From the NCBI RefSeq assembly GCF_001426245.1, contig NZ_LMCM01000008.1, positions 248,001-312,000 of the forward strand: a stretch of DNA of 64,000 bases, in the 5' to 3' direction. The notes beneath the pieces are model-generated. The model searched no databases and was not told where the DNA came from. It was given only the letters and a program-made list of their open reading frames with translations. Made by a program: the position numbers and the translations under genes. The first letter of the stretch is position 1. Each line of letters begins with the position of its first letter. Below are positions 1 through 64,000 of this stretch, piece after piece. Origin of the DNA: Phycicoccus sp. Root101 (GTDB taxonomy: Bacteria > Actinomycetota > Actinomycetes > Actinomycetales > Dermatophilaceae).

Positions 1-1
1 G

Positions 2-1972
2 GGTGGCAACGAGCGTGACGAAGGTGTTCTGGCGGCGAACATCGACGCGGCCCAGCGCCACGCGGTCGAGGCGAGCCGGCTCGGCATACCGGTCCTGTTC
101 GGGCGGGACGTCATCCACGGGCACCGCACGGTGTGCCCCATCCCGCTCGGTCTCGCGGCGTCCTTCGACGTGGGGCTCGTCGAGGAGGTCGCCGCCGTGG
201 CTGCCGCCGAGGCGGTCGTCGACGGTGTCGCGTGGACGTTCGCGCCCATGGTGGACCTGTCGGAGGAGCCGAGATGGGGCCGGGTGGCCGAGTCGCTCGG
301 CGAGACGCCGGTCCTCAGCGGGCGGCTGGCTGCCGCGATAGTGAAGGGGTTCCAGAGCGACGACCCCTCGGACCCCGACCACATCGCGGCCTGCGCCAAG
401 CACTTCGCCGGCTACGGCCTTTCCGCGGGCGGCCGCGACTACGACACCGTCTCGGTCGGCGAGAACACGCTGCGCAACCTGCACCTGCGCCCCTTCAAGG
501 CCGCCGTCGACGCCGGTGTCGCCACGATCATGGCTGCCTTCAACGACGTCGACGGCACGCCCATGCACGCCCACCGGCACCTGCTGAGGGACGTGCTCAA
601 GGGTGAGTGGGGCTTCGACGGCGTCGTCGTCGCCGACTGGAACGGGATCGGGCAGCTGGTCCACCAAGGTGTTGCCGCAGACCTGCGCGCGGCGGCGCTC
701 CTGGCGATCGAGGCGGGCGTCGACCTCGACATGTGCTCGGGCTCGTACGCCGCGCACCTCGCCGAGCTCGTGGAGTCCGGCGAGGTCGACGAGGCGCTGG
801 TCGACGACGCGGTGCGCCGGTTGCTCACCCTGAAGTTCCGGCTCGGGCTGTTCGACCGTCCCTACGTCGGCGAGCCGATCCGCAGCAACGCACCGACGGA
901 CGCCTCGAGGGCGACGGCCCTGCGCGCCGCCCACGCGGCGCACGTCCTCGTCTCCAACAACGGGATCCTGCCGCTCGCACCCGGTGCGGGGACCGTGCAC
1001 CTCACCGGTCCGTACGCCGAGGCCGCGGAGGAGCTCTTCGGGACCTGGACCCTCGACGGCCGTGGTGAGGACGTCGTCGCCCCGGCCACCGCCTTCAGGG
1101 CCCGGCTGGGTGGGGAGCAGCTGCTCGTCTCCGACGGCCGGTTCAGCGACCGCTCCGTCCAGCAGGTGCGCAACGCCGACGTCACCGTCGCGGTCGTCGG
1201 GGAGCACCCCTGGCGATCCGGCGAGGCGAACTCGGTCACCGACATCGGCCTACCGGCCGGGCAGCTCGAGCACCTGCGTCAGCTGTCACGGATCGGGAAG
1301 CCGCTCGTCGTGGTCGTCTACACCGGTCGGCCGCTCGAGCTCGGTGACGTCCTGGACCTCGCCGACGCGGTGCTGGTCGTCTGGCACCCCGGTGTCGAGG
1401 CAGGAAATGCGTTGGCGGACATCGTGTTCGGTGACGTGGCACCCCACGGACGCCTGCCGATGACGTTCCCCCGGACCACGGGGCACATCCCGACGAGCAC
1501 CCACCAACGGCCCACCGGTCGGCTCATCGAGCTGCACGAGGAAGGTCGGCAGGGCCGCTACCTCGACGACCAGGTCTTCCCGAGGCTGCCGTTCGGGTAC
1601 GGCCTCACGTACACCTCGTTCGAGTACGGCGAGCTGCGCACGGTCGGCGGGACGGAGCTGTCCGGGGCCGGTGAGGTCGTCGTGGAGATCGATGTCACCA
1701 ACACCGGTGACCGCGCCGGCAGGGAGGTGGTGCAGCTGTCCTTCCGCGACCCGGTCGCCCAGGTGACCCGACCTCTCGTCGAGCTCGTCGACTGGGCGTT
1801 CCTGGACCTCGCGCCGGGGGAGAAGGGCACCGCCTCGTTCACCGTGCGGGCCGACCAGTTCGCCTACTTCGGCACCGACAACACCAGCCGGGTCGACGCG
1901 GGGGAGATCGTCCTCGTCGCCGGCCCCGACGCCCTGCACGGCTCCCGGCTGTCCCTGCGCGTCAACCCCTGA
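2..1972 (+). CDS. Glycoside hydrolase family 3 beta-glucosidase-type enzyme (5' end outside window)
   Basis: The reading frame is already open at base 2, so the N-terminus lies upstream. The first visible residues (GGNERDEG, then GRDVIHGHRTV) are the typical GH3 barrel region. The barrel continues with KHFAGYG and the nucleophile motif VVVADWNGIG, where the Asp of ADW is the expected catalytic nucleophile. A second alpha/beta sandwich domain (VVVVYTGRPLEL, FGDVAPHGRLPMTFPRT) and a C-terminal fibronectin-III-like domain (VEIDVTNTGDRAGREVVQL) follow, which is the standard three-domain layout. GH3 enzymes release terminal beta-linked sugars; the exact substrate cannot be read from sequence. No signal peptide can be judged. 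The next gene, a GH35 enzyme, starts 78 bp downstream in the same direction, so the two probably act on the same imported oligosaccharide. Confidence 0.93.
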   Translation, partial: GGNERDEGVLAANIDAAQRHAVEASRLGIPVLFGRDVIHGHRTVCPIPLGLAASFDVGLVEEVAAVAAAEAVVDGVAWTFAPMVDLSEEPRWGRVAESLGETPVLSGRLAAAIVKGFQSDDPSDPDHIAACAKHFAGYGLSAGGRDYDTVSVGENTLRNLHLRPFKAAVDAGVATIMAAFNDVDGTPMHAHRHLLRDVLKGEWGFDGVVVADWNGIGQLVHQGVAADLRAAALLAIEAGVDLDMCSGSYAAHLAELVESGEVDEALVDDAVRRLLTLKFRLGLFDRPYVGEPIRSNAPTDASRATALRAAHAAHVLVSNNGILPLAPGAGTVHLTGPYAEAAEELFGTWTLDGRGEDVVAPATAFRARLGGEQLLVSDGRFSDRSVQQVRNADVTVAVVGEHPWRSGEANSVTDIGLPAGQLEHLRQLSRIGKPLVVVVYTGRPLELGDVLDLADAVLVVWHPGVEAGNALADIVFGDVAPHGRLPMTFPRTTGHIPTSTHQRPTGRLIELHEEGRQGRYLDDQVFPRLPFGYGLTYTSFEYGELRTVGGTELSGAGEVVVEIDVTNTGDRAGREVVQLSFRDPVAQVTRPLVELVDWAFLDLAPGEKGTASFTVRADQFAYFGTDNTSRVDAGEIVLVAGPDALHGSRLSLRVNP

Positions 1973-2050
1973 GCGCACCAGGCCGTCGTGGCACCTCGCC
2001 ACGACGGCCTCGGTCGTCCCCGGAACCCCCGCCCCCCAACGGAAAGCGTC

Positions 2051-4426
2051 ATGATCCAGATCCAGGACAAGCAGATCCTCATCGACGGCGAGGCCCGCAT
2101 GGTGATGGCCGGCGAGATCCACTACTTCCGCGTGGCGCGCGAGGAGTGGGAGCAGCGCATCCTGCTGCTCAAGGAGGCGGGCTGCAACGCCGTCGCCTCG
2201 TACATCCCGTGGCTCTGGCACGAGCTGCCCGACGGCACGATCGACGTGACCGGTGCCACGCGGGCGGAGCGCGACATCGGCGCGTTCATCGACCTGTGCG
2301 CCGAACACGGCCTCTGGTTCGTCGCCCGGCCCGGGCCGTTCATCATGGCCGAGCTGAAGAACGAAGGACTGCCGTTCCGCCTCTACACCGACCACCCCGA
2401 GATCGTGCCGGTGGGCTGGGACGGGAAGCAGGCACCGAGCCGCACCGTCGACTACCTCGCGCCGGCCTACCTCGACGAGTGCCGCCGGTGGTTCGGCGCC
2501 GTGCTGCCGCTCATCGCCCGTCGGCTGCAGCCCAACGGTGGCAACGTCATCGCGGTCCAGCTCGACAACGAGATCGGGATGCTCGCCTGGGTGACCAACA
2601 GCCCGGACCTCACCGACGACCTCGTCGCCGACTTCGCGCGCTGGGCCGTCGCGCGCCACGGTGGCGACGCGCCATACCCGTTGTCGGGCAACGCGATCCG
2701 CACACCCGGTGAGGAGGGTGCGGGCGTGCTGCGACAGGACCTCGCGGTCTTCATGCGCGACCGGTTCCGGCGCTACGTCGAGGAGCTGCGGACGATGGCC
2801 GAGGCGCAGGGGGTGACGGACGTGCCGTTCCTCATCAACATCCACGGGACCGAGGGCGGCAGCGGGGAGCCGTTCCCGATCGGGGTCAGCCAGCTCGTCG
2901 ACACGTATGCCGGGGTGCCGGGGATGCTGTCCGGGTCCGACCACTACATGGGCGACATGACGCTCAACACCACGACCGACCTCTACGTCATCAACGCCTT
3001 CATGGACGCGGTGCACGGCCCGGGCCAGCCGACCACGTCCCTGGAGTTCGAGGCCGGGTCGGGCGACTACGGCGGTGGCATCGACAACCAGTACGACCCG
3101 TCGACGGTCGACCTCAAGACCCGCCGCTCGCTGGCGCAGGGCAACCGCGCCATCAACTACTACCTCTTCGCCGGCGGCATCAACCCACCGCTCGAGGAGC
3201 CCGTGGGCGACGGGAACGACCGGATCAGCTTCACCGGAGAGCGCCACGGCACCGCCGCGCCCGTCGGCCCCGAGGGCCAGAAGGGCATGACGTATGCCGC
3301 GACGGCGCGGGTCGTGCACGCGGTCCGGGTCCACGAGCGCTGGCTGTCGCGCATGGAGGAGGAGCACGACGGCGTGCAGCTGGGGCTGGTCCTCGATGCC
3401 TACGCCACGGAGTACCACCACCCCGACAGCGCGGTGATGACCGAGGTCGTCGACGACCTGCAGCGACACCGGGGCGCCGGCCCGCGGCGTGCGCTGGTGC
3501 GGTCGATGCTGCTCGGCGGGTACCGGTTCCCGGCAGTGCACCTGCAGCGCGACGAACCCACTGGGGTGGTCGCCCTGTCGACCGGGCGCCACCTGTCGCC
3601 GGAGGTCCAGCAGGGCCTCGTCGACCACCTGACCCGCGGCGGTGGCCTGCTCCTGCTCGGTCGGGTGCCCGACCGAGACCTGGAGGGTCGACCCTGCACG
3701 CTCCTCGCCGACGCGATGGGGGTCTCCGGGGCCGACCTCACCTGGGGGGCCGACCACTACTACCCGTCCGCCGTCGCCAGTGGCTGGGCGGCACCGTGGC
3801 CCGAGACCCGGGTCGGCTGGTTCCAGGCGCTCGAGCACGAGCGCGGTGAGGCGGTCCTGCACGACGTGGACGGAGCCGTGATCGGCATCGACGTCGAGGT
3901 CGGCGCCGGCCGCGCGATCCTGCTGGCGGCCGAGCTGCCCTCGGACGTCGGCCTGTTCGGGCGTGCCCTCCGGCGTCTCGGCGCCGCTCCGGGGCTGGAG
4001 TTCTCGGCCGCGGTGCCGGGGATCTTCGCCACGACGTCCGCGACGGCCGATGGTGAGCGGATGCTGCACCTGACGAACATCAGCGGGCACGACAACCCCG
4101 TCACGCTGACCCTCGACGGCACGATGCTCGGTGACGGTGCCCTCGTCGTCCCGCCACGGACGAGCGCGTTCCTGGCGCTCGGCCTCGACACCCCGGTCGG
4201 CCGGGTCGAGTGGGCGAACGCCGAGCTCATCGAGGTCGGCGACGACCGGCTGGTGTTCGGGCCGCCGCTGGGCGGTCGGACCACGGTCGTCCTCGACACG
4301 GTCCCGGGCACCGAGGTCGTCGCGACGGCAGGCTCGGACGAGGTCGCCGTCGCGCGGGACGGGGACGTCCGGACGTTCACGGCCCCTGCCGGCTCACCCC
4401 TGGTCCTGACCCTCACCCCCGCCTGA
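2051..4426 (+). CDS. GH35 beta-galactosidase
   Basis: A 791-aa protein. I start it at the ATG at 2051 (MIQIQDKQ), preceded by GGAAAG, rather than at an upstream in-frame start that adds a non-family leader. The N-terminal barrel has the GH35 signature GEIHYFRV near residue 18. The expected acid/base Glu is E174 (QLDNEIG) and the expected nucleophile E332 (SLEFEAG), by alignment from memory to the NEYG and SEFYTGW motifs of the family. Beta-sandwich domains follow. There is no signal peptide, so it is probably cytoplasmic and hydrolyses terminal beta-galactosides taken up as oligosaccharides. It follows the GH3 gene closely and is likely co-transcribed with it. The stop codon lies inside a 15-bp tandem repeat. 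Confidence 0.93.
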   Translation: MIQIQDKQILIDGEARMVMAGEIHYFRVAREEWEQRILLLKEAGCNAVASYIPWLWHELPDGTIDVTGATRAERDIGAFIDLCAEHGLWFVARPGPFIMAELKNEGLPFRLYTDHPEIVPVGWDGKQAPSRTVDYLAPAYLDECRRWFGAVLPLIARRLQPNGGNVIAVQLDNEIGMLAWVTNSPDLTDDLVADFARWAVARHGGDAPYPLSGNAIRTPGEEGAGVLRQDLAVFMRDRFRRYVEELRTMAEAQGVTDVPFLINIHGTEGGSGEPFPIGVSQLVDTYAGVPGMLSGSDHYMGDMTLNTTTDLYVINAFMDAVHGPGQPTTSLEFEAGSGDYGGGIDNQYDPSTVDLKTRRSLAQGNRAINYYLFAGGINPPLEEPVGDGNDRISFTGERHGTAAPVGPEGQKGMTYAATARVVHAVRVHERWLSRMEEEHDGVQLGLVLDAYATEYHHPDSAVMTEVVDDLQRHRGAGPRRALVRSMLLGGYRFPAVHLQRDEPTGVVALSTGRHLSPEVQQGLVDHLTRGGGLLLLGRVPDRDLEGRPCTLLADAMGVSGADLTWGADHYYPSAVASGWAAPWPETRVGWFQALEHERGEAVLHDVDGAVIGIDVEVGAGRAILLAAELPSDVGLFGRALRRLGAAPGLEFSAAVPGIFATTSATADGERMLHLTNISGHDNPVTLTLDGTMLGDGALVVPPRTSAFLALGLDTPVGRVEWANAELIEVGDDRLVFGPPLGGRTTVVLDTVPGTEVVATAGSDEVAVARDGDVRTFTAPAGSPLVLTLTPA

Positions 4427-4497
4427 CCCCGCCCAGCCTGACCCCAACCCGCCTGACCCCAACCCGCCTGACCCCGGCCCCTGACCCCGGCCCCTGA
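4422..4497 (+). repeat. 15-bp tandem repeat across the GH35 stop codon
   Basis: The 9-mer CCTGACCCC recurs at 4422, 4437, 4452, 4467 and 4480, that is with spacing 15, 15, 15 and 13. The first copy contains the TGA stop of the GH35 gene and the rest fill the space before the large hairpin. Every copy carries TGA in the same register, so read-through would meet repeated stops. Confidence 0.8.
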
Positions 4498-4499
4498 CG

Positions 4500-4570
4500 C
4501 GCAAAGCGGGTGTCGTTCGGGAACACCAGGACAAATAAGTCCCGGTTCGCCGAACGACACCCGCTTTGCG
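4500..4570. terminator. Bidirectional terminator-like hairpin with a perfect 21-bp stem
   Basis: Bases 4500-4520 are exactly complementary to 4550-4570. The 29-nt interior can extend the stem (GAAC 4521-4524 with GTTC, GGAC with GTCC) and closes on an A/T-rich tip (AAATAA), unusual in this GC-rich DNA. It lies between the convergent GH35 gene and the dehydrogenase gene, so it can end transcripts from both sides. It has no U-tract. It may also be a dispersed palindromic element. Confidence 0.75.
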
Positions 4571-4594
4571 GAGGGGTGAGGGCGAGACGCGGGG

Positions 4595-5341
4595 TCAGGG
4601 CTCGCGGTGCACCTTGTAGGACGCGGCCTGGGCGCGGGGCTTGATCACCAGCAGGTCGATGTTGACGTGCGCCGGGCGCTGCACCATCCAGACGACCGCC
4701 TCGGCCACGTCATCGGCGACGAGCGGCTCGGCGACCCCGGCGTACACCGAGTCGGCCCGCTCCTGGTCCCCGCCGAACCTCGTCAACGAGAACTCCTCCG
4801 TCTTCACCATGCCCGGCGCGATCTCCGTGATCCGGACCGGCTGGTCCACGAGCTCGAGGCGCAGGGTCTCGGTCAGCACGGCGACGGCGTGCTTGGCCGC
4901 GGTGTACCCCGACCCGCCCTCGTAGACGGTCCGGCCGGCGATCGAGCCGACGTTGACGATGGTGCCGGCGCCCGACGCGACGAGAGCCGGCAGCAGGGCC
5001 TGGGTGACCTGCAGGGTCCCGATGACGTTGGACTCGAACATCCCCCGCCAGTCGGCGACGTCGGTGGACGCGGCCGGCGCCAGGCCCAGGGCACCACCGG
5101 CGTTGTTGACGAGGACGTCGAGCCGGTCGCCCACGGCCGCCGCGAGCGCCGCGACGTCGGTCGCGTCCGAGACGTCGCACGTGACGGCGCGGCCGTCGAT
5201 CTCGGTCGCCAGGGCCTCGATGCGGTCGGCGCGACGGGCCGCGCAGACGACCTCGAAGCCCGCTGCGGCGAGCTGCCGCGCGGTGGCCGCACCGATGCCG
5301 CTGCTGGCTCCGGTGACGACGGCGAGGGGTCGGGTGGTCAT
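4595..5341 (-). CDS. Short-chain dehydrogenase/reductase
   Basis: A 248-aa classical SDR. The start at 5341 (MTTRPLAVVTG) follows an AGGAGG ribosome site; longer readings upstream are low-complexity. Seen in order: the nucleotide-binding glycine motif TGASSGIG (residues 10-17), NNAGG, and the catalytic Tyr/Lys in YTAAKHA with a preceding Ser in VGSIAGR. The basic residues after the second beta strand (CAARRADR) suggest NADP(H) preference. Members of this branch (like YdfG) oxidise or reduce small hydroxy-acids or aldehydes; the substrate is not known here. The start overlaps the stop of the upstream hotdog-fold gene as ATGA, so the two are translationally coupled. Confidence 0.9.
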   Translation of the reverse strand: MTTRPLAVVTGASSGIGAATARQLAAAGFEVVCAARRADRIEALATEIDGRAVTCDVSDATDVAALAAAVGDRLDVLVNNAGGALGLAPAASTDVADWRGMFESNVIGTLQVTQALLPALVASGAGTIVNVGSIAGRTVYEGGSGYTAAKHAVAVLTETLRLELVDQPVRITEIAPGMVKTEEFSLTRFGGDQERADSVYAGVAEPLVADDVAEAVVWMVQRPAHVNIDLLVIKPRAQAASYKVHREP

Positions 5342-6090
5342 GAGGTGCCTCCTGCAGGGCTGGCGGGACGGATGGTGGCGGGGTCGATGGCGATCCAGGT
5401 GGCCTCGGCCTGCGCGAGGAGGGTGCCGTCGGCGGCATACAGGGCCGTGCCGCTGAGGTGCTTGCGCCCCTCCTCGCCGCGCTGCCACGCCATGACGACG
5501 TGGGGTTCACCGGCAACGGGAAGGGTGTCGACGCGGGCGGTCATGGTGCCGAGCACCATCGGCCGCCCCGCGATGCCGGACGCCCAGCCGCCGGGACAGT
5601 CCAGCGCGGCCCACACCGTCTCGAGGTCGACGTCGTCGCCGGGCACCCACGCGCAGGCGTAGGTGTCCGAGCCCGCCACCCGTCCGGGCTGCAGCCGCAG
5701 TCCGTCCCCACGGGAACGGCCGGTGCCGCAGGAGAAGCAGGTGGGGAACGGGTGGTCGGCCAGCCCCTCGTAGCGCTCGCCGGCCGCTTGCGCGTCCTCG
5801 AACGACACCGGACCCGGTATGCCGCGCGGCTCGGGTCCGTGGACGGCCTGCCCCTGCGCCACGAGGTGGTCGCCGTCGAACAGCTCGACGACGGTGGTCG
5901 AGCCGTCCGGACCGCCGGGGACCGTGCGCGTCGCCATCTCCCGGTCCAGCGGCGGCGGGGTCCGCAGGCGCACGGAGACCGCAGGGAGCTCCGGGGAGGT
6001 GGGGACCTGTCCGGCGAAGTGACCGCTGACCCAGCCGCCGTTGCCCGACTCGGGAGGGCCGCAGAACCGCGCCGGCACGAGGAAAGCCAT
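5338..6090 (-). CDS. Hotdog-fold (thioesterase-like) protein
   Basis: A 250-aa protein whose layout (two roughly 110-residue halves, the C-terminal one with TMTARVDTLPVAGEPHVVM and GTALYAADGTLLAQAEATWI) fits a double hotdog acyl-CoA thioesterase/dehydratase fold. Between the halves sits FPTCFSCGTGR, with two closely spaced Cys, also seen in related actinobacterial proteins. I infer an acyl-CoA or acyl-thioester substrate but no catalytic residue can be assigned with confidence. The stop overlaps the SDR start by 4 nt. A TAGGTT hexamer exactly 6 nt before the ATG suggests leaderless transcription and supports this start. Confidence 0.75.
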   Translation of the reverse strand: MAFLVPARFCGPPESGNGGWVSGHFAGQVPTSPELPAVSVRLRTPPPLDREMATRTVPGGPDGSTTVVELFDGDHLVAQGQAVHGPEPRGIPGPVSFEDAQAAGERYEGLADHPFPTCFSCGTGRSRGDGLRLQPGRVAGSDTYACAWVPGDDVDLETVWAALDCPGGWASGIAGRPMVLGTMTARVDTLPVAGEPHVVMAWQRGEEGRKHLSGTALYAADGTLLAQAEATWIAIDPATIRPASPAGGTS

Positions 6091-6096
6091 GGCCCG

Positions 6097-6102
6097 AACC
6101 TA
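6097..6102 (-). promoter_or_regulatory. -10 element of a probable leaderless promoter
   Basis: On the minus strand TAGGTT is followed by 6 nt and then the ATG of the hotdog-fold gene. This spacing puts the transcription start on the start codon. The same geometry recurs at eight other genes in the window. Confidence 0.6.
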
Positions 6103-6178
6103 CTGTGCGCCCCGTGGGGTGCGCCGGGGGCACCGACCCATGGGGCCGCAGACGCGGGCACGGGTGAGAATGGGCGGG

Positions 6179-7402
6179 ATGTCACGACCCGAGGCCACCA
6201 CCGATCCGACCGTCAGCCTGCGCAGGATCGCGGTGCCGGCCTACGGGCCGACGGTCATCGCGGCGATCGGTGCGGGGGCGATCGTGCCGATCGTGGCCCT
6301 CAGCGCCCTCGACCTCGGGGCGTCCCAGTCGGTCGCCGCGCTCACCGCGGGGCTCGGGCTGGTCGCGGAGCTCTTCTTCGCCGTGCCGGCGGGGGCGCTC
6401 GTGAACCGCGTGGGGGAGCGCCGGGCCCTGCTCTGGGCCAGTGCCGTCGACGCCGTGGCAGCCTTCGTCGCGCTGACGGCCCCCTCACTGGCCGTCCTGA
6501 TGGCCACCGTCTTCGCGATGGGCTTCACCTCGTCGGTCTTCCTCGTCGCACGTCAGGCCTACCTCATCGACGCGGTGCCGGCCTCGATGCGGGCGCGCGC
6601 CATGTCGACCCTGGGCGGGGTCAACCGGATCGGCATGTTCATCGGCCCGTTCGTCGGTGCGCCGATCATCCACGCCTGGGGGCCACGGGCCGGGTTCGCC
6701 GTCGCGGTGGCTGCCGGTCTCGCCGCCGCGGCCCTGGTGCAGTTCGGCCCGGACCTGACGGCCGCCCACGAGGCCCAGGCGAAGGAGGAGTCGCGCGACC
6801 GGGCGCCCGTCAGCACCGCCACGGTGCTGTGGGACCACCGGCGCACCTACCTCACCCTCGGGCTGGGGATCATGGTCATCGGTGCGGCCCGGTCCTCCCG
6901 GGTGGTCCTGCTCCCCCTGTGGGCCGAGTACGTCGGGCTCTCGGCGAGCACCACGGCCATCATCTTCGGGATCGTCGCCGGCGTGGAGATGCTCCTGTTC
7001 TACCCCGCCGGCTCGGTGATGGACCGGTTCGGCCGCATCTGGGTGGCGGTGCCCTGCGTCGTGCTGCTGGGGATCGGGATGCTCGCCCTCCCGCTCACCC
7101 ACAGCGCGGTGGCGGTGACCCTGGTCGCCCTCGTCGCGGCCGTCGGCAACGGGATGGGGTCGGGCATCGTCATGACCCTCGGCGCCGACAGCGCGCCCGA
7201 GTGGGGCCGGTCGCAGTTCCTCGGAGGCTGGCGGTTCATGTCGGTGATCGGTGGGAGCGGCGCCCCGGCCCTGATCAGCCTCGTCACCGCCGAGGCCGGG
7301 CTGGCCGCCGCCTGCGTCTCCCTCGGCGGGCTGGCGCTCCTCGGCACGGGATGGCTGGGGTACTGGGTACCGCGCTTCGACCCCTCTCGCCGCCGCGGCT
7401 GA
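6179..7402 (+). CDS. MFS transporter
   Basis: A 407-aa integral membrane protein with about 12 hydrophobic segments and the MFS loop motif after the second helix (GALVNRVGERRALLW). A central break is visible around EAQAKEESRDRAPV, between the two six-helix halves, and a second related loop motif lies in the C-half (GSVMDRFGRIWVAV). I start at ATG 6179 (MSRPEATTDP); an in-frame ATG at 6170 is possible, and a longer frame upstream is not membrane-like. GAGAAT lies 7 nt before the chosen ATG. It is divergent from the hotdog/SDR pair and the next gene is IdeR, but no substrate can be inferred from sequence. Confidence 0.88.
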   Translation: MSRPEATTDPTVSLRRIAVPAYGPTVIAAIGAGAIVPIVALSALDLGASQSVAALTAGLGLVAELFFAVPAGALVNRVGERRALLWASAVDAVAAFVALTAPSLAVLMATVFAMGFTSSVFLVARQAYLIDAVPASMRARAMSTLGGVNRIGMFIGPFVGAPIIHAWGPRAGFAVAVAAGLAAAALVQFGPDLTAAHEAQAKEESRDRAPVSTATVLWDHRRTYLTLGLGIMVIGAARSSRVVLLPLWAEYVGLSASTTAIIFGIVAGVEMLLFYPAGSVMDRFGRIWVAVPCVVLLGIGMLALPLTHSAVAVTLVALVAAVGNGMGSGIVMTLGADSAPEWGRSQFLGGWRFMSVIGGSGAPALISLVTAEAGLAAACVSLGGLALLGTGWLGYWVPRFDPSRRRG

Positions 7403-7446
7403 GCAGGGCGGCCCCGGCTGACGCCTCCAGATGAGAGGCTTGCCCT

Positions 7447-8145
7447 GTGACGGACCTGATCGACACCACCGAGATGTACCTCAAGACGATCTTCGAGCTC
7501 GAGGAAGAGGGCATCGTCCCCCTGCGTGCCCGCATCGCCGAGCGGCTCGGGCACTCCGGTCCGACCGTGTCCCAGACCGTCGCCCGCATGGAGCGCGACG
7601 GGCTGCTCAGCCTCGGGGGTGACCGTCACCTCGAGCTGTCCGACCACGGTCGCCTGCTCGCCACCCGCGTGATGCGCAAGCACCGCCTGGCCGAGCGACT
7701 CCTCGTCGACGTGATCGGCCTGGAGTGGGAGTACGTCCACGACGAGGCGTGCCGCTGGGAGCACGTGATGTCGGAGCGGGTGGAGCGCAAGATCCTCGCG
7801 ATGCTCAAGGACCACCACGACTCGCCCTACGGCAACCCCATCCCCGGACTCGACGAGCTCGGGGAGGAGGAGCCCATGGAGGGTTTCCGCACCGGCCTGC
7901 AGACGCTCACCGAGCTCGCGGGCGAGCACCCCGAGGTCGTCCTGGTGCGCCGCATCGGCGAGCCCGTGCAGGTCGACCACGAGGCGCTGGCCCTGCTCAC
8001 CGTGGCCCGGTTGCTGCCCGGGGAGCGGGTGCGCGTCCACCGTGCCGACGGTCGCGTGGTCGCCGTCCGGGAGGATGCTCCGGACTCCACCGCGGTGTCC
8101 CTGCCGGACGACGTCGCGCAGCACGTCTTCGGCGCGCTCATCTGA
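7447..8145 (+). CDS. ideR: Iron-dependent repressor IdeR/DtxR
   Basis: A 232-aa DtxR-family metalloregulator. The GTG start at 7447 gives metal-site residues at exactly the M. tuberculosis IdeR numbers: Met10, and C102/E105/H106 in EACRWEH, which confirms the start. The winged helix-turn-helix (ERLGHSGPTVSQTVARMERD, around residues 34-54) comes first, the dimerisation/metal domain next, and a C-terminal SH3-like domain from about residue 150. With Fe2+ bound it should repress iron uptake genes and adjust iron storage and oxidative defence. GAGGCT exactly 6 nt before GTG fits the leaderless pattern seen elsewhere. Confidence 0.95.
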   Translation: MTDLIDTTEMYLKTIFELEEEGIVPLRARIAERLGHSGPTVSQTVARMERDGLLSLGGDRHLELSDHGRLLATRVMRKHRLAERLLVDVIGLEWEYVHDEACRWEHVMSERVERKILAMLKDHHDSPYGNPIPGLDELGEEEPMEGFRTGLQTLTELAGEHPEVVLVRRIGEPVQVDHEALALLTVARLLPGERVRVHRADGRVVAVREDAPDSTAVSLPDDVAQHVFGALI

Positions 8146-8259
8146 GCCATCCGTGGTAGCACTGCGAGGGTGCTGAGCACGAGCTCCAGCCGCGCCTCAC
8201 GGACCGATGCACGTTTCGACCGCTTTCTTGGGGTTTTCTTGACCCGCCGTGACCCGAAC

Positions 8260-8288
8260 GTGACATTCCCAGAGGCCTTGTGTACGGT
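8260..8288 (+). promoter_or_regulatory. Candidate sigma-70-type promoter of the NlpC/P60 gene
   Basis: GTGACA (8260-8265), a 17-nt spacer and TACGGT (8283-8288) lie upstream of the riboswitch. A start about 7 nt later would place the whole aptamer in the leader RNA. TTGACC at 8239 is not at a usable distance from this -10. Confidence 0.5.
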
Positions 8289-8354
8289 GGCCGAGGTCTC
8301 TTCGCCCCCCGGAGAGGCTGGCCCGATGTGGAAACGCCTAGTCCTGTCACCACG

Positions 8355-8536
8355 CCCGGGTCCACCAGCAACACCGCTTGGCAGGAGCGGGGGACCCAAT
8401 TTCGGGCCGTCTCCGGACGGTCCTTGGGGTGAAGTCCTCGTGTGAGCGCCCGCAAGGTCGGGTGGCAAACCGCGAGGGCCGGGTGATCTACCTCCACCCG
8501 AACCCGACAGCTCACCTCGTAGGCGCTGGAGGTTCA
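8355..8536 (+). promoter_or_regulatory. Cyclic di-AMP riboswitch (ydaO/yuaA class)
   Basis: The leader contains the hallmark conserved blocks of this class in order: GGCAGGAGCGGGGGACCCA near 8380-8398, TTGGGGTGAA near 8424, and CCGAACCCGACAGCT followed by a ...TAGGCG end near 8498-8524. These are the conserved ydaO internal-loop and pseudoknot strands. The gene right behind it is an NlpC/P60 cell-wall hydrolase, the classic actinobacterial target. In this class c-di-AMP binding usually turns expression off, linking turgor/potassium signalling to wall remodelling. The outer boundaries are approximate. Confidence 0.9.
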
Positions 8537-8542
8537 ACCATC

Positions 8543-9301
8543 GTGGCTTCACACAGCTCTGGTCGCCATCGCGCGCCCGGTCGTTTCAATCCCGTCTCCG
8601 AGCTCGCTGACATCGCCGCCAAGGCCGCTCAGCCCGCCGTGAAGACATCCGCCGTGATCGCCGCCTCCGGTGGCCTCGTGGCGTCCTTCGCCCTCCCCGC
8701 CTCCGCAGCCCCGGCTGCCGAGCCCTCGACCCGGACGGCCGCCACCACCGCCGCCCCCGTGGCCGTGAAGGCTCCCGAGGCCGCTGCGCCCCAGGCCGCG
8801 GACGCGTTCGGCGTGATCGGCTTCAAGGCCACCGCCAAGCCGAAGCCGAAGCCGAAGCTGAAGCCCAAGGCCCGCCCCGTGGTCGTGCCGGCCGCCCAGA
8901 CGCGTGCCCCCGCCGCGGCGAGCCGCTCGACCGAGCGCTCCGCCGTCCCGGCCGCACCGTCCGGTCCCGCCGTCGGTGGCGTCCTCGGCATCGCCGCGCA
9001 GTACGCCGGCATCATGTACGTCTACGGCGGCACCACCCCCGCCGGCTTCGACTGCTCCGGCTACACCGCCTACGTCTTCCGCCAGCTCGGCATCAACCTG
9101 CCGCGCACGGCCGAGGCCCAGCGCCAGGCCACCACCCCCGTGTCCAACCCGCAGCCGGGCGACCTCGTGTTCTTCGGCTCGCCGGCCTACCACGTGGGCA
9201 TCTACGCCGGGAACGGCAAGATGTGGGACAGCCCCCGCACCGGCAAGGCCGTCGCCCTGCGCGACATCTGGTCCTCCAGCGTGACCTACGGTCGCCCCTG
9301 A
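8543..9301 (+). CDS. Secreted NlpC/P60 peptidoglycan endopeptidase
   Basis: A 252-aa precursor. GTG 8543 is chosen because GGAGG lies about 10 nt upstream and it falls just after the riboswitch; the longer open frame would read through the aptamer. A long signal-peptide region ends near ALPASAAPA (about residue 56). An Ala/Pro-rich linker with a KPKPKPKLKPK stretch (around residues 94-108) follows, then the NlpC/P60 domain with catalytic Cys171 (GFDCSGYT) and His217 (AYHVGIYAGNG). It should cut D-iGlu-diamino acid bonds in peptidoglycan stems. There is no LysM or SH3 domain, so the basic linker may hold it in the wall. Expression is expected to respond to c-di-AMP. Confidence 0.92.
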   Translation: MASHSSGRHRAPGRFNPVSELADIAAKAAQPAVKTSAVIAASGGLVASFALPASAAPAAEPSTRTAATTAAPVAVKAPEAAAPQAADAFGVIGFKATAKPKPKPKLKPKARPVVVPAAQTRAPAAASRSTERSAVPAAPSGPAVGGVLGIAAQYAGIMYVYGGTTPAGFDCSGYTAYVFRQLGINLPRTAEAQRQATTPVSNPQPGDLVFFGSPAYHVGIYAGNGKMWDSPRTGKAVALRDIWSSSVTYGRP

Positions 9302-9336
9302 GCCTGCGCGCTCACCGAGGCTGACCTCCGGCTCCA

Positions 9337-9371
9337 CGAAGGCCCCCACCGCACCGCGGTGGGGGCCTTCG
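9337..9371 (+). terminator. Strong intrinsic-type terminator hairpin
   Basis: Bases 9337-9352 pair perfectly with 9356-9371 (16 bp; outer part GAAGGCCCCCACCGC) around the 3-nt loop ACC. It sits 36 bp after the NlpC/P60 stop. A T-tract is absent, as is common in actinobacteria. Confidence 0.85.
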
Positions 9372-9459
9372 TCGTGCGCCCACCGGTATGCCGGGTGCCT
9401 GGTGTGGGGTGCCGCCCGCCCGTGTGACGCCGCGCAGGGCCTCGTGTGAGGATGGAGCG

Positions 9460-10137
9460 ATGAACGCAGTGGAGATCGACGTCTGGGCCGACGTGGTCTG
9501 CCCGTGGTGCTACCTCGGCAAGCGGCGCCTCGAGCTGGCCATCGCCGAGAGCGCCCACCCGGCAGAGGTCACGGTGACCTACCACGCCTTCGAGCTCGAC
9601 CCCAGCACGCCGAAGGGCACGGGTGACACCGTCCTGGCGTGGTTGGCCGGGCGGTACGGCACGGACCTCGACGGCGCCCGCGAGATGGCCGAGCGGCCGG
9701 CGACGATGGGCCGCCCCGACGGCATCGACATCGAGGTCGACAAGCAGCTGCGGTCCAACTCCTTCGATGCGCACCGACTCGTCGCTCTCGGGCTGGCCCA
9801 GGGTGGACCGGCGCTGCAGGGTGCGGTCCTGGAGCGGATGTTCAACGCGCACTTCACCGAGGGCAAGGCCATCGACGACGTCGAGACCCTGCAGCGGCTC
9901 GGTGCCGAGGCCGGGCTGGACGGGCGACGCGTGTCGGCGGTGCTGGCCGGCGACGAGTACACCGACGAGGTCCGTGGCGACGAGGAGGCGGCCCGCGAGC
10001 TCGGGATCACCGGCGTGCCGTTCTACATGGGCAACCACAAGGTGGGCCTGTCGGGGGTGCACACCGTGGAGATCCTCGGTCGGCTCATCGAGGCCGCTGC
10101 GGCCGATGACGACGAGCCGGCCACGGCCGACGCCTGA
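9460..10137 (+). CDS. DsbA-family (FrnE-like) thiol oxidoreductase
   Basis: A 225-aa thioredoxin-fold protein with the active site Cys14-Pro-Trp-Cys17 (DVVCPWCYLGKRRLE), the FrnE/2-hydroxychromene-isomerase-like branch of the DsbA family. A helical insertion and the cis-Pro region (ELGITGVPFYMG) complete the fold. It lacks a signal peptide, so a cytoplasmic role in polyketide or xenobiotic chemistry or thiol stress is more likely than periplasmic disulfide formation. ATG 9460 has GGATGGAG just upstream, and GAGGAT sits 6 nt before it, compatible with a leaderless promoter. It ends 5 bp from the convergent macrodomain gene. Confidence 0.9.
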   Translation: MNAVEIDVWADVVCPWCYLGKRRLELAIAESAHPAEVTVTYHAFELDPSTPKGTGDTVLAWLAGRYGTDLDGAREMAERPATMGRPDGIDIEVDKQLRSNSFDAHRLVALGLAQGGPALQGAVLERMFNAHFTEGKAIDDVETLQRLGAEAGLDGRRVSAVLAGDEYTDEVRGDEEAARELGITGVPFYMGNHKVGLSGVHTVEILGRLIEAAAADDDEPATADA

Positions 10138-10142
10138 GCCGG

Positions 10143-10673
10143 TCAGCCCAGCTGGGCCTCGAACGCGGCCAGCAGCCGGTCGCTGAACAGCACGAACCGG
10201 ACGAGGTCGATCTCCGGCGCTGCGCCGGACCGGGTGGCCAGGTCCGCGCGCACCGCTGTCACGGCGATGCGCGCCACCTCGTCGGCGTCCCAGCCGTAGA
10301 CGCCCGCGCTGACGGCAGGGAAGGCCACCGATCGCGCGCCGACCTTGCGGGCGACGGCGAGGCTGCGCGTGAAGCAGGAGGCCAGCAGGGTGGGGTCGGT
10401 CTGGCCGCGGTGCCGGTTCGGACCGACCGTGTGGATGACCCACCGCGCCGGCAGGTCGCCGGCGCCCGTGGCCACCGCGTCGCCGACCTCGAGGCCGTCG
10501 CGGTGGGTGGTGTTCCGGAGCCTGCGGCACTCCTCGAGCAACCGGGGTCCGGCTGCGGCGTGGATGGCACCGTCGACACCGCCACCCCCGAGCAGGGCCG
10601 AGTTGGCCGCGTTGACGATCGCGTCGACCTGCTCGCGGGTGATGTCGCCCCGGACTGCCTCGATGCGCGTCAT
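10143..10673 (-). CDS. Macrodomain protein (O-acetyl-ADP-ribose deacetylase type)
   Basis: A 176-aa single macrodomain. The N-terminus MTRIEAVRGDITREQVDAIV leads into NAANSALLGGGGVDGAIHAAAG, the ADP-ribose-binding loop with the Asn and Asp used by YmdB-type deacetylases. The second substrate loop is visible as SAGVYGWD. It is expected to hydrolyse O-acetyl-ADP-ribose or remove ADP-ribose from proteins. GGAGGT lies directly against the ATG. It is followed on the same strand, 14 bp beyond in the upstream direction, by the cation antiporter gene, so the two may share a transcript. Confidence 0.92.
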   Translation of the reverse strand: MTRIEAVRGDITREQVDAIVNAANSALLGGGGVDGAIHAAAGPRLLEECRRLRNTTHRDGLEVGDAVATGAGDLPARWVIHTVGPNRHRGQTDPTLLASCFTRSLAVARKVGARSVAFPAVSAGVYGWDADEVARIAVTAVRADLATRSGAAPEIDLVRFVLFSDRLLAAFEAQLG

Positions 10674-10687
10674 ACCTCCACGCGTCC

Positions 10688-11785
10688 TCAGGGGTTGACG
10701 GCGAGGAAGACGAACGCCGCGAGCAGGACGATGTGCACCCCGCCCTGCAGGCGCGTCGCGCGGCCGGGCACGACGGTGAGCACGCTGACCAGGACGGTCA
10801 GGCCGAGCAGGACCATCTGCACCGGGCCGAGCCCGAGCAGCAGCGGGCCGTCGAGCCAGATGGAGGCGATGGCGATCGCCGGGATGGTCAGGCCGATGCT
10901 GGCCATCGCCGAACCCAGCGCGAGGTTGAGGCTGATCTGGATCCGGTTGCGCTGGGCGGCCCGCACGGCGGCCAGCGTCTCGGGGAGCAGCACGAGCAGG
11001 GCGATGACGACACCGACGAACGACTGCGGGAAGCCTGCCGCGGCCACGGCCGACTCGATGGCCGGCGACTCGACCTTGGCGAGGCCGACGACCGCGACCA
11101 GGGAGGCGAGCAGGAGGCCGAGGGAGAGGTAGGTCTGCCTGGTGCTCGGGGGGTTGGCGTGCTCGTCGTTGAGGGGTTCGCCCTGCTTGCCGACGGGGAG
11201 GAAGAAGTCGCGGTGCCGCACGGTCTGGGTGGTGACGAACATGCCGTAGAGGACCAGCGAGATGACCGCGGCGAAGGCGAGCTGGCCGGGCGTGAACTCC
11301 GGTCCCGGCTCGCCCGTTGTGAACGTCGGGACGACCATGGTGAGGATGGCCAGTGTCGTCACGGTGGCCAGCGCGGCGCCGGTGCCCTCGGCGTTGAACG
11401 AGATGAGCTTGTACCGGCGCGCGCCGACGAACAGCGACAGCCCGACGATCCCGTTGCAGGTGATCATCACCGCCGCGAACACCGTGTCCCGGGCCAGCGT
11501 CGAGGTCTCCTTGCCGCCGGAGATCATCAGCGTGACGATCAGCGCCACCTCGATGATGGTGACGGCGACGGCGAGGACGAGGGAGCCGAAGGGTTCACCG
11601 ACGCGGTGGGCGACGACCTCGGCGTGGTGCACCGCGGCCAGCACCGCGGCGGCGAGCGCGGCGGCGATGACGATGACGGGCAGGGTGCCGAGATCGCGAC
11701 CCCAGGTGAGGGCCAGGGCAACGAGTGCCACGACGGGAGAGAGGGTGGTCCAGGTGAGCATGGGGTTGGTCGTTCGCGCGGCCAT
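10688..11785 (-). CDS. Calcium/proton (cation) antiporter, ChaA/CAX family
   Basis: A 365-aa protein with about 11 transmembrane segments in two homologous halves. Conserved acidic alpha-repeat residues are visible in each half: VTIIEVALIVTLMISG (early) and LPETLAAVRAAQRNRIQ followed by LNLALGSAMASIGLTIP (late), as in ChaA/Vcx-type exchangers. It should export Ca2+ (or Na+/K+) in exchange for protons. The start at 11785 (MAARTTNPML) follows ATGGAGC; the much longer frame upstream reads antisense to the DUF1028 and PLD-N genes and is not real. It is divergent from the DUF1028 gene. Confidence 0.92.
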   Translation of the reverse strand: MAARTTNPMLTWTTLSPVVALVALALTWGRDLGTLPVIVIAAALAAAVLAAVHHAEVVAHRVGEPFGSLVLAVAVTIIEVALIVTLMISGGKETSTLARDTVFAAVMITCNGIVGLSLFVGARRYKLISFNAEGTGAALATVTTLAILTMVVPTFTTGEPGPEFTPGQLAFAAVISLVLYGMFVTTQTVRHRDFFLPVGKQGEPLNDEHANPPSTRQTYLSLGLLLASLVAVVGLAKVESPAIESAVAAAGFPQSFVGVVIALLVLLPETLAAVRAAQRNRIQISLNLALGSAMASIGLTIPAIAIASIWLDGPLLLGLGPVQMVLLGLTVLVSVLTVVPGRATRLQGGVHIVLLAAFVFLAVNP

Positions 11786-11863
11786 GCTCCATTGTCCCAG
11801 AGATTTCGAACCCCCACCGCACCGTCCACGCCCGTCCGCCGCGCCGTCCTCTCCGGTAGCGCC

Positions 11864-11869
11864 TAGCGT
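11864..11869 (+). promoter_or_regulatory. -10 element of a probable leaderless promoter
   Basis: TAGCGT, 6 nt, then the ATG of the DUF1028 gene. No Shine-Dalgarno sequence lies between, so transcription probably starts on the start codon. Confidence 0.65.
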
Positions 11870-11875
11870 CGACCC

Positions 11876-12766
11876 ATGACGTTCTCCATCGCTGGTCAGG
11901 TCGGTGACGCGTTCGGGGTCGCCGTCGCGAGCAAGTTCCCGTTCGTCGGGGCGGTGGTTCCTGCCGCCCGGCTCGGGGTGGGAGCCGTCGCGACGCAGGC
12001 GATGGCGCGTGTCTCCTACCGCGACACCGCCCTCGAAGCACTGGCTGGTGGAGCCGATGCGCACGGTGCGGTTACCGCGTGCACGCAGCCCGATGACGGC
12101 CGGGAGCACCGGCAGCTGGGCGTCGTCGGCGTCGACTCGCAGGCGACGTTCACCGGCAGTGAGTGCATGGACTGGGCGGGCGGCGTCAGTGGGCGCGAGG
12201 CCACCGGCGGGTACGCCATCCAGGGAAACATCCTCACCGGTCGCGACGTCGTCGAGGCGATGGAACATGCCTGGCTCGCCTCGTCGGGCGGTTCGCTGAC
12301 CGACCGACTGCTCGCCGCCCTGCTCGCCGGGGATGCGGCCGGGGGCGACTCGCGTGGTCGTCAGGGAGCGGCGCTGTATGCGGTGGCACCGGGTGCGGGG
12401 TACGACGGATACGGGGTCCTCGCCGACGTCCGGGTCGACGACCACCCGCAGGCACCGCAGGAGCTGGCGCGGCTGCTGGTCGTCAACGACCTGCTCTTCG
12501 GCACGGCCGAAGAGGTCCTGCCGCTCACCGGCGCGTTGGCCGAGGAGGTCGGGAGCCGCCTGGCCGCGCTGGGGCACCCGGTCGTGGACACCGGGCGGGG
12601 CACGGGCGGGGACGGTGCCGTCGGCCGGGCGTTGGAGTCCTGGGCCTCGGAGGCGAACTACGAGATGAGGATGAGCCCCGACGGCATCGACACCAAGGTG
12701 CTCGCGGCGCTCCGTGCGGAGACGGCCGACCTGCGCCGGGAAGGTCAGGCCGGCCCTCCGGGCTGA
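11876..12766 (+). CDS. DUF1028 (Ntn-hydrolase-like) protein
   Basis: A 296-aa member of the DUF1028 family, recognised by the start TFSIAGQVGDAFGVAVASKFP and the internal GVVGVDSQATFTGSECMDWAGG and GYAIQGNILTGRDVVEAM. After Met removal Thr would be the N-terminal residue, as in Ntn hydrolases; the family fold is of that type but its reaction is unknown. The C-terminal 80 residues (LARLLVVNDLLFG...) match the small domain often described as putative peptidoglycan-binding. Its last 22 bp overlap the end of the convergent PLD-N-like gene. Confidence 0.88.
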   Translation: MTFSIAGQVGDAFGVAVASKFPFVGAVVPAARLGVGAVATQAMARVSYRDTALEALAGGADAHGAVTACTQPDDGREHRQLGVVGVDSQATFTGSECMDWAGGVSGREATGGYAIQGNILTGRDVVEAMEHAWLASSGGSLTDRLLAALLAGDAAGGDSRGRQGAALYAVAPGAGYDGYGVLADVRVDDHPQAPQELARLLVVNDLLFGTAEEVLPLTGALAEEVGSRLAALGHPVVDTGRGTGGDGAVGRALESWASEANYEMRMSPDGIDTKVLAALRAETADLRREGQAGPPG

Positions 12767-13272
12767 CCGTCCTGGGGAACCGTGCCGTTCTGGCCGGCGC
12801 GGCCGGGGTCGAGGGGGTCGACCTGGCCGGGCTGCGCGTACGGGTTCGGCTCCGTCGGCTTGAGGCGGCGGCGCTCGTGGGCCTCCCGGATCTCCTGGCG
12901 CTCGCGCTCCTCCCGCTGCTCGCGGGCCAGTCGCTGCAGCCTCGCCTCCTGGCGCTGCGCCTCGGCGCGCTCGCGCACCTGCTTGAGGAACGCCTCGTCG
13001 GCCTCGGGGTCGGTCGCCACGAACCGCCCGGGGCGGTCGTACTCGGAGTACCCCGTGTTGCCCTTGTAGGGCATCCCGCGGGGCGCTGACTGGGGCTTGC
13101 CCGCCACGAGCCAGGCGACCGCACCGACGACCGACGTGATCAGCACGATCATGATCCAGCTCGCCTTGCCGAGGTTCCGCATCCGGTGCTCGTCGGTCAT
13201 GATCACGTCGAGCAGGCAGTAGATCCACAGGGCTGTGCCCAGGACCCCCAAGCCGAGCTCTGCGCGAATCAC
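12745..13272 (-). CDS. PLDc_N-domain membrane protein
   Basis: A 175-aa protein. The GTG at 13272 gives MIRAELGLGVLGTALWIYCL, placing the first transmembrane helix at the N-terminus as in PLDc_N proteins; a longer frame adds an unlikely leader. Two helices (about residues 5-22 and 38-58) flank the signature DVIMTDEHRMRNLGKASWIM. The cytoplasmic tail is a long charged coiled coil (residues about 85-150, VRERAEAQRQEARLQRLARE) and a Pro/Gly/Gln-rich end. The function is unknown; the domain occurs at the N-terminus of cardiolipin synthases but here no phospholipase D HKD motif exists. It overlaps the DUF1028 gene by 22 bp tail to tail. Confidence 0.82.
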   Translation of the reverse strand: MIRAELGLGVLGTALWIYCLLDVIMTDEHRMRNLGKASWIMIVLITSVVGAVAWLVAGKPQSAPRGMPYKGNTGYSEYDRPGRFVATDPEADEAFLKQVRERAEAQRQEARLQRLAREQREERERQEIREAHERRRLKPTEPNPYAQPGQVDPLDPGRAGQNGTVPQDGQPGGPA

Positions 13273-13373
13273 GCCGCGATGGTGCCACGCCCGCACCGGA
13301 TCCGTCCCGGAAATCCCCGGACCTCGCCCTTGCCGGATCACGCAACACCTACCCGCTCCGGGCAGGCGAGCGG

Positions 13374-15071
13374 TCAGCGACGCAGGACGCGGGCCTCCCA
13401 GGCGCGCAGGGGCGCAGTGACCGAGCTCGGCTCACCGACGTTGCCGAGCAGCAGCGTCGAACCGGCCCAGCCGTCGAGGTCGTCGAGCACGTCGAGGGCG
13501 AGCTCGTCGCCGGAGAAGTTGGCGACGACGAGCAGCTCGACGCCCTCGTGCGAGCGGGTGAACGCGTAGAGCGTCGGGTGGTCGGCGGCGAGCATCTGGA
13601 AGTCGCCGTGGCCGACAGCCGGCTCGGTGTGCCGCAGCTCGATCACCCGGCGGTAGTGGTGGAACACCGAGTCGTCGTCGGCGACCTCGGCCTCGGCGTT
13701 GATCTCCACGTAGTTGGGGTTGGCCCTGAACCACGGTGTGCCGGTGGTGAACCCGCCGTGGTCGGTGCTGTCCCACTGCATCGGGGAGCGCGCGTTGTCG
13801 CGGCTGCCGATCCTCAGGTTGTCCAGCACGCTGGCCGCGTCCGAACCCGACTCGACGGCCATCCGGTAGTAGTTCACCGACTCGATGTCGAGGAAGTCCT
13901 CCGACGACGCGAACGGCACGTTCGTCATACCGAGCTCTTCACCCTGGTAGACGTAGGGCGTCCCGCGGTGCAGGTGCAGGACCGTGCCGAGCAGCTTCGC
14001 GGATGCGACGCGGTGCTCGGGCGCGTCGGAGCCGAACCGAGACACCGCCCGCGGCTGGTCGTGGTTGTTCCAGTAGAGGGAGTTCCAGCCGGTCTCGGCG
14101 AGCCCCTCCTGCCAGCGGCCGAGCGACGTCTTGAGCTCGCGCAGGTCGAGGGTGCGGCGGTCCCACTTGTGGTCGCCGTGGTCGAGACCGACGTGCTCGA
14201 ACTGGAACACCATGTCGACCTCGTGCCGCTCCGGGTCGGTGTAGAGGACGGCGTCGTCCACCGTCACGCCGGGCATCTCGCCGACGGTGAGCAGCTTCTC
14301 CGCGCGCCCCTCGAAGACCGACGCGTGCATCTCCTGGAGGAACTCGTGGATGCGCGGCCCGTTCAGGAAGTGCGGCGTCCCGTCGCCGAGCCCGGGGCTG
14401 CCGGGGATCGGCTCGCCGTCGGGCAGGGACGTGACCTTGGAGATCATGTTGATGACGTCCATGCGGAACCCGTCGACGCCGCGGTCCAGCCACCAGCGCA
14501 TCATCGAGTAGACGGCTTCGCGGACCTCGGGGTTCTCCCAGTTGAGGTCGGGCTGCTTGCGGCTGAACAGGTGCAGGTAGTACTCCCCGCTGACCTCGTC
14601 GAGCTCCCAGGCCGGACCGCTGAAGAACGACTCCCAGTTGTTGGGGGCGGTCGGGGACCCGTCCGCGGACTCACCGGGGGAGCGCCACCAGTACCAGTCC
14701 CGCTTCGGGTTGTCGGTGCTCGAGCGCGACTCCACGAACCACGGGTGCTCGTCGGAGGTGTGGTTCACCACGAGGTCCATGACGATGCGTATGCCGCGCG
14801 CGTGCGCCTGCGCGATCAGCTCGTCCACGTCCGCGAGCGTCCCGAAGGTCGGGTCGATGTCCTGGTAGTCGGCGATGTCGTAGCCGTTGTCGTCCTGCGG
14901 GCTGGTGTAGATCGGCGACAGCCAGAGCACGTCGATGCCCAGGGTGTGCAGGTAGTCGAGGCGGTCGATGATGCCGCGGACGTCGCCGATGCCGTCGCCG
15001 TTGCTGTCCTGGAAGCTGCGGGGGTAGATCTGGTAGACGACGGCGTCACGGAACCACGGGGCTTCGGTCAT
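13374..15071 (-). CDS. GH13 alpha-glucosidase (oligo-1,6-glucosidase/trehalose-hydrolase type)
   Basis: A 565-aa intracellular GH13 enzyme of the subfamily with alpha-glucosidases and oligo-1,6-glucosidases. All four barrel signatures are present: DLVVNHTSDEHPWF, the nucleophile Asp205 (DGFRMDVINM), acid/base Glu265 (LTVGEMPG), and transition-state Asp338 (WNNHDQPRAVSRFG). MTEAPWFRDAVVYQIYPRSF is the standard N-terminus, so the start is 15071 rather than 20 codons upstream. CAGACT lies 7 nt before the ATG. The residue after the nucleophile is Val (MDVIN), which in this subfamily tends to mark alpha-1,6 rather than alpha-1,4 preference. No signal peptide is present. Confidence 0.93.
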   Translation of the reverse strand: MTEAPWFRDAVVYQIYPRSFQDSNGDGIGDVRGIIDRLDYLHTLGIDVLWLSPIYTSPQDDNGYDIADYQDIDPTFGTLADVDELIAQAHARGIRIVMDLVVNHTSDEHPWFVESRSSTDNPKRDWYWWRSPGESADGSPTAPNNWESFFSGPAWELDEVSGEYYLHLFSRKQPDLNWENPEVREAVYSMMRWWLDRGVDGFRMDVINMISKVTSLPDGEPIPGSPGLGDGTPHFLNGPRIHEFLQEMHASVFEGRAEKLLTVGEMPGVTVDDAVLYTDPERHEVDMVFQFEHVGLDHGDHKWDRRTLDLRELKTSLGRWQEGLAETGWNSLYWNNHDQPRAVSRFGSDAPEHRVASAKLLGTVLHLHRGTPYVYQGEELGMTNVPFASSEDFLDIESVNYYRMAVESGSDAASVLDNLRIGSRDNARSPMQWDSTDHGGFTTGTPWFRANPNYVEINAEAEVADDDSVFHHYRRVIELRHTEPAVGHGDFQMLAADHPTLYAFTRSHEGVELLVVANFSGDELALDVLDDLDGWAGSTLLLGNVGEPSSVTAPLRAWEARVLRR

Positions 15072-15193
15072 GGGCAGCAGTCTGGTCGCCGTTGCGTGGT
15101 GCGGCAAAGCCATTGCCCGGAGGTGTCGCATGCCGGATCATCAGGGACGAGCTACTCGTACCCACTGGGGGGCGGCGGGCTCGGATCGGACGG

Positions 15194-15409
15194 GTGTTCC
15201 TCGTGTTCTTCACAGTCGTGCTCGGTGGGATCTTCGCGATCGGAGCGGTCGCTGTCGTCGTCGGCCTCGTGGTGGCAGTGGTGGCGCGCTCGCGGGACCA
15301 CCGCACCAGGGACGAGCGTCGCGCGGACGAGCACGGCGATCTCGCGCCGGGTTCGGCCAGGGTCACGCCCGGCTACGGCGCCAACCAGATCGGTGGCATG
15401 GGGCACTGA
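15194..15409 (+). CDS. Small single-pass membrane protein, unknown
   Basis: A 71-aa frame starting at GTG 15194: MFLVFFTVVLGGIFAIGAVA and further hydrophobic residues form one long helix (residues 2-31), followed by a charged tail (RSRDHRTRDERRADEHGD) and a Gly-rich end. It sits between the divergent GH13 gene and the convergent carboxypeptidase, ending 10 bp from the latter's stop. No family is recognised and the ribosome site is weak, so its reality rests on the hydrophobic/charged pattern. Confidence 0.5.
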   Translation: MFLVFFTVVLGGIFAIGAVAVVVGLVVAVVARSRDHRTRDERRADEHGDLAPGSARVTPGYGANQIGGMGH

Positions 15410-15419
15410 CCCCAGGGGC

Positions 15420-16736
15420 TCAGTAGCAGCCGGTCACCGTGGCGGCGAGCATGTCCAGGCCCTGCTTGAGGGCCAGCGTCGAGCCCTTGCCGTTCACCAC
15501 GAACGCGAACGTCTTCACCTGGCCGTCGGCGCCGAGGGTCCAGCCCGACAGGGCCACGGCGTCGCTGAGCGTGCCCGTCTTGGCGTGCACCCGTCCGACC
15601 GCGCACCTCGACTCGGCCGTCGTGAACCGCCCCATCGACGAGCTGAGGGTCCCGCTCCGACCGGAGACGGGCAGTCCCGCGTCGGAGCGCAGCAGCGCGA
15701 ACCGGGTGGCGTTGCCGGGCTCGAAGGCGTTGGCCACGATCCGGGCCAGCTGCAGCCCGCTCAGCCGCCCGCTGCGCGACAGGCCGGAGCCGTCGTAGAG
15801 AGCGGTCGCGGACAGCCCCTCCTTGCCGAGCAGGGCCGCCTGGGCGTTCCGGGCCGCCGTCCACGTGTTGCCGTACCCCGTCGCGATGGCGACGAGCCGG
15901 TGCAGGGCCTCGGCGTCCTCGTTGTCCGAGTCGAGCAGCATCGGACCGACGATCTCCCCGACGGTCTGGCCGGCCGAGGTCGCGATGACGGGGGCGTCGA
16001 CGGCAGCCCGCCCGCGGCCGATCTTCGTGGCGGTCACGCCGTTGGCCTTGAGCTGGGCGGCGAACAGCTTCGCCGCGTCGCTGGTCGTGTCGGAGTTCTG
16101 CCGTCCGTCGACCACGAGGGCACGCAGCCAGGTCGTGTCGTCGGGGATGTAGGAGGACTTCCATCCCGTCGCGAGGGTGGGGGCGGGGAAGAGGTGGTCG
16201 TCGGCATACAGGCGGACCGTGGTCCGGCCGGCGGACCTGAGCGTCGCGGCGGTGGTCCTGGCCAGGGCCGCGAGCTGGCCGGAGCTGAACGCCGGGTCCC
16301 CGGAGCCGACGAGGATGACCTGGTCCGACCACGGTCCACGCTTGACGCTGGTGACGAACCGGTGCGAGGAGCCGAAGACGCGCAGTGCGTCGGTCGCGGT
16401 GACGAGCTTGGTGGTGGAGGCCGGCATCAGGGCCGTGGTGCCGTTCCTGCTCCACACGACACGACCGCTCGCGGCGTCGACGACGGCGCCCGTGAACGAC
16501 GACCCGAACCGTGCGGTCGTCGCCCGGACGTCCAGCTTCGCCTTCAACCGGTGCTCGGCGGGACGGAAGACGACCGTCGGCCGGGTCGGGTCGGGCGAGA
16601 TGGGCACCGCGTGGGCGGGGGAGAGCGCGAGGCCGGAGACGACGGCGCTCGCGAGCGCTCCGGAGGCAAGCAGCCGGGTCAGCCGCGTGCGGCGGGGCGG
16701 CGACGTGCGGGTGGAGCTCGTCAGGGATGGGGTCAT
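15420..16736 (-). CDS. dacB: D-Ala-D-Ala carboxypeptidase/endopeptidase, PBP4 (peptidase S13) family
   Basis: A 438-aa secreted penicillin-binding protein. The start at 16736 has GGAGGACGG about 7 nt upstream. A Sec signal peptide runs through LASGALASAVVSGLALSPAHA. The catalytic serine is Ser107 with Lys110 (PASTTKL); SDN in LDSDNEDAEAL and KTG in VHAKTGTLSD complete the triad. A large insert between the first two motifs is typical of the S13 family. It should trim terminal D-Ala from stem peptides or cut cross-links outside the membrane. It is convergent with the small membrane gene before it. Confidence 0.93.
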   Translation of the reverse strand: MTPSLTSSTRTSPPRRTRLTRLLASGALASAVVSGLALSPAHAVPISPDPTRPTVVFRPAEHRLKAKLDVRATTARFGSSFTGAVVDAASGRVVWSRNGTTALMPASTTKLVTATDALRVFGSSHRFVTSVKRGPWSDQVILVGSGDPAFSSGQLAALARTTAATLRSAGRTTVRLYADDHLFPAPTLATGWKSSYIPDDTTWLRALVVDGRQNSDTTSDAAKLFAAQLKANGVTATKIGRGRAAVDAPVIATSAGQTVGEIVGPMLLDSDNEDAEALHRLVAIATGYGNTWTAARNAQAALLGKEGLSATALYDGSGLSRSGRLSGLQLARIVANAFEPGNATRFALLRSDAGLPVSGRSGTLSSSMGRFTTAESRCAVGRVHAKTGTLSDAVALSGWTLGADGQVKTFAFVVNGKGSTLALKQGLDMLAATVTGCY

Positions 16737-16904
16737 GACCGTCCTCCGGGGGCGTGGCGCGGTCTCCGTGGGGGCGGAAGGGGCGCCTGTGACGTGGGAG
16801 GACGGTAGCGGCGGGGACGGTGGGACCGGGGCGATGTCGGCGAGGTCTGACCGGACGGACGATCCCCCTGAGCGCGCCACCCGTGCGGGCCGCACACTGG
16901 TGGG

Positions 16905-17126
16905 GTGAGATCCGCCTGGCAGTTCAGCGCCATCTGCTACGGCGTCTTCATGGTGGTCTGGTACGCCCAGCGCGTCCGTCGCTGGCGCCCACGAGGGTAT
17001 GCCGACGCGCCCCTGAGGTGGAAGGTCGCCAACTTCCACCTCATGTCCTACGGCGTCCTCGACGCGATCGTCATCGTCGGGTTCCTCGTCAGCCTCTTCA
17101 ACGCGACGTTCCTGGCCAACGTCTGA
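16905..17126 (+). CDS. Small two-helix membrane protein, unknown
   Basis: A 73-aa frame from GTG 16905. It has a helix at the N-terminus (AICYGVFMVVWYAQRV), a basic middle (RRWRPRGYADAPLRWK) and a second helix at the C-terminus (YGVLDAIVIVGFLVSLFNAT). CACACT lies exactly 6 nt before GTG, matching the leaderless start geometry of other genes here. No family recognised. It ends 24 bp from the convergent hydrolase gene. Confidence 0.55.
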   Translation: MRSAWQFSAICYGVFMVVWYAQRVRRWRPRGYADAPLRWKVANFHLMSYGVLDAIVIVGFLVSLFNATFLANV

Positions 17127-17150
17127 CCCGTCCTCCGTGGACGTGTCGCG

Positions 17151-18017
17151 TCAGGCGTCGAGCACCTCGCGGAGCTTCGCGGCGAAGGCCTCCGGCTGGC
17201 CGCCGTACCCGTGCTCCCCGCCCATGAACCCACCGTGGTGGCTCGGGAAGACGACGACCTCCTGACCGAGCGCGGTGGCCAGCGCCTCGGTCGACCGCGC
17301 CGTGATCGTGCCGGCCGACTCGACCCCTGCCGCCAGCACCAGCCGCACGGGGGTGGCGCGCAGGACCTCGAGGTCGGGGCGGTAGGCGGTGATCGCATCG
17401 GAGACCCCGGACAGCAACGGGTCGTCCCGCCTTCCGTCGTCCTCGGAGGACATCCCGAACTGGGCGGGGTCGGGGAGGGGCTGGGCGGCATACGCCGGGG
17501 TGAACTCGCCCGACCACGAGGTGAGGCCGATGAACGCGGCCATGCCGGCGCCCTGGCCGCGCTGGTGGTAGGCGTCGTGGACCGCTCGTTCCGCGGCGAA
17601 GGCGGCGTCGGCGTCAGGGAGGACCGCCAGCAGCGGCGGCTCGTGGGCGACGACGGTCGTGACGTCCTCGGGGTGCGCGGTGACGAGGGCAAGGGCGCTC
17701 ACGGCCCCGCCGCTGCTGGCGAACATCTCGACGGGACCGGCGCCGAGGTCGGTGATGACGGCGTGGTGGTCGGCGGCGTTCTGCTCCGGGGTCTGCACCA
17801 GTGAGCCGTCGGTGCGCTCGCTGCGGCCGAGGCCGCGGACGTCGTAGGTGACGACGGTGCGGTCGCCGAGCAGCGACGCCAGCGTCGTGAAGCCCTCGGC
17901 TCCCATCGGGGCGCCGACGAGGAACAACGGCGGGCGGCCGTCCGCGGTCGGGAGCGGGCCGTGGACGTCGTAGGCGAGGGTGACGTCAGGGGTCTTCAGG
18001 TGGCGGGTGGTGGGCAT
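17151..18017 (-). CDS. Alpha/beta hydrolase
   Basis: A 288-aa alpha/beta-hydrolase. Visible are the oxyanion/strand-3 region (PPLFLVGAPMGAEGF), YDVRGLGRS after strand 4, and a nucleophile elbow FASSGGAVSALALV, where the Ser of S-S-G-G is the likely nucleophile (the motif is A-S-S-G-G rather than G-x-S-x-G). The Asp is probably in the SAGTI region; the His is in SHHGGFMGGE near the C-terminus. The substrate is unknown; it may be an esterase or haloalkane-type hydrolase. It is followed upstream on the same strand by an OhrR-like regulator 97 bp away. Confidence 0.85.
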   Translation of the reverse strand: MPTTRHLKTPDVTLAYDVHGPLPTADGRPPLFLVGAPMGAEGFTTLASLLGDRTVVTYDVRGLGRSERTDGSLVQTPEQNAADHHAVITDLGAGPVEMFASSGGAVSALALVTAHPEDVTTVVAHEPPLLAVLPDADAAFAAERAVHDAYHQRGQGAGMAAFIGLTSWSGEFTPAYAAQPLPDPAQFGMSSEDDGRRDDPLLSGVSDAITAYRPDLEVLRATPVRLVLAAGVESAGTITARSTEALATALGQEVVVFPSHHGGFMGGEHGYGGQPEAFAAKLREVLDA

Positions 18018-18114
18018 CTCGGGGCTCCGGTTCCTGGGTGGCAGGGGTGGCGCGTGCGGGCACCGCCCGGCGGTGGCTGCAGTGGAGACCGTCGCGCCCG
18101 CGAGAACTCATCGG

Positions 18115-18609
18115 TCAGGCAGGCCCCTCGCGGTCGGCGGCGTCGATCAGGCGAGTGAGGCCGTCGCGGAGGTCCTCGACCTCGGGCAGGCCCATGCCGA
18201 GGCGCGCCATGATCGCCGGCGGGATGCGCTCGGCCTGGCGCCGGGCCCGGCGGCCCTTCGTCGTCAGGGTGATCGCCAGGGCGCGGTCGTCCCGCGGGTC
18301 GCGGCCACGCGCCACCATGCCGTTCGCCTCGAGCCGCTTGAGCAGTGGCGAGAGGGTGGCCGGCTCGAGGCTGAGCCGCGCCGCGAGTTCGGACACCTTG
18401 AGGGGCGACTGCTCCCACAGGGCCAGCATCACGAGGTACTGGGGATGGGTGAGGCCCATGGGTTCGAGCAGCGGCCGGTAGAGCCCGATGACGTTGCGCG
18501 ACGCGACCGCGAGGGCGAAGCAGACCTGCCGGTCGAGCGCGAGCAGGTCTGGTGCGCCGCCAATTTCGGGGGCCGCGGAGGTCGGGTCGGTACGAGGGGA
18601 GCGGGACAC
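18115..18609 (-). CDS. MarR-family regulator, OhrR-like (one-Cys peroxide sensor type)
   Basis: A 164-aa MarR protein. DRQVCFALAVASRNVIGLYR followed by LEPMGLTHPQYLVMLALWE is the OhrR pattern, and Cys30 corresponds to the peroxide-sensing N-terminal Cys of OhrR. The winged helix (VSELAARLSLEPATLSPLLK) with RGRDPRDDRALAITLT wing follows. OhrR repressors release DNA when the Cys is oxidised by organic hydroperoxides. No ohr gene is adjacent; the alpha/beta hydrolase downstream or the small divergent gene may be its target. TAGGAT lies exactly 6 nt before the GTG start, indicating a leaderless message. Confidence 0.88.
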   Translation of the reverse strand: MSRSPRTDPTSAAPEIGGAPDLLALDRQVCFALAVASRNVIGLYRPLLEPMGLTHPQYLVMLALWEQSPLKVSELAARLSLEPATLSPLLKRLEANGMVARGRDPRDDRALAITLTTKGRRARRQAERIPPAIMARLGMGLPEVEDLRDGLTRLIDAADREGPA

Positions 18610-18615
18610 GATTTC

Positions 18616-18669
18616 ATCCTATGCGTATGCGGGCTTACAGTTAGGCATCAAATCATTCGTGTACTAACT
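18616..18669. promoter_or_regulatory. AT-rich divergent promoter with candidate OhrR/MarR operator
   Basis: This is one of the most AT-rich patches in the chromosomal part. On the minus strand TAGGAT (18616-18621) is the -10 of the regulator. The inverted repeat AGTTAG (18639-18644)/CTAACT (18664-18669) with a 19-nt spacer has its left half exactly 17 nt upstream of that -10, at the -35 position, so binding there would block the regulator's own promoter. The direct repeat TTAGGC also occurs at 18641 and 18671. Confidence 0.5.
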
Positions 18670-18682
18670 ATTAGGCGGACGC

Positions 18683-18868
18683 ATGGCTGGCAAGGGCAGG
18701 AACGAAGGCCTCTCGGTGGGCTACCGGATCGCGTACGGCGTGAAGTACGTCGGGTGGCACCTCTTCGGTCCCGCGCAGCTGACAGAGGCCGCCGACCCGC
18801 ACATGCGCCTCAAGCGCGCGCGTGCGGCGAAGGTCGAGGCTGCTCGCGCGGCTCGGCGCGACGCCTGA
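18683..18868 (+). CDS. Small basic protein, unknown
   Basis: A 61-aa frame from ATG 18683: a Tyr/Gly-rich half (GYRIAYGVKYVGWHLFGPAQ) and a strongly basic Ala-rich C-terminal helix (RLKRARAAKVEAARAARRD). No family is recognised. It is divergent from the OhrR-like regulator and shares its AT-rich regulatory region, so it may be the regulated gene. It ends 3 bp from the next convergent gene. Confidence 0.6.
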   Translation: MAGKGRNEGLSVGYRIAYGVKYVGWHLFGPAQLTEAADPHMRLKRARAAKVEAARAARRDA

Positions 18869-18871
18869 GCG

Positions 18872-19120
18872 TCAGTCCCGGGGGGTCGACCCGGTCACCC
18901 TGGCGCGGTAGAGGTCGTCCACCTTGGCGCCGATCCGGACCAGCCCGACGCCGAGCAGCGTCCAGCCCAGCAGCACGAGGAGGGCCGCGGCCGCAGGGTA
19001 GAACCGTGAGTCCTCCCCGCGCGTGACGAGGTGCACGAACAGGCCCGCCGGGATGGCGACGAAGGCGCCACCGATGAGCTCGGCTGACGAGCGTTGGGCG
19101 AGCTGGATGTCGGTGCTCAT
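18872..19120 (-). CDS. Small two-helix membrane protein, unknown
   Basis: An 82-aa protein from ATG 19120. Two transmembrane helices (ELIGGAFVAIPAGLFVHLV and AAAALLVLLGWTLLGVGLV) are joined by a short polar loop with RGEDSRFYP and end in a basic tail. A run of G residues (GGGGGGATCC) just before the ATG can serve as the ribosome site. No family assigned; tail to tail with the preceding small gene with a 3-bp gap. Confidence 0.7.
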   Translation of the reverse strand: MSTDIQLAQRSSAELIGGAFVAIPAGLFVHLVTRGEDSRFYPAAAALLVLLGWTLLGVGLVRIGAKVDDLYRARVTGSTPRD

Positions 19121-19193
19121 GGATCCCCCCGGGTCGGCGTCGCACGGCGAGCGTCGCGCGAGAGCGGCGAGGGTACCGGCGCGAGGCCTCGGG

Positions 19194-19237
19194 TGCGCCC
19201 CGAATGCGCCCCGAATGTGCCCCGAATGTGCTCGGAA
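19194..19237 (+). repeat. Four copies of an 11-bp tandem repeat
   Basis: TGCGCCCCGAA, TGCGCCCCGAA, TGTGCCCCGAA and TGTGCTCGGAA lie head to tail between the small membrane gene and the end of the ankyrin gene. No function is evident; such short arrays can vary in number between strains. Confidence 0.8.
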
Positions 19238-19250
19238 CGCCCGACCGCGG

Positions 19251-19661
19251 TCAGCTGGCTCGGCTGCTCGTGAGGTCGACGAAGTACTGGGCCACGTCGT
19301 AGTTCGAGATCCGCAGGGCCCCGATCCGTGGAGAGGTGCCGTGGTTGTTCTCGGCGTCCGGGTCGGCGCCGGCCGCGAGCAGGGCGAGGATGGTCTCTCC
19401 TCGACCCCGTGAGGAGGACATGGCCCGCCACAGCGGGGTGTTGCCCCACTGGTCGCGCGCCTCGAGGGCGGCCCCTGCCGCGACGAGCTCGGGCACCACG
19501 TCCGCCTGCTGGTTCTGGGCCGCGAGGTGCAGGGGGGTGTACCCGCCGGTGTCGGCGAGCGTCACGTCATACCCCTGCGCCAGCAGCTGGCGCACCAGGG
19601 CCAGGTCGCCGTCCGCAGCCGCGTAGTGGAGGTCGGTGCGACCCTCACGGTCCAGTTCCAT
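19251..19661 (-). CDS. Ankyrin-repeat protein
   Basis: A 136-aa protein made of about four ankyrin repeats: GRTDLHYAAADGDLALVRQL, GGYTPLHLAAQNQQADVVPE, WGNTPLWRAMSSSRGRGETI, and a degenerate last one (NHGTSPRIGALRISNYDVAQ). The start at 19661 (MELDREGRT) is preferred over an upstream TTG; CACCAT lies 7 nt before. It is cytoplasmic with no enzyme domain, so it is probably a protein-binding scaffold. Single small ankyrin proteins of this kind are common in actinobacteria and their partners are unknown. Confidence 0.85.
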   Translation of the reverse strand: MELDREGRTDLHYAAADGDLALVRQLLAQGYDVTLADTGGYTPLHLAAQNQQADVVPELVAAGAALEARDQWGNTPLWRAMSSSRGRGETILALLAAGADPDAENNHGTSPRIGALRISNYDVAQYFVDLTSSRAS

Positions 19662-19776
19662 GCCCCGTATGGTGCCCAAGGCCGGCTCCCCACGTGGTGG
19701 GTTTCGAGCGTTCTCAGCCGGTCGGAGGAGGTAACAGAACTCCTCGGTGGAAGTGAAGCCGGTGACCCCGGCGGCG

Positions 19777-20607
19777 CTACTGGCCGGAGGGTGCGATCGG
19801 GGTCCAGAGGACCTCGACGTGTCCCTTGCGCAGGGCGTCCGCGAGGTCGGCCGGGGGCTCCCGGTCGGTGACGAAGTAGTCGACCGCGTCGAGCGTGGTG
19901 ATCTGGGCGAACAGCCGTCGACCGAACTTCGAGGAGTCGGCCAGGATCGCCACCTTGCCTGCGCGCCCGAGCATCTCGCGCATCATCGCCGCCTCGGCAA
20001 GGTTGCTCGTGGAGTACCCGCCGTCGGTCGACACGCCCCCCACGGTCACCAGGGCGAGGTCGCAACGGATGTCCATGTCACGGCCCCCCAGCGAGACCGG
20101 GAAGGCGACGGGTCCGATGGTCGCCTGCGCCGCGTGCCGCACGTCGCCGCCGAAGAGGTAGAGGTCGCGGAAGCACTTGGGGGAGATCTCGGTGGCGAGC
20201 CGGAGGTTGTTGGTGGCGATGGTCAGGCCGCGGTGCTCGCGCAGGTGACGGGCGACGGCCAGCGCCGTGGTGCCGGCGTTGATGATGAGGACGTCGCCGT
20301 CGGTGACCAGGCTCGCGGCCGTGGCGCCGATCTGCTCCTTGGCGTCGGGGTGCACCTGGATGCGGGTGTTGAGCCCGGGGTCCATGCGCGGCATGCGGGT
20401 GGGGTCGACCGCGCCCCCGCGGGTGCGCATGACCAGACCCTCCCCGTCGAGGTGGTCCAGGTCGCGCCGGATCGTGTCGGCGGACACCTGCAGGCGCTCC
20501 GCCAGGGCCTGCACCGTGACCTGCCCCGCGTCCGCGACCAGCGCGACGATCGCGGCCTTGCGGCTGGCCGGCAGGTGCGTCGAGTCGTCCTCCATGGCGG
20601 GGAGCAT
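19777..20607 (-). CDS. DeoR-family transcriptional regulator of the sugar operon
   Basis: A 276-aa DeoR regulator. The helix-turn-helix is QALAERLQVSADTIRRDLDH with the family extension GLVMRTRGGAV; the C-terminal DeoRC sensor domain shows INAGTTALAVARHLREHRGL and KVAILADSSKFGRRLF, which bind phosphorylated sugars in this family. ATG 20607 is used; another in-frame ATG at 20595 is possible. It is divergent from the ABC/aldolase/kinase/isomerase operon and is almost certainly its repressor. The ligand should be a phosphorylated pathway intermediate. In E. coli the sulfoquinovose genes are also controlled by a DeoR protein (YihW). Confidence 0.92.
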   Translation of the reverse strand: MLPAMEDDSTHLPASRKAAIVALVADAGQVTVQALAERLQVSADTIRRDLDHLDGEGLVMRTRGGAVDPTRMPRMDPGLNTRIQVHPDAKEQIGATAASLVTDGDVLIINAGTTALAVARHLREHRGLTIATNNLRLATEISPKCFRDLYLFGGDVRHAAQATIGPVAFPVSLGGRDMDIRCDLALVTVGGVSTDGGYSTSNLAEAAMMREMLGRAGKVAILADSSKFGRRLFAQITTLDAVDYFVTDREPPADLADALRKGHVEVLWTPIAPSGQ

Positions 20608-20673
20608 ACGTGCGTTCTTGCGCTTTGTCTTACGTGTTGGTGCGGTTTCTCGCATCGAAGTGCCCTCTTCTCG

Positions 20674-20692
20674 GGCGAACTGTCTGTTCGCC
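20674..20692. promoter_or_regulatory. Palindrome, candidate operator
   Basis: GGCGAAC, TGTCT, GTTCGCC: a perfect 7-bp inverted repeat with a 5-nt centre, in the 296-bp region between the DeoR gene and the ABC operon. Confidence 0.45.
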
Positions 20693-20811
20693 GTGGGGTA
20701 TGCCGTGAGTGTGCGGATTCGTGCTCAGCGATGTGTTCCGGTGGGTGATCGGCCCGCCAGGCGGCTCGGTGCGCGGTCGTCTCACTGGGCGATTTCGCTG
20801 CGTCGAACCTC

Positions 20812-20848
20812 TTGACCATGCCGCATCCTGCGGATTAATGTCGCAGGA
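20812..20848 (+). promoter_or_regulatory. Promoter and overlapping operator of the sugar operon
   Basis: TTGACC (20812-20817) is followed 18 nt later by TAATGT (20836-20841), a good sigma-70-type promoter. The perfect inverted repeat TCCTGCG (20826-20832)/CGCAGGA (20842-20848), 9-nt centre, straddles the -10, so a bound repressor would block it. The leader to the ATG at 20904 is about 55 nt. Confidence 0.6.
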
Positions 20849-20903
20849 ACAGGCAGGAAACAGCAACTACACGCAGGCGATGGCGCCAAGGAACGGAGCA
20901 GCA

Positions 20904-22214
20904 ATGCGAGCACAGAGTCGTGCTTCACGGGTGGTGGCGGTGGTCGGGTTCGTCTCGGCGGTCAGCCTCCTCGCGGCATGCGCGGGTGGCGAGGGTGCGC
21001 CGATCGGCGCCAACGCCGACGACAACAGCACTGCGGCGGACGGCTCGGTCGTCCTGGAGTTCTCGCAGTGGTGGGAGCCCGAGCTCCCCAAGGGTTCGCT
21101 GCGCGGGATGATGGACGAGTTCGAGAAGGCGAACCCCGGCGTCAAGGTGAAGCTGATCAGCGCCCCCTACGCCTCGACCCAGCAGCAGACGGTCGCCGGT
21201 GCGGCCTCCAAGACCCTCGCCGACGTGGTCGGCCTCGACGGGGCCTGGGTCAACGACTTCTCCAAGCAGAAGGCCATCACCAACCTGACGTCCCTGATGC
21301 AGGAGTCCGGCTACGACGACTCCCAGCTGGCCAGCCAGATCAAGGTCGACGGCAACACGTACATGATCCCCGTCGTGAACTTCGTCTACCCGATGTTCAC
21401 CAACGACACCCTGCTGGCCAAGGCCGGCGTCAACGCCCCGCCCTCGACGCGCAGCGAGTTCGTCGACGCGGCCAAGAAGGTCACGGCCACCGGCAAGGGC
21501 AACTCGGGGTGGATCCTCCCGCTCGCCCAGGACGCCCCCAACGGCATCCAGAACGACGTGATGTCGTGGGTCTGGGCCTCGGGTGGCTCCATGCTCAAGG
21601 ACGGCCAGCCCGACCTGACCAACTCCTCCGTCAAGAGCGTCGTCGAGTTCATCAAGCAGCTCAACGACGCGAAGGCGATCGCGCCCGGCGCGCTGACGAT
21701 GAAGGAGCAGGACAAGGTCGAGCAGTTCACCAACGGCCGCGTCGGGATGATGATCGACTCCCTCGCCCACATCAACCTGATCCGGGAGAACGCGCCGGAC
21801 CTCAAGTTCAGCATCTCGGCGATCCCGGCTGCTGACGGCTACACGGGCAAGCGCGGGATGCCCTACGCCTCCTGGGGCATCGGCGTCTCGGAGAACAGCA
21901 AGCACAAGAAGGAAGCCCTCAAGCTCGTCGAGTTCCTGATGAGCAAGGACACCAACTCCAAGCTGTCGTCCGTGGCCAACGCCTTCCCCGGCAACAAGGA
22001 GTCCGTGCCGGACTTCGTCCAGTCGGACGCGATGTTCAAGACGGCCTTCGACATCTGGAACAAGGGTGTCCCGGCCAACGAGTTCACCGGCCTGCCGACC
22101 GCCGAGGACCTGATGCGGTCCTTCGACGGAGAGCTGCAGAAGACCTTGGCGGAGAACCAGCCCGTCGACACGACCCTGAACAACGCCCAGAAGGCGTGGT
22201 CCGCGAAGTTCTGA
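20904..22214 (+). CDS. ABC sugar-transport substrate-binding lipoprotein
   Basis: A 436-aa family 1 solute-binding protein. The ATG at 20904 has GGAACGGAG upstream and opens a lipoprotein signal peptide with lipobox LLAAC, the lipidated Cys being Cys26. The mature protein has the MalE-like start VVLEFSQWWEPELPKGSLRG and the hinge segments YASWGIGVSENSKHKKEALK and EFLMSKDTNSK. Paired Trp in QWW probably stacks on sugar. It delivers its ligand to the two permeases encoded next. No ATPase gene is in the cluster, so a shared MsiK-type ATPase elsewhere must energise import. Confidence 0.93.
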   Translation: MRAQSRASRVVAVVGFVSAVSLLAACAGGEGAPIGANADDNSTAADGSVVLEFSQWWEPELPKGSLRGMMDEFEKANPGVKVKLISAPYASTQQQTVAGAASKTLADVVGLDGAWVNDFSKQKAITNLTSLMQESGYDDSQLASQIKVDGNTYMIPVVNFVYPMFTNDTLLAKAGVNAPPSTRSEFVDAAKKVTATGKGNSGWILPLAQDAPNGIQNDVMSWVWASGGSMLKDGQPDLTNSSVKSVVEFIKQLNDAKAIAPGALTMKEQDKVEQFTNGRVGMMIDSLAHINLIRENAPDLKFSISAIPAADGYTGKRGMPYASWGIGVSENSKHKKEALKLVEFLMSKDTNSKLSSVANAFPGNKESVPDFVQSDAMFKTAFDIWNKGVPANEFTGLPTAEDLMRSFDGELQKTLAENQPVDTTLNNAQKAWSAKF

Positions 22215-22222
22215 CAGGAGGA

Positions 22223-22259
22223 GGGTGGGTCGTCGCGACGACAGCCGCACGGCCCACCC
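22223..22259 (+). promoter_or_regulatory. Intercistronic stem-loop between binding protein and permease
   Basis: GGGTGGG (22223-22229) pairs with CCCACCC (22253-22259) and encloses the palindrome TCGTCGCGACGA (22230-22241). Stem-loops at this position in sugar ABC operons stabilise the upstream message or partly stop transcription, so the binding protein is made in excess over the permeases. Confidence 0.55.
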
Positions 22260-22278
22260 GCCCCGCAGGAGGTACCCC

Positions 22279-23238
22279 GTGATCGACACCTCGATCTCAA
22301 CCGCCCCGGAGCAGCTACCGGGATCGGCGAAGGCCAAGGGACGCAAGACACCGCGCCCGCGCTCGCAGGTGATCCGCAAGCTGGAGCCCTACGGCTACCT
22401 CGCGCCGGTCATCGTCCTCATGCTCGTCCTGATGATCCTGCCGATCGCCGTCGTGATCCGGTATTCGTTGCTGGACAACGTGATCATGACGCCGACCTCA
22501 GTGGTCGTCGGGCTGAAGAACTACATCACGATCCTCAGCGACCCGGTCTACCACACGGCCATCAAGAACACGGCGGTCTTCACCGGCAGCAGCGTCCTGG
22601 CCCACCTGGTCCTCGGCCTCGGGTTCGCGATGCTGCTCAACTCGCCCCTGCTGGGCCGCTGGACCAAGACGATCTTCCGCACAATCCTCGTGATGCCGTG
22701 GCTCCTGACGGTGGCCATCATCGCCATCCTCTGGCGCCTGCTGCTCGACCCGAACGGCGTCGTCAACTACGCGCTCATCCAGGGCGGCGTCATCGACACC
22801 CCGATCGCCTGGCTCGCCGACCTCAACCTCGCCCTCCCGGCCGTCACCTTCATCAACATCTGGGCCGGCTACCCGTTCTTCATGGTCAGCCTGCTCGCCG
22901 GGCTGCAGGGCATCTCCGCCGACCTCTACGAGGCGGCGGCCGTCGACGGGGCGTCGTGGTGGCGCCGGTTCTTCCACGTCACCCTGCCGTCGCTGCGCCC
23001 GATCATCCTGAGCATGGCGCTGCTGGACATGATCTGGACCTCCCAGCAGTTCCCGTTGATCTGGATGACGACCGGCGGTGGTCCCCTGGACCGCACGGAG
23101 ATGCTCAGCACGTACACCTACAAGCTCGCGTTCAGCGAGTACCAGTTCGCCCAGGCCTCGGCCAGCGCCGTGATGCTGCTCGCCGTCGCCCTGGTCCTCG
23201 CCGTCTTCTACGTGCGGCACCAGCGAGTGAGGGACTGA
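22279..23238 (+). CDS. ABC sugar permease, MalF/UgpA type
   Basis: A 319-aa permease. GTG 22279 follows AGGAGG by 8 nt. Six transmembrane segments run from LAPVIVLMLVLMILPIAVVI to ASAVMLLAVALVLAVFYV; the cytoplasmic coupling loop carries the EAA motif (YEAAAVDGASWWRRFFHVTL). A charged N-terminal extension of about 40 residues precedes the first helix. It pairs with the next gene, whose start is 3 bp after this stop. Confidence 0.93.
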   Translation: MIDTSISTAPEQLPGSAKAKGRKTPRPRSQVIRKLEPYGYLAPVIVLMLVLMILPIAVVIRYSLLDNVIMTPTSVVVGLKNYITILSDPVYHTAIKNTAVFTGSSVLAHLVLGLGFAMLLNSPLLGRWTKTIFRTILVMPWLLTVAIIAILWRLLLDPNGVVNYALIQGGVIDTPIAWLADLNLALPAVTFINIWAGYPFFMVSLLAGLQGISADLYEAAAVDGASWWRRFFHVTLPSLRPIILSMALLDMIWTSQQFPLIWMTTGGGPLDRTEMLSTYTYKLAFSEYQFAQASASAVMLLAVALVLAVFYVRHQRVRD

Positions 23239-23240
23239 CC

Positions 23241-24095
23241 ATGACCGTCATGACGACCACCAACCCCCGCAAGAAGGCGGCCCTCAAGGCCGGCACCTGG
23301 ACGGGCCTGATCCTCGGGGCGTTGTTCGCCGGCCTCCCGGTCCTGTGGATGCTCTCGAGCTCGTTCAAGTCGAACTCCGAGATCTTCGCGTGGCCGCCGA
23401 AGCTCATCACCGAGAACTTCTCGTTCGCGGCATACACGACCGTCCTCACCGACCCGACCAAAGTGCGGTTCTTCGTCAACAGCTACGTCGTGGCCATCGC
23501 GGTCACGGTGCTGACGCTGGTCTGCGCGATCCTGGCCGCGTACGCGTTCAGCCGCTACCAGTTCCGCGGCAAGGGCCTGGTCAACGTGATCATCGTCGGC
23601 ATCCAGGCCGTCCCGCCGATCACGCTGCTCATCCCCTACTTCGGGCTGATCGTGGCGCTGCGCCTCTACAACAGCTACCAGGGCCTGGTGCTCACCTACA
23701 TGGTGTTCACGCTGCCGTACGCCATCGTCATGATGACCGGCTACTTCAACACCCTGCCGCGCGAGCTGGACGAGGCCGCACGGGTTGACGGCACCACGTC
23801 GTTCGGCGCCCTCTGGCGGATCCTCGTGCCGATCTCGTTGCCGGGCATCGTCTCGGTGGCCGTCTACACGTTCATGATCGCGTGGAACGAGTACCTCTTC
23901 GCGCTCACCCTGACCCGCACGGACAACATGCGCACGGTGCCCATCGGCATCCAGCTGCTCATGGGCCAGCACTCGTACCAGTGGACCGAGATGATGGCCA
24001 TGAGTGTGCTCGGGAGCATCCCCGTGATGGTGCTGTTCGTGTTCTTCCAGAAGTTCTTCATCGGTGGCATGACCGCTGGTGCAGTCAAGAGCTGA
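23241..24095 (+). CDS. ABC sugar permease, MalG/UgpE type
   Basis: A 284-aa permease starting at ATG 23241, 3 bp after the MalF-type stop. Six transmembrane segments and the MalG signature SSFKSNSEIFAWPP near the N-terminus are present; the EAA loop reads LDEAARVDGTTSFGALWRIL. It ends with the usual FIGGMTAGAVKS tail. Together with the preceding permease it forms the membrane channel. Confidence 0.93.
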   Translation: MTVMTTTNPRKKAALKAGTWTGLILGALFAGLPVLWMLSSSFKSNSEIFAWPPKLITENFSFAAYTTVLTDPTKVRFFVNSYVVAIAVTVLTLVCAILAAYAFSRYQFRGKGLVNVIIVGIQAVPPITLLIPYFGLIVALRLYNSYQGLVLTYMVFTLPYAIVMMTGYFNTLPRELDEAARVDGTTSFGALWRILVPISLPGIVSVAVYTFMIAWNEYLFALTLTRTDNMRTVPIGIQLLMGQHSYQWTEMMAMSVLGSIPVMVLFVFFQKFFIGGMTAGAVKS

Positions 24096-24147
24096 CCGTC
24101 GACCGTCGACGCCCAGAACCCCTCCCCACACAGAGAGAGACACACCC

Positions 24148-25011
24148 ATGCTCGTCAACGGAGTCAACCTCCTGCAGGTCGCCCGCGAGAACCAGTTCGC
24201 CGTGCCGGCCTTCAACATCAGCGACTACGCGATGATGAAGGGGATCTTCGAGATCAGCGAGGAGACCAACTCACCGCTCATCATCGCGATCCACCCCGAC
24301 GAGCAGAAGCACGTCGGTGACAGCTTCCTCCGCTCGGCGATCGACCTGGCCCTGCGCAGCCCCGTCCCGGTGGCCATCCACTGGGACCACGGCGCCAGCT
24401 ACGAGGAGTCGCTCAAGGCCATCCAGCTGGGCTTCACCTCGATGATGATCGACAAGTCGCTGGTGTCCTTCGACGAGAACGTCGCGATCACCAAGCGCGT
24501 CGTCGAGGCCGCCCACGCGGTGGGCCTCAGCGTCGAGGCCGAGCTCGGCACCATCGGCAAGGCCGATGACGAAGCCGAGGCAGGCACCGAGTACATCGTC
24601 TACACGGACCCTGAGGACGCGGTCCGATTCGTGCAGGAGACCGGTGTCGACAGCCTGGCCGTCGCGATCGGCACCTGCCACGGGCTCTACCCCGACTGGA
24701 TGAAGCCCGAGATCAAGATCGACCTGCTCGAGCAGATCGAGGCCAAGGTCTCGATCCCCCTGGTGCTGCACGGCGGTTCGGGCAACCCCGACGAGGAGAT
24801 CGCCAAGTCGGTGTCCCGCGGCATCGCGAAGATCAACATCTCCAGCGACATCAAGGTGGCCTACCACGGGAAGATGCGCGAGATGCTGGCCAACGACCCG
24901 AAGCTGCGCGAGCCCAACTCCATCCAGCCGGACTGCATCAAGGCGATGAAGGCGGCGGCGGCCCACAAGATCGAGCTGTTCAACGCCGACGGCAAAGCCT
25001 CCCTCTACTGA
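24148..25011 (+). CDS. Class II (metal-dependent) ketose-bisphosphate-type aldolase
   Basis: A 287-aa class II aldolase of the fructose/tagatose-bisphosphate family. Start MLVNGVNLLQVARENQFAVP is typical. Zinc-ligand regions are IHWDHGASYEE, AELGTIG, GTCHGLYP and VLHGGSGNPDEEI; the phosphate-binding turn is KINISSDIK. It should split a ketose-1-phosphate or ketose-bisphosphate into DHAP and an aldehyde. It is the C-C cleavage step of the operon, after the isomerase and kinase encoded downstream. The sulfofructose-1-phosphate aldolases of class II belong to the same family, so substrate cannot be decided from these motifs. A GAGAGAG tract upstream is the only ribosome site. Confidence 0.9.
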   Translation: MLVNGVNLLQVARENQFAVPAFNISDYAMMKGIFEISEETNSPLIIAIHPDEQKHVGDSFLRSAIDLALRSPVPVAIHWDHGASYEESLKAIQLGFTSMMIDKSLVSFDENVAITKRVVEAAHAVGLSVEAELGTIGKADDEAEAGTEYIVYTDPEDAVRFVQETGVDSLAVAIGTCHGLYPDWMKPEIKIDLLEQIEAKVSIPLVLHGGSGNPDEEIAKSVSRGIAKINISSDIKVAYHGKMREMLANDPKLREPNSIQPDCIKAMKAAAAHKIELFNADGKASLY

Positions 25012-25084
25012 GCCGGCCCGGCCGCAGCCGCACGACCCGCACGTCTCCCCACCTCGACCGAGTCGCCCACGGAGGACCCCGACG

Positions 25085-26377
25085 ATGACCCACCCCACCA
25101 CGGTGGCCTCCAGCACGAGCCGGACGCTCATCCCCGCGTCCGGCGTCGTGCTGGGCTTCGGGGCGGCTCTCGACTGCGAGATCCGTTGGGATGCAAGCGT
25201 CCTCAGCGACCTCGCCAGGTCGCATGGCGTGGTCCCCGACGAGCTCGTCGGCCAGCGCCCGATCTGCTCCGAACGAGACCTCGTGGTCTCGATCCTGGGC
25301 TACTTCGCCCGCAGCGCGGGTGGGGAGCGCCGGGTCGACGAGCCGGAGGTGATCGAGGAGTTCTGCGCCCGCTTCGACCGAGTGGCCTCGATCGGTGGGA
25401 CGTGCGTGCGGGCGGCGGCGGCGATGCTGCGGCTCGGCCAGCAGGCGACGGTGCACCTCGCGTTCGAGAGCGACCAGGTGCTCAGCCTCCTCCCGCCCGG
25501 TACGCAGGCGCTGGTCCCCGACGTGGACCTGCCGTCCTACCCGCACCTCGTCGTGCAGTACCCCGCCGGTGCCCGGGTGGTCACCGACCAGCTGGAACTC
25601 GTCGCGACCCGGGCCAACCGGCTGATCTACGTCAACGACCCGGCGAACGAGGAGATCGCGCTGAGTCCTGCACTCCCGTCCGCGGTCGCCGGGGCTGCTG
25701 TCTTCCTGGTCTCTGGCTTCAACGCCATGCGCAACCTCCCGGCCCTGCGCGCACGCCTGGACGTCGTGGAGGCCGCCGTCGTGCAACGCCGTGCATCCGG
25801 CACCGAGGGTGTCGTCATGTACGAGGACGCCGGGTTCCACCAGCCCGAGTTCGCGGAGGTCGTCCGCAGCCGGATGGCGCGGGTCGTCGACGTGTACAGC
25901 CTCAGCGACGAGGAGCTGGTCGACGCGGTCGCGGCCTCCGGCGCGCTCGACCTGCTGGACGCCGATGCGGTGCTCGCTGCCGTCTCGACGCTCGCCGCCC
26001 GACTCGGAGTCCCCACGGTGGTGGTCCACTCCCGGCACTGGGCGCTGGCCTTCGGCCCGACGGCCGGCCGGTACCGGGACGCCCTGGCCACCGGCACCGC
26101 TCTGGCCACCGCGCGGTACGCACACGGCGAGCTCGTCACCCACGACCACATCACCAGCGTCGCCGGTGCGAGCCCCGACCCGGCGGCGGTGGCCTTCGCC
26201 CGGCGGATCCGGGAGATCGCGGGGGAGCAGGTCACGGTCGTGGCCGTCCCCACCCTCGAGGTGCCGGACCCGACGACCGTGGGGCTCGGCGACACCTTCG
26301 TCGGCGGGTTCCTCGCAGCCTGCGCCAGACTGGTCGACGAGCAGTCCCACCCCGCGGCTGCAGGAAAGGCGCCATGA
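25085..26377 (+). CDS. ADP-dependent sugar kinase family (ADP-glucokinase/phosphofructokinase-like)
   Basis: A 430-aa ribokinase-fold protein that I assign to the ADP-dependent glucokinase/phosphofructokinase family. Evidence is the order of segments: a GGTCVRAAAAMLRLG region like the family's Gly-Gly sugar loop, VFLVSGFNAM, an acidic MYEDAGFH strand, VVVHSRHWALAFG, and the C-terminal catalytic motif TVGLGDTFVGG with general base Asp403. Known members use ADP to phosphorylate glucose at C6 or fructose-6-phosphate at C1. Here it would supply the ketose phosphate for the aldolase. GGAGG lies 10 nt before the ATG. Its stop overlaps the next start as ATGA. Such kinases are rare in bacterial sugar operons. 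Confidence 0.82.
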   Translation: MTHPTTVASSTSRTLIPASGVVLGFGAALDCEIRWDASVLSDLARSHGVVPDELVGQRPICSERDLVVSILGYFARSAGGERRVDEPEVIEEFCARFDRVASIGGTCVRAAAAMLRLGQQATVHLAFESDQVLSLLPPGTQALVPDVDLPSYPHLVVQYPAGARVVTDQLELVATRANRLIYVNDPANEEIALSPALPSAVAGAAVFLVSGFNAMRNLPALRARLDVVEAAVVQRRASGTEGVVMYEDAGFHQPEFAEVVRSRMARVVDVYSLSDEELVDAVAASGALDLLDADAVLAAVSTLAARLGVPTVVVHSRHWALAFGPTAGRYRDALATGTALATARYAHGELVTHDHITSVAGASPDPAAVAFARRIREIAGEQVTVVAVPTLEVPDPTTVGLGDTFVGGFLAACARLVDEQSHPAAAGKAP

Positions 26378-27669
26378 GCGACACGACCTCGTCCACCCCC
26401 ACCATCCCCGGTGCCGCTTCTGCAGCTGAGGTCGGAAGCGGCACCGGTACCACCCGCTGGGCCGAACGCCCGGCGCACCGGCTCTGGGTGCAGGAGCGGT
26501 TCGCGCGGATGATCGAGTTCGTCGGCCCGAGCGTCCTGCCCGGCGGTGGGTTCGCCTACCTCGGGGGTGATGGATCCCCGATGCCGGGGCGCGAGCCGTC
26601 CCTGCTGCTCACCGCCCGCATGACCCACGTGGCCGGCCTGGCCTCGGTGCTCGGCATCCCCGGCTCCGAGCGTCTGCTGGCCCACGGGCTGGCGTCCCTG
26701 GAGGGCGCCTTCCGTGACGAGGCGCACGGCGGCTGGTTCGGGACGCTGGAGCGGACCGGGCGCAAGACGGCATACGAGCACGTCCACGTCGTCCTGGCGG
26801 CGGCGTCGGCGCTGGCCGCGCAGGCCCAGGGGGCCGCGTCCGTCGGTGACCCGCAGGCCCTGGCGCGCGAGGTGACCCGAGTCGTCGAGGAGAAGTTCTG
26901 GCGTGAGGACGAGGGTGCGCTGTGCGAGTCGTGGTCGGCGACGTGGGACGACCCCGAGGAGTACCGCGGGGCGAACGCCAACATGCACGCGGTCGAGGCG
27001 TTCCTCGCGATCGGTGACGCGCTCGACGAGGACGTCTGGCACGCAAGGGCGCTGCGCATCTGCGAGCGCATCGTGAACCAGCACGCGCGTGGTCGCGACT
27101 GGCTGCTGCCCGAGCACTACGACGCGCAGTGGCAGGAGCTGCCCGACTACAACATCGACAACCCCAACGACCCCTTCCGCCCGTATGGCGCGACGTACGG
27201 CCACCTGCTCGAGTGGGCTCGCCTGCTGTGCGGCCTGCACGCCTCACCTCGCGTGCAGACCGGTCCCTGGGTGCTGGAGGCAGCCGAGGCGTTGGCGCGA
27301 AAGGCGTTGTCCGCGTGGGGAGTCGACGGCCGTGAGGGCCTGGTCTACACCGTCGACTGGGAGTCCGAGCCGGTCTCCGACGTCCGACTGCACTGGCCGA
27401 TCTGCGAGGGCATCCAGGCGACCGCGCTGCTCGGCGGGCTGACCGGTGACGACGAGTGGGAGCAGTGGTACCGCCGGCTGTGGGACCACGCAGCGGCGTA
27501 CTTCGTCGACACCACGGGCAGCTGGATCAACGAGCTCGACGAGGACATGAAGGAGGGTTTCGTGGTGTGGCCGGGACGTCCGGACGTCTACCACGCGACC
27601 GGCGCCTACATGGCGCCGCTGCTCCCCGCCTGGCCGTTCATGACGGTGGCCGCCGCCCGGCTGGGCTGA
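26374..27669 (+). CDS. AGE-family aldose-ketose isomerase, YihS-like
   Basis: A 431-aa (alpha/alpha)6-barrel protein of the N-acylglucosamine 2-epimerase family. Segments closely follow E. coli YihS (sulfoquinovose/mannose isomerase) as I remember it: TARMTHVAGLA, EEYRGANANMHAVEAFLAI, QELPDYNIDNPNDPFRPYG, GHLLEWARLL and GLVYTVDWESEPVS, then WPICEGIQA. His residues in NANMH, GHLLEW and the C-terminal DVYHATGAY are the expected catalytic set. About 20 extra residues at the N-terminus are low-complexity. It would convert the imported aldose to its ketose before the kinase step. It is coupled to the kinase gene by a 4-nt overlap. Confidence 0.88.
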   Translation: MSDTTSSTPTIPGAASAAEVGSGTGTTRWAERPAHRLWVQERFARMIEFVGPSVLPGGGFAYLGGDGSPMPGREPSLLLTARMTHVAGLASVLGIPGSERLLAHGLASLEGAFRDEAHGGWFGTLERTGRKTAYEHVHVVLAAASALAAQAQGAASVGDPQALAREVTRVVEEKFWREDEGALCESWSATWDDPEEYRGANANMHAVEAFLAIGDALDEDVWHARALRICERIVNQHARGRDWLLPEHYDAQWQELPDYNIDNPNDPFRPYGATYGHLLEWARLLCGLHASPRVQTGPWVLEAAEALARKALSAWGVDGREGLVYTVDWESEPVSDVRLHWPICEGIQATALLGGLTGDDEWEQWYRRLWDHAAAYFVDTTGSWINELDEDMKEGFVVWPGRPDVYHATGAYMAPLLPAWPFMTVAAARLG

Positions 27670-27762
27670 CGCACGTCGCGCGCCGATCCACGCAACCGGC
27701 CGCAAACCTCACTCTATTGACGGAGACGCCCGCTGCCCCGCCTGCGGGACACTGGCAGGCGC

Positions 27763-30700
27763 ATGTCGGACCGTCGAAGCGGGGATGCCATGGCCGAGGA
27801 GCAGGGTTCGGGCGAGGGAGAGGCACGCCGTCCGCCTCGACCAAGGGACCGTGGCCAGGGCAGGGCCGGTCCGGCGCCGTCACCCTCGGGCAGCTCCTCG
27901 AGCATGCCCGCGCTGGACCCGACCCAGATGGTCGAACGCGACTGGCTGCACGTCGGTCGACCCGGCAAGGCCCTCGAGGACCGCGCCATCGAGGTGGAGA
28001 TCCGCACAGCGCGCAAGGTCTGGGCCGTCGTCGCGGCGTTCACCCTGGTCCTGCTGCTGCTCAGCCTGCTCCGCGCGACCGGAGTCCTCCCGCTCGGGGA
28101 GGTGCGCCTCGCCGAGGGCGAGTCACGCGTGCCGGTGGAGGACGGCGACAGCCCGTGGCCCCGGGCCATGCTCGCCCTCCTCCTGCTGCAGGTGGCGACC
28201 CAGTTCGTCCTGGTCCTGCTGGTCGTCGAGCACCGCTACACCGCCGGGAGCACACGGGTCGGGGCCCGCAGGGTCGTGGAGAAGCCAGCCGCGAAGCATC
28301 CGTCGTTCAGCTCGTCGGTGCGAACCCTGCGCGGCTGGGTCCGCGCGACCCCGGCGCCGCCCCGGATCAAGGTCCTGCGCCTGGTCCTCCTCGTCCTGGT
28401 GGGCGCCGCGGTGGGGATCGACTGGGCCCGGTTGTCGTGGTGGCACACCGTCGTCATCGGTGCGGTCGCTGAGGTCACAGCCGCCGCGGCATACCTGCTC
28501 ACCGTCCGTGGGCTCGCGGACCGGCGCCGGGAGCTGCCCGGGACCGGGGGAGGTGCGCCACCGGCCGGAGCCCCACCCACCGGGACCACCGCCGTGGTCG
28601 ACACCCGAGACGCCGGGCCGCTCGCGATCGGTGCCTCCGGCGGTGGCATCCGCGCGACGGCGTTCGCCCTCGGGGGGATGCACGCGCTGCAGGACCACGC
28701 CAAGGAGCTCGGCCTCGACCGGGTCGAGGACGAGCCGGCGATCTTCGCCGTCAGCGGTGGCAGCTACATGGGCGCTGCGCTGGCCCTGCGGCGCCGCTTC
28801 GCCGGGGACGGCTCGCCGGTTCCCCCGATCCCGTGGACGCAGAGCTACCGGCCGAACTCGTCGGAGATCGAGCGGCTGCGTCGACACACCCGCTACCTGT
28901 TCGAGCCAGTGGCCCGATGGCGGGACGGGTTGGTCAGCCTCGTGCTCGGCGCATCGGTCAACGTCATCGTCGTCGGCCTGACGCTGCTGTTCGCGACGTT
29001 GGTCAGTGCGACTCTTGCCGTGACGGTGGGTTTCGTTGCAGCCCATCGGGTTTCACGAGTGGTGGACAACACCCCTGTCGTGCTGGTGGACGGGCTGCAG
29101 CTGGCTCCCTCGTGGGGCACCGGGCAGTGGCTGGGCCTGCTCAGCGTGCCCATCGCCTGCCTCGTCGTTTTGGTCGGGCTGACCGTGTGGGACTGGAGGG
29201 GGACGGCGGTCTTCGACGACACGGATCCCGACCAGCCGCAACGCGATGAGACCATCGCGACGCGAGACAAGGTGGCGCGCTGGCGTCCCCTCGTCCTCGG
29301 GGTGGCCGCGGTCTGGCTGGCTGTCGTCGCGGGGCTGCCGGCCGCCCTGGTGGGGGTGACGACCCTGACCACGAGCAACAAGCCGACCACCCTCGGCGCG
29401 GCGGCACTGAGCGGCCTGGGGTTCGGGACCCGCAGCATCTGCGAGGAAGCGGCATCGCAGAACATCGCCAAGGCCGTCAGCAAGGTCAGCCTCGAGGCCC
29501 GGATCAGCCCCGACGAGGCACGCAGTGTCGATGCCGGGGCGTGCGGGTACGAGACCGAGGTGACCCGGACGCTGGTCACCAAGGGCGACAAGGACCCCGC
29601 CAACGACGTGCTGCTGAAAGGGGACGACCAGGCGGCGCGGGACCTGGCCGGCGCCACCCGCGTCTCGGTCCAGATCGGTGGCATCTCGGGGCTGTTCCTC
29701 GCGGTCATCGGGCTGCTCCGGCGAGGCCCGTCACCCGAGGCGGCGGCCGAGGCGAATCTGATGGCGCGGGTCAAGCGGTACCTGCTGACCTGGCTTCCGC
29801 TCGCGATCGTGGGACTGGTCGCCGTGTACCTCCAGCTGTTGTGGATGTTCCACTACCTGATCGAGCTCAAGGGTCCCTTCACGCCGACGTTCGTGGCGTG
29901 GAGCGCGCTGCTCGTCGCTGTGGCGTGCTTGCTCGCCTACCTCGTCGACGCCAACGCGACCTCGATGCACGGCTTCTACCGGGCGCGGCTGGCGGACGCG
30001 TTCTGCGTGGGGATCGACGCGACCACGGGCCGTGCCGTCGAGCTGCCACCCGCGCAGGTGTACCGCTACTCCGACCTCGACGGCATCGGGCTCAACATCG
30101 TCGCGACGCTCAACTCCAAGGCCCCGAACGAGGCGCCGACGATGCGCGGCGGGTTCCCGGTCGTGTTCGGACCACAAGGGATCCGCGTCTTCCGGGAGGA
30201 GGGCACCACGGTGACGGTCCCGATGCGGGAGTACGAGGACTTCGCCGGCGCCGGTCGCACGTCCGTGATGGCGTCGGTCGCGATCAGCGGCGCCGCCATC
30301 TCGCCACTGATGGGGCGCTTCGGCATCCAGATGGCGCCGTACCGGTTGCTGCTCACCCTGTTCAACCTCCGCGTCGGCACGTGGGTGCGCAACCCGCTCC
30401 ACACCCACACCCCGGTCCTGGAGCGGCCGAAGGGCTGGCTGTGGCTCACGAGCAAGCCCGGTCTGACGAAGATCGCGGTGGAGGCCGCGGGGCGGCTGTC
30501 GGCAGACGACCGGTGGATCTACCTCAGCGACGGTGGGCACCTGGACAACACAGGACTGGTCGAGTGCGTGCGCCAGCACGTCACCTCGGGTGGTGATGCG
30601 GCCCGGCGGATCCTCATCTTCGACGCGAGCAACGACCCGCCGCAGTCGTGGTCCGCCGTCGGCGACGCCATCGCCGTCGTCCGGGCCGACCTCGACATCG

Positions 30701-31062
30701 ACCTCCAGCGGCAGATGATCGAGGACGAGCCGCCGTGGTTGCGCTGCTACCGCGATCCCCGCGGCCTCGAAGTGGTGGTGGTGAAGTCCGTCCGCGTCGA
30801 GCCGCCAGCCGCGGGGGCGACCGGCGTCGACTGGAACGCCGCGCTCCCGCCGAACGTGCAGTCGTTCCAGATCAACAACAAGGACTTCCCCCGCGCGCCG
30901 ACAGCGCGGCAGAAGTTCGGCGACCTCGAGTTCGAGGCCTACCGCGGCCTCGGGTATGCCGCGACCGTCACCTCGCTGCGCATGTGCCACTGGATCCCCG
31001 GAGCACCGCGGCGGTCCACCGCGCGGCCGAGGCCACAGCCGCACATCGCCGGGCTCCCCTGA
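27763..31062 (+). CDS. Patatin-like phospholipase domain membrane protein
   Basis: A 1099-aa protein. Residues about 80-240 hold three or four transmembrane helices. The patatin start follows: oxyanion loop GASGGGIRATAFALGG (about 290) and nucleophile region AVSGGSYMGAALAL (about 330), read as G-G-S-Y-M-G rather than strict G-x-S-x-G. Then come some six further hydrophobic segments (about 385-740), and only at about residue 922 the expected catalytic Asp in SDGGHLDNTGLVE. So the lipase domain is split by a membrane region. I infer acyl hydrolase activity at the membrane. ATG 27763 is used; ATG 27790 is an alternative. No partner genes are evident. Confidence 0.85.
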   Translation: MSDRRSGDAMAEEQGSGEGEARRPPRPRDRGQGRAGPAPSPSGSSSSMPALDPTQMVERDWLHVGRPGKALEDRAIEVEIRTARKVWAVVAAFTLVLLLLSLLRATGVLPLGEVRLAEGESRVPVEDGDSPWPRAMLALLLLQVATQFVLVLLVVEHRYTAGSTRVGARRVVEKPAAKHPSFSSSVRTLRGWVRATPAPPRIKVLRLVLLVLVGAAVGIDWARLSWWHTVVIGAVAEVTAAAAYLLTVRGLADRRRELPGTGGGAPPAGAPPTGTTAVVDTRDAGPLAIGASGGGIRATAFALGGMHALQDHAKELGLDRVEDEPAIFAVSGGSYMGAALALRRRFAGDGSPVPPIPWTQSYRPNSSEIERLRRHTRYLFEPVARWRDGLVSLVLGASVNVIVVGLTLLFATLVSATLAVTVGFVAAHRVSRVVDNTPVVLVDGLQLAPSWGTGQWLGLLSVPIACLVVLVGLTVWDWRGTAVFDDTDPDQPQRDETIATRDKVARWRPLVLGVAAVWLAVVAGLPAALVGVTTLTTSNKPTTLGAAALSGLGFGTRSICEEAASQNIAKAVSKVSLEARISPDEARSVDAGACGYETEVTRTLVTKGDKDPANDVLLKGDDQAARDLAGATRVSVQIGGISGLFLAVIGLLRRGPSPEAAAEANLMARVKRYLLTWLPLAIVGLVAVYLQLLWMFHYLIELKGPFTPTFVAWSALLVAVACLLAYLVDANATSMHGFYRARLADAFCVGIDATTGRAVELPPAQVYRYSDLDGIGLNIVATLNSKAPNEAPTMRGGFPVVFGPQGIRVFREEGTTVTVPMREYEDFAGAGRTSVMASVAISGAAISPLMGRFGIQMAPYRLLLTLFNLRVGTWVRNPLHTHTPVLERPKGWLWLTSKPGLTKIAVEAAGRLSADDRWIYLSDGGHLDNTGLVECVRQHVTSGGDAARRILIFDASNDPPQSWSAVGDAIAVVRADLDIDLQRQMIEDEPPWLRCYRDPRGLEVVVVKSVRVEPPAAGATGVDWNAALPPNVQSFQINNKDFPRAPTARQKFGDLEFEAYRGLGYAATVTSLRMCHWIPGAPRRSTARPRPQPHIAGLP

Positions 31063-31071
31063 CGGGTTCCG

Positions 31072-31117
31072 TCACCGGGGTGACCGTTGACCACGAACAG
31101 TGGAGTCACCCCGGTGA
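31072..31117. terminator. Bidirectional terminator hairpin
   Basis: TCACCGGGGTGAC (31072-31084) pairs perfectly with GTCACCCCGGTGA (31105-31117) around a 20-nt loop, between the ends of the convergent patatin and SMR genes. Confidence 0.8.
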
Positions 31118-31123
31118 GCAAGG

Positions 31124-31438
31124 TCAGTGGGCGAGCTTGAGCCCGACCACGCCGGCGACGATCAGGCCCAGGCACACCAGCCGTGCCGCGGTCGCCGGCT
31201 CTTCGAGCGCGACGATGCCGTAGACGGCGGTGCCCACCGCGCCGATGCCCACCCACACGGCATACGCCGTGCCGACCGGCAGGGTGCGCAGCGCGAAACC
31301 GAGCCCTGCCATCGAGGCGACCAGGGCGACCGCGAAGATCGCGGTGGGGAGAGGGCGCGTCAGCGTGCGTGACTCGGCCAGGGCAGAGGCCCAGACGGTC
31401 TCGAGGACCCCTGAGACGACGAGTGCGATCCAGGACAT
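31124..31438 (-). CDS. Small multidrug resistance family exporter, guanidinium (Gdx/SugE) type
   Basis: A 104-aa four-helix SMR protein. The start at 31438 (MSWIALVVSGVLETVWASAL) has GGAGG 6 nt upstream; the longer frame would begin inside the riboswitch. The proton/substrate-binding Glu is in GVLETVWA, the first helix, as Glu13 of the family. Helix 3 carries GTAYAVWVGIGAVGTAVYG. The Gdx subfamily exports guanidinium in exchange for protons. The guanidine-III riboswitch just upstream argues strongly for this role rather than broad drug efflux. It probably works as an antiparallel homodimer. Confidence 0.92.
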   Translation of the reverse strand: MSWIALVVSGVLETVWASALAESRTLTRPLPTAIFAVALVASMAGLGFALRTLPVGTAYAVWVGIGAVGTAVYGIVALEEPATAARLVCLGLIVAGVVGLKLAH

Positions 31439-31452
31439 GACATACCTCCGGA

Positions 31453-31491
31453 GCACCGTCGTGTCCGACCGGGTACGGCGCGCTCGTCCGG
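31453..31491 (-). promoter_or_regulatory. Guanidine-III riboswitch (ykkC-III)
   Basis: Read on the minus strand from 31491 the leader is CCGGACGAGCGCGCCGTACC followed by CGGTCGGACACGACGGTGC. This is a near copy of the ykkC-III consensus (CCGGACGAG...GCGCCGUACCCGGUC..GGACA.GACGGCGC), whose class folds as a compact pseudoknot. It ends 15 nt before the ATG, so its 3' strand adjoins GGAGG: guanidine binding can free the ribosome site. It controls the SMR exporter gene. Confidence 0.9.
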
Positions 31492-31554
31492 AGCCTTGCT
31501 GAGGCTTGCCCAGATTCTACAGGCCGGCCTCTGGCCGCCGGCTCCACAGGTTCC

Positions 31555-31560
31555 TAGGCT
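31555..31560 (+). promoter_or_regulatory. -10 element of a probable leaderless promoter
   Basis: TAGGCT, 6 nt, then ATG 31567. No Shine-Dalgarno sequence is present before this start. Confidence 0.6.
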
Positions 31561-31566
31561 GACCTC

Positions 31567-32087
31567 ATGGCACCCGGGAGGGCCTCGCAGCACCGAGTCG
31601 CGGCGGTGGACGTCGCCGAGGACGTCGTCGTGCGGCAGTACCGGTACCTCCTCACGACGGCGTCGGTCGACGCACTCCAGGGGATCCACGTCGAGGTGAT
31701 GGGGAGCCTGTCCGTGGCCGACCGGGCGAGGGTGCTGGGGGCGTTGCTCGACGCGTTCGCGACAGGTCGTCACGTGGACGCCACCGAGACGGACAAGGTC
31801 GCCCACCTGGTCGCCGTCGGTGCCCATCGAGCACCGCTGGCGTGGTTGGACAGCCTGGCCGCACGTTCGCCCGGCGGCTGGCTGCGGGGGTGCTCGACAC
31901 CGAGGCGTCATTCGGGCGGTTCAACGGGTATGCCGCGTGGGACGGCGAGTCGCCCGAACCGGTGGAGGATCCCGGGCCGAACGACGGGTTCGACCCCCGC
32001 GGGATGGGGGATGCCAGCACGGCTCGCTACCGCACGCGCGTCAACAGGGACCCGCGGATCTACCTGTATGGCGCCACCGGAGTCTGA
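31567..32087 (+). pseudogene. Hypothetical protein gene with a frameshift
   Basis: The frame from ATG 31567 codes a sensible sequence (DVVVRQYRYLLTTASVDALQ ... HLVAVGAHRAPLAWLDSL) up to about 31857 and then turns Arg/Ser-rich. A second frame takes over at the same point with ARRLAAGVLDTEASFGRFNG, YAAWDGESPEP, GPNDGFDPRGMGDASTARYR and TRVNRDPRIYLYG, ending at TGA 32087. Restoring one base near CTGGCCGCACG (about 31853-31865) joins them into one protein of about 173 residues. Either the gene is broken or the assembly has a base missing there. The family is not recognised. Confidence 0.7.
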
Positions 32088-32160
32088 CGCCTGCTCGCCT
32101 ACTGGGCGTGCTTGGCGGCGCGTCGGGCTCGGCAGGGCGGGCTCGGCGGGGCTCACCCGC

Positions 32161-32355
32161 CTACAGGGCGCCGTGGGTGGGGTCGAAGTGCTCACCCTGT
32201 CGTTGGCGCGCGGCCTTGGCCGACCAGTCCTGCCAGTCGTCCTCGGTCGGTTGGTAGCGCCGGCGCCGGACGATGGCCGAGATCACGATCAGGACCCCGA
32301 GCATGATCAGGAAGGGGAGCAGGATCCAGAACGCGACGGTCCAGAACATCGTCAT
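32161..32355 (-). CDS. Small single-pass membrane protein, unknown
   Basis: A 64-aa protein from ATG 32355: MTMFWTVAFWILLPFLIMLG plus VLIVISAIV forms one long helix, then RRRRYQP marks the cytoplasmic side and an acidic/basic tail (TEDDWQDWSAKAARQRQGEH) follows. The longer upstream frame is not membrane-like. No family is known to me. Confidence 0.6.
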   Translation of the reverse strand: MTMFWTVAFWILLPFLIMLGVLIVISAIVRRRRYQPTEDDWQDWSAKAARQRQGEHFDPTHGAL

Positions 32356-32457
32356 CACCGCTTGCGGAGTAGGGGTGATCGAGCTTCCAGTGTCCTGCGA
32401 CTGCGACCCTGGCGACAAGGGACAGACCGGACCACCTGAGGTCACGAACGAGGACGG

Positions 32458-33102
32458 TCAGGCCTCGCGCCGCGACTCTCGTTCGTCGTGCGCCACCTGG
32501 CGACGGAGCTCTCCGTCCGCATCGAGCCACCGCAGGGCGCGCCGCTGGATGAAGAGGCCCAAGGCGATCGAGGCGGCCAGGGTCGCGAGGTTGAGGAGCC
32601 ACCGCAGGAAGTCGCTGTCGATGTTCGGCGAGATCGTTCGGTAGACGAGGTACGCAGCCATCACGAGGACGACCCAGGCCACCATGGCGAGGTACCGGGC
32701 GAAGAGGAAGCCGCGGACCGACAGCCGCGCCGGGCGAGCCCTGGGTTCCTCGCCCAGGCTCAAGAACGCGATGTTCGACGGCACGTCGTCCATGTTGATC
32801 CAGGGCCTCGGATCCACTCCGTGCTCCATCGCCCTGCGGATGAGGTGACCGGTGGCTGCTCGTCGCCGATCCCCGGGCTCGTGGACCGTGCCGGAGGCGT
32901 GCTCGTTGCGGTCGACCGGTTCGCCTGCGGCTCGGCGCTTCTCGATGTCGTCCCGGATCGACTCCAGCAAGGTCATGAACTCGCGCTCGTTGTCGAACGC
33001 GGCGACGACGACGTGCCGCCGCTCGTGTCGATCCGGGTCGTACCGGTAGTGCCGGACCACGAACCGCCGGATGCTGTCGTCCTCCGCATCGACCCTGGCC
33101 AC
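32458..33102 (-). CDS. Two-helix membrane protein, unknown
   Basis: A 214-aa protein starting at GTG 33102, supported by TAGGCT exactly 6 nt upstream. The first 120 residues are soluble, starting with RRFVVRHYRYDPDRHERRHV and VVAAFDNEREFMTLLESIRD. Two transmembrane helices follow (FLFARYLAMVAWVVLVMAAYL and LLNLATLAASIALGLFIQR), then a charged tail. No family is recognised. It is the last chromosomal gene before the tRNA-Arg island and originally lay downstream of that tRNA gene. Confidence 0.72.
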   Translation of the reverse strand: MARVDAEDDSIRRFVVRHYRYDPDRHERRHVVVAAFDNEREFMTLLESIRDDIEKRRAAGEPVDRNEHASGTVHEPGDRRRAATGHLIRRAMEHGVDPRPWINMDDVPSNIAFLSLGEEPRARPARLSVRGFLFARYLAMVAWVVLVMAAYLVYRTISPNIDSDFLRWLLNLATLAASIALGLFIQRRALRWLDADGELRRQVAHDERESRREA

Positions 33103-33108
33103 CTGGGC

Positions 33109-33114
33109 AGCCTA
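33109..33114 (-). promoter_or_regulatory. -10 element of a probable leaderless promoter
   Basis: On the minus strand TAGGCT, 6 nt, then the GTG at 33102 of the two-helix membrane protein. Confidence 0.6.
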
Positions 33115-33256
33115 GGCCCGGGGACGTCTCGGCAGGGGCTGTCAGTGGCGCGCGCCAGAGACGCCTTGCTCTGTTGTGGTCCGGTGGCGCCGGAAGGGCG
33201 AGGACCGGGCACCGATGCGGTGGCGAAACGTCGGCACCGGTGGCACTGCGGAAACT

Positions 33257-33304
33257 TGGTGGTGCCCTCGGGCAGATTCGAACTGCCGACACCCGCTTTA
33301 GGAG
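33257..33304 (-). repeat. Distal attachment site (orphan tRNA-Arg 3' half)
   Basis: Identical over 48 bp to 53282-53329. On the minus strand it contains the anticodon, the 3' anticodon-stem strand, T-arm (GGCAGTTCGAATCTGCC), acceptor strand and CCA of tRNA-Arg(CCT) but no 5' half, so it is not a functional tRNA. It marks the junction with the original chromosome. Confidence 0.92.
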
Positions 33305-33652
33305 TCCGACCTAGGTGACGATGCTGATCGTATTCCTTTATGCAGCAACGGAATAGCGAATCTACCCGCTGGCTAGTTCTGGTTGGTTCCGGCGCAGTAG
33401 GTACCTCTCGGGCACCTGACCTCTTTGGGTGCTGCAGCCAGCTCCTGACGAGTGTGACTCGCTCACTGAACCACGTCGAGACCCCGTCGTCGCCAGTTCG
33501 CCTGCCGGACCGAGTGCATCTCCGATGAGGCTGCCCCGGAGCCAAGACTCATTGCACAGGCGGCGGTATGACGTCGTTGGGCGGCGAAGCCATCTCGGGT
33601 CTGCGGAGAGCGCATGGCATCGACGACAGCCTCTCCATGACATCGTGACTCC
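33305..33652. other. Island left end, 348 bp without a convincing gene
   Basis: Open frames here do not look like protein and the DNA is AT-richer than the flanking chromosome. The only structure I see is TATTCC (33331-33336)/GGAATA (33350-33355), a 6-bp inverted repeat 27 bp inside the attachment site, which might be an integrase arm site. Confidence 0.4.
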
Positions 33653-34444
33653 GTGACCCTTCTGCTGTTGATTGAGGCGTCAGATGGACTTCTGGCCGTT
33701 GCTGACGGACGGGTCAGAAGGACTGAGCCTGACGGAAGCCATTACATCCTGAAGGACGATGCCCGGAAAGCCGCCTTTACGCCAGGCGCCTCCGTGGTGG
33801 CGCTAGCGTCCGGACGGTTGAACTTCGGCTCTGCAGACGCCGCTGCCGTCTTGGAGTCCGCACTCCGCAGATGGGTTTGCAGCTTCGCCGAATCTGGGGC
33901 GCGCTTGACCGTGGACGGCGCCGCGAAAGCGTGCTTCGAGGCCCTGATTGCAGCCGATCTCGCGCACTCGATCCCCGGACATGGTGTGGTCGTCGTCGTT
34001 GCAGGTTACGACGAAGGCCAGGACGTTGCGCAGGTCTACGAGTTCACGGCTCCGGATACGACTGGGGGGCCGGGGCTGAGCCCAGGCTTCCTTCAGGATC
34101 GTTTCTTAGCCCTGCCCATCTACAACGACACTAGCGACCTGGTTCGGGCCGAGTTTGGGCTCCTCACGACTGATCAGTACTGCGAGCGGCTCGACCACTT
34201 CGCTGACGACCCCATGGCCGACTTTCGGGGACAGTTGTCCTTGGCGGGCGAGCCCCTCAGCGTCGTAGCGAGGTCGGTAACCGACGTGCTTCCGACTTTC
34301 TTGGCCACCGACCCGGATCGCCTGGATATGGAGGGCATCGGCGGAGAATGGCTTGTGTGTCGAGTCTGGCCCAATGTCGACGTTGAGGACGAGACTTACG
34401 CTTGGGGACCAATGAGACCGGGCACGAGCGACACCTCCACCTGA
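33653..34444 (+). CDS. Proteasome/HslV-like Ntn-hydrolase
   Basis: A 263-aa protein from GTG 33653. After removal of Met the N-terminal residue is Thr1, and the spacing gives Asp17 in LLAVADGR and Lys33 in HYILKDD, exactly the catalytic Thr1/Asp17/Lys33 positions of proteasome beta subunits and HslV. The strand GVVVVVAGYDEGQDVAQVYEF further matches the proteasome-fold core (VAGYDEG..LY.. in beta subunits). The C-terminal 100 residues are not recognised. There is no propeptide, as in HslV, and no ATPase partner beside it. It contains a rare TTA codon and lies in the lower-GC part of the island, so it was transferred. I infer a threonine protease or related amidohydrolase. Confidence 0.72.
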   Translation: MTLLLLIEASDGLLAVADGRVRRTEPDGSHYILKDDARKAAFTPGASVVALASGRLNFGSADAAAVLESALRRWVCSFAESGARLTVDGAAKACFEALIAADLAHSIPGHGVVVVVAGYDEGQDVAQVYEFTAPDTTGGPGLSPGFLQDRFLALPIYNDTSDLVRAEFGLLTTDQYCERLDHFADDPMADFRGQLSLAGEPLSVVARSVTDVLPTFLATDPDRLDMEGIGGEWLVCRVWPNVDVEDETYAWGPMRPGTSDTST

Positions 34445-34582
34445 TCCTTGCTTGCGCCGCAATCTGCGAGCCAGATCTGCTTGATGACTAACGCACGAGC
34501 AACGCATGAACGCGGCACCTGGCCACAAAGCCGGTGTGCACACCAAGTGGCTACGCCTGCAGGCGGCGGAATGACCTGTCAG

Positions 34583-35122
34583 CTATGCAGTCGACTCTCC
34601 GTCGCGGATAGCGCGTCGGCCGCGATCGTCTATATCCGCTTGAGCTTTGCGCAGTCTCTCCGTGACGTCGATCTTCTCCTGCAGGGAGAGGACTTGCTTA
34701 ACTGTCACGCGGCGACCAGCAACCCAGGCGGAGAGGGACGAAGACTCTTCGACTACCTGGCGATCCACCTCGATGGCACTGACAACCTCGTAGGTGACAG
34801 AGTCCAGGAGAACAAATACGCATGCGTCGAACTCGAAGCTGCGAAATGGCGAGTAGGTCTGCGACTTCTTAGCCGAGGCGTCAGTTACTCGGCACTTCAC
34901 TTGCAGCAGCCGGTCGTGGACGCGCACGTCCCAGCTCTTCTCCGAGGCCCTGGCGATTCCCCCGTCGAAGGCTTCGGCGACCAGCAGCTCCGCGTAGTCA
35001 CCAGCAGGGGCGTTGCGCGACCAGATGATCCGTCTCCGAATCAGCTCCGTAAGTATCTGTGAGTAGAGAGCCAAAAGTTCGCGAGGGCTATGCGCGGTTA
35101 GGTCGAACACGGTTGTAGCCAC
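34583..35122 (-). CDS. PD-(D/E)XK nuclease-like protein
   Basis: A 179-aa protein from GTG 35122; TACCGT exactly 6 nt upstream supports this start. The N-terminal helical part reads LLALYSQILTELIRRRIIW and NAPAGDYAELLVAEAFDGG; then SEKSWDVRVHDRLLQVKCR gives an Asp and a Q-x-K pair that match a degenerate PD-(D/E)XK core (D...QVK). The same order is seen in many actinobacterial proteins of unknown function, some near restriction genes. DNA cleavage is an inference. It is encoded tail to tail with the Ntn-hydrolase gene. Confidence 0.65.
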   Translation of the reverse strand: MATTVFDLTAHSPRELLALYSQILTELIRRRIIWSRNAPAGDYAELLVAEAFDGGIARASEKSWDVRVHDRLLQVKCRVTDASAKKSQTYSPFRSFEFDACVFVLLDSVTYEVVSAIEVDRQVVEESSSLSAWVAGRRVTVKQVLSLQEKIDVTERLRKAQADIDDRGRRAIRDGESTA

Positions 35123-35128
35123 CCAAGG

Positions 35129-35134
35129 ACGGTA
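35129..35134 (-). promoter_or_regulatory. -10 element of a probable leaderless promoter
   Basis: On the minus strand TACCGT, 6 nt, then GTG 35122 of the nuclease-like gene; the same geometry as in the chromosomal genes. Confidence 0.5.
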
Positions 35135-35227
35135 CTCGAGCCGTCGAACATCGGGAGCCGTTTGGCTCGCAGATCCTCCTCAGCTCCTCCGTTGCATGCG
35201 GGACTAGCGGCGGATAGACGCACCATG

Positions 35228-35396
35228 TCAGCTGGTCGGGTCGTGTCGCTCGATCCGCGCCAGCACGTGTTCGCGTGGCGGCGCATGACCATGTTCCTGC
35301 TCCACGTGCGTGATCAGCACGCCCGCGAGCAGGTCGGCGTTTCCGCTCGTGAAGGTCTGCTTGCACCGCGGGCACCGGATTACTAGATCGTGCATG
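35228..35396 (-). CDS. Small zinc-finger-like protein
   Basis: A 55-aa protein from ATG 35396 (MHDLVIRCPRCKQTF), which follows GGGAGG by 9 nt; an in-frame ATG at 35441 would add 15 residues. CPRC at the start and HVEQEHGH later form a C2H2-like metal site. It may bind nucleic acid. It lies upstream of the nuclease-like gene on the same strand with a 105-bp gap. No named family is recognised. Confidence 0.55.
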
Positions 35397-35561
35397 GACC
35401 CAAGCCTCCCCGCTCGAATCGCATCTGCAACCAGCGGCATGGTCGCCTCGCGGTGGGATGACTTACTCAGGCACTTCGGGGCTCCGCAGCAACAAAAGGC
35501 ACGCGCCAAGGGGCCAGACACTGGAGAAGTGCACCCGCCTCCCGGGGGCTGAGGGGCGACA

Positions 35562-35777
35562 ATGGCTGACATGGCAAACATCCCAAAGGCTATCGAGGAC
35601 TGTGGTCAGCTCATCGGCGGCTTTGTTGACTGGCTGGAGGACCGAAAGCTACGCAGGACCGTGCGGGAGGCGCACGAGCGCGACCGATCGGCCACGGAGC
35701 AGGAAGAGGAGGTAGACCCCGGCGCGGGGACGACGGAGCACGACTCTGCTTCGCCGGCGCGCAAGGCCGACTCGTAG
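35562..35777 (+). CDS. Small acidic protein, unknown
   Basis: A 71-aa frame from ATG 35562 with GAGGGG 5 nt upstream. IPKAIEDCGQLIGGFVDWLE looks like one amphipathic helix, then a basic patch (DRKLRRTVREAHERDR) and a disordered acidic tail. It is divergent from the zinc-finger-like gene. No family is recognised, and it could be spurious. Confidence 0.45.
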   Translation: MADMANIPKAIEDCGQLIGGFVDWLEDRKLRRTVREAHERDRSATEQEEEVDPGAGTTEHDSASPARKADS

Positions 35778-35973
35778 TCCTTCTGTTCCCACCTGTCTGG
35801 GCATACGGCAAGCCTCACCGTGGCGGCCTCTCGCGGCGGTGAGACGACGGTGCGGATCGCAACAGTTCAGGACGTCCACCGCCTGTGTGGCCCCGATGAG
35901 TCGCGGGCCTTCCGTTTGAAGGAGAACTTCGTTCTCGGCGGCCAAGAGGTCGGATGCTCAGAGGGAGCGAGCT

Positions 35974-36708
35974 TCAAGTCGCCGGCTCACCTGGCCCTGC
36001 ACCGTCCGTTAGGTACGCGAGGCACTGGTGCCCGAACGGCGTGACGATCCACCAAGATCCAACGCCAAGGCGTGAGCTGCCTGGGCCGATACAGCCGACA
36101 CGGTCGAGCGTGGCCACGATGTAGTGCATCCCTTCTGCGAGCCGAGGGAGCTCTTCCATGAGGTGGTCGGTGGCCCACTCGCCACTTGCGCCAACATCTT
36201 GGCCCTCGAACACGTCGCGTGTGTTGAGCACCGTCGTCATAGTTACCAACGTCTGGATGTGCGCCGGCTCCATTTCGCGGATTGCGGCCACGTACAGCGG
36301 TTCCACGTCTAGTCGCGCATCGTCCTCCACGCCGTGCGCCAGGATCCGAGCAAGCGCCTCGGCCTTTTGCTGACCGGTCAAACGCCACGCTGCCTCGATG
36401 ACCGCAGCTAATAGCGCCAAACGTTCGGGAGACCCTTCCGACCACGCGGCCAGTTCCGCAGGCTGCATGCTGGCCAGCTCCGCAGCTCTCTCGCTGGTGC
36501 GAACAGCATTCTCTGCTGCCTGTCGGTCGAAAGCCACAATGCGGTCAAAGACCGGTGCCAAGGCTGCGCTCGTAAACGCTCCCGCGAGTGGCCCGGCCAC
36601 CCCAGTGACCACCAAGCCGGCCGTGGTTGCGGCGACACCCGAGGCGATTTTGGCAGGCAGTTGGTGCGAGCTCTTCACAGGGGCGGCGTCGTCCTCGTGC
36701 TCGGTCAT
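35974..36708 (-). CDS. Membrane-associated protein, unknown
   Basis: A 244-aa protein; I start at ATG 36708 (MTEHEDDAAPVKSS), since the longer frame adds an atypical leader. A hydrophobic hairpin (KIASGVAATTAGLVVTGVAG, PLAGAFTSAALAPVF) near residues 20-55 is followed by an all-helical soluble part (SPERLALLAAVIEAAWRLTG) ending in a winged-helix-like segment (WWIVTPFGHQCLAYL). This resembles island proteins that pair with a sensor, but no family is recognised. It is divergent from the next membrane protein, 120 bp between starts. Confidence 0.6.
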   Translation of the reverse strand: MTEHEDDAAPVKSSHQLPAKIASGVAATTAGLVVTGVAGPLAGAFTSAALAPVFDRIVAFDRQAAENAVRTSERAAELASMQPAELAAWSEGSPERLALLAAVIEAAWRLTGQQKAEALARILAHGVEDDARLDVEPLYVAAIREMEPAHIQTLVTMTTVLNTRDVFEGQDVGASGEWATDHLMEELPRLAEGMHYIVATLDRVGCIGPGSSRLGVGSWWIVTPFGHQCLAYLTDGAGPGEPAT

Positions 36709-36828
36709 GTGTCCGTTGTACCAGCGTCGAGGTTCCCGTCGTCCACAATGCCACTTGAGATCGGCGGTGAACGCGCACCCCCACGGGCGTGCCCGCGCTG
36801 CCACGGCTTGACATGACACGATCCACTT

Positions 36829-37680
36829 ATGGACGCCGATCAAGCCATAGACCTTGCCTCAGCCCTTGCTTGGCCAGTCGTCGTGTTGGCTCTGGCCGCG
36901 ATCTTCTACAAGCCATTACGCGCCTTCGCTCAACGGATGACAAGGATAAGCGTCGCCGGCAATGAGTTCATCGCGAGTGCGCTCGACAGTTCACAGGTGC
37001 TGATCGGATCCATACCTCTTAACTCGGCGAGGCCAGAAGCGGTCCCGAGGCCCATCGAAAAGGAGATCTTCCGGCTCGCCGGCAAAGACCCTCGAACCGC
37101 ACTGATCGCACTTGGGCGCGAGATCGACCGGAGCGTACGACGACTAGCGATTGAGAGCAATTGGCAGGAGGCCGTCCAGAAGGACGCGCCGTCTTGGCGA
37201 CGCCTTCACATCGTGGCTCAGAGTGTGGGGTGGGATCTTGACCGGCTCGCCTCAACCCTGATCTTCTCGATCTTGCTCGATGCCGCAATCGCAGGTGATC
37301 GATCGATTTCGGACGAGTCGATGAGACGCTTGGTTGATCAAGGTCTAACCGTGTTGGGACTAATCAACTCATCACCCCATGAGACTCATCGCGTTGTCTC
37401 GAGCCGCGTACAGATCTACGACGATCAAGGCCTCACGACTCCCGTCGATGGCAAGTTCGCGGTGGTCCTGGCTTCCACAAGCGTCGACAGACTGAGTACT
37501 AGAGCGTTCTTTACATCGCGCCCCGAGTACTATGCAGGCGGCATGGATGTGGGATACGAATTCCGGACGAACCCTCCGAAGGAGGAGGTGCACGGCTGGG
37601 TGCACGACCCCAGTTCACCCGAAGCGTTGAGCGTCGTTCCATGGGACTTCCGGGGTCGAGACCTGGCCGACTTCGAGTAG
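36829..37680 (+). CDS. Membrane-anchored protein, unknown
   Basis: A 283-aa protein from ATG 36829. One N-terminal transmembrane helix (ALAWPVVVLALAAIFY) is followed by a basic stretch (RAFAQRMTRISVAGNEF) and a helical region (ALIALGREIDRSVRRLAIES, NWQEAVQKDAPSWRRLHIVA). The C-terminal 90 residues are beta-rich (VQIYDDQGLTTPVDGKFAVV). Codons such as TTA and ATA and lower GC mark it as foreign. It is divergent from the preceding membrane protein; the pair may work together. No family is recognised. Confidence 0.62.
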   Translation: MDADQAIDLASALAWPVVVLALAAIFYKPLRAFAQRMTRISVAGNEFIASALDSSQVLIGSIPLNSARPEAVPRPIEKEIFRLAGKDPRTALIALGREIDRSVRRLAIESNWQEAVQKDAPSWRRLHIVAQSVGWDLDRLASTLIFSILLDAAIAGDRSISDESMRRLVDQGLTVLGLINSSPHETHRVVSSRVQIYDDQGLTTPVDGKFAVVLASTSVDRLSTRAFFTSRPEYYAGGMDVGYEFRTNPPKEEVHGWVHDPSSPEALSVVPWDFRGRDLADFE

Positions 37681-37806
37681 GACTCGGTGTATTTCGCGGT
37701 CGGAGAGTTCCCTGCCCGCAGCTCCCTCCTATTTGCGCTCGGCCGCGCGAATAGGAACGAATCGGGGGTTGGTCGATGCCCTCATGCCGGTGACTGAACC
37801 AAACGA

Positions 37807-37840
37807 TCGCCCATCGGGCTCGATAGCCCCGAATGGGCGA
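37807..37840 (+). terminator. Imperfect hairpin after the membrane-protein gene
   Basis: TCGCCCAT-CGGG pairs with CCCG-AATGGGCGA with one bulged base, about 130 bp past the stop at 37680. It may act as terminator or mark an old junction. Confidence 0.4.
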
Positions 37841-37904
37841 CGCCGGCGCCGAGTATCCACCGCTGCCTCTGAGGCGGAGACGAGGCCTACGGGTGGCGAT
37901 GGGG

Positions 37905-37942
37905 CGCCCCTAGTGGGCGGAGTGGGTCGCCCCTAGTGGGCG
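37905..37942 (+). repeat. Two direct copies of a 15-bp palindromic unit
   Basis: CGCCCCTAGTGGGCG occurs at 37905-37919 and 37928-37942; each copy is itself an inverted repeat (CGCCC/GGGCG). It lies in the 800-bp gene-free stretch 37681-38476 that also holds the internal tRNA fragment. It could be a protein-binding or recombination site. Confidence 0.6.
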
Positions 37943-38178
37943 TAAGGACGCACCCTCAGGCATCGGCCGATCTGTGTGCATTCTGTGGCAGCGACCTACT
38001 CGAGCTTGATCATGTTGCGGGTCCTCACGGCGATTGCTAGGACAATGATCGTGTGGGCGGGCGGGACCTCCGCGCGCGGACCGCCTTCGACGTTGATACC
38101 GCTTTCCGCCCCGCGATCGCCTCCTCAACACCTGAAGGCCCAGATGGCTCCCATTGATGCCCAACGGTGTCCGCTGAA

Positions 38179-38221
38179 GTGCCCTCGGCCGGATTCGAAC
38201 CGGCGGCACCCGCTTTAGGAG
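38179..38221 (-). repeat. Internal, diverged tRNA-Arg 3' fragment (third att-like site)
   Basis: On the minus strand CTCCTAAAGCGGGTGCCG leads into a T-arm with different but self-consistent pairing (GCCGG TTCGAAT CCGGC) and the acceptor strand CGAGGGCAC, then TTC instead of CCA. It is the same 3' half of tRNA-Arg(CCT) as the two outer sites, but from a different source. No 5' half precedes it. It suggests two elements were stacked in tandem at this locus. Confidence 0.8.
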
Positions 38222-38476
38222 CGAGCCCGGGTGTGATCCGAGCTCTGAGTTCCATTGCAACAAGATTGCGCACGGTCTCAATGAGGGCATCGGTCCACAG
38301 CGCGCCCTGGAACTGGCCGACGCGTCAGTTCGCCTTGTGGACTGGTTCGTCCTTCGACTGAACCCGCATCGCTGACAGCTGTTGGCGAGGAGTTCCGCAG
38401 ACACTCGGCCGTTTAGCGCGCCGCCAGTTGCGACCCAGCGCCGACTCGCTGCCAACGCACCAGAAGCGACGGTGGG

Positions 38477-41119
38477 TCACGACTTTACGACGGCCAAGAA
38501 GTCTCTGAATCGCTCCAGCGTTGTTGTCGCGACCTCTCCCAAGTCGATCCCTGACAGTTCGGCAACGGTTGCTTCGACGGCCACGTGATCGTAGTCCGTC
38601 AACTTCATGACCATGCTCCGCTTGGCAGGAGCATCTAGGGTGCGTGCACACGTCAAGGCCGCCGAGGAGTTCCCGGCGAGCAAGGCGGCGGCTCCAACAT
38701 ACATTGGATACTGAACTAACACTTTCGCGTCCTGAGAGCTAAGGCTCGCCTTGACGAACTCGTCCCAAACGGTGGAGAACTGCTTTGGTCTTAGACGAGA
38801 GGTCGCGGCCGATAGAGCCGCCACCCCACGAAGGGCATCGGGCGTGAATGTCGCCTGCGCAGCCAGGGTCGCCAGTTGGCCAGCAACGGATTGGAGTTCA
38901 TGGGGACTGTCGTGGCGTAAGGCGCTGAGGCCCGCGAATCGGAGCCAGTTGCACAGTCGGCTTGGTTCGATATCCGGCGTGGTGTCGCTGATGAGCGATA
39001 CCAAAATCACAGCTGCATGCTCCGAGGGGCCCGCGGCATTTAGGCACCTAACAAGCAGGGATTCCGCCGTGTCGCACACTCGCTCGGACTTGGCTGCGCT
39101 GTTGATGAGCATGCCAATCATGTCGATCAGCACCGGCGTGACCGGAAACATGGGTGGGGATTGTGATCCTGACTCGGGCGACGGCCCCCCATAGCGACCT
39201 CGACACGTCTCCCTGGAGCGCTGTATGCAAGCCAAATGTGAGGTAACGATGGTGGATGCATGGCCCGCGATGTTTTCGGCCAGGCGCGAATCACCGTCCT
39301 CAGCAGCTCGGAGCGCGAATGCGGCGAGCGTGATGGCCTGTGTGCTCACGTCCTCCACATTTCCCGCCTCAATGGGCTGGAGGCAGTTGATCAGTTCCCG
39401 AGTTAGCGCGTGCCCGCTTCTAGGGATGGGCGAGGGAAGGCGGAGGACTGCGAGGGCCCGGCCCAGAGAAACCACCTGCCCGAAACCTACGGGAAATTGG
39501 AGGTATGCCCCTTCCTCGAACTCTGGACGGGCGAGGACCTTGCGCAGACGTTTGCGAGAGGGAAGGAAGATGCCGCGGGTGTCGGCATCGACTGTCCGGA
39601 GATCGTGGCCGATCATCTCGCGTTGGCTACTGGCGCCCGCAAAAGGAAGAGCCTCAATGGCCCGCGAAAGCTGCACCGCATGCCATTGGGTCCTTCCGAA
39701 CTCACGGCCCGCACGATTCCAACGTCGGATGTTCCGGCCCACATACACTCGGCAAGCTTCTTGCGCGTCGGTGCGCCGGAAGATCCTGACCAGTGCCGTC
39801 GCGAGCCAAACGAGGGCGCCGGTCGTATATCCAATTTCCAGGAGGTGCCAGTACCGCGGAACGGGGACGAAGGACACGACTGTCGTACCGAGCAATGTGA
39901 TGGCTGCCGAGTAGGCTGCGGCAAGTTGCCAGGGCTGACCTGAGACTCGCGCGACGGTGGCAGGCAGGCGCGTGGTCGATAGCTGCACCGTAAAGACGTT
40001 GATGGTGGCTATGAGCGCGATGACGGCAAGCGCTGCCTCGGGGGCGATACCGGATAACGGGAGACTCTGAAGCAGCTCGGTCCACGCGCTAGGAAACGGC
40101 GAACGCATGTCGAGATGCCGCGCAAGCAGAACGCCAATCAGTGTCATGGGGGCCAAACCAATGACGAGTGCGAGCCAGGCTCGACCTATCAACGCGCCCA
40201 GCAACGTGCCCGACACGCGACTCGTTCTGTGCTGCCGCGCAGGATCAGTCCGTTGAGCGACGTCCGCCGAGGAGGCGAAGCGGGTTTGCTCTTCTGCGCT
40301 GAGGGTGAGCTGTGAAAGCAATCGAACGATCGATTCACTGCTCTTGGAACCTCGAGTGCGAATGCTTCGCGCCAAGAGATCGAGAGCGAGGTCTCTCCGA
40401 GGGAGACTCGTGTCGACGTAGTCCCGGACGAACTTCGCCTCCGCCTCCGGTCGACTTGAGATGAGGTGAATCAGGGCGGTTGCCGCGCTGGATCTGTGGG
40501 AAACCGGGTCATAAGGATCCGGTGCAGCGGATGCCAGGGACCATAGGGGTTTGAGCAGGGCCAAGGCTTGAGGTTCGGCGAGTCCGGTGGCGACACGTGG
40601 GACTTGAACAAGGAGCAGAGCAGTTCGTTCGTTGCCAAGAACTGCTGGACCGTCTAACGCCAAACCTTGGTACACGACGAGCGGCAGTTCATCACTCACA
40701 CGAGATTGCTGAGCGAGCCAAAGGGCGCCAAGACGGCGCAGTTCACGTGGAAGGCTGGCGACCTCGTCTACAAGTGAGCCTGTTGAGCCCTGCTGGTGCT
40801 CGCCAGATGTCAGGATTTTCGCCGCGAGGCCCGGGCTCGAGACCCACCCTTGGACACGGTGGTTGTCGATATTGGGGAGGATGCCGCTGGCCACGACCAG
40901 CCGTGCCAGAGCATAGGAGAGACACCTCCTGGCTCGCAGGTAGCGGATCGCAGTCGGGTGGATCGACCCAAGGAGGCGCAATGCCCTCTTGGCCGAGTAC
41001 TTGCGCCCGCGGGCCGCAAGGTCTAGCGCGCTAGGCCACGAACGTGCGACCCATGCCGGTCGCCAGCGAGGCGTGCGTAGGGCTGCGTCAACGATCTGCT
41101 GGTGCCCAGACGGAGGCAT
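38477..41119 (-). CDS. Large membrane protein with helical-repeat domains, unknown
   Basis: An 880-aa protein from ATG 41119 (GGTGAG upstream). Residues 1-290 are all-helical with HEAT-like leucine/alanine patterns (SAKRALRLLGSIHPTAIRYL). Four transmembrane helices lie at about 315-345, 370-395, 405-430 and 440-460 (AWLALVIGLAPMTLIGVLLA; AALAVIALIATINVFTVQLS). Residues 460-880 are again helical repeats. No catalytic motif is seen. The start is 15 bp from the stop of the 453-aa gene, so the two form a unit just downstream of the type III restriction-modification genes. A defence or anti-defence role is only a context inference. Confidence 0.72.
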   Translation of the reverse strand: MPPSGHQQIVDAALRTPRWRPAWVARSWPSALDLAARGRKYSAKRALRLLGSIHPTAIRYLRARRCLSYALARLVVASGILPNIDNHRVQGWVSSPGLAAKILTSGEHQQGSTGSLVDEVASLPRELRRLGALWLAQQSRVSDELPLVVYQGLALDGPAVLGNERTALLLVQVPRVATGLAEPQALALLKPLWSLASAAPDPYDPVSHRSSAATALIHLISSRPEAEAKFVRDYVDTSLPRRDLALDLLARSIRTRGSKSSESIVRLLSQLTLSAEEQTRFASSADVAQRTDPARQHRTSRVSGTLLGALIGRAWLALVIGLAPMTLIGVLLARHLDMRSPFPSAWTELLQSLPLSGIAPEAALAVIALIATINVFTVQLSTTRLPATVARVSGQPWQLAAAYSAAITLLGTTVVSFVPVPRYWHLLEIGYTTGALVWLATALVRIFRRTDAQEACRVYVGRNIRRWNRAGREFGRTQWHAVQLSRAIEALPFAGASSQREMIGHDLRTVDADTRGIFLPSRKRLRKVLARPEFEEGAYLQFPVGFGQVVSLGRALAVLRLPSPIPRSGHALTRELINCLQPIEAGNVEDVSTQAITLAAFALRAAEDGDSRLAENIAGHASTIVTSHLACIQRSRETCRGRYGGPSPESGSQSPPMFPVTPVLIDMIGMLINSAAKSERVCDTAESLLVRCLNAAGPSEHAAVILVSLISDTTPDIEPSRLCNWLRFAGLSALRHDSPHELQSVAGQLATLAAQATFTPDALRGVAALSAATSRLRPKQFSTVWDEFVKASLSSQDAKVLVQYPMYVGAAALLAGNSSAALTCARTLDAPAKRSMVMKLTDYDHVAVEATVAELSGIDLGEVATTTLERFRDFLAVVKS

Positions 41120-41134
41120 CCGCTCACCTGCCGT

Positions 41135-42496
41135 TCATCGGCCGACGGTGACCCGGAAGGCCGACGGGTGCATGAGTTCGTGGCCCTCGCTATAGATCAT
41201 TCCGGGTAATTTCGACAGTCGAAAGATGGCCGGGTTGAAGGTGCCCTCGGCCGTATTGGCCAGGGTCGTGAGCTGCCGCGTGGCCATGGGGGTGGTCTCC
41301 TCGGCCCATTGGCGGACCTGATCGGGGAGGCGCTGCTGAACTTTTTGTACGACTCGAGCGCTCAGAAGGATTCTCAAATACAGATCTCGGTTTGCAGCGT
41401 TCACCACCAGGGGCTCCAAGAGGCTGAGTCCGACCCGAGAGTCCACCTGTGCCGCTCCTGAGAGCGCCAGAACGGGTTGAACGCGTTCGATCGAATCACC
41501 GTTGCGACGAAAGACACTGTCACCATCATCGGAGACACTGCTGATGTCTTCCGGGCGGATCAGCCAAGGGTCTTCGAGCGGAATGTTACCGAGCGACAGG
41601 GCCCCGACACCGCAAACCATGGCATCTCTGGATACGTGCGCCAGTAGATAGGAGATGCCCAGACCCTCGAGCATGTCGCGACCGCGCTGGAGGCTGCGTT
41701 CGTCACCAGCTCCGGTGATGGACCAACCTTGGCTGAGCATCTCAACCACACGATCGACCGTGCCCCTTGCGCCAGGGAGCGTGTTGTACACATGGCGGGC
41801 TAAGAGCATGCGATCACGGGCGGTTTCCCCTTCCATCAGGGGAGCGCGATACTCGACATGGAGTGAGCAGTCTGCGGCCTCTGCCCGTGCACGAATCGCA
41901 CGAGCGGCGCTTCTCCAGCCATTGAGGCGCACATCATCACCGATATCTTTGGTGGTGTCCTCATCGACCCGGCCCGCTCGGTCAGGCAGGGTTATGATCT
42001 CGCCCTCTCTCATCTTGACGACAAGCTCCTGCCGAGCGATGAGCATGGCCAACGAGACCAAGGTGGATTCGACCTGCGCCTCGATCGAGTTGTTCAGGAC
42101 GCAGGCCCATACGGATGGCGAGTCGGGTGAACTTTCATTCGGGGACTGCAATCGAATGCCATCGCCCTCTAGTAGGCGCGTCATCTCGGCAGGAGGCGCC
42201 CAATCGTGCATGTGCTCAACTGCCCAAGGTGTTCCGCCAAGGTCCTCGAGCCCTGGGATTGTCGGAGGGTTCTCGAGGCCCGGAAGCACGGGAAGGATCC
42301 AGAAGCCATAAAGCAGTGGATTAAGCATGCCCGTGTGCTGATAGTGGCCGATGTGCACATCGAGCGCTCGAGCCACTCGCCGTGACGAAGAAACCTCGCG
42401 AGCGAGTTGCTCCATGATCTCGCCAGACGTTGCTCGGTGAGTGTCAGTTACCTCCACGGGACCAGAGTCGCCGCCTTGGATCGGGATTCGCGCCAC
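41135..42496 (-). CDS. 453-aa protein, unknown
   Basis: GTG 42496 with GAGGGG 9 nt upstream gives a 453-aa soluble protein with no signal peptide or membrane helix. Segments include EIMEQLAREVSSSRRVARAL, SLAMLIARQELVVKMREGEI, and ISYLLAHVSRDAMVCGVGAL followed by SLGNIPLEDPWLIRPEDISS. The last part is faintly like the core of phage portal proteins, but length, context and the rest of the protein do not support that call. It is followed at 15 bp by the 880-aa membrane protein and preceded by the methyltransferase gene at 169 bp. Function not recognised. Confidence 0.7.
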   Translation of the reverse strand: MARIPIQGGDSGPVEVTDTHRATSGEIMEQLAREVSSSRRVARALDVHIGHYQHTGMLNPLLYGFWILPVLPGLENPPTIPGLEDLGGTPWAVEHMHDWAPPAEMTRLLEGDGIRLQSPNESSPDSPSVWACVLNNSIEAQVESTLVSLAMLIARQELVVKMREGEIITLPDRAGRVDEDTTKDIGDDVRLNGWRSAARAIRARAEAADCSLHVEYRAPLMEGETARDRMLLARHVYNTLPGARGTVDRVVEMLSQGWSITGAGDERSLQRGRDMLEGLGISYLLAHVSRDAMVCGVGALSLGNIPLEDPWLIRPEDISSVSDDGDSVFRRNGDSIERVQPVLALSGAAQVDSRVGLSLLEPLVVNAANRDLYLRILLSARVVQKVQQRLPDQVRQWAEETTPMATRQLTTLANTAEGTFNPAIFRLSKLPGMIYSEGHELMHPSAFRVTVGR

Positions 42497-42665
42497 TAGT
42501 CAATTCCCCTCAAGCTTGTCCGTCCCATGACCTTTGGAGGTCATTGAATACGTTTTGGTCCGCGTAGTCCCGTCAGGCTTCGAAATCACGGCCACCATCG
42601 CGCCAGACATCGCTCCCGGCCGCCCTGCCTTTTGGCCCAGACTTTGGTTGCGCGGTGGTCACGTC

Positions 42666-45359
42666 TCAGACCTCGAAGACCTTCATGACTTCGTCGCCGT
42701 AGTCGTTGATGACCTTCACTGCGATCTTGCCGGCCTCCGGCTTCGGGAACGGGCGGGAAGTGGTCTGATAGAGCGAGTCCCAGGCGTCCACGTCGATGTC
42801 TGCCTTCAGCGCAGTCTTCAGCCTCTTATAGGGGTCGTTGTCGCCCGTGAAGTAGCAGTGGCGGACGAAGAAGGACTCCTCGTTGTAGTCCGTGTCGATC
42901 ATCCAGAGAGCGATGCGGCTGGTGTCGTTGCTACGGACCTCTCCGGTCGTCGGGTCGTATACGTCGACGCCATTGAGGTTCACCACATAGCCGTCGACCG
43001 TGCCCTCGATCTCGATATCGGGCTCGCCGAAAACGGTGAAGAGGTTGCCGGCACCGGTCTTCTTGAGCTCCTCGCCCATCAGAAGATCGGCGTTCATCCG
43101 CACCATTAGGACCGGGATGCGGCCGAGCTTCCGCGCACCTGCGACATTGGCGAAACCTTCGTCCGATGCTTCCACCGTGACGCCGTCATCTTCGGTCACG
43201 CCCGTTACTTGTGCGTCGAAGGCAAACCCCAATACGCACAGCAGGTCAACGTCCTCAGCGTTGATCGCCTCACGTGCGGCCTTCTTCACGTATGCCGGGC
43301 TGACGGTTCCATACTGGGGGCCGATAGCGATTGCGACGCGAGTCGGCGCTTCGCTCTCTATGTCACCTGACCGCTGCCCGACCGCCTGGATGTAATCGCC
43401 CGCATACGTCTCGAGGGAGGCGAAGGTGATCCGCTCCTGACGTCGCCCGTTCTGAATGCCAGCCTTGGCGAGGTTATCCAGGATCGACTGCTCGAAGTTA
43501 AGCGCGCCGGCCTCCTTGGCGGCCTCGGTCTCAGCGAGGGACTCGGTCGCGGGTCCGCCGGCGAATGCTAGCGACCGGTGCGGGCTGAGCGACTCGACGG
43601 TGAACGGGCCGGCAACCCGGACCTTTTTGGCATCCTCGAAAGGCCTGTCATAGAGCAACTCGAAGTCGGCGTGGCGCTTGACAGCAGCTTCGATCTCAGC
43701 TCGAGACATCCCCTCCCTGATGTCGGGGTTGTTTGCGATCGACTTCAAGGTGATCCGCTGGACGCGGTCATAGACGAAGCCTTGGCGGATGTCGCCTTTG
43801 AAGTCCTGGCGAGGCAGCACATTGGCCGTGAGTAGCTGCTCCTTGGCATAACCCTCACGCGTGTCTGAAAGGAGATACCACGGGTATCGGGCTCCCATCA
43901 CTCGCTGGCGCGCCAGCGCTAGGGCGACGCGAGACGTATCGACGGTGATCCAACGACGACCCCACTGCTCACTGACATATGCCGTCGTGCCGCTGCCACA
44001 TGTCGGATCGATCACCAAGTCGCCCGGATCGGTGCACATCAGCAGGCAACGCTCGACGACCTTGTTCCCTGTCTGGACCACGTAGATCTTCTCGTCCGTG
44101 AACGAGCCGGTGCCGGTGTCCGTCCAGTTGTTGCGGAGGGGGATCGCAGGGAAGTCGTCAGCGAACCGCACGAAGCCAATGCTTGCTCCCCGGCGTTGCA
44201 CCCGCCCAGCGGCGATTGCGCGCTCCATGCCGGAACGCGGCGTGGCCCAGTTTCGCTTGCCGACCTTGAAGACAGCGCCATCGAACTCAATGTCGTAACG
44301 CGCTTGTGAGGAGTCGGTTTGGCTAGTGATGTCCCCGACCTCGTACCAGCGTGCACCCATTGGCGCGCGTGACATGTCATCACGTTCGGCCTTCGTTGCA
44401 GATCTCCTCGTGCCGTCCGCCAACTCCAGGAAGCGCAGACTTCGTTCGCTCTTGAGCGTGAACAGGGGTCGATACTTCGTACGTTCGAAGTCCTTGCCAT
44501 ACCAAAGGACGTAGTCAGCAACACCGTCGATGTATCCCATCGACGATGAAGATGTCTTGTCCACCGAGATCTGACTTACGAAGTTCTCCCTGCCAAAGAC
44601 CTCGTCAAGGAGCGATCGGACGAGATGCACGTTCTCATCGCCGATCTGAACGAAGCAGGAGCCGGATTCGGTCAGCAGATCCCGGGCAGCGAGCAATCGG
44701 TCACGTAGGTAGGCCAGGTATGAATGGATCCCAAGTTCCCACGTGTCGCGGAACGCTCTAATCTGCTCAGCCTCGCGCGCCGTATCCTCCAACCGCCCAT
44801 CTCGGACAGTACGGTTGCGCGCAGATACCTGCCAATTCGACCCGAACTTGATGCCATAAGGCGGGTCGATATAGACCATCTGGACTTTGCCGCGGAGCAT
44901 CTCTCGTTCGGCGAGTGAGGCCATGACCTGGAGCGAGTCGCCAAGGATCATGCGATTCGACCAGTTCGCGTCGTGTTTGTAGAAGTCGACCTGGTCGAGC
45001 TCGTTGAGGCCGTCGAAAGAGTCAAAGAGGCTCAGTTCTGGCTCGTCCTCAGCCTTGGCCGCCGTGGGGCGGAGGTTCTCAATCAGGACGCGTGGGTCGA
45101 TCTTCTCCTGGATGTAGATCGGTGGGGCGTCGGTAACGAGGTCGCTGTCAAAGTCCTCGAGATCGTCAGCCGCCGGGTACTTGCCTCGCCAGACCAGTTG
45201 AGGGTCGAGGCTCTCGTCCCGTGCGTAGCGCGTTTGGCGAACCTCTTCGATCGAGGGATCAACGAACTCGTGCGCATCGGCGGTGGGGATGTTCGTCCGC
45301 TTGTCGCCGTGCTTGATCGCGTCAACTGGGGTTGGGCCCTTGGAAGTCTTACGCGCCAC
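42666..45359 (-). CDS. mod: Type III restriction-modification DNA methyltransferase (Mod)
   Basis: An 897-aa adenine-specific methyltransferase. The catalytic motif DPPY (VQMVYIDPPYGIKFG, about residue 163) comes before the AdoMet-binding motif (VIDPTCGSGTTAYVSEQWG, about 450), the beta-class order typical of type III Mod proteins; the intervening part (about 200-430) is the target-recognition region. The N-terminus is charged with a DPRVLIENLRP segment, and the C-terminal 350 residues are extra. It modifies the recognition site, setting specificity for the Res helicase-nuclease. Its GTG start overlaps the end of res by 11 nt, so the two are coupled. Confidence 0.92.
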   Translation of the reverse strand: MARKTSKGPTPVDAIKHGDKRTNIPTADAHEFVDPSIEEVRQTRYARDESLDPQLVWRGKYPAADDLEDFDSDLVTDAPPIYIQEKIDPRVLIENLRPTAAKAEDEPELSLFDSFDGLNELDQVDFYKHDANWSNRMILGDSLQVMASLAEREMLRGKVQMVYIDPPYGIKFGSNWQVSARNRTVRDGRLEDTAREAEQIRAFRDTWELGIHSYLAYLRDRLLAARDLLTESGSCFVQIGDENVHLVRSLLDEVFGRENFVSQISVDKTSSSSMGYIDGVADYVLWYGKDFERTKYRPLFTLKSERSLRFLELADGTRRSATKAERDDMSRAPMGARWYEVGDITSQTDSSQARYDIEFDGAVFKVGKRNWATPRSGMERAIAAGRVQRRGASIGFVRFADDFPAIPLRNNWTDTGTGSFTDEKIYVVQTGNKVVERCLLMCTDPGDLVIDPTCGSGTTAYVSEQWGRRWITVDTSRVALALARQRVMGARYPWYLLSDTREGYAKEQLLTANVLPRQDFKGDIRQGFVYDRVQRITLKSIANNPDIREGMSRAEIEAAVKRHADFELLYDRPFEDAKKVRVAGPFTVESLSPHRSLAFAGGPATESLAETEAAKEAGALNFEQSILDNLAKAGIQNGRRQERITFASLETYAGDYIQAVGQRSGDIESEAPTRVAIAIGPQYGTVSPAYVKKAAREAINAEDVDLLCVLGFAFDAQVTGVTEDDGVTVEASDEGFANVAGARKLGRIPVLMVRMNADLLMGEELKKTGAGNLFTVFGEPDIEIEGTVDGYVVNLNGVDVYDPTTGEVRSNDTSRIALWMIDTDYNEESFFVRHCYFTGDNDPYKRLKTALKADIDVDAWDSLYQTTSRPFPKPEAGKIAVKVINDYGDEVMKVFEV

Positions 45360-48300
45360 GGGCGCTCCTTACGTCTTCATTGAAGTCGAGTAGGTCCGGG
45401 TCGCCGATGATCGGCGCGTCGTCGTACAAGAGCTGGATCGCCTCGGCCAGCTGGGTCTTGAAGTCGAGGGGGTTGGTCATCTCGATGTACCCCCAGCGCC
45501 CGAAGCCTCCGTGGTTGTTCACCGAGGCGCACCAAGAGTCGCGTGCGGTTGTGGCCTTGGCAGTGGTGGGACCGGGGCTCTTCTGACTGCCGGACACCTC
45601 GATGACCAGTGTCCGCGCCAGGTCATCGCCGTCGAGAGGCTGGAGACGCGCGAGGAAGTCCGGCACGTAGGAGTGAGTGCGGCCCTTGTGGACGTAGGGG
45701 ATGCTGAATCCGAGGTGGTCGTTCTTCGCGTAGGCCTCAACATTCCTGTTCAGCTCGAGCTCAGAGGCGAGAAGCTGTTCCCAGGTGTTGCCGTCCTTGC
45801 CGTCGAGGGTGACGTGAGAGACCTCGGACTTCTCAGTGGACACGGTGGCCTTGCGGGTGTCAAAGTCGACGTCGCCGGTCGAGCCCTCCGGGTCGAACCG
45901 GTTGAGCATGGGCCTAAGCCGCTCGCGGCGGTTTCCGACCTGACGGGTGATTGCGTTCCAGACCTGCTCGCCAGCTTCCACCTGGGCCTCCGTGATGGTC
46001 ATGAGGTAAGCGAGCGTGTAACCCTCGGCGAGCTGGACCTTCTGGTTTATCCATTCCCGGCACATCCCGAAAAGCCTCGGGAACAGCCACGGACGCTTGT
46101 CATCAACCGTGTTGAACTGAGTGTCCAAGATTCGCTTTGCCAGGGCGAAGGCAACCTCCTGAGACCGGTAAACGCGGTCCTCGCCACGCTCACGCTCGCC
46201 GGCACCGACTACGCCCTGCATCTCTACCCATCGCGGAACGGTGTTCGGGCCGATCTCGAAGCCCGGCGCCTGCTCCAGGTCGAGCCAGATGTCCTCGTCG
46301 GGGAGCTCGACCCTGTAACCGGTGAGCTTGGGGAACTGGATGCGAAGGTGTTCTCGGCCCTCGATGGCCGCGACTTGCTGGACCGGCTTCGGTGGCAGCG
46401 GGTCCTTGATCGGCTTGTCGGAGGAGATGAACTGGAACGGGATGCCGTAGACGTTGGCGTACTCCGGCTCGAAGAAGCCCTGATCGTTCACGGCATACGA
46501 CCGTCGTCGCAGGCCTCGGCCGACAACCTGCTCGCACAGAAGCTGGCTGCGGAACGCGCGGACTCCGAGGATGTGGGTGACGGTGTTGGCGTCCCATCCC
46601 TCCGTGAGCATAGAGACGCTGACGACGCAGCGGATCTGTTCCCCGAGCTTGCCCTTCTTGCCGACGGTGTTCATCACCTCGCGGAGTAGATCCTCGTCGG
46701 TGAGTTGGTCAGTGTCCGCTCCGGGGTTGCGGCGCCGGAACTCGGCCTTGAACGAGGCGATCTCCGGCCCAGCGGCGAGTTTGAAGTCGGCCTTCATGGC
46801 CTCGCCGGACTCAAGCTGAGCCGAGTCGATGAGGACAGTCCGTGGCCGCGAGAGCGGCCCGCCGTCCTGGACGTTGCTCAGCAGCTCCAGGTTCCCGGGC
46901 TTGTGGGCGATGACCTCGTCGTCCTCGACCACCTCCTCGCCGGCAATCCAGTCGTAGACCAGCTTGCTCACGACGGTGTTCGGACAGACGACGATGAAGA
47001 CAGGTGGAGTCTCGCCATGCTGTGCGAGCTCAGTCTCCCAGTGGGTGAAGGCCTTCTCGTAGCTGCGATGGAGGCTCCGGAGCGCACCCTCGAGCTCGGG
47101 CGGAGGCAGCCAACCGGCGACGTTTCCCTTTGCCGCGCGTTTGGGTAGGGCTTCGCCGACGAAATCCCAGAGGCGCAGGTATGTCACCAGTTCGTGGGCT
47201 GCGTCGTCATCGACCGGGGTCCTTGGCACCTTCACGATGCCGGCCTCGATCGCATCCATGAGTGAGAAGTCACTGACGGTCCAGGGAAAGATGTAGCCCT
47301 CGTTGTAGCCGGAGCCAGCGAGGTAGAACGGCGTTGCCGAGAGGTCAAGGATCTGCTTGACACCGACGTGCTTGGCGACCGCCTGAAGGCCCTTGAACCA
47401 GACTCTGGCCTCGTCGTTGGCGGCCTCCTGTTCCTTAGCGGCCTTTTCACCGGCAGGGAGGGGCCTGTCCATGTAGCAGTGGTGGGCTTCATCGTTGAAG
47501 ACGATGATCTGCTGCTTGTCCGTGCCGAGGTCACGCAGGACACGACTCACCATCGCCTGGGGCGTCTCCTTGAAGGGGTCACCCTTCTTGTCACCCTTGA
47601 GCAGCAGGCGAGTGTTCTTGGCGACGCCCTTGATCTCCTTGGCGTCCTTGAGCTGGAAGGCGTGGTAGTTGGTGATCACGATCCGGGCGTGCTCCAAGCC
47701 GCCCTTGAGGTCGGCAGGGATCAAGTCACGGAGGTCGTAATAGTTCTCCGAGTCCTCTGGCAAGAGCACCCGGAGGCGGTCCCGGATGGTGATGCCCGGC
47801 GCGACGATCAGGAAGCGGTTTGTGAATCGCGCGTCCCGCGGCGATTGGACCTTGTTCAGGGTCTGCCACGCGATCAGCATCGCCATCACGACGGTCTTGC
47901 CAGAGCCGGTCGCCATCTTGAGGGCAGCTCGCGGCAGACCGGCATTGTGGACATCGTTCTGCGGCTCCAGTCGCTGGCGCCAGTCCGCATACCCATGCGT
48001 TCGACCCGCGACTTCGGTGAGGAAAATCGCCGTCTCGGCAGCCTCCCGCTGGGCGAAGATGACTCGATTCTCTCGCTCAGGGTCAGCCCAGTACTGAAGG
48101 AGCTTTCGGGTGATCGGTGTCACGCCGGCGTACTCGCCCCCACGACGCCATTTGGCCACATCACGCCGGACGTCGTTGATCAGGCTGTTCTTCTCTCGAC
48201 GCTCTCCAGTGGCATCGAAGTCGAAGGACCCTTGGACCGAGTCGCCCTTGCCCTTCTGGCCCTTCCGGGAAACGGCGATCGGGATGAACGACTCACTTGG

Positions 48301-48408
48301 TCGACGACCCTCCCTGACTTCGCCGGTAGGACCCTGGGAGTCGATCTCGTAGTAACGGTCCGGCTGCTCGTACGGTGAATTGAGGATCGGGTTATCGATC
48401 GACGTCAT
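45349..48408 (-). CDS. res: Type III restriction enzyme Res (DEAD-like helicase/endonuclease)
   Basis: A 1019-aa superfamily 2 helicase-nuclease. Walker A is MATGSGKTVVMAM (about residue 166), the DEAH-type motif FNDEAHHCY (about 307), motif III LSATPFYL, and the late helicase motif VVGRGLRRRSYAV. At the C-terminus PDFLARL followed by TLVIEVSG fits the PD...(D/E)xx type endonuclease core. It translocates and cuts DNA when two unmodified sites meet, with the Mod subunit. It starts at ATG 48408 and lies directly upstream of mod on the same strand, an order opposite to the usual mod-res but still a coupled pair. Confidence 0.92.
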   Translation of the reverse strand: MTSIDNPILNSPYEQPDRYYEIDSQGPTGEVREGRRPSESFIPIAVSRKGQKGKGDSVQGSFDFDATGERREKNSLINDVRRDVAKWRRGGEYAGVTPITRKLLQYWADPERENRVIFAQREAAETAIFLTEVAGRTHGYADWRQRLEPQNDVHNAGLPRAALKMATGSGKTVVMAMLIAWQTLNKVQSPRDARFTNRFLIVAPGITIRDRLRVLLPEDSENYYDLRDLIPADLKGGLEHARIVITNYHAFQLKDAKEIKGVAKNTRLLLKGDKKGDPFKETPQAMVSRVLRDLGTDKQQIIVFNDEAHHCYMDRPLPAGEKAAKEQEAANDEARVWFKGLQAVAKHVGVKQILDLSATPFYLAGSGYNEGYIFPWTVSDFSLMDAIEAGIVKVPRTPVDDDAAHELVTYLRLWDFVGEALPKRAAKGNVAGWLPPPELEGALRSLHRSYEKAFTHWETELAQHGETPPVFIVVCPNTVVSKLVYDWIAGEEVVEDDEVIAHKPGNLELLSNVQDGGPLSRPRTVLIDSAQLESGEAMKADFKLAAGPEIASFKAEFRRRNPGADTDQLTDEDLLREVMNTVGKKGKLGEQIRCVVSVSMLTEGWDANTVTHILGVRAFRSQLLCEQVVGRGLRRRSYAVNDQGFFEPEYANVYGIPFQFISSDKPIKDPLPPKPVQQVAAIEGREHLRIQFPKLTGYRVELPDEDIWLDLEQAPGFEIGPNTVPRWVEMQGVVGAGERERGEDRVYRSQEVAFALAKRILDTQFNTVDDKRPWLFPRLFGMCREWINQKVQLAEGYTLAYLMTITEAQVEAGEQVWNAITRQVGNRRERLRPMLNRFDPEGSTGDVDFDTRKATVSTEKSEVSHVTLDGKDGNTWEQLLASELELNRNVEAYAKNDHLGFSIPYVHKGRTHSYVPDFLARLQPLDGDDLARTLVIEVSGSQKSPGPTTAKATTARDSWCASVNNHGGFGRWGYIEMTNPLDFKTQLAEAIQLLYDDAPIIGDPDLLDFNEDVRSARGA

Positions 48409-48537
48409 CCGCCCGCCCCAGCAGTCCCCGTATCCATGGGGCTCAGACTAGTAAGGGTGGTCGAAGCATGTGGGCGGATCATCCTCAAGTGGGTCGAATC
48501 GTCGGACAGTTCGTTTTCAATGCCGCCTGCGGCCCGA

Positions 48538-48570
48538 CCGCCGCCCTCCGGCGCCGCCAGAGGGCGGCGG
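48538..48570 (-). terminator. Terminator hairpin behind the relaxase gene
   Basis: CCGCCGCCCTC (48538-48548) pairs perfectly with GAGGGCGGCGG (48560-48570), 11-nt loop, 13 bp past the relaxase stop at 48583 in the minus direction. It separates the relaxase from res. Confidence 0.75.
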
Positions 48571-48582
48571 GAGGGTTGGGGT

Positions 48583-51510
48583 TCAGATCTCACGCCCGAG
48601 TTGGTCCGGTCCCGGTGGGTCGTGGAGGGCAGGGATCAGCCTCTGTGTGGTGTGCAAGGTCTGCCTTAGGCGGGCACGTTCCTGGCGTCGGACTTCGTGG
48701 GCGGCGAGGTCGGATCCGCTGTTAGCGATGGCCTTCCGCAGGACCTCGAGAGGCTCGACGTGTTCGCCGTCGCCATGCGTTGTCGCCGACTCCGGTTCGT
48801 GCGCGGTGTCGACGTAGAGTCGGTTCGCTTCCCGTCCCCTGCTCGTCATCACGTACAGCGGTTCGCGCAGAGTGGTCGAGGTGACGTAGGCGTGAGCGGT
48901 GTCCACGGTTCGGCCCTGCGCCCTGTGTGCGGTCGAGGCGTACCCCAGTTCGACGTGCTCGCGAACATATTCAGCCGGCAGCACCGCAGCCGCACCGTTA
49001 CTGGGGCGAGTAACTCGGAGCGACCCGTCCGTGCCGCTCGCGGTGACGACCCAGTCGTCGCCGTTCTTGACCCACCCGTGTCCGGTGGTTAGCGCGCGCA
49101 CGTTGAGCCGAGTTACGACCACGTCCCCAACCCCGACGACCGTCCCATCGCCGCAACGAATCCCGTCCTGCATGACCTCTCCGGCATTCAGCCGCCACGC
49201 CTGGGAGCGCGCGTTGAGCTCGTGGACGGTGTCCGCGTCGGCGGCCACCATGAGCGAAGACCTCCCGGCCCGTTGGTCGGTCAGCCACGCGTCGAACAGC
49301 AGGTCAAGCATGTCTGCGCGCGCACCGGACTCGACCCGGCCGTGCGCGGCATACTCCTCCGCCACGGTGATGTCGCCCACTCGCAGCCGCAACGTCGCAT
49401 CGCGCTCCCACTCGTGTCGGAACCGGCGCACGTCATGCAGCGTCGCGACGCCCTGCCCGGCGGCGTCGGCGAGCAGCTTGAACGCGCCCCCGGCCTGCAC
49501 CGGCGACAACTGGGCCCAGTCCCCAACGAGCAGCACCTTCGCGCCCGCCTTGGTGGCGGCAGCGGTGATGTGGTCCAGGTCCTTGGTTGCGGCCATCGAC
49601 GCCTCATCCACGATGACCAGCTGCCCGCGGCGCAGCGCCCAACGCCGATAGGCAGCCAGCTCAGCGCGCGCTTGAAGCTGCAGCTGCCGGGTGGCTTGGG
49701 AGGGGTACGCGCCGGCCAGGCGCGCGGCATACTCCCGCAGCCGCGCTTCCCGTTCGGGGAGGGAACGGTGCTCGCTGATCCACTTCGCGGTGTTCTCGGT
49801 CGGGACGCCCACGGCGTCGGCGAGGACCTCCGCCGCGGCCGCGGATGGCGCCAGCCCGACCACCGATCCGGGCCCGTGTTCAGCTTCCCAGGCAGCCCGT
49901 ACCCCTGCCATGGTGGTCGACTTCCCAGTGCCTGCTGCACCGACGAGCACGTCGAGGCGACGCCCGGAGGTGACGACGGTGGCGACCGCGTGCGCCTGCT
50001 CCGGGGACAGGACATGCTCCTTGCCGGGCATGAGCATCCGGCCCAACTTGGCCGCCACAGACGTGGTGACGGTGGGGGCGTCGGTGGCCTGTCCGGCTGC
50101 GAGCAGGCGAGCCTCGGCGTCGAGCAATTCCTGGGTGGCATAGACCTCGCTGTTGCGGGCGCGCAGCATGCTCGACCCGTCCGGGCGGCGCAGATGCTCC
50201 GGGGCGTGCACGGCCTCTGCCGGGGTGAGCATGACCGCACGGTCGGCGGCCAGGGTGGCGGTGCGCTCGGCTACATCGATGCGGTCTGCCGGGGTGGCGA
50301 AACGTACCCCGTGTAGTTGCCGGTGCGCCTCGGCGAGCAGGTTGGCCCGGGTGAACGTGGACCGCTTGTCTGCGACCTTGCCCACCACCAGCGTGGCTGC
50401 GTCGGCGAGGATCCCGTCCCCCAGATCGCGGGCTGTGACGAGCTTCTGGGTATGTCCCCCGGCCAGGTGGGCGACCCACGCCTGCTGGTCGTCGCCGATG
50501 AAGTCCCGGGCGCGGGCGCGCCAGCTGCGGACGAGCTCGGCCAGCGATTTGACCTGCTTGACCTCCCGCGTGGCCAGGGTCGCCTGCTGCCGCAAGGCGA
50601 TCACCTCGCGGGCGATTGGCTGCCGCCCGTGGGAGGCGACGAACGCCTCGACCAGTTCGTCCTTGGCCCGCTCGATCACACTCGAACGCTGCGAGAACTC
50701 CTCCCGCAGCTCCTTTCCGACGCCGTCGACCTCCCACTTGGGCTCCGCCGACCGCGCCCGGCTCTCGGGCGCCCAGGCCCACTCCAAGTCCCGGGTCAAC
50801 TCGTCGGCGAGGACCCCGTTGTACAGCTCGGACATGCCCACCGCAGCCCGGAACAACGCCTTGGAGTCCAAGGTCCGCCACTTGCCATCCACCACGGACT
50901 GGACCCGGTTGAGCACCACCACGTGGGTGTGCAACTGCGGGTCGCCGGCGCGGGAATCCCAGTGATCGAAAGCCGTCGCCACCACCCCGCGCACGTCCTC
51001 TGAGATGGCCCCGGCGTGCCCGGTGCGGGTCGCGAACACCTGAGCTTCCCCGTACGCGATGACCGCTTGCAACGCGCGCCGGTGGGCCGCCTGAATGCGC
51101 GCCCGGGTGGGTTCGTCCGCAAGCGCCCACGCCACCGAAACGCTCTTCGGGGCGGAGAAGGTCAGGTCGAACCCGGCCACCGACTGCTTCGCCTTGCGCA
51201 CCCGCCCCAGGTGGTCGACGAACACCATCCCCTGCCCGGTCGGCGGCCGCCCGAGCTGCTCACCAGTGACCGGGTCCTGCAGCATCCCCAGCATGCGCCA
51301 CAGCTGCTCCTCGCTGACCTGCGAGCCCGGCTCGACGCCCGCACCGCCCCTGAGCCCGGCAAGGCCTGCCCCCAGGAACCAGCCGGGCGGGGTGCCCGTC
51401 ACGGCGTAGTAGCCCGTGAGCCCAGACGCCCGGGTGGCCTCGTCGCTGCGCGCGACCGAAGACATCAGATAGCGGTACCCAGTACCCATCGTCATCCGGC
51501 GGATCGACAT
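48583..51510 (-). CDS. MobF-family conjugative relaxase-helicase (TraA-like)
   Basis: About 975 aa. The start ATG 51510 (MSIRRMTMGTGYRYL) matches the MobF N-terminus with the catalytic Tyr in GYRYL; a GTG two codons upstream is possible, and the longest frame is not family-like. The metal-binding histidines are in DPQLHTHVVVLN (about residue 190). The helicase part has Walker A LVGAAGTGKSTTM (about 520), VIVDEASMAATKD, and a late motif YASTAHRAQGRTVD. It should nick oriT and unwind the strand during conjugation. No coupling protein or channel genes are in the element. It is at the shorter end for the family. Confidence 0.92.
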   Translation of the reverse strand: MSIRRMTMGTGYRYLMSSVARSDEATRASGLTGYYAVTGTPPGWFLGAGLAGLRGGAGVEPGSQVSEEQLWRMLGMLQDPVTGEQLGRPPTGQGMVFVDHLGRVRKAKQSVAGFDLTFSAPKSVSVAWALADEPTRARIQAAHRRALQAVIAYGEAQVFATRTGHAGAISEDVRGVVATAFDHWDSRAGDPQLHTHVVVLNRVQSVVDGKWRTLDSKALFRAAVGMSELYNGVLADELTRDLEWAWAPESRARSAEPKWEVDGVGKELREEFSQRSSVIERAKDELVEAFVASHGRQPIAREVIALRQQATLATREVKQVKSLAELVRSWRARARDFIGDDQQAWVAHLAGGHTQKLVTARDLGDGILADAATLVVGKVADKRSTFTRANLLAEAHRQLHGVRFATPADRIDVAERTATLAADRAVMLTPAEAVHAPEHLRRPDGSSMLRARNSEVYATQELLDAEARLLAAGQATDAPTVTTSVAAKLGRMLMPGKEHVLSPEQAHAVATVVTSGRRLDVLVGAAGTGKSTTMAGVRAAWEAEHGPGSVVGLAPSAAAAEVLADAVGVPTENTAKWISEHRSLPEREARLREYAARLAGAYPSQATRQLQLQARAELAAYRRWALRRGQLVIVDEASMAATKDLDHITAAATKAGAKVLLVGDWAQLSPVQAGGAFKLLADAAGQGVATLHDVRRFRHEWERDATLRLRVGDITVAEEYAAHGRVESGARADMLDLLFDAWLTDQRAGRSSLMVAADADTVHELNARSQAWRLNAGEVMQDGIRCGDGTVVGVGDVVVTRLNVRALTTGHGWVKNGDDWVVTASGTDGSLRVTRPSNGAAAVLPAEYVREHVELGYASTAHRAQGRTVDTAHAYVTSTTLREPLYVMTSRGREANRLYVDTAHEPESATTHGDGEHVEPLEVLRKAIANSGSDLAAHEVRRQERARLRQTLHTTQRLIPALHDPPGPDQLGREI

Positions 51511-51516
51511 CGTCAC

Positions 51517-51856
51517 AGTCGGACAACGTCGCCGCGGGGGCACCATCGACGACCACCCCGACCACCTTGGTGCCAGACGTGTGGAGCAGTCAGGTTGTGC
51601 GTCTTGGGTGCGGTAGGCGGAGGCCGAGCGGTTCGCGTCGGCCGGGGGTAGTGCGGGCGTGGAGGAGTAGGCGGAGCGCCAGGACGTTGGGGGCGTGGCG
51701 GCATGGGGCGTGGGGGTGTTGGGGGCAGGTCGCGGCAGAGGGGCTGGAGGTGGCTTCAAGCCGGCCGGAGACGTTTGGCAACCCTCCGTCCACGGCCCCG
51801 CGCTCATGGTGCCCCCGCGCGGGCGTTGTCCACACAACCCGGAACGGAGGATGGCC
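51517..51856. other. 340-bp region between relaxase and excisionase genes, possible oriT
   Basis: Frames on both strands are low-complexity and I see no convincing gene. It is the divergent control region of the relaxase and the xis-int pair. Since MobF nick sites usually lie next to the relaxase gene, oriT may be here, but I cannot point to a nick sequence. GGAGG at 51846 serves the excisionase gene. Confidence 0.35.
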
Positions 51857-52123
51857 ATGCAGAGGTCACGAGAGTCAAATGAAGTTGCTACACGTCATCA
51901 GGTAGAAGGGATCGCCATCAACGTGGAAGACGACGACGGCGTACGTGCTCCTGTCCTCCTCACCCCGAGCGAGGCCGCGGAGTGGTGCCACATCAGTGTG
52001 GGAACGCTGAACCATCTGCGATACCACGGGCGGTTTGCCCCGGCTATCAGGATCGGAAAGCGCTGCTTCTGGACCCCGAAGGACCTGCTGGCGTGGTTGG
52101 AGTCGCAGAAGGAACCGGCGTGA
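51857..52123 (+). CDS. Excisionase-like helix-turn-helix protein
   Basis: An 88-aa protein. ATG 51857 is chosen because GGAGG lies 6 nt before it; ATG 51851 abuts the GGAGG directly. The C-terminal half is a MerR/excisionase winged helix: LLTPSEAAEWCHISVGTLNH, then GRFAPAIRIGKRCFWTPKDL, LAWLESQ. Such proteins bend attachment-site DNA and steer the integrase to excision. Its stop overlaps the integrase start (GTGA), so both are made together. Confidence 0.85.
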   Translation: MQRSRESNEVATRHQVEGIAINVEDDDGVRAPVLLTPSEAAEWCHISVGTLNHLRYHGRFAPAIRIGKRCFWTPKDLLAWLESQKEPA

Positions 52124-53256
52124 TCATCAAGCGTCCCAACGGCAAGTGGCGGGTCCAGGTGAAGTACCGCAGCCGTGTCGTGGCTGATCGGACCTTCGAT
52201 CGTCGCGGCGATGCGGGGCGGTGGGAAATCGAGCAGAAGCGGCTGCTGCACTCTGGCGAGTTCGTCGCTCCCGCAGCCGGTCGGATCACCGTGCGCGAGC
52301 TGGCGGAGGAGTTTCGAGAAGCGAGGAAGGGTCAGGTGTCGGTGCGGGCGTGGGAGTCGGACGAGAGCGCCCTGCGGGTCCACATCGTGCCGGCCTTTGG
52401 GAAGCTCCCGATCTCCTCTGTCACACCACCCTTGGTCGAGAGGTTCCTCGTCGGCCTAGCTGTCTCGAGATCCGTGAGGACTGCCGCACGGGTGCGAACG
52501 ACCCTGCGGGGGTTGTTCCGCTACGCCGTACGCACCCGACGCCTGCAACTGTCCCCAGCCGAACTCGTGCCGCTGCCGCACCCCGACTCGAGGACGGGGA
52601 AGGTGGTCGAGGTCGACCCCTTCACGGTCGCGGCACTCCTTGATGTGGTCGACACTCAGGCCAAGCTGTCGCCCGGGGGCGCCAACATCACGTTGGTCCT
52701 GGCTCTGACCGGTCTCCGGTTCGGTGAGCTGCGTGGGCTCCGAGTCCGAGACGTGGTGTCGGTTCCCTATCCCGGGATCGTGGTCAAGCGATCCATCCCG
52801 CAGTCCGGGCTGACTGGTGCGGTCATCGAACGGTCCACGACCAAAAGCGGTCGATCCCGGATGGTGCCGTTGTCGGAGCTGGTCCTGCCCGTGGTCATAG
52901 AGGCGGCGGAGGGCAAGGAACCGAACGACTTGCTCTTCCCGGCGCCCGAGGGCGGATACCTCCACGCTCAGAACTGGCGGCGACAGATTCACTGGAACAC
53001 GACAGGCCTCGGAAGGCGTCCGCACGACCTGCGCCACACGGCGGCATCCCTGTGGATCGCGGCCGGGGTGGACATCAAAACGGTGTCGTCCTGGCTCGGT
53101 CACTCGACGGCGAAGCTGACCCTCGACACTTACGGGCACCTGATGGGGACGGACGCGGACCGGGCTGCCCTAGACCGGGTCAACAAGGCTCTTGGGAACC
53201 CAGCGGGCACCCAGCGGCCGAAATCGTCGGATTCGGGAAGCACCGGCGAGGGGTGA
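52120..53256 (+). CDS. int: Tyrosine recombinase (integrase)
   Basis: A 378-aa phage-type integrase. GTG 52120 overlaps the excisionase stop and begins MIIKRPNGKWRVQVKYRSR, the typical AP2-like arm-binding domain. The core-binding helical domain follows (about 55-150). Catalytic residues are Arg200 (TGLRFGELRGL), His302-x-x-Arg305 (HDLRHTAAS), His328 (LGHSTAKLT) and the nucleophile Tyr338 (LDTYGHL). It is 25 bp from the attachment repeat in tRNA-Arg(CCT), the usual place for the integrase of an element inserted in a tRNA 3' end. Confidence 0.95.
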   Translation: MIIKRPNGKWRVQVKYRSRVVADRTFDRRGDAGRWEIEQKRLLHSGEFVAPAAGRITVRELAEEFREARKGQVSVRAWESDESALRVHIVPAFGKLPISSVTPPLVERFLVGLAVSRSVRTAARVRTTLRGLFRYAVRTRRLQLSPAELVPLPHPDSRTGKVVEVDPFTVAALLDVVDTQAKLSPGGANITLVLALTGLRFGELRGLRVRDVVSVPYPGIVVKRSIPQSGLTGAVIERSTTKSGRSRMVPLSELVLPVVIEAAEGKEPNDLLFPAPEGGYLHAQNWRRQIHWNTTGLGRRPHDLRHTAASLWIAAGVDIKTVSSWLGHSTAKLTLDTYGHLMGTDADRAALDRVNKALGNPAGTQRPKSSDSGSTGEG

Positions 53257-53281
53257 AAATGGCCTCTGACCTGCGGAAACG

Positions 53282-53329
53282 TGGTGGTGCCCTCGGGCAG
53301 ATTCGAACTGCCGACACCCGCTTTAGGAG
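53282..53329 (-). repeat. Proximal attachment site inside tRNA-Arg(CCT)
   Basis: The right-hand copy of the 48-bp direct repeat. It spans from the anticodon of tRNA-Arg(CCT) to 3 bp beyond the CCA end, so integration rebuilt a complete tRNA gene. Strand exchange most likely occurs in the anticodon-loop region at the end of the identity. Confidence 0.92.
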
Positions 53330-53360
53330 AGCGGTGCTCTATCCCCTGAGCTACGAGGGC
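53285..53360 (-). tRNA. tRNA-Arg (anticodon CCT)
   Basis: 76 nt. The cloverleaf folds cleanly: acceptor GCCCTCG/CGAGGGC, D arm GCTC...GAGC, anticodon stem CCGCT/AGCGG with loop CTCCTAA (anticodon CCT, complement at 53325-53327), T arm GGCAG-TTCGAAT-CTGCC, discriminator A and encoded CCA. It reads AGG codons. Its 3' half was supplied by the integrated element. Confidence 0.97.
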
Positions 53361-53478
53361 GGGGTGCGACTGCGTGCCGCGAGTTCAGGTTCGGCACCTG
53401 GCGAGCAGGTGACGAACTGTGCGACAGGAAGATTAGCCCACGCGGGAAGTGCATCGCCGTCCGGCGGCCGTCGGGCGC

Positions 53479-54258
53479 TCAGGGAGTGAAGGTGAACGTG
53501 GTCCGGGGGAGTGGCGGTGGCGTCGTTCGCTCTGCGAATCCCTTCGCGAAGCCGATGCCCATGGCGATGACGCCGACCGCCGAGACGATCACGAGGGCGG
53601 CCACCCCGAGCTGCGCCCACCCCCTCACCCTCGTGGCAATGGGGGAGTCGCTCGCGCCGCGTCCGCCGATCTGGGTCCAGACCCGTCGTTGCTCTGCGCG
53701 CGCCGAGGACAGGGTGCGCTCGGCGGTGGTGCCGAGGCTCTGCGCCCAGGTCCACGAACCGTTCGCGGCATTGGCGGCGCTCTCGCTGGCCGCGGCGACG
53801 AAACGTCCCAGCATCCAGAGGCCGCCACCGACGAAGGCGACGCCGGACACTGCCTGTCCCATGGCCTCCAAGGTCCCGGTCAGCGACAGGGCGAATCCCA
53901 GCACGCCCGCCATCGCCGGCCACACCCATACCCCGGTGAAGATGCCGGTGGCCACGTAGGACGACAGTGAGGCGGCAGCGGCGGCCGCCTTGTCATCGGC
54001 CTTCGCCAAGGCCTTCTCCAGCTGCTCTCCGCCGCGGTTGTGGTCGACGAAGTCGCGCAACGGCGCCAAGATCTGCGGCCCCTCGACTCTCGCGGTCGTC
54101 GCTGCCTGGTCCAGGGTCAGCTGCGACTCCACCCGCAACGCGGCCAGGCCGATCTGCCTCTCGAGGGCATCCGGGAGCACGTCGAGCTCGCGGCGTGCGG
54201 AGATGTACTGATCGACGAGGGTGCGGACGCTGGCGTCCGTCAGGACCTTCGTGTCCAT
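53479..54258 (-). CDS. Membrane protein, unknown
   Basis: A 259-aa protein. ATG 54258 has GGGGAGG 6 nt upstream. The first 100 residues are a helical soluble region (LTDASVRTLVDQYISARREL; KALAKADDKAAAAAASL). Two membrane helices lie at about 102-150 (FTGVWVWPAMAGVLGFALSL; GVAFVGGGLWMLGRFVAAA), and a third near the C-terminus (LGVAALVIVSAVGVIAMGIG). A basic stretch of about 45 residues separates them. No family is recognised. It is the first chromosomal gene beyond the tRNA-Arg. Confidence 0.72.
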   Translation of the reverse strand: MDTKVLTDASVRTLVDQYISARRELDVLPDALERQIGLAALRVESQLTLDQAATTARVEGPQILAPLRDFVDHNRGGEQLEKALAKADDKAAAAAASLSSYVATGIFTGVWVWPAMAGVLGFALSLTGTLEAMGQAVSGVAFVGGGLWMLGRFVAAASESAANAANGSWTWAQSLGTTAERTLSSARAEQRRVWTQIGGRGASDSPIATRVRGWAQLGVAALVIVSAVGVIAMGIGFAKGFAERTTPPPLPRTTFTFTP

Positions 54259-54454
54259 GGCTGCCTCCCCTGCGCGCCGGACGGGCGTCCGCTGCTGCTG
54301 TGGAGATGGTCTCGCTGACAGGGCAGGTGCGGATGCACCATTCGGCGTACCCGCGGTGGATCCGTTCCGAGGTCAGCGGCGGCCCGATCGCTTGGTGAGG
54401 GTGTTGGACCACCGCGCTGCCCAGCCGGTGCGCGGAAGGAGCATGTCGCGCACC

Positions 54455-54468
54455 GGGACCTTGGACCC
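54455..54468 (+). promoter_or_regulatory. DosR/DevR-like box upstream of the universal stress gene
   Basis: GGGACCTTGGACCC fits the relaxed dormancy-regulator pattern GGGnCnnnnGnCCC exactly, 98 bp before the start of the universal stress protein gene. Universal stress genes are classic targets of this hypoxia response regulator. The remaining 300-bp gap (54259-54566) shows nothing else clear. Confidence 0.5.
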
Positions 54469-54566
54469 TGACCTGCCTGGAGCGCGACCAAGACGATGGT
54501 GGGGACCCGGTGGGCCTGCGCACCCTGCGCGCACCAGCCCACCGGGTCCTCGACAAGGAGGACTCC

Positions 54567-55445
54567 ATGGATGCACGCATCCTCGTCGGCTACGACGGGA
54601 CGCCCGGATCGGAGGTCGCCCTCGACTGGGCCGCCGCCACCTCGCGCCGACAGGGTTCGCGGCTGACCGTCCTCCACTGCGTGGAGATGGGGGCCGTACC
54701 CATCGTTCCGATCATGTCCGTCGCCGCTCTGCCCAGCGAGGTGCGCGACGACGCGCAGGCCACCCTCGACCGCGGCGTCCAGCGGGCGCAGGCGGTCACC
54801 ACCCCGTCGCTCGTGACCGGGGTCCTCGTCCTCGGCACCGCAGCGGCTGAGCTGGTCAGCGCCTCCAAGGACGCCGACGTGGTCGTGGTGGGGTCGCGAG
54901 GGCGCGGCCGGATCGCCTCCGGCCTGCTCGGATCCGCCTCGTATGCCGTGGCCGCGCACGCCCTGTGCCCGGTCGTCGTGGTCCGGGGCGAGGCGACGGT
55001 CCAACCCGACCCGGACCACCCGGTGGTGGTCGGCGTCGACGACAGCGAGGCCTCGCACCGCGCCGTGAACGCGGCAGCCCTGCTCGCTGCCACAGCCGAC
55101 GCCACCCTGCGACTGGTGACCGTCGGCCGGCTGCGCTCACCCGAGGGATGGGCCTACGTCGAGGACTCCAAGGCCGGGACCGAGCACTCGCACGCCGTCC
55201 GCGAGCACGCCATACCGATCCTGGAAGGTGCTCGCGAGCGTGCCCTCGAGCGGCACCCAGGGCTCGAGATCGAGACCGAGGTCCTGTTCGGGGAGTCGGG
55301 TCACGTGCTCGCGGACCTGGGCGCGCACGCAGGCCTGATCGTCGTGGGGAGCAGGGGGCGGGGCGGGTTCGCCGGACTCCTCCTCGGCTCGGTGAGCCAC
55401 ACCGTGATCCACGAGGCATCCTGCCCGGTGATGGTCATCCGCTGA
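54567..55445 (+). CDS. Tandem-domain universal stress protein
   Basis: A 292-aa protein with two UspA domains of about 140 residues. Each starts with a strand followed by the ATP site (ILVGYDGTPGSEVALDW and VVVGVDDSEASHRAVNA) and ends with the nucleotide-binding G-x-x-G motif (VVVGSRGRGRIASGLLGS and IVVGSRGRGGFAGLLLGS). AGGAGG lies 5 nt before the ATG at 54567. Proteins of this type in actinobacteria bind ATP and support survival in low oxygen or stationary phase. The upstream DosR-like box agrees with this. Confidence 0.93.
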   Translation: MDARILVGYDGTPGSEVALDWAAATSRRQGSRLTVLHCVEMGAVPIVPIMSVAALPSEVRDDAQATLDRGVQRAQAVTTPSLVTGVLVLGTAAAELVSASKDADVVVVGSRGRGRIASGLLGSASYAVAAHALCPVVVVRGEATVQPDPDHPVVVGVDDSEASHRAVNAAALLAATADATLRLVTVGRLRSPEGWAYVEDSKAGTEHSHAVREHAIPILEGARERALERHPGLEIETEVLFGESGHVLADLGAHAGLIVVGSRGRGGFAGLLLGSVSHTVIHEASCPVMVIR

Positions 55446-55634
55446 GCCCCGCGACCCGGCGGGTTGGGGCGCAGCCGCGGCCGCGACCTGGGCGGCGACG
55501 CGCCATACCGGAATCTCGGTCAAGGGCGGGTCAAGGGAGGCAACGCGGGGCACGGCTCGGTCCGTTGGTCGACGCGCGCTCAACCGAACGGACCAAACGC
55601 CTCCCGAGTGCGCGAACCGGACAGGGCCGAGGTC

Positions 55635-55640
55635 TAGCGT
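55635..55640 (+). promoter_or_regulatory. Candidate -10 of the metalloprotease gene
   Basis: TAGCGT lies 55 bp upstream of the GTG at 55696, giving a leader of about 50 nt with AAGGA before the start. The rest of the 55446-55695 gap shows no feature I can name. Confidence 0.4.
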
Positions 55641-55695
55641 TGCCCGCAGAGCGACTCAATCCCCCGGAGCGCTCGACCTCGTCGAAGGACACCCT

Positions 55696-56469
55696 GTGCG
55701 CATCCCCCTCCCTCGCAAGGCCCTCGCCGCGATCACCGCGGCCACCGCCATGCTCGCCTTCGCCACCGCGGTCACCACCGCCACGCCGCAGTCCGCGGAG
55801 GGCGCGACGGCGACGTACAAGTTCACCTACCTCACGCTCCCCAACGGCACGAAGGTGCCGCTGCGCTGGAACGGCTGCCAGGCCGCCGTGACGTGGAAGG
55901 CGAACCTCGCCGCGGTGCCCACCGCCCAGCGCGCCACCGTGCTGGCGGAGACGAAGACCGCGGTCAGCCGGATCGCCACGTACACGGGGATGACGTTCTC
56001 CTACAAGGGGTCCACGACCGAGGTCCCGCAGTCGGGGTCGATGCCCAAGCAGTCGGCCGAGCTCGTCATCGCCTACACCACCCCCAGCAAGACGAACTAC
56101 AGCCTGGCTGGTTCCATCCTCGGCCAGGGCGGCCTGTACGCCGCCTGGGTCTCGCGGACGTCCGGCGGCACGACGACGTACACGACGGCCGCGCTGCGCG
56201 GGTTCGTCGTCCTCGACACCCCGCAGATCCTCAGCCAGACCAAGCCGGGCTTCGGCGCCGGCCTGCGCCGCACCAACGTCGTCCTGCACGAGCTCGGCCA
56301 CGCCTTCGGCCTGGCCCACGTCACGACGAACACCCAGCAGATGTACCCCAGCATCTCCAGCGTCTCGCCCAACGGCATGGCCACCGGCGACCGGGGAGGT
56401 CTCTACCGGCTCGGCAAGCCCGCCGGCTGCATCAACACCTCCGGGATGCCGCTCACCGACCTCAGCTAG
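55696..56469 (+). CDS. Secreted matrixin-like zinc metalloprotease
   Basis: A 257-aa precursor from GTG 55696 with AAGGA upstream. A Sec signal peptide (LAAITAATAMLAFATAVTTA, cut near residue 36) leads to a small catalytic domain with the extended zinc motif His198-Glu199...His202...His208 (HELGHAFGLAH) and a downstream Met-turn candidate (QQMYPSIS). Two Cys (WNGCQ and AGCIN) could form a disulfide joining the ends. The fold is that of matrixin/snapalysin-type metzincins. The substrate is unknown. Confidence 0.9.
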   Translation: MRIPLPRKALAAITAATAMLAFATAVTTATPQSAEGATATYKFTYLTLPNGTKVPLRWNGCQAAVTWKANLAAVPTAQRATVLAETKTAVSRIATYTGMTFSYKGSTTEVPQSGSMPKQSAELVIAYTTPSKTNYSLAGSILGQGGLYAAWVSRTSGGTTTYTTAALRGFVVLDTPQILSQTKPGFGAGLRRTNVVLHELGHAFGLAHVTTNTQQMYPSISSVSPNGMATGDRGGLYRLGKPAGCINTSGMPLTDLS

Positions 56470-56484
56470 GGCACGGCGCGGCGT

Positions 56485-56490
56485 TAGCCT
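56485..56490 (+). promoter_or_regulatory. -10 element of a probable leaderless promoter
   Basis: TAGCCT, 6 nt, then GTG 56497 of the LacI regulator; no ribosome site is seen. Confidence 0.65.
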
Positions 56491-56496
56491 CCTGTC

Positions 56497-57504
56497 GTGC
56501 GCCCCTCCACCCCGACCCGATCTGTGACGAGCACCGACGTCGCTCGGGACAGTGGTGTCTCACGCACGACGGTCAGCTACGTCCTCAACGACACGCCGGG
56601 TGTGACGATCTCCGACCAGACCCGGGCCCGCGTCCGCGCCTCGGCCGAACGCCTCGGCTACACGCCGTCGGCCGCGGCCCGCACGCTGCGGACCGGCCGC
56701 AGCGACCTGGTGCTGTACGTCCTGCCCGACTGGCCCCTCGGGCCCGCCGTCGACTCGCTGCTCGACCACCTCGCGGGTGAGCTCGCGGAACGTGGCCTGT
56801 CCCTCCTCGTCCACCACCAGCGGGGAGGGCGACCCCTCACCGACCTGCTGCGGGTCGTGACGCCACGCGCGGTCGTGGGGTTCACGGCGTTCGCGACGGC
56901 CGACCGCGACGCGTTGCGCCGAGCCGGTGTCCAGGTCCTGGGGACCCTGCTCGACGACCCCGGCGCGGCGGGCCTGTTCACGGCCTCCCAACGCAGCATC
57001 GGTCGCCTCCAGGCCCGTCACCTGCGCGAGCACGGGCACCGCGTCATCGGGTATGCCGCCGCGACCGACCCGCGCGTCGCCCACTTCGTGGAGCTGCGCC
57101 TCGAGGGTGTCCGCGCCGAGTGCGCCGAGGCGGGACTGGCTGCGCCCCAGGTGATCTCGGTCGACCCGTCCCTCGAGTCCGCGGTCGCGGCGGTGCGTGG
57201 CTGGCGGAGCGCCGACCCCGCCGCCACAGCGGTCGCGGCCTACAACGACGACGTCGCCATCGCCGTCCTGGCCGCCGTGCGGGCCGAGGGCCTGCAGGCG
57301 CCGAGGGACCTCGCGGTGATCGGTGTCGACGACGGCCCCGCCGCCCCCTTCACGGTCCCGCCCCTCACCACCGTCTCGCAGGCCCTGGAGGTGCAGGCGC
57401 GCCACCTCGCCGGCGTCGTCGTCGAAGGGCTCCGGGGTGGCGACGAGGAAGGCCTGCCCACGGGCGACGACCTCATTGAGGTCGTCGCCCGCGACTCCGT
57501 CTGA
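56497..57504 (+). CDS. LacI-family transcriptional regulator
   Basis: A 335-aa LacI regulator. The helix-turn-helix and hinge read STDVARDSGVSRTTVSYVLN ... GYTPSAAARTLRTGRS (residues 10-70). The periplasmic-binding-protein-like sensor domain follows with YNDDVAIAVLAAVRAEGLQ and IGVDDGPAAPFTVPPLTTV. It binds a sugar or related ligand not predictable here. It is convergent with the secreted beta-helix gene and not near an ABC operon; its target may be elsewhere. Confidence 0.92.
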   Translation: MRPSTPTRSVTSTDVARDSGVSRTTVSYVLNDTPGVTISDQTRARVRASAERLGYTPSAAARTLRTGRSDLVLYVLPDWPLGPAVDSLLDHLAGELAERGLSLLVHHQRGGRPLTDLLRVVTPRAVVGFTAFATADRDALRRAGVQVLGTLLDDPGAAGLFTASQRSIGRLQARHLREHGHRVIGYAAATDPRVAHFVELRLEGVRAECAEAGLAAPQVISVDPSLESAVAAVRGWRSADPAATAVAAYNDDVAIAVLAAVRAEGLQAPRDLAVIGVDDGPAAPFTVPPLTTVSQALEVQARHLAGVVVEGLRGGDEEGLPTGDDLIEVVARDSV

Positions 57505-57512
57505 CGTCCGGT

Positions 57513-57533
57513 GTCCGACGGCAGGCGTCGGAC
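57513..57533. terminator. Bidirectional terminator hairpin
   Basis: GTCCGACG, loop GCAGG, CGTCGGAC form a perfect 8-bp stem 9 bp past the LacI stop, extendable with a bulge. It lies between the convergent LacI and beta-helix genes. Confidence 0.7.
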
Positions 57534-57612
57534 GGACCTACCGCCGACCGCTGACGCCAGTGGGCCGGGCCGCCACAGCGACCCGACCCACCCGAACCCG
57601 TTGCTGCAGTGG

Positions 57613-59580
57613 CTACTTCGCCGGGTAGTCCACGACGTACTCGGGCGTCCCGACCCGCGTGGTGTCGACGGCGGCCCCGACCCCGTTGACCACGTGGTCG
57701 AGGGTGCCGGCGCCGAGGTTGACCGTGAGGACGTGGTGCAGCATCACGCCGGGCGTCCTCGGGACCTCGAACCCGTTCTCCGTGTGGATCGACGGGTTGT
57801 TCTGGTTGAACACGTAGGCGCCACCGGCGAAGAGGCGGTGCTGCTTCACCCGGTCGGAGACCTTGTACGCCGACCAGCCGGGGATGCGGCCGTTCATCCA
57901 GTCCGCCTGCGTCGGCGGGTCGTACGGCAGCTCGTTCTGGAAGAACACCGTCGTGCCGCGCTCGCCGTTCCAGACGACGTTGTGCTCCTGGAAGTGCTCC
58001 ACGAAGAAGCCGGTCGTCGTCACATCGTCACCGTTGACGACGACGCCGTTGGCCGCGGTGTTGGTGCGCCAGCGGTCGGTGTCGCCGTTGACCCCCCGGG
58101 TGAAGCCTTCCGTTCCGTGGTCGGCGCGCCACACCCAGGTGTGGTCGACGAGCACGTCGTCACTGTTGATCTCGAGCGCGACCTTGGTCCGACCGACGTG
58201 GGGACCGCCGACGCGGAAGTACACGTCGGACAGCGTGGTCGGGTTCGACGCGGCGGGGCGGCCGGCCTTCGGTCGGTCGCCGTAGTCGCCGTGGTCGTGG
58301 CGCTTCGACCCGATCCGCATCAGCGCCTGCGACTGGACCAGACCGGCGTCGACCGTGACCCCCGCGATGACCACCCCCGGGACGTCCTTCACCTCGACCG
58401 GCACGGCGCCGCGGGCGGACGTGAGGGTCGCGTGACCGAGGCCGAGCACCACGGTGTCGGCGCGCTTGACCTCGATGGTGCGGTCCACGTCGTACACGCC
58501 CGGGGTGAGGAGCAGGTGCTTGCCGCGGGCGAGCTGGGAGTTGATCTCCTGCTCGGAGGTCCCGGGGCGGGCGATGAAGAAGTCGCGCAGGGGGATGGTG
58601 CGGCCGGGGGTGGGGCCGGAGCCCCACGAGATGCCGCGGCTGTCGCGCTGCGCGGACGGGACGCGCACGGCATACCGGCCCTGGTCGTCCACGAACAGGA
58701 AGGGCTTCTCGCGGCTCACCGGCGTGCGGTCCAACGTCGTGTACGCCGGGTCCGGGAAGCCCGCCTCGGACGGTGCGCCCACGACCCCCGAGAAGGTCGC
58801 GTTCCACACGGCGTTGCTCCAGCCGGCGATCTCGCTGTTGCGGGTCAGCCACTGCTGCTGCGAACCGTTGATGACCTGGGGGAGGCGCGAGTCGGCGATG
58901 AACCCTCCGCTGGCGTACTGCGGTCCGGCGGTGCAGTAGTCCATCAACGACAGGTTCGCCCCGCTGACGTCGAGCCGGCGCATCGACACCGCCTGGGACA
59001 CCGCCCAGAAGTCGGCGGAGGCGCGGCACCCGTCCTGCCCGGCCGCGTTGACGCGGATCGAGAGGTTGGACAGGGTGCGCCAGAAGTTGTTGAGGGCGAT
59101 GCAGTTGCTGGTGCCACCGTCACCGAGGCAACGGTTGTAGACCTCGATCTTGCCGTTGATCCGCACGTCGGTCGGTGAGGCACCCAGGCCGGCGACCTCG
59201 GTGTAGTAGCCGACCTTGACCTGCAGCGGCTGGGCGTCGGTGCCGTAGGTACCCGGCTTGAACAGGAAGGCGTAGCGCTCGCTGCCCATCTCGTTGTCGA
59301 CCTGGGTCGCCGCGGCCTTGTCGAGCGCCGCCTGGATCGTGGCCACGGGCATGCTCGGGTCGAACACGGTCACCGAGGGTGGCAGGGCCGGGTCGGTGGG
59401 GCCGGCCTTCGGCTTCGCCTGGCCCGGCGCGGCGACGGCGGACGGACCTGCGGTCGCGGACAGGGCTCCGAGCATCGTCACGGTCGCAGCCACGGCGACC
59501 CAGCGGCGGGCTCCGGTGCCGCGGTGGGCCATCGTCCCCGAGGGGGGTGGGAGGTGTCTGGGGGTGGGGGGCGAGGACAT
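57613..59580 (-). CDS. Secreted right-handed beta-helix protein, GH55-like
   Basis: A 655-aa exported protein. ATG 59580 has GGAAGAG upstream; ATG 59532 (MAHRGTGARRW) is an alternative closer to the signal peptide (VAVAATVTMLGALSATAGPS). The mature part begins VTVFDPSMPVATIQAALDKA and repeats beta-helix turns, with typical family pieces SERYAFLFKPGTYG, SQQQWLTRNSEIAGWSNAVW, GKHLLLTPGVYDVDRTIEV and DHTWVWRADHGTEGF. These sequences are often labelled adenylyl cyclase in databases, which the sequence does not support. I relate it to GH55-type exo-beta-1,3-glucanase folds. The catalytic residue is not assigned. Confidence 0.8.
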   Translation of the reverse strand: MSSPPTPRHLPPPSGTMAHRGTGARRWVAVAATVTMLGALSATAGPSAVAAPGQAKPKAGPTDPALPPSVTVFDPSMPVATIQAALDKAAATQVDNEMGSERYAFLFKPGTYGTDAQPLQVKVGYYTEVAGLGASPTDVRINGKIEVYNRCLGDGGTSNCIALNNFWRTLSNLSIRVNAAGQDGCRASADFWAVSQAVSMRRLDVSGANLSLMDYCTAGPQYASGGFIADSRLPQVINGSQQQWLTRNSEIAGWSNAVWNATFSGVVGAPSEAGFPDPAYTTLDRTPVSREKPFLFVDDQGRYAVRVPSAQRDSRGISWGSGPTPGRTIPLRDFFIARPGTSEQEINSQLARGKHLLLTPGVYDVDRTIEVKRADTVVLGLGHATLTSARGAVPVEVKDVPGVVIAGVTVDAGLVQSQALMRIGSKRHDHGDYGDRPKAGRPAASNPTTLSDVYFRVGGPHVGRTKVALEINSDDVLVDHTWVWRADHGTEGFTRGVNGDTDRWRTNTAANGVVVNGDDVTTTGFFVEHFQEHNVVWNGERGTTVFFQNELPYDPPTQADWMNGRIPGWSAYKVSDRVKQHRLFAGGAYVFNQNNPSIHTENGFEVPRTPGVMLHHVLTVNLGAGTLDHVVNGVGAAVDTTRVGTPEYVVDYPAK

Positions 59581-59668
59581 CGTCGGCGCTCTTCCGGTGG
59601 GTTGGTGAATCGTGTCACCTCGAAGCATGTGGGGGTGGATGGACGACGTCAAGGGGTGGCCCACCGGC

Positions 59669-59674
59669 TAGCCT
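59669..59674 (+). promoter_or_regulatory. -10 element of a probable leaderless promoter
   Basis: TAGCCT, 6 nt, then GTG 59681 of the MFS transporter. Confidence 0.65.
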
Positions 59675-59680
59675 GCCCTG

Positions 59681-61009
59681 GTGCCACCAGCCCCGCGACC
59701 TGCCCCGACGTCCGGCGTGGCGGTCCAGCACCGCACCGTCCGCACCCTCGTCGGGTCGCAGATGCTCGGCGGGGTCGGGGTCGCCAGCGGGGTGGCCGTG
59801 GGTTCGCTGCTGGCCGAGGACGTGAGCGGCTCGGCCGAGCTCGCCGGGCTGGGAGGCACCTTCCAGGTCCTCGGGGGCGCCCTCATCGCCGTGCCGATGG
59901 CCCGCCTCATGGCACGGAGCGGGCGCCGACCCGGGCTGGTCATGGGGTACGTCCTCGGCATCCTCGGTGCCGTCCTGCTCATCGTGGCCGGCGTGGTGCG
60001 CAGCTTCCCGCTCCTGCTCGTGGCGAGCGTGCTGTTCGGTGGGGCGACCACCGCCAACAGCCAGGCCCGGTATGCCGCGGCGGACCTCGCGGACGATGCC
60101 CACCGCGGGCGCGACCTCAGCATCGTCGTCTGGGCCACGACCGTGGGCGCGGTGCTCGGGCCGAACCTCGTCGGCCTCGCGGGCGGCGTCGCCGATGTCC
60201 TGCACCTGCCCGCACTGACCGGTGCGTTCGTCTTCTCGCTCGTCGGGTTCGCCCTCGCGGCGGTGCTCCTCACCGTGCGGCTGCGCCCCGACCCGCTCCT
60301 GCTCGCCCGGCGTCGCGCGCACGACGCGGCACCCCACGACCTCGTGGAGCGCCCCCACGGGTCGGTCGTCCGCGGTGCCCGCGTCGTGCTCGCCAGTCCG
60401 GCGGCCCTGTTGGGGCTGGTGGCGGTGGCGCTCGGTCACGTGGTGATGGTCAGCGTCATGGTGATGACACCGCTGCACATGCACCACGGCGGCTCGACGC
60501 TGCGGCTCATCGGCCTGGTCATCAGCATCCACATCCTCGGCATGTACGCGCTCTCGCCGGTCGTCGGCACGGCGGTCGACCGGTTCGGTGCCCGGCCCGT
60601 CGTGGGGGTCGGCTCGGTCGTCCTGCTGGCGGCCTGCCTGCTCGCGGCCCAGGCACCCACCGGCTGGTCGCCTGGCCTGGCCGTCGGCCTCTTCCTGCTC
60701 GGCGTGGGCTGGTCGTGCACCCTCGTCAGCGGCTCCACCCTCATCGCAGGGGCGGTGCCGGTGGCCGAGCGGGCCGGGGCCCAGGGCGCCTCCGACCTCG
60801 CGATGGGGCTCGCCGCCGGTGGGGGAGGAGCGCTCGCCGGGGTGGTCGTCGGCCAGCTCGGGTACGGCGCACTCGGCCTCGGCGCGGCCGTCGTCGCCGT
60901 CGCCATCGGGCTCGCTGCCGCCTTCCTCCGAGGACCCCGGGGGCACCTGGTCGAGACGGCCGCCCACACGCCGCCCGGCGTCGAACCGACCGACAGCAGG
61001 GTTCGTTAG
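59681..61009 (+). CDS. MFS transporter
   Basis: A 442-aa protein with 12 hydrophobic segments in two halves. The loop motif after helix 2 is ARLMARSGRRPGLVM, and the C-half equivalent is AVDRFGARPVVGVG. A basic central loop (RRRAHDAAPHDLVERPHG) separates the halves. It looks like a drug/H+ antiporter-type MFS; substrate unknown. The start GTG 59681 is supported by the TAGCCT hexamer 6 nt upstream. Its stop codon TAG (61007-61009) is part of the -10 hexamer of the next gene. Confidence 0.88.
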   Translation: MPPAPRPAPTSGVAVQHRTVRTLVGSQMLGGVGVASGVAVGSLLAEDVSGSAELAGLGGTFQVLGGALIAVPMARLMARSGRRPGLVMGYVLGILGAVLLIVAGVVRSFPLLLVASVLFGGATTANSQARYAAADLADDAHRGRDLSIVVWATTVGAVLGPNLVGLAGGVADVLHLPALTGAFVFSLVGFALAAVLLTVRLRPDPLLLARRRAHDAAPHDLVERPHGSVVRGARVVLASPAALLGLVAVALGHVVMVSVMVMTPLHMHHGGSTLRLIGLVISIHILGMYALSPVVGTAVDRFGARPVVGVGSVVLLAACLLAAQAPTGWSPGLAVGLFLLGVGWSCTLVSGSTLIAGAVPVAERAGAQGASDLAMGLAAGGGGALAGVVVGQLGYGALGLGAAVVAVAIGLAAAFLRGPRGHLVETAAHTPPGVEPTDSRVR

Positions 61010-61012
61010 CCT
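61007..61012 (+). promoter_or_regulatory. -10 element of a probable leaderless promoter, fused to a stop codon
   Basis: TAGCCT, 6 nt, then GTG 61019. The TAG is at once the stop codon of the MFS gene and the start of the hexamer. Confidence 0.6.
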
Positions 61013-61018
61013 GCACAG

Positions 61019-64000
61019 GTGAACCAGCCGACCGACGAGACCCCCACCGCCCCGGCTGCCGACCCCGACCCCCGTGGTGAACGCGTCGCCGCGGCCGTGA
61101 AGACCTGGCAGCGCCACCTGGTCGACCTCGGCGGGCGCAACACCCTGCTCTGGTACCGCGACCTCCCCACGGGCACCCTCGACCTCACCACCGCCCACCC
61201 GGGCGGCCTCGCCATGCTCCTCGCCGGTCGGCCCACCCGCCTGTCCGACCTGGTCCGCGAGCCCGCGGCCCTGGACGAGGCACGGCGGCGCGCGCGCACC
61301 ATACGGTCCAAGACCCTCGAGCTCTCCGAGGAGCGGGGCATCGCCGCGGGCTTCATCGCGATCGGTATGGCGACGTGGACCGTCCGCGGGGCCTCGCGCC
61401 CCCCGGCGGCCCCGGTCCTGCTGCGCTCCTGCGTCCTCAAGCCGACCGGTGCCGCGCGCGAGGACTTCGACCTCGACCTCGGCAGCGACGTGGAGTTCAA
61501 CCCGGTGCTCGAGCACTACCTGCGGTCCGAGCAGGGTCTCGACCTCGACACCGACGCCCTCGAGGACCTTGCGACCGCGAGCGGCAGCTTCGACGCGTAC
61601 CCCGTGTACGAGCGGCTCAAGCAGCTCTGCGCCGCGGTCCCCGACTTCGCGATCACCCCGCGGCTGGTCGTCGGCACCTTCTCGTACGCCAAGCTCCCGA
61701 TGGTGGCCGACCTTGCAGCGCAAGGGAGCTCCCTCGCCGACCACGATGTCGTCGCCGCCCTGGCGGGTGACCCGGGGGCGCTGCGCGCGGTGCGCACCCG
61801 GGTGCCGGAGTTCCCCGCGGACGCGGACCCGTCGCACGAGCTGCTCATCCTCGACGCCGACTCGACGCAGCAGGCCGCCATCGACGCGGTCCGTTCGGGT
61901 GCGCACCTCGTCATCAAGGGCCCACCCGGAACGGGCAAGTCACAGACCATCGCTAACCTCATCGCCAGCCTGGCGGGGGAGGGCAAGCGGGTGCTGTTCG
62001 TCGCCGAGAAGCGGGCCGCCATCGACGCCGTGCTGGGGCGTCTGGACAACGTGGGCCTGTCCGACCTCGTGCTCGACGCCTACGACGGCGCCAGCAACAA
62101 GCGACGGCTGGCGCAGGAGTTCGGCAAGGCGCTCGAACGCGGCACCAGCACCACCGAGCCCGACACCGCCGAGATCGAACGCGACCTCGTCGACCGCCGC
62201 GCCATCCTCGTCGAGCACTCCAGGGCCCTGCACGAGGTGCGTCAGCCCTGGGGCGTCTCGGCCCACCAGGCGCAGGAGGCCATCGCCACCCTGGGCGCTG
62301 CCCGGCACTCGCCGACCTCGCGCGTCCGGGTCCGCGGCCAGCAGCTCGCCGATCTCGACCGCCGCCGGGTCCAGGAGCTCGGCCGCCAGCTCACCGAGGC
62401 GGCATCGCTGGGCGCCTGGTCGACCGAGGACGGGTCCGACCCGTGGTTCGGCGCCCGCATCCCGACCTCCGAGGAGGCGGTCCGCGCCCGCGAGATCACC
62501 AGCCGCCTCGCCGAGGGTCAGCTCCAGGACGTCGAGCAGACCATGACCGAGGTGTTCGCCGAGGTCAGCCTGCCGCGCGCCGAACGCGTCGGCGACTGGG
62601 GCGTCGTCCTCGACTCGGTGTCGAAGGTCCGCGACACCCTCGAGGTGTTCCGGCCCGAGGTGTTCGACATCCCCCTGGGCGATCTCGTGGCGGCGACCGG
62701 CTCGAAGTCCTACCGCGCCGAGCACGACGTCGAGCTCGGCGCGTGGTCCCGGTGGCGCCTGAGGCGTCAGGCCCGTTCGTTGCTGCGCCCCGGCCCGCCG
62801 CCCACCGACCTGCACGCGGCCCTGGTCGACGCGCAGCAGCAGCGCACGTCGTGGCAGGCCATGGCCGGCGCCGGTGGCCGCCCCGAGATCCCGCTCGAGC
62901 TCGACCGGGCGCAGGCGGCATACGACTCCCTCGCGCAGGACCTGCGCTGGCTCGGCGAGCGGCTCGCCCCCACCGCCGCCGGCGGTGACCTCATGGGTAC
63001 CCCGCTGACCGAGCTGCAGCAGCGGATGGCCGACCTGGCCTCCCGCCCCGAGCGGCTCACCGTCGTCCCGCGCGTCCTCGGCGCCCTCGACGCCCTGCGC
63101 GCCGCGGGCATGGGGCCCTTGGTCGACGACCTCGCCCGCCGCGGCGTCGAGCCCGACGACGTGTCGGCCGAGCTGGACTTCGTGTGGTGGACCTCGCTGT
63201 CCGAGGACCTCATCGTGCGCGACTCGCGGTACGGGGCCCACGACGGGGCCCAGCTCCTGCGGGTGGCGGCGGAGTACGTCACCGCCGACCACGCCCACCT
63301 GGCCGCGAGCGCCGACCGCGTCCGCGCCGGAGCCGCCCGCAAGCTGCGCGAGGTCCTCGCCGACCACCCCGAGCAGGAGGCGCTGGTGAGGGCAGAGGCT
63401 GGTAAGTCGCGGCGCCACCGGCCGCTGCGCGAGCTGCTGCCCAAGGCAGGGGAGACCTTGACCGCGGCCAAGCCCGCGTGGGCGATGAGCCCGCTGGTCG
63501 TCGCCTCGATCCTGCCGCCGGGACGCTGGTTCGACGTGGTCATCTTCGACGAGGCCTCGCAGATCCCACCCGCGCAGGCGGTCTCTGCGATCTCCCGCGC
63601 CCACCAGGTCGTCGTCGCCGGTGACGAGCGCCAGCTCCCGCCGACGAACTTCTTCACCTCAGCGGTCGACGAGGACCTCGCGCCGGACTCGGAGACGCTG
63701 ACCGAGGGGTTCGAGTCGGTGCTCGACGTGCTGACCGCCGCCCTGCCGACGCGTCGCCTGTCGTGGCACTACCGCTCGCTCGACGAGCGCCTCGTCGCGT
63801 TCGCCAACCGTGAGATGTACGACGGCTCGCTCGTGACCTTCCCCGGCACGGGCACCGACGCCGTGGTGCGCCTCGAGTCGGTCGAGGGTTCCGGCGTCGT
63901 CGCGCCCGGCGAGGAGGCCATCGAGTCGACGGAGGCCGAGGTCGACCGGGTCGTGGCCCTGGTCCTCGAGCACGCCCGCACCCGACCGCAGGAGTCGCTC
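61019..64000 (+). CDS. DUF4011-type superfamily 1 helicase/AAA ATPase (3' end outside window)
   Basis: The frame runs open from GTG 61019 to the window end, 994 codons. The N-terminal DUF4011 region contains VKTWQRHLVDLGGRNTLLWY and a DLDLGSDVEFNPVLEHYL segment. Walker A is GPPGTGKSQ (Gly301-Ser308), and Walker B lies at about residue 844 (VVIFDEASQIPPAQAV) after an inserted region of more than 500 residues, followed by VVVAGDERQLPPTNFF and RRLSWHYRSLDERLV. It belongs to the DNA2/NAM7 helicase group. Relatives have a C-terminal nuclease-like domain, not visible here. The role in the cell is not established. The TAGCCT hexamer 6 nt before the GTG supports this start. Confidence 0.88.
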   Translation, partial: MNQPTDETPTAPAADPDPRGERVAAAVKTWQRHLVDLGGRNTLLWYRDLPTGTLDLTTAHPGGLAMLLAGRPTRLSDLVREPAALDEARRRARTIRSKTLELSEERGIAAGFIAIGMATWTVRGASRPPAAPVLLRSCVLKPTGAAREDFDLDLGSDVEFNPVLEHYLRSEQGLDLDTDALEDLATASGSFDAYPVYERLKQLCAAVPDFAITPRLVVGTFSYAKLPMVADLAAQGSSLADHDVVAALAGDPGALRAVRTRVPEFPADADPSHELLILDADSTQQAAIDAVRSGAHLVIKGPPGTGKSQTIANLIASLAGEGKRVLFVAEKRAAIDAVLGRLDNVGLSDLVLDAYDGASNKRRLAQEFGKALERGTSTTEPDTAEIERDLVDRRAILVEHSRALHEVRQPWGVSAHQAQEAIATLGAARHSPTSRVRVRGQQLADLDRRRVQELGRQLTEAASLGAWSTEDGSDPWFGARIPTSEEAVRAREITSRLAEGQLQDVEQTMTEVFAEVSLPRAERVGDWGVVLDSVSKVRDTLEVFRPEVFDIPLGDLVAATGSKSYRAEHDVELGAWSRWRLRRQARSLLRPGPPPTDLHAALVDAQQQRTSWQAMAGAGGRPEIPLELDRAQAAYDSLAQDLRWLGERLAPTAAGGDLMGTPLTELQQRMADLASRPERLTVVPRVLGALDALRAAGMGPLVDDLARRGVEPDDVSAELDFVWWTSLSEDLIVRDSRYGAHDGAQLLRVAAEYVTADHAHLAASADRVRAGAARKLREVLADHPEQEALVRAEAGKSRRHRPLRELLPKAGETLTAAKPAWAMSPLVVASILPPGRWFDVVIFDEASQIPPAQAVSAISRAHQVVVAGDERQLPPTNFFTSAVDEDLAPDSETLTEGFESVLDVLTAALPTRRLSWHYRSLDERLVAFANREMYDGSLVTFPGTGTDAVVRLESVEGSGVVAPGEEAIESTEAEVDRVVALVLEHARTRPQESL

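Follow-up and report, generated by a model that had tools for sequence, protein, structure and literature searches.

The locus raises the question of which sugar is broken down by a seven-gene operon of Phycicoccus sp. Root101, and whether the route is sulfoglycolytic, as an earlier note on the window (the whole analysed stretch of 64,000 nucleotides) had proposed. The seven genes, all open and ordered as DeoR regulator, binding protein, two permeases, aldolase, kinase and AGE isomerase, span positions 19777-27669 (Table 1). All their Pfam scores exceeded the cut-offs, with 135.8 for DeoRC, 64.3 and 68.7 for BPD_transp_1 and, in the case of ADP_PFK_GK, a cut-off of 27. The regulator, ABC importer, class II aldolase, ADP-family kinase and AGE isomerase named in the earlier note were thereby all found, and its importer without ATPase was confirmed, as no ATPase was detected among the seven operon genes. 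The open frame of the binding protein starts at 20709, with the probable lipoprotein start at 20904. No description of this operon was found in a literature search.

Table 1. Positions of the operon genes and of the promoter-like stretch in the window.
Feature	Positions	Strand	Remarks
DeoR-family regulator	19777..20655	-	Divergent from operon; Pfam DeoRC and HTH_DeoR
Promoter-like stretch	20812..20839	+	TTGACC, 16 bases, ATTAAT; read from sequence
Sugar-binding lipoprotein, ABC importer	20904..22214	+	SBP_bac_1, 125.7 bits; start inferred
ABC importer permease 1	22225..23238	+	BPD_transp_1
ABC importer permease 2	23241..24095	+	BPD_transp_1
Class II aldolase (FBA family, PRK08185-like), predicted ketose-1-phosphate aldolase	24148..25011	+	F_bP_aldolase, 302.7 bits
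ADP-PFK/GK-family sugar kinase, predicted C1 kinase of free ketose	25085..26377	+	PF04587, 74.0 bits
AGE-superfamily aldose-ketose isomerase, YihS-like	26374..27669	+	GlcNAc_2-epim, 300.3 bits

The aldolase and kinase genes were adjacent and co-directional in all the 80 related loci on which the counts are based (by title, 74 actinobacterial, 3 spirochaete and 3 Anaerolineae); 78 further relatives lie outside this set. The pair was accompanied by importer and DeoR genes in most of the loci: the DeoR homologue was detected in 71, several of the remainder being on short contigs, the binding protein in 72, permease 1 in 75 and permease 2 in 76, including L032 at only 26% identity. The same seven-gene order was present in five full-length relatives of the same family and, therefore, the gene set is not due to chance. 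With the relative G178, DeoR and the binding protein matched by their C-terminal parts only. The isomerase-kinase-aldolase sugar operon of the earlier note is supported. The whole genome encodes one AGE and one PF04587 protein, and the kinase query gave no match in 72,556 plasmid records.

ADP-dependent sugar kinases are mainly archaeal glycolytic enzymes, together with an animal glucokinase. The operon kinase is a member of this ADP-PFK/GK family (PF04587). The top 22 chains retrieved by Foldseek with its AlphaFold2 model (pLDDT 91.5) were all ADP-dependent kinases, and the identity to the archaeal and animal enzymes was 14-19% in the Foldseek alignments. The kinase alignment comprised 81 rows, none of which was dropped; for L043, L044 and L057 the longest stop-free piece was used. 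The equivalents of R206, D36, E90, H360, the HxE Glu, the NxxE Glu and the GxGD Asp (Asp403 within GLGD) were kept in all rows, as was the Arg for the ADP beta-phosphate. Profile, fold and nucleotide-site residues therefore agree with the kinase family, including Asp403, proposed earlier. Judged from the alignment, most of the ADP-family nucleotide site is kept, and ADP is probably the phosphate donor. The HxE His was replaced by Y, F, M, I or V in all the 81 rows, an observation that runs counter to the mannose reading given below; due to the missing full HxE motif, the kinase was filed as a divergent branch of PF04587.

According to PMC7948494, residues N32, N34, K179, N181 and R212 of AncMsPFK have roles in the 6-phosphate site. 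The equivalent of N32 was G in 80 of the 81 kinase rows, that of R212 was D in all, and the K179 position was occupied by D in 40 rows, Y in 32, E in 5, H in 2, and R and N in one each. Asn was found at the N34 position in 6 rows, and the N181 equivalent was His in 80, as in an ADP-glucokinase. By these residues, the kinase appears to be without the 6-phosphate site of the ADP-dependent phosphofructokinase subtype. Thr106 was invariant, as was Arg109 (81 of 81 rows). In the alignments, Arg109 falls on I119 or M120, within the sugar pocket or beside it, and it could hold an anionic group of the sugar. The invariance of Arg109 is another observation counter to mannose.

The E81 and H154 residues of the pocket resemble those of ADP-glucokinase, and the sole NCBIfam match of the kinase, below the cut-off, was ADP-dependent glucokinase. 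Glucokinases act on C6. These features would fit the entry of an ordinary hexose, in which the kinase forms the 6-phosphate and the host phosphofructokinase then yields fructose-1,6-bisphosphate, the compound to be split by the operon aldolase. The aldolase scored 398.5 bits with PRK08185 (cut-off 405), and its metal-site and catalytic residues D80, H81, H178 and H208 were kept in 78, 78, 79 and 80 of 81 rows, respectively, the rest being gaps. However, the C-terminal DPR Arg, to which we ascribe a 6-phosphate role in class II bisphosphate aldolases, was replaced in every row in which this position is filled (80 of 81): by N in 61, L in 16, M in 2 and D in 1, the remaining row having a gap. 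As a dedicated aldolase would also be redundant in such a route, ordinary hexose entry is quite improbable.

The operon AGE was 39% identical to E. coli YihS, which it was correctly said to track, and has the YihS invariant residues, whose catalytic roles are presumed here. In a 24-row tree, the operon-AGE clade (6 rows) was outside the 99/100 clade formed by E. coli YihS and its homologues from three actinobacterial clusters with YihT, which are 58-61% identical to the E. coli enzyme. The AGE proteins of the related loci were split between two tree branches. In the six operon-clade rows, residues Q362 and R215 of the sulfoquinovose-isomerase clade (numbered as in E. coli) were N and L/I, respectively. 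The NCBIfam D-mannose isomerase model was rejected as a discriminator, E. coli YihS scoring 500.9 bits and the operon AGE 420.7 bits, both below the cut-off of 600.

An isomerase of one of four families was detected in 50 of the 80 loci, and never two per locus: a short class I mannose-6-phosphate-isomerase-like (PMI-like) protein in 38, a second PMI-like cupin in 6, AGE in 5 and a D-lyxose/D-mannose isomerase in 1. The chemistry common to the four families is the conversion of D-mannose or D-lyxose to a ketose. The Arg of the ManA NVLRAGL motif, which we take to be a 6-phosphate-binding residue, was absent from the six short PMIs aligned (of 38). The kinase, the aldolase and the short isomerases tested are thus all without 6-phosphate-binding residues, some of these roles being assumed. 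The normal substrate of PMI-type enzymes is a 6-phosphate, which runs counter to a free sugar such as mannose, and the genome already encodes a PGI/PMI-type protein that serves ordinary mannose utilisation, a further counter-observation. The kinship of the second cupin with PMI was drawn from an hhalign value of 90% to the short-PMI alignment (7 rows including E. coli ManA); with ManA alone the value was 11%. This cupin had no Pfam, NCBIfam or meaningful PDB match, which likewise counts against mannose, and its structure model was discarded (pLDDT 33.7). The survey was performed by tblastn with queries taken from the loci themselves, by which more distant isomerases can be missed, and in 30 loci (22 with adequate flanks) it detected none of the four isomerase families. 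Such loci may not need the isomerisation, or their sugar may be a ketose; they also run counter to the mannose reading.

The reading of the earlier note, with the plant sulfosugar sulfoquinovose as substrate, corresponds to a variant sulfo-EMP pathway, in which AGE would convert sulfoquinovose to sulfofructose, the kinase would form sulfofructose-1-phosphate and the class II aldolase would release DHAP and sulfolactaldehyde. Besides the resemblance of AGE to YihS, this is favoured by Arg109, which could hold a sulfonate, and by the PDB entries 8q57 and 8q58, presumably SqiA, which likewise lack the DPR Arg. A class II aldolase works in sulfo-EMP2 (PMC9594981), and Actinobacteria show hybrid sulfo-EMP1/2 combinations (PMC12890257). 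An aldehyde dehydrogenase gene also adjoins the DeoR gene in one relative, L033; in L034 such a gene is on the opposite strand, 1.6 kb beyond the isomerase. However, these were the two aldehyde dehydrogenases in the 80 loci, at 31-32% identity, whereas 8 of 12 YihT-containing loci had one. Neither YihT nor YihU was detected in any of the 80 loci at E 1e-6, and YihV was found in one, at 30% identity and 3.6 kb off the kinase. The VSLGxGRD C-terminal stretch common to 8q57 and 8q58 was absent from the operon aldolase. Sulfoquinovose is not supported because of these results together with the AGE clade, its substituted Q362 and R215, and the exchange of AGE for mannose/lyxose-type isomerases, and the variant sulfo-EMP pathway is considered a poor candidate. 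Of the sulfoglycolytic proposal, the isomerase-kinase-aldolase operon, the ADP-type kinase family and the presumed logic of a DHAP product stood; the sulfoquinovose substrate did not, and mannose to fructose to fructose-1-phosphate, its main alternative, gained support.

Other species of the genus probably carry sulfo-EMP clusters; the best YihT match in the Root101 genome was 31-32%. YihQ matches at 24-33% were found in all 8 genomes searched, whether or not a YihT cluster was present, and are uninformative as a sign of sulfoquinovose use. Mutual exclusion of the operon and YihT clusters was also dismissed, the set (6 carriers without YihT; G147 and G143 with YihT) being too small.

The sugar may still be substituted at carbon 6, for instance with a sulfonate. 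A uronate, 6-deoxy or 6-O-substituted hexose of D-gluco/manno type could pass the same three steps to DHAP and a modified three-carbon aldehyde, consistent with invariant Arg109 and enzymes lacking 6-phosphate recognition. Inositol breakdown offers a precedent, in which the isomerase IolB, the kinase IolC and the class II aldolase IolJ lead to DHAP and an acid aldehyde. In contrast, none of the recurring neighbours, most of them without annotation, was recognised as a gene that would handle a modified three-carbon product, and mannose/lyxose-type isomerases recur in the related loci. A 6-modified sugar is considered unlikely, with roughly one chance in its favour to several against.

The substrate was also sought in the importer. 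The similarity of its binding protein to solved binding proteins was too weak to be informative (best 67.7 bits; the sulfoquinovosyl-glycerol binder SmoF was twelfth with 48.3 bits). The best NCBIfam profiles of DeoR were of GlpR/AgaR types, all 15 listed scoring below the cut-off. An inverted repeat, CCGCA-TCC-TGCGG, at 20821-20833 between TTGACC and ATTAAT is a possible operator. TGCCGCA was found in 32, CTTGACG in 24 and CCTTGAC in 23 of 69 DeoR-side intergenic regions of related loci (either strand; shuffled maximum 13); words are thus enriched in these regions, but no common site was established.

The reading preferred here, with about an even chance of being correct, is that free D-mannose or D-lyxose is converted by the operon through a ketose and its 1-phosphate to DHAP and an aldehyde, with the ADP-family kinase as the central enzyme. 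Gene content, the conserved module, families, fold, catalytic residues, the lack of 6-phosphate-binding residues and the isomerase exchange are its basis. The importer would take up an unphosphorylated aldose of D-manno configuration, with D-mannose as the most likely and D-lyxose as a possible one, and AGE would convert it to D-fructose or D-xylulose. The free ketose would be phosphorylated at C1, probably with ADP, and the ketose-1-phosphate would be split by the class II aldolase into DHAP and unphosphorylated glyceraldehyde or glycolaldehyde, which presumably is metabolised further. DeoR would repress the operon until the sugar arrives.

Compared with sulfo-EMP (YihS, YihV, YihT; E. coli, Arthrobacter), the operon shares an AGE isomerase, a ribokinase-fold ketose kinase, a DHAP-forming aldolase and a DeoR regulator. 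However, its AGE is from another clade, its kinase belongs to a different branch of the ribokinases (PF04587 instead of PfkB) and its aldolase is of class II, not class I; a sulfoquinovosidase, a mutarotase, an SLA enzyme and an exporter are all absent from the operon. A class II aldolase without the bisphosphate DPR Arg is shared with sulfo-EMP2 (SqvD, SqiK, SqiA), whereas its FucI-like isomerase and PfkA kinase are lacking. The archaeal and animal ADP-dependent GK/PFK enzymes share the fold and the catalytic and ADP-binding residues listed above, but differ in having the F6P phosphate site and the HxE His, and the operon kinase has invariant Thr106 and Arg109 and belongs to a bacterial catabolic operon. 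Animal fructolysis consists of ketohexokinase and aldolase B, and the proposed sequence of ketose, ketose-1-phosphate, and DHAP plus aldehyde is similar; in the operon the kinase branch is unrelated, the aldolase is metal-dependent and the isomerase step is extra.

Tentatively, the operon might do in bacteria what fructolysis does in animals, by an undescribed D-mannose-type route with an ADP-using C1 ketose kinase and an isomerase independently recruited from four families. The exchange of isomerases leaves few candidate substrates, all of which can be tested, and YihS-like genes should not be called sulfoglycolytic without clade and neighbour checks. If the proposal is true, the kinase would represent a third activity in the ADP-dependent family, beside glucokinase and phosphofructokinase, and possibly the first member assigned to an actinobacterial catabolic operon. 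The family would gain a new substrate and a new reaction, raising the question of why an aerobic soil bacterium should use ADP for this step.

The operon proved to be a genuine and conserved sugar module, and no description of it was found in the literature searched. As the earlier note had described, its seven open genes are arranged in the order divergent DeoR regulator, binding lipoprotein, two permeases, class II aldolase, PF04587 kinase and AGE (YihS-like) isomerase. All seven proteins scored over their own Pfam cut-offs, and the kinase and AGE genes share a 4-base overlap. The genome encodes one AGE protein, one PF04587 protein and two glycerate kinases; the latter would allow the use of glyceraldehyde via glycerate, although they are not specific.

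Kinase matches were detected in 7 of 186 genomes of the family (own counted), six of them full-length, own included, and the same seven genes were present in all five full-length relatives. In the genome G178, only the C-terminal parts of the DeoR and binding proteins matched, an arrangement that looks as if a single deletion had taken both gene starts and the control region. The distribution of the module is patchy, because the kinase alignment matched only its own genome among 396 genomes spread over the phylum. A scan with one genome per species resulted in 158 relatives, of which 80 loci were kept (74 from actinobacteria, 3 from spirochaetes and 3 from Anaerolineae, going by the titles of their records). 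The kinase and aldolase genes were present, adjacent and co-directional in 80/80. The permeases were found in 75 and 76, the binding protein in 72 and a DeoR homologue in 71 loci, many of the missing genes belonging to loci on short contigs. In the Anaerolineae loci L036 and L038, an RpiR-type regulator (HTH_6 and SIS) lies 3' of the kinase and a DeoR homologue was not found in the stretch.

Coordinates of the operon and of features observed beside it or in related loci
Sequence	Position	Feature	Remark
Window	13374-15131	GH13 alpha-amylase-family enzyme	close to the operon, without clear connection to it
Window	19251-19679	small ankyrin-repeat protein	adjoins the DeoR gene on its downstream side
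Window	19777-27669	seven-gene operon	
Window	27763-31062	ORF of 1099 residues	no Pfam match; AVSGGSYMG, then a DGGHLDNTG stretch, reminiscent of patatin-like lipases; also long hydrophobic segments
L014 (G178)	13378-13995	abutting C-terminal remnants of the divergent DeoR and binding-protein genes	enzyme genes still present
L037 (also L057)	10293-12145	TIM-barrel isomerase-like protein and Gfo/Idh/MocA oxidoreductase, 3' of the kinase	Promicromonospora; 2 of the 22 loci with adequate flanks and none of the four isomerase families
L058 (and five relatives)	2558-3835	second PMI-like cupin, 426 residues	beside the module in Propionibacteriaceae-type genomes; family without Pfam or NCBIfam match

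The isomerase was the variable component. The AGE protein is the exception (5/80); those of L052 and L083 lie on a different tree branch from the window AGE, with moderate support for the deep forks. A short class I mannose-6-phosphate-isomerase-like protein (short PMI) was found in 38 loci, the second PMI-like cupin in 6, and a D-lyxose isomerase in one (PF07385, 335 bits; 281.9 against the NCBIfam D-lyxose/D-mannose isomerase, below the cut-off of 350). Two isomerases never occurred together, and none of the four families was detected in 30 of the 80 loci, 22 of which had adequate flanks (at least 5.5 kb left and at least 2 kb right of the kinase). An RbsD/FucU mutarotase was an extra in three loci. 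That enzymes for D-mannose/D-lyxose-type isomerisation were recruited repeatedly points to the substrate more strongly than any other observation, although it is a clue about chemistry and not a proof.

The structure model of the kinase was good (pLDDT 91.5), and its best 22 Foldseek chains were all ADP-dependent kinases, separated from other ribokinase-fold proteins by a gap from 2e-17 to 4e-9. Residues were mapped via profile alignments, with roles (AncMsPFK numbering) taken from PMC7948494. The ADP beta-phosphate Arg, sugar Asp, glucokinase Glu, HxE Glu, NxxE Glu, ribose His and GxGD Asp were kept in 81/81 kinase sequences; the HxE His was not. The residues meeting the phosphate of fructose-6-phosphate were mostly gone (N32, K179, N181, R212; Q244 fell outside the mapping), N34 being retained in 6/81. 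Thr106 and Arg109 of the window kinase are new and invariant. Arg109 aligns to position 119 or 120, one gap deciding; position 119 lies <5 Å from fructose-6-phosphate, according to the same source. The aldolase kept its metal and catalytic residues, whereas DPR(K/Y)Y of bisphosphate aldolases is replaced by REP[N/L]xIQP, with a further variant in a few sequences. In an alignment with E. coli ManA, six short PMIs kept the Q, H, E, H metal residues and lacked the Arg of its NVLRAGL motif. Taken together, the residues of the kinase, aldolase and short-PMI sites fit sugars without a 6-phosphate, be carbon 6 plain or modified.

Sulfoquinovose, proposed earlier as the substrate, is unlikely, though it may still be used if the module is a different sulfoglycolytic solution whose SLA enzyme is encoded elsewhere; Arg109 could bind an anion. 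However, the window AGE, 39% identical to YihS, falls outside the YihS clade. YihT and YihU were found in 0/80 related loci at E 1e-6, and an aldehyde dehydrogenase in two (31-32% identity), adjoining the DeoR gene in L033 and lying on the other strand, 1.6 kb beyond the isomerase, in L034. Of 396 genomes from the order, 45 contained a match to E. coli YihT, the ten best of these showing 48-55% identity. The six carriers of the window-type operon had YihT-like proteins of only 30-34% (four genomes) or none (two). Among 12 YihT loci fetched, YihV-like and CsqR-like genes with importer permeases were present in 10, an aldehyde dehydrogenase inside the stretch in 8, and a YihS sharing 58-61% identity with the E. 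coli protein in 3. G147 and G143, two species from the genus to which the window belongs, are among the ten best matches. Their sulfo-EMP-type clusters (L111, L112) comprise CsqR-like, YihV-like and YihT (52-54%) proteins, an importer, GH31 and an aldehyde dehydrogenase. A YihS homologue was not found in these two stretches, and therefore the sulfoquinovose isomerase there is probably of another family. On the present sequence evidence, the label of sulfoglycolysis should not be applied to the operon.

Several points count against mannose or lyxose: the loci in which no isomerase of the four families was detected, the action of known PMI-type enzymes on a 6-phosphate substrate, and a PGI/PMI-type protein already present in the host in 11/11 genomes checked. 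A type I PMI was found in 0/11. The operon most likely serves D-mannose or D-lyxose via a ketose-1-phosphate.
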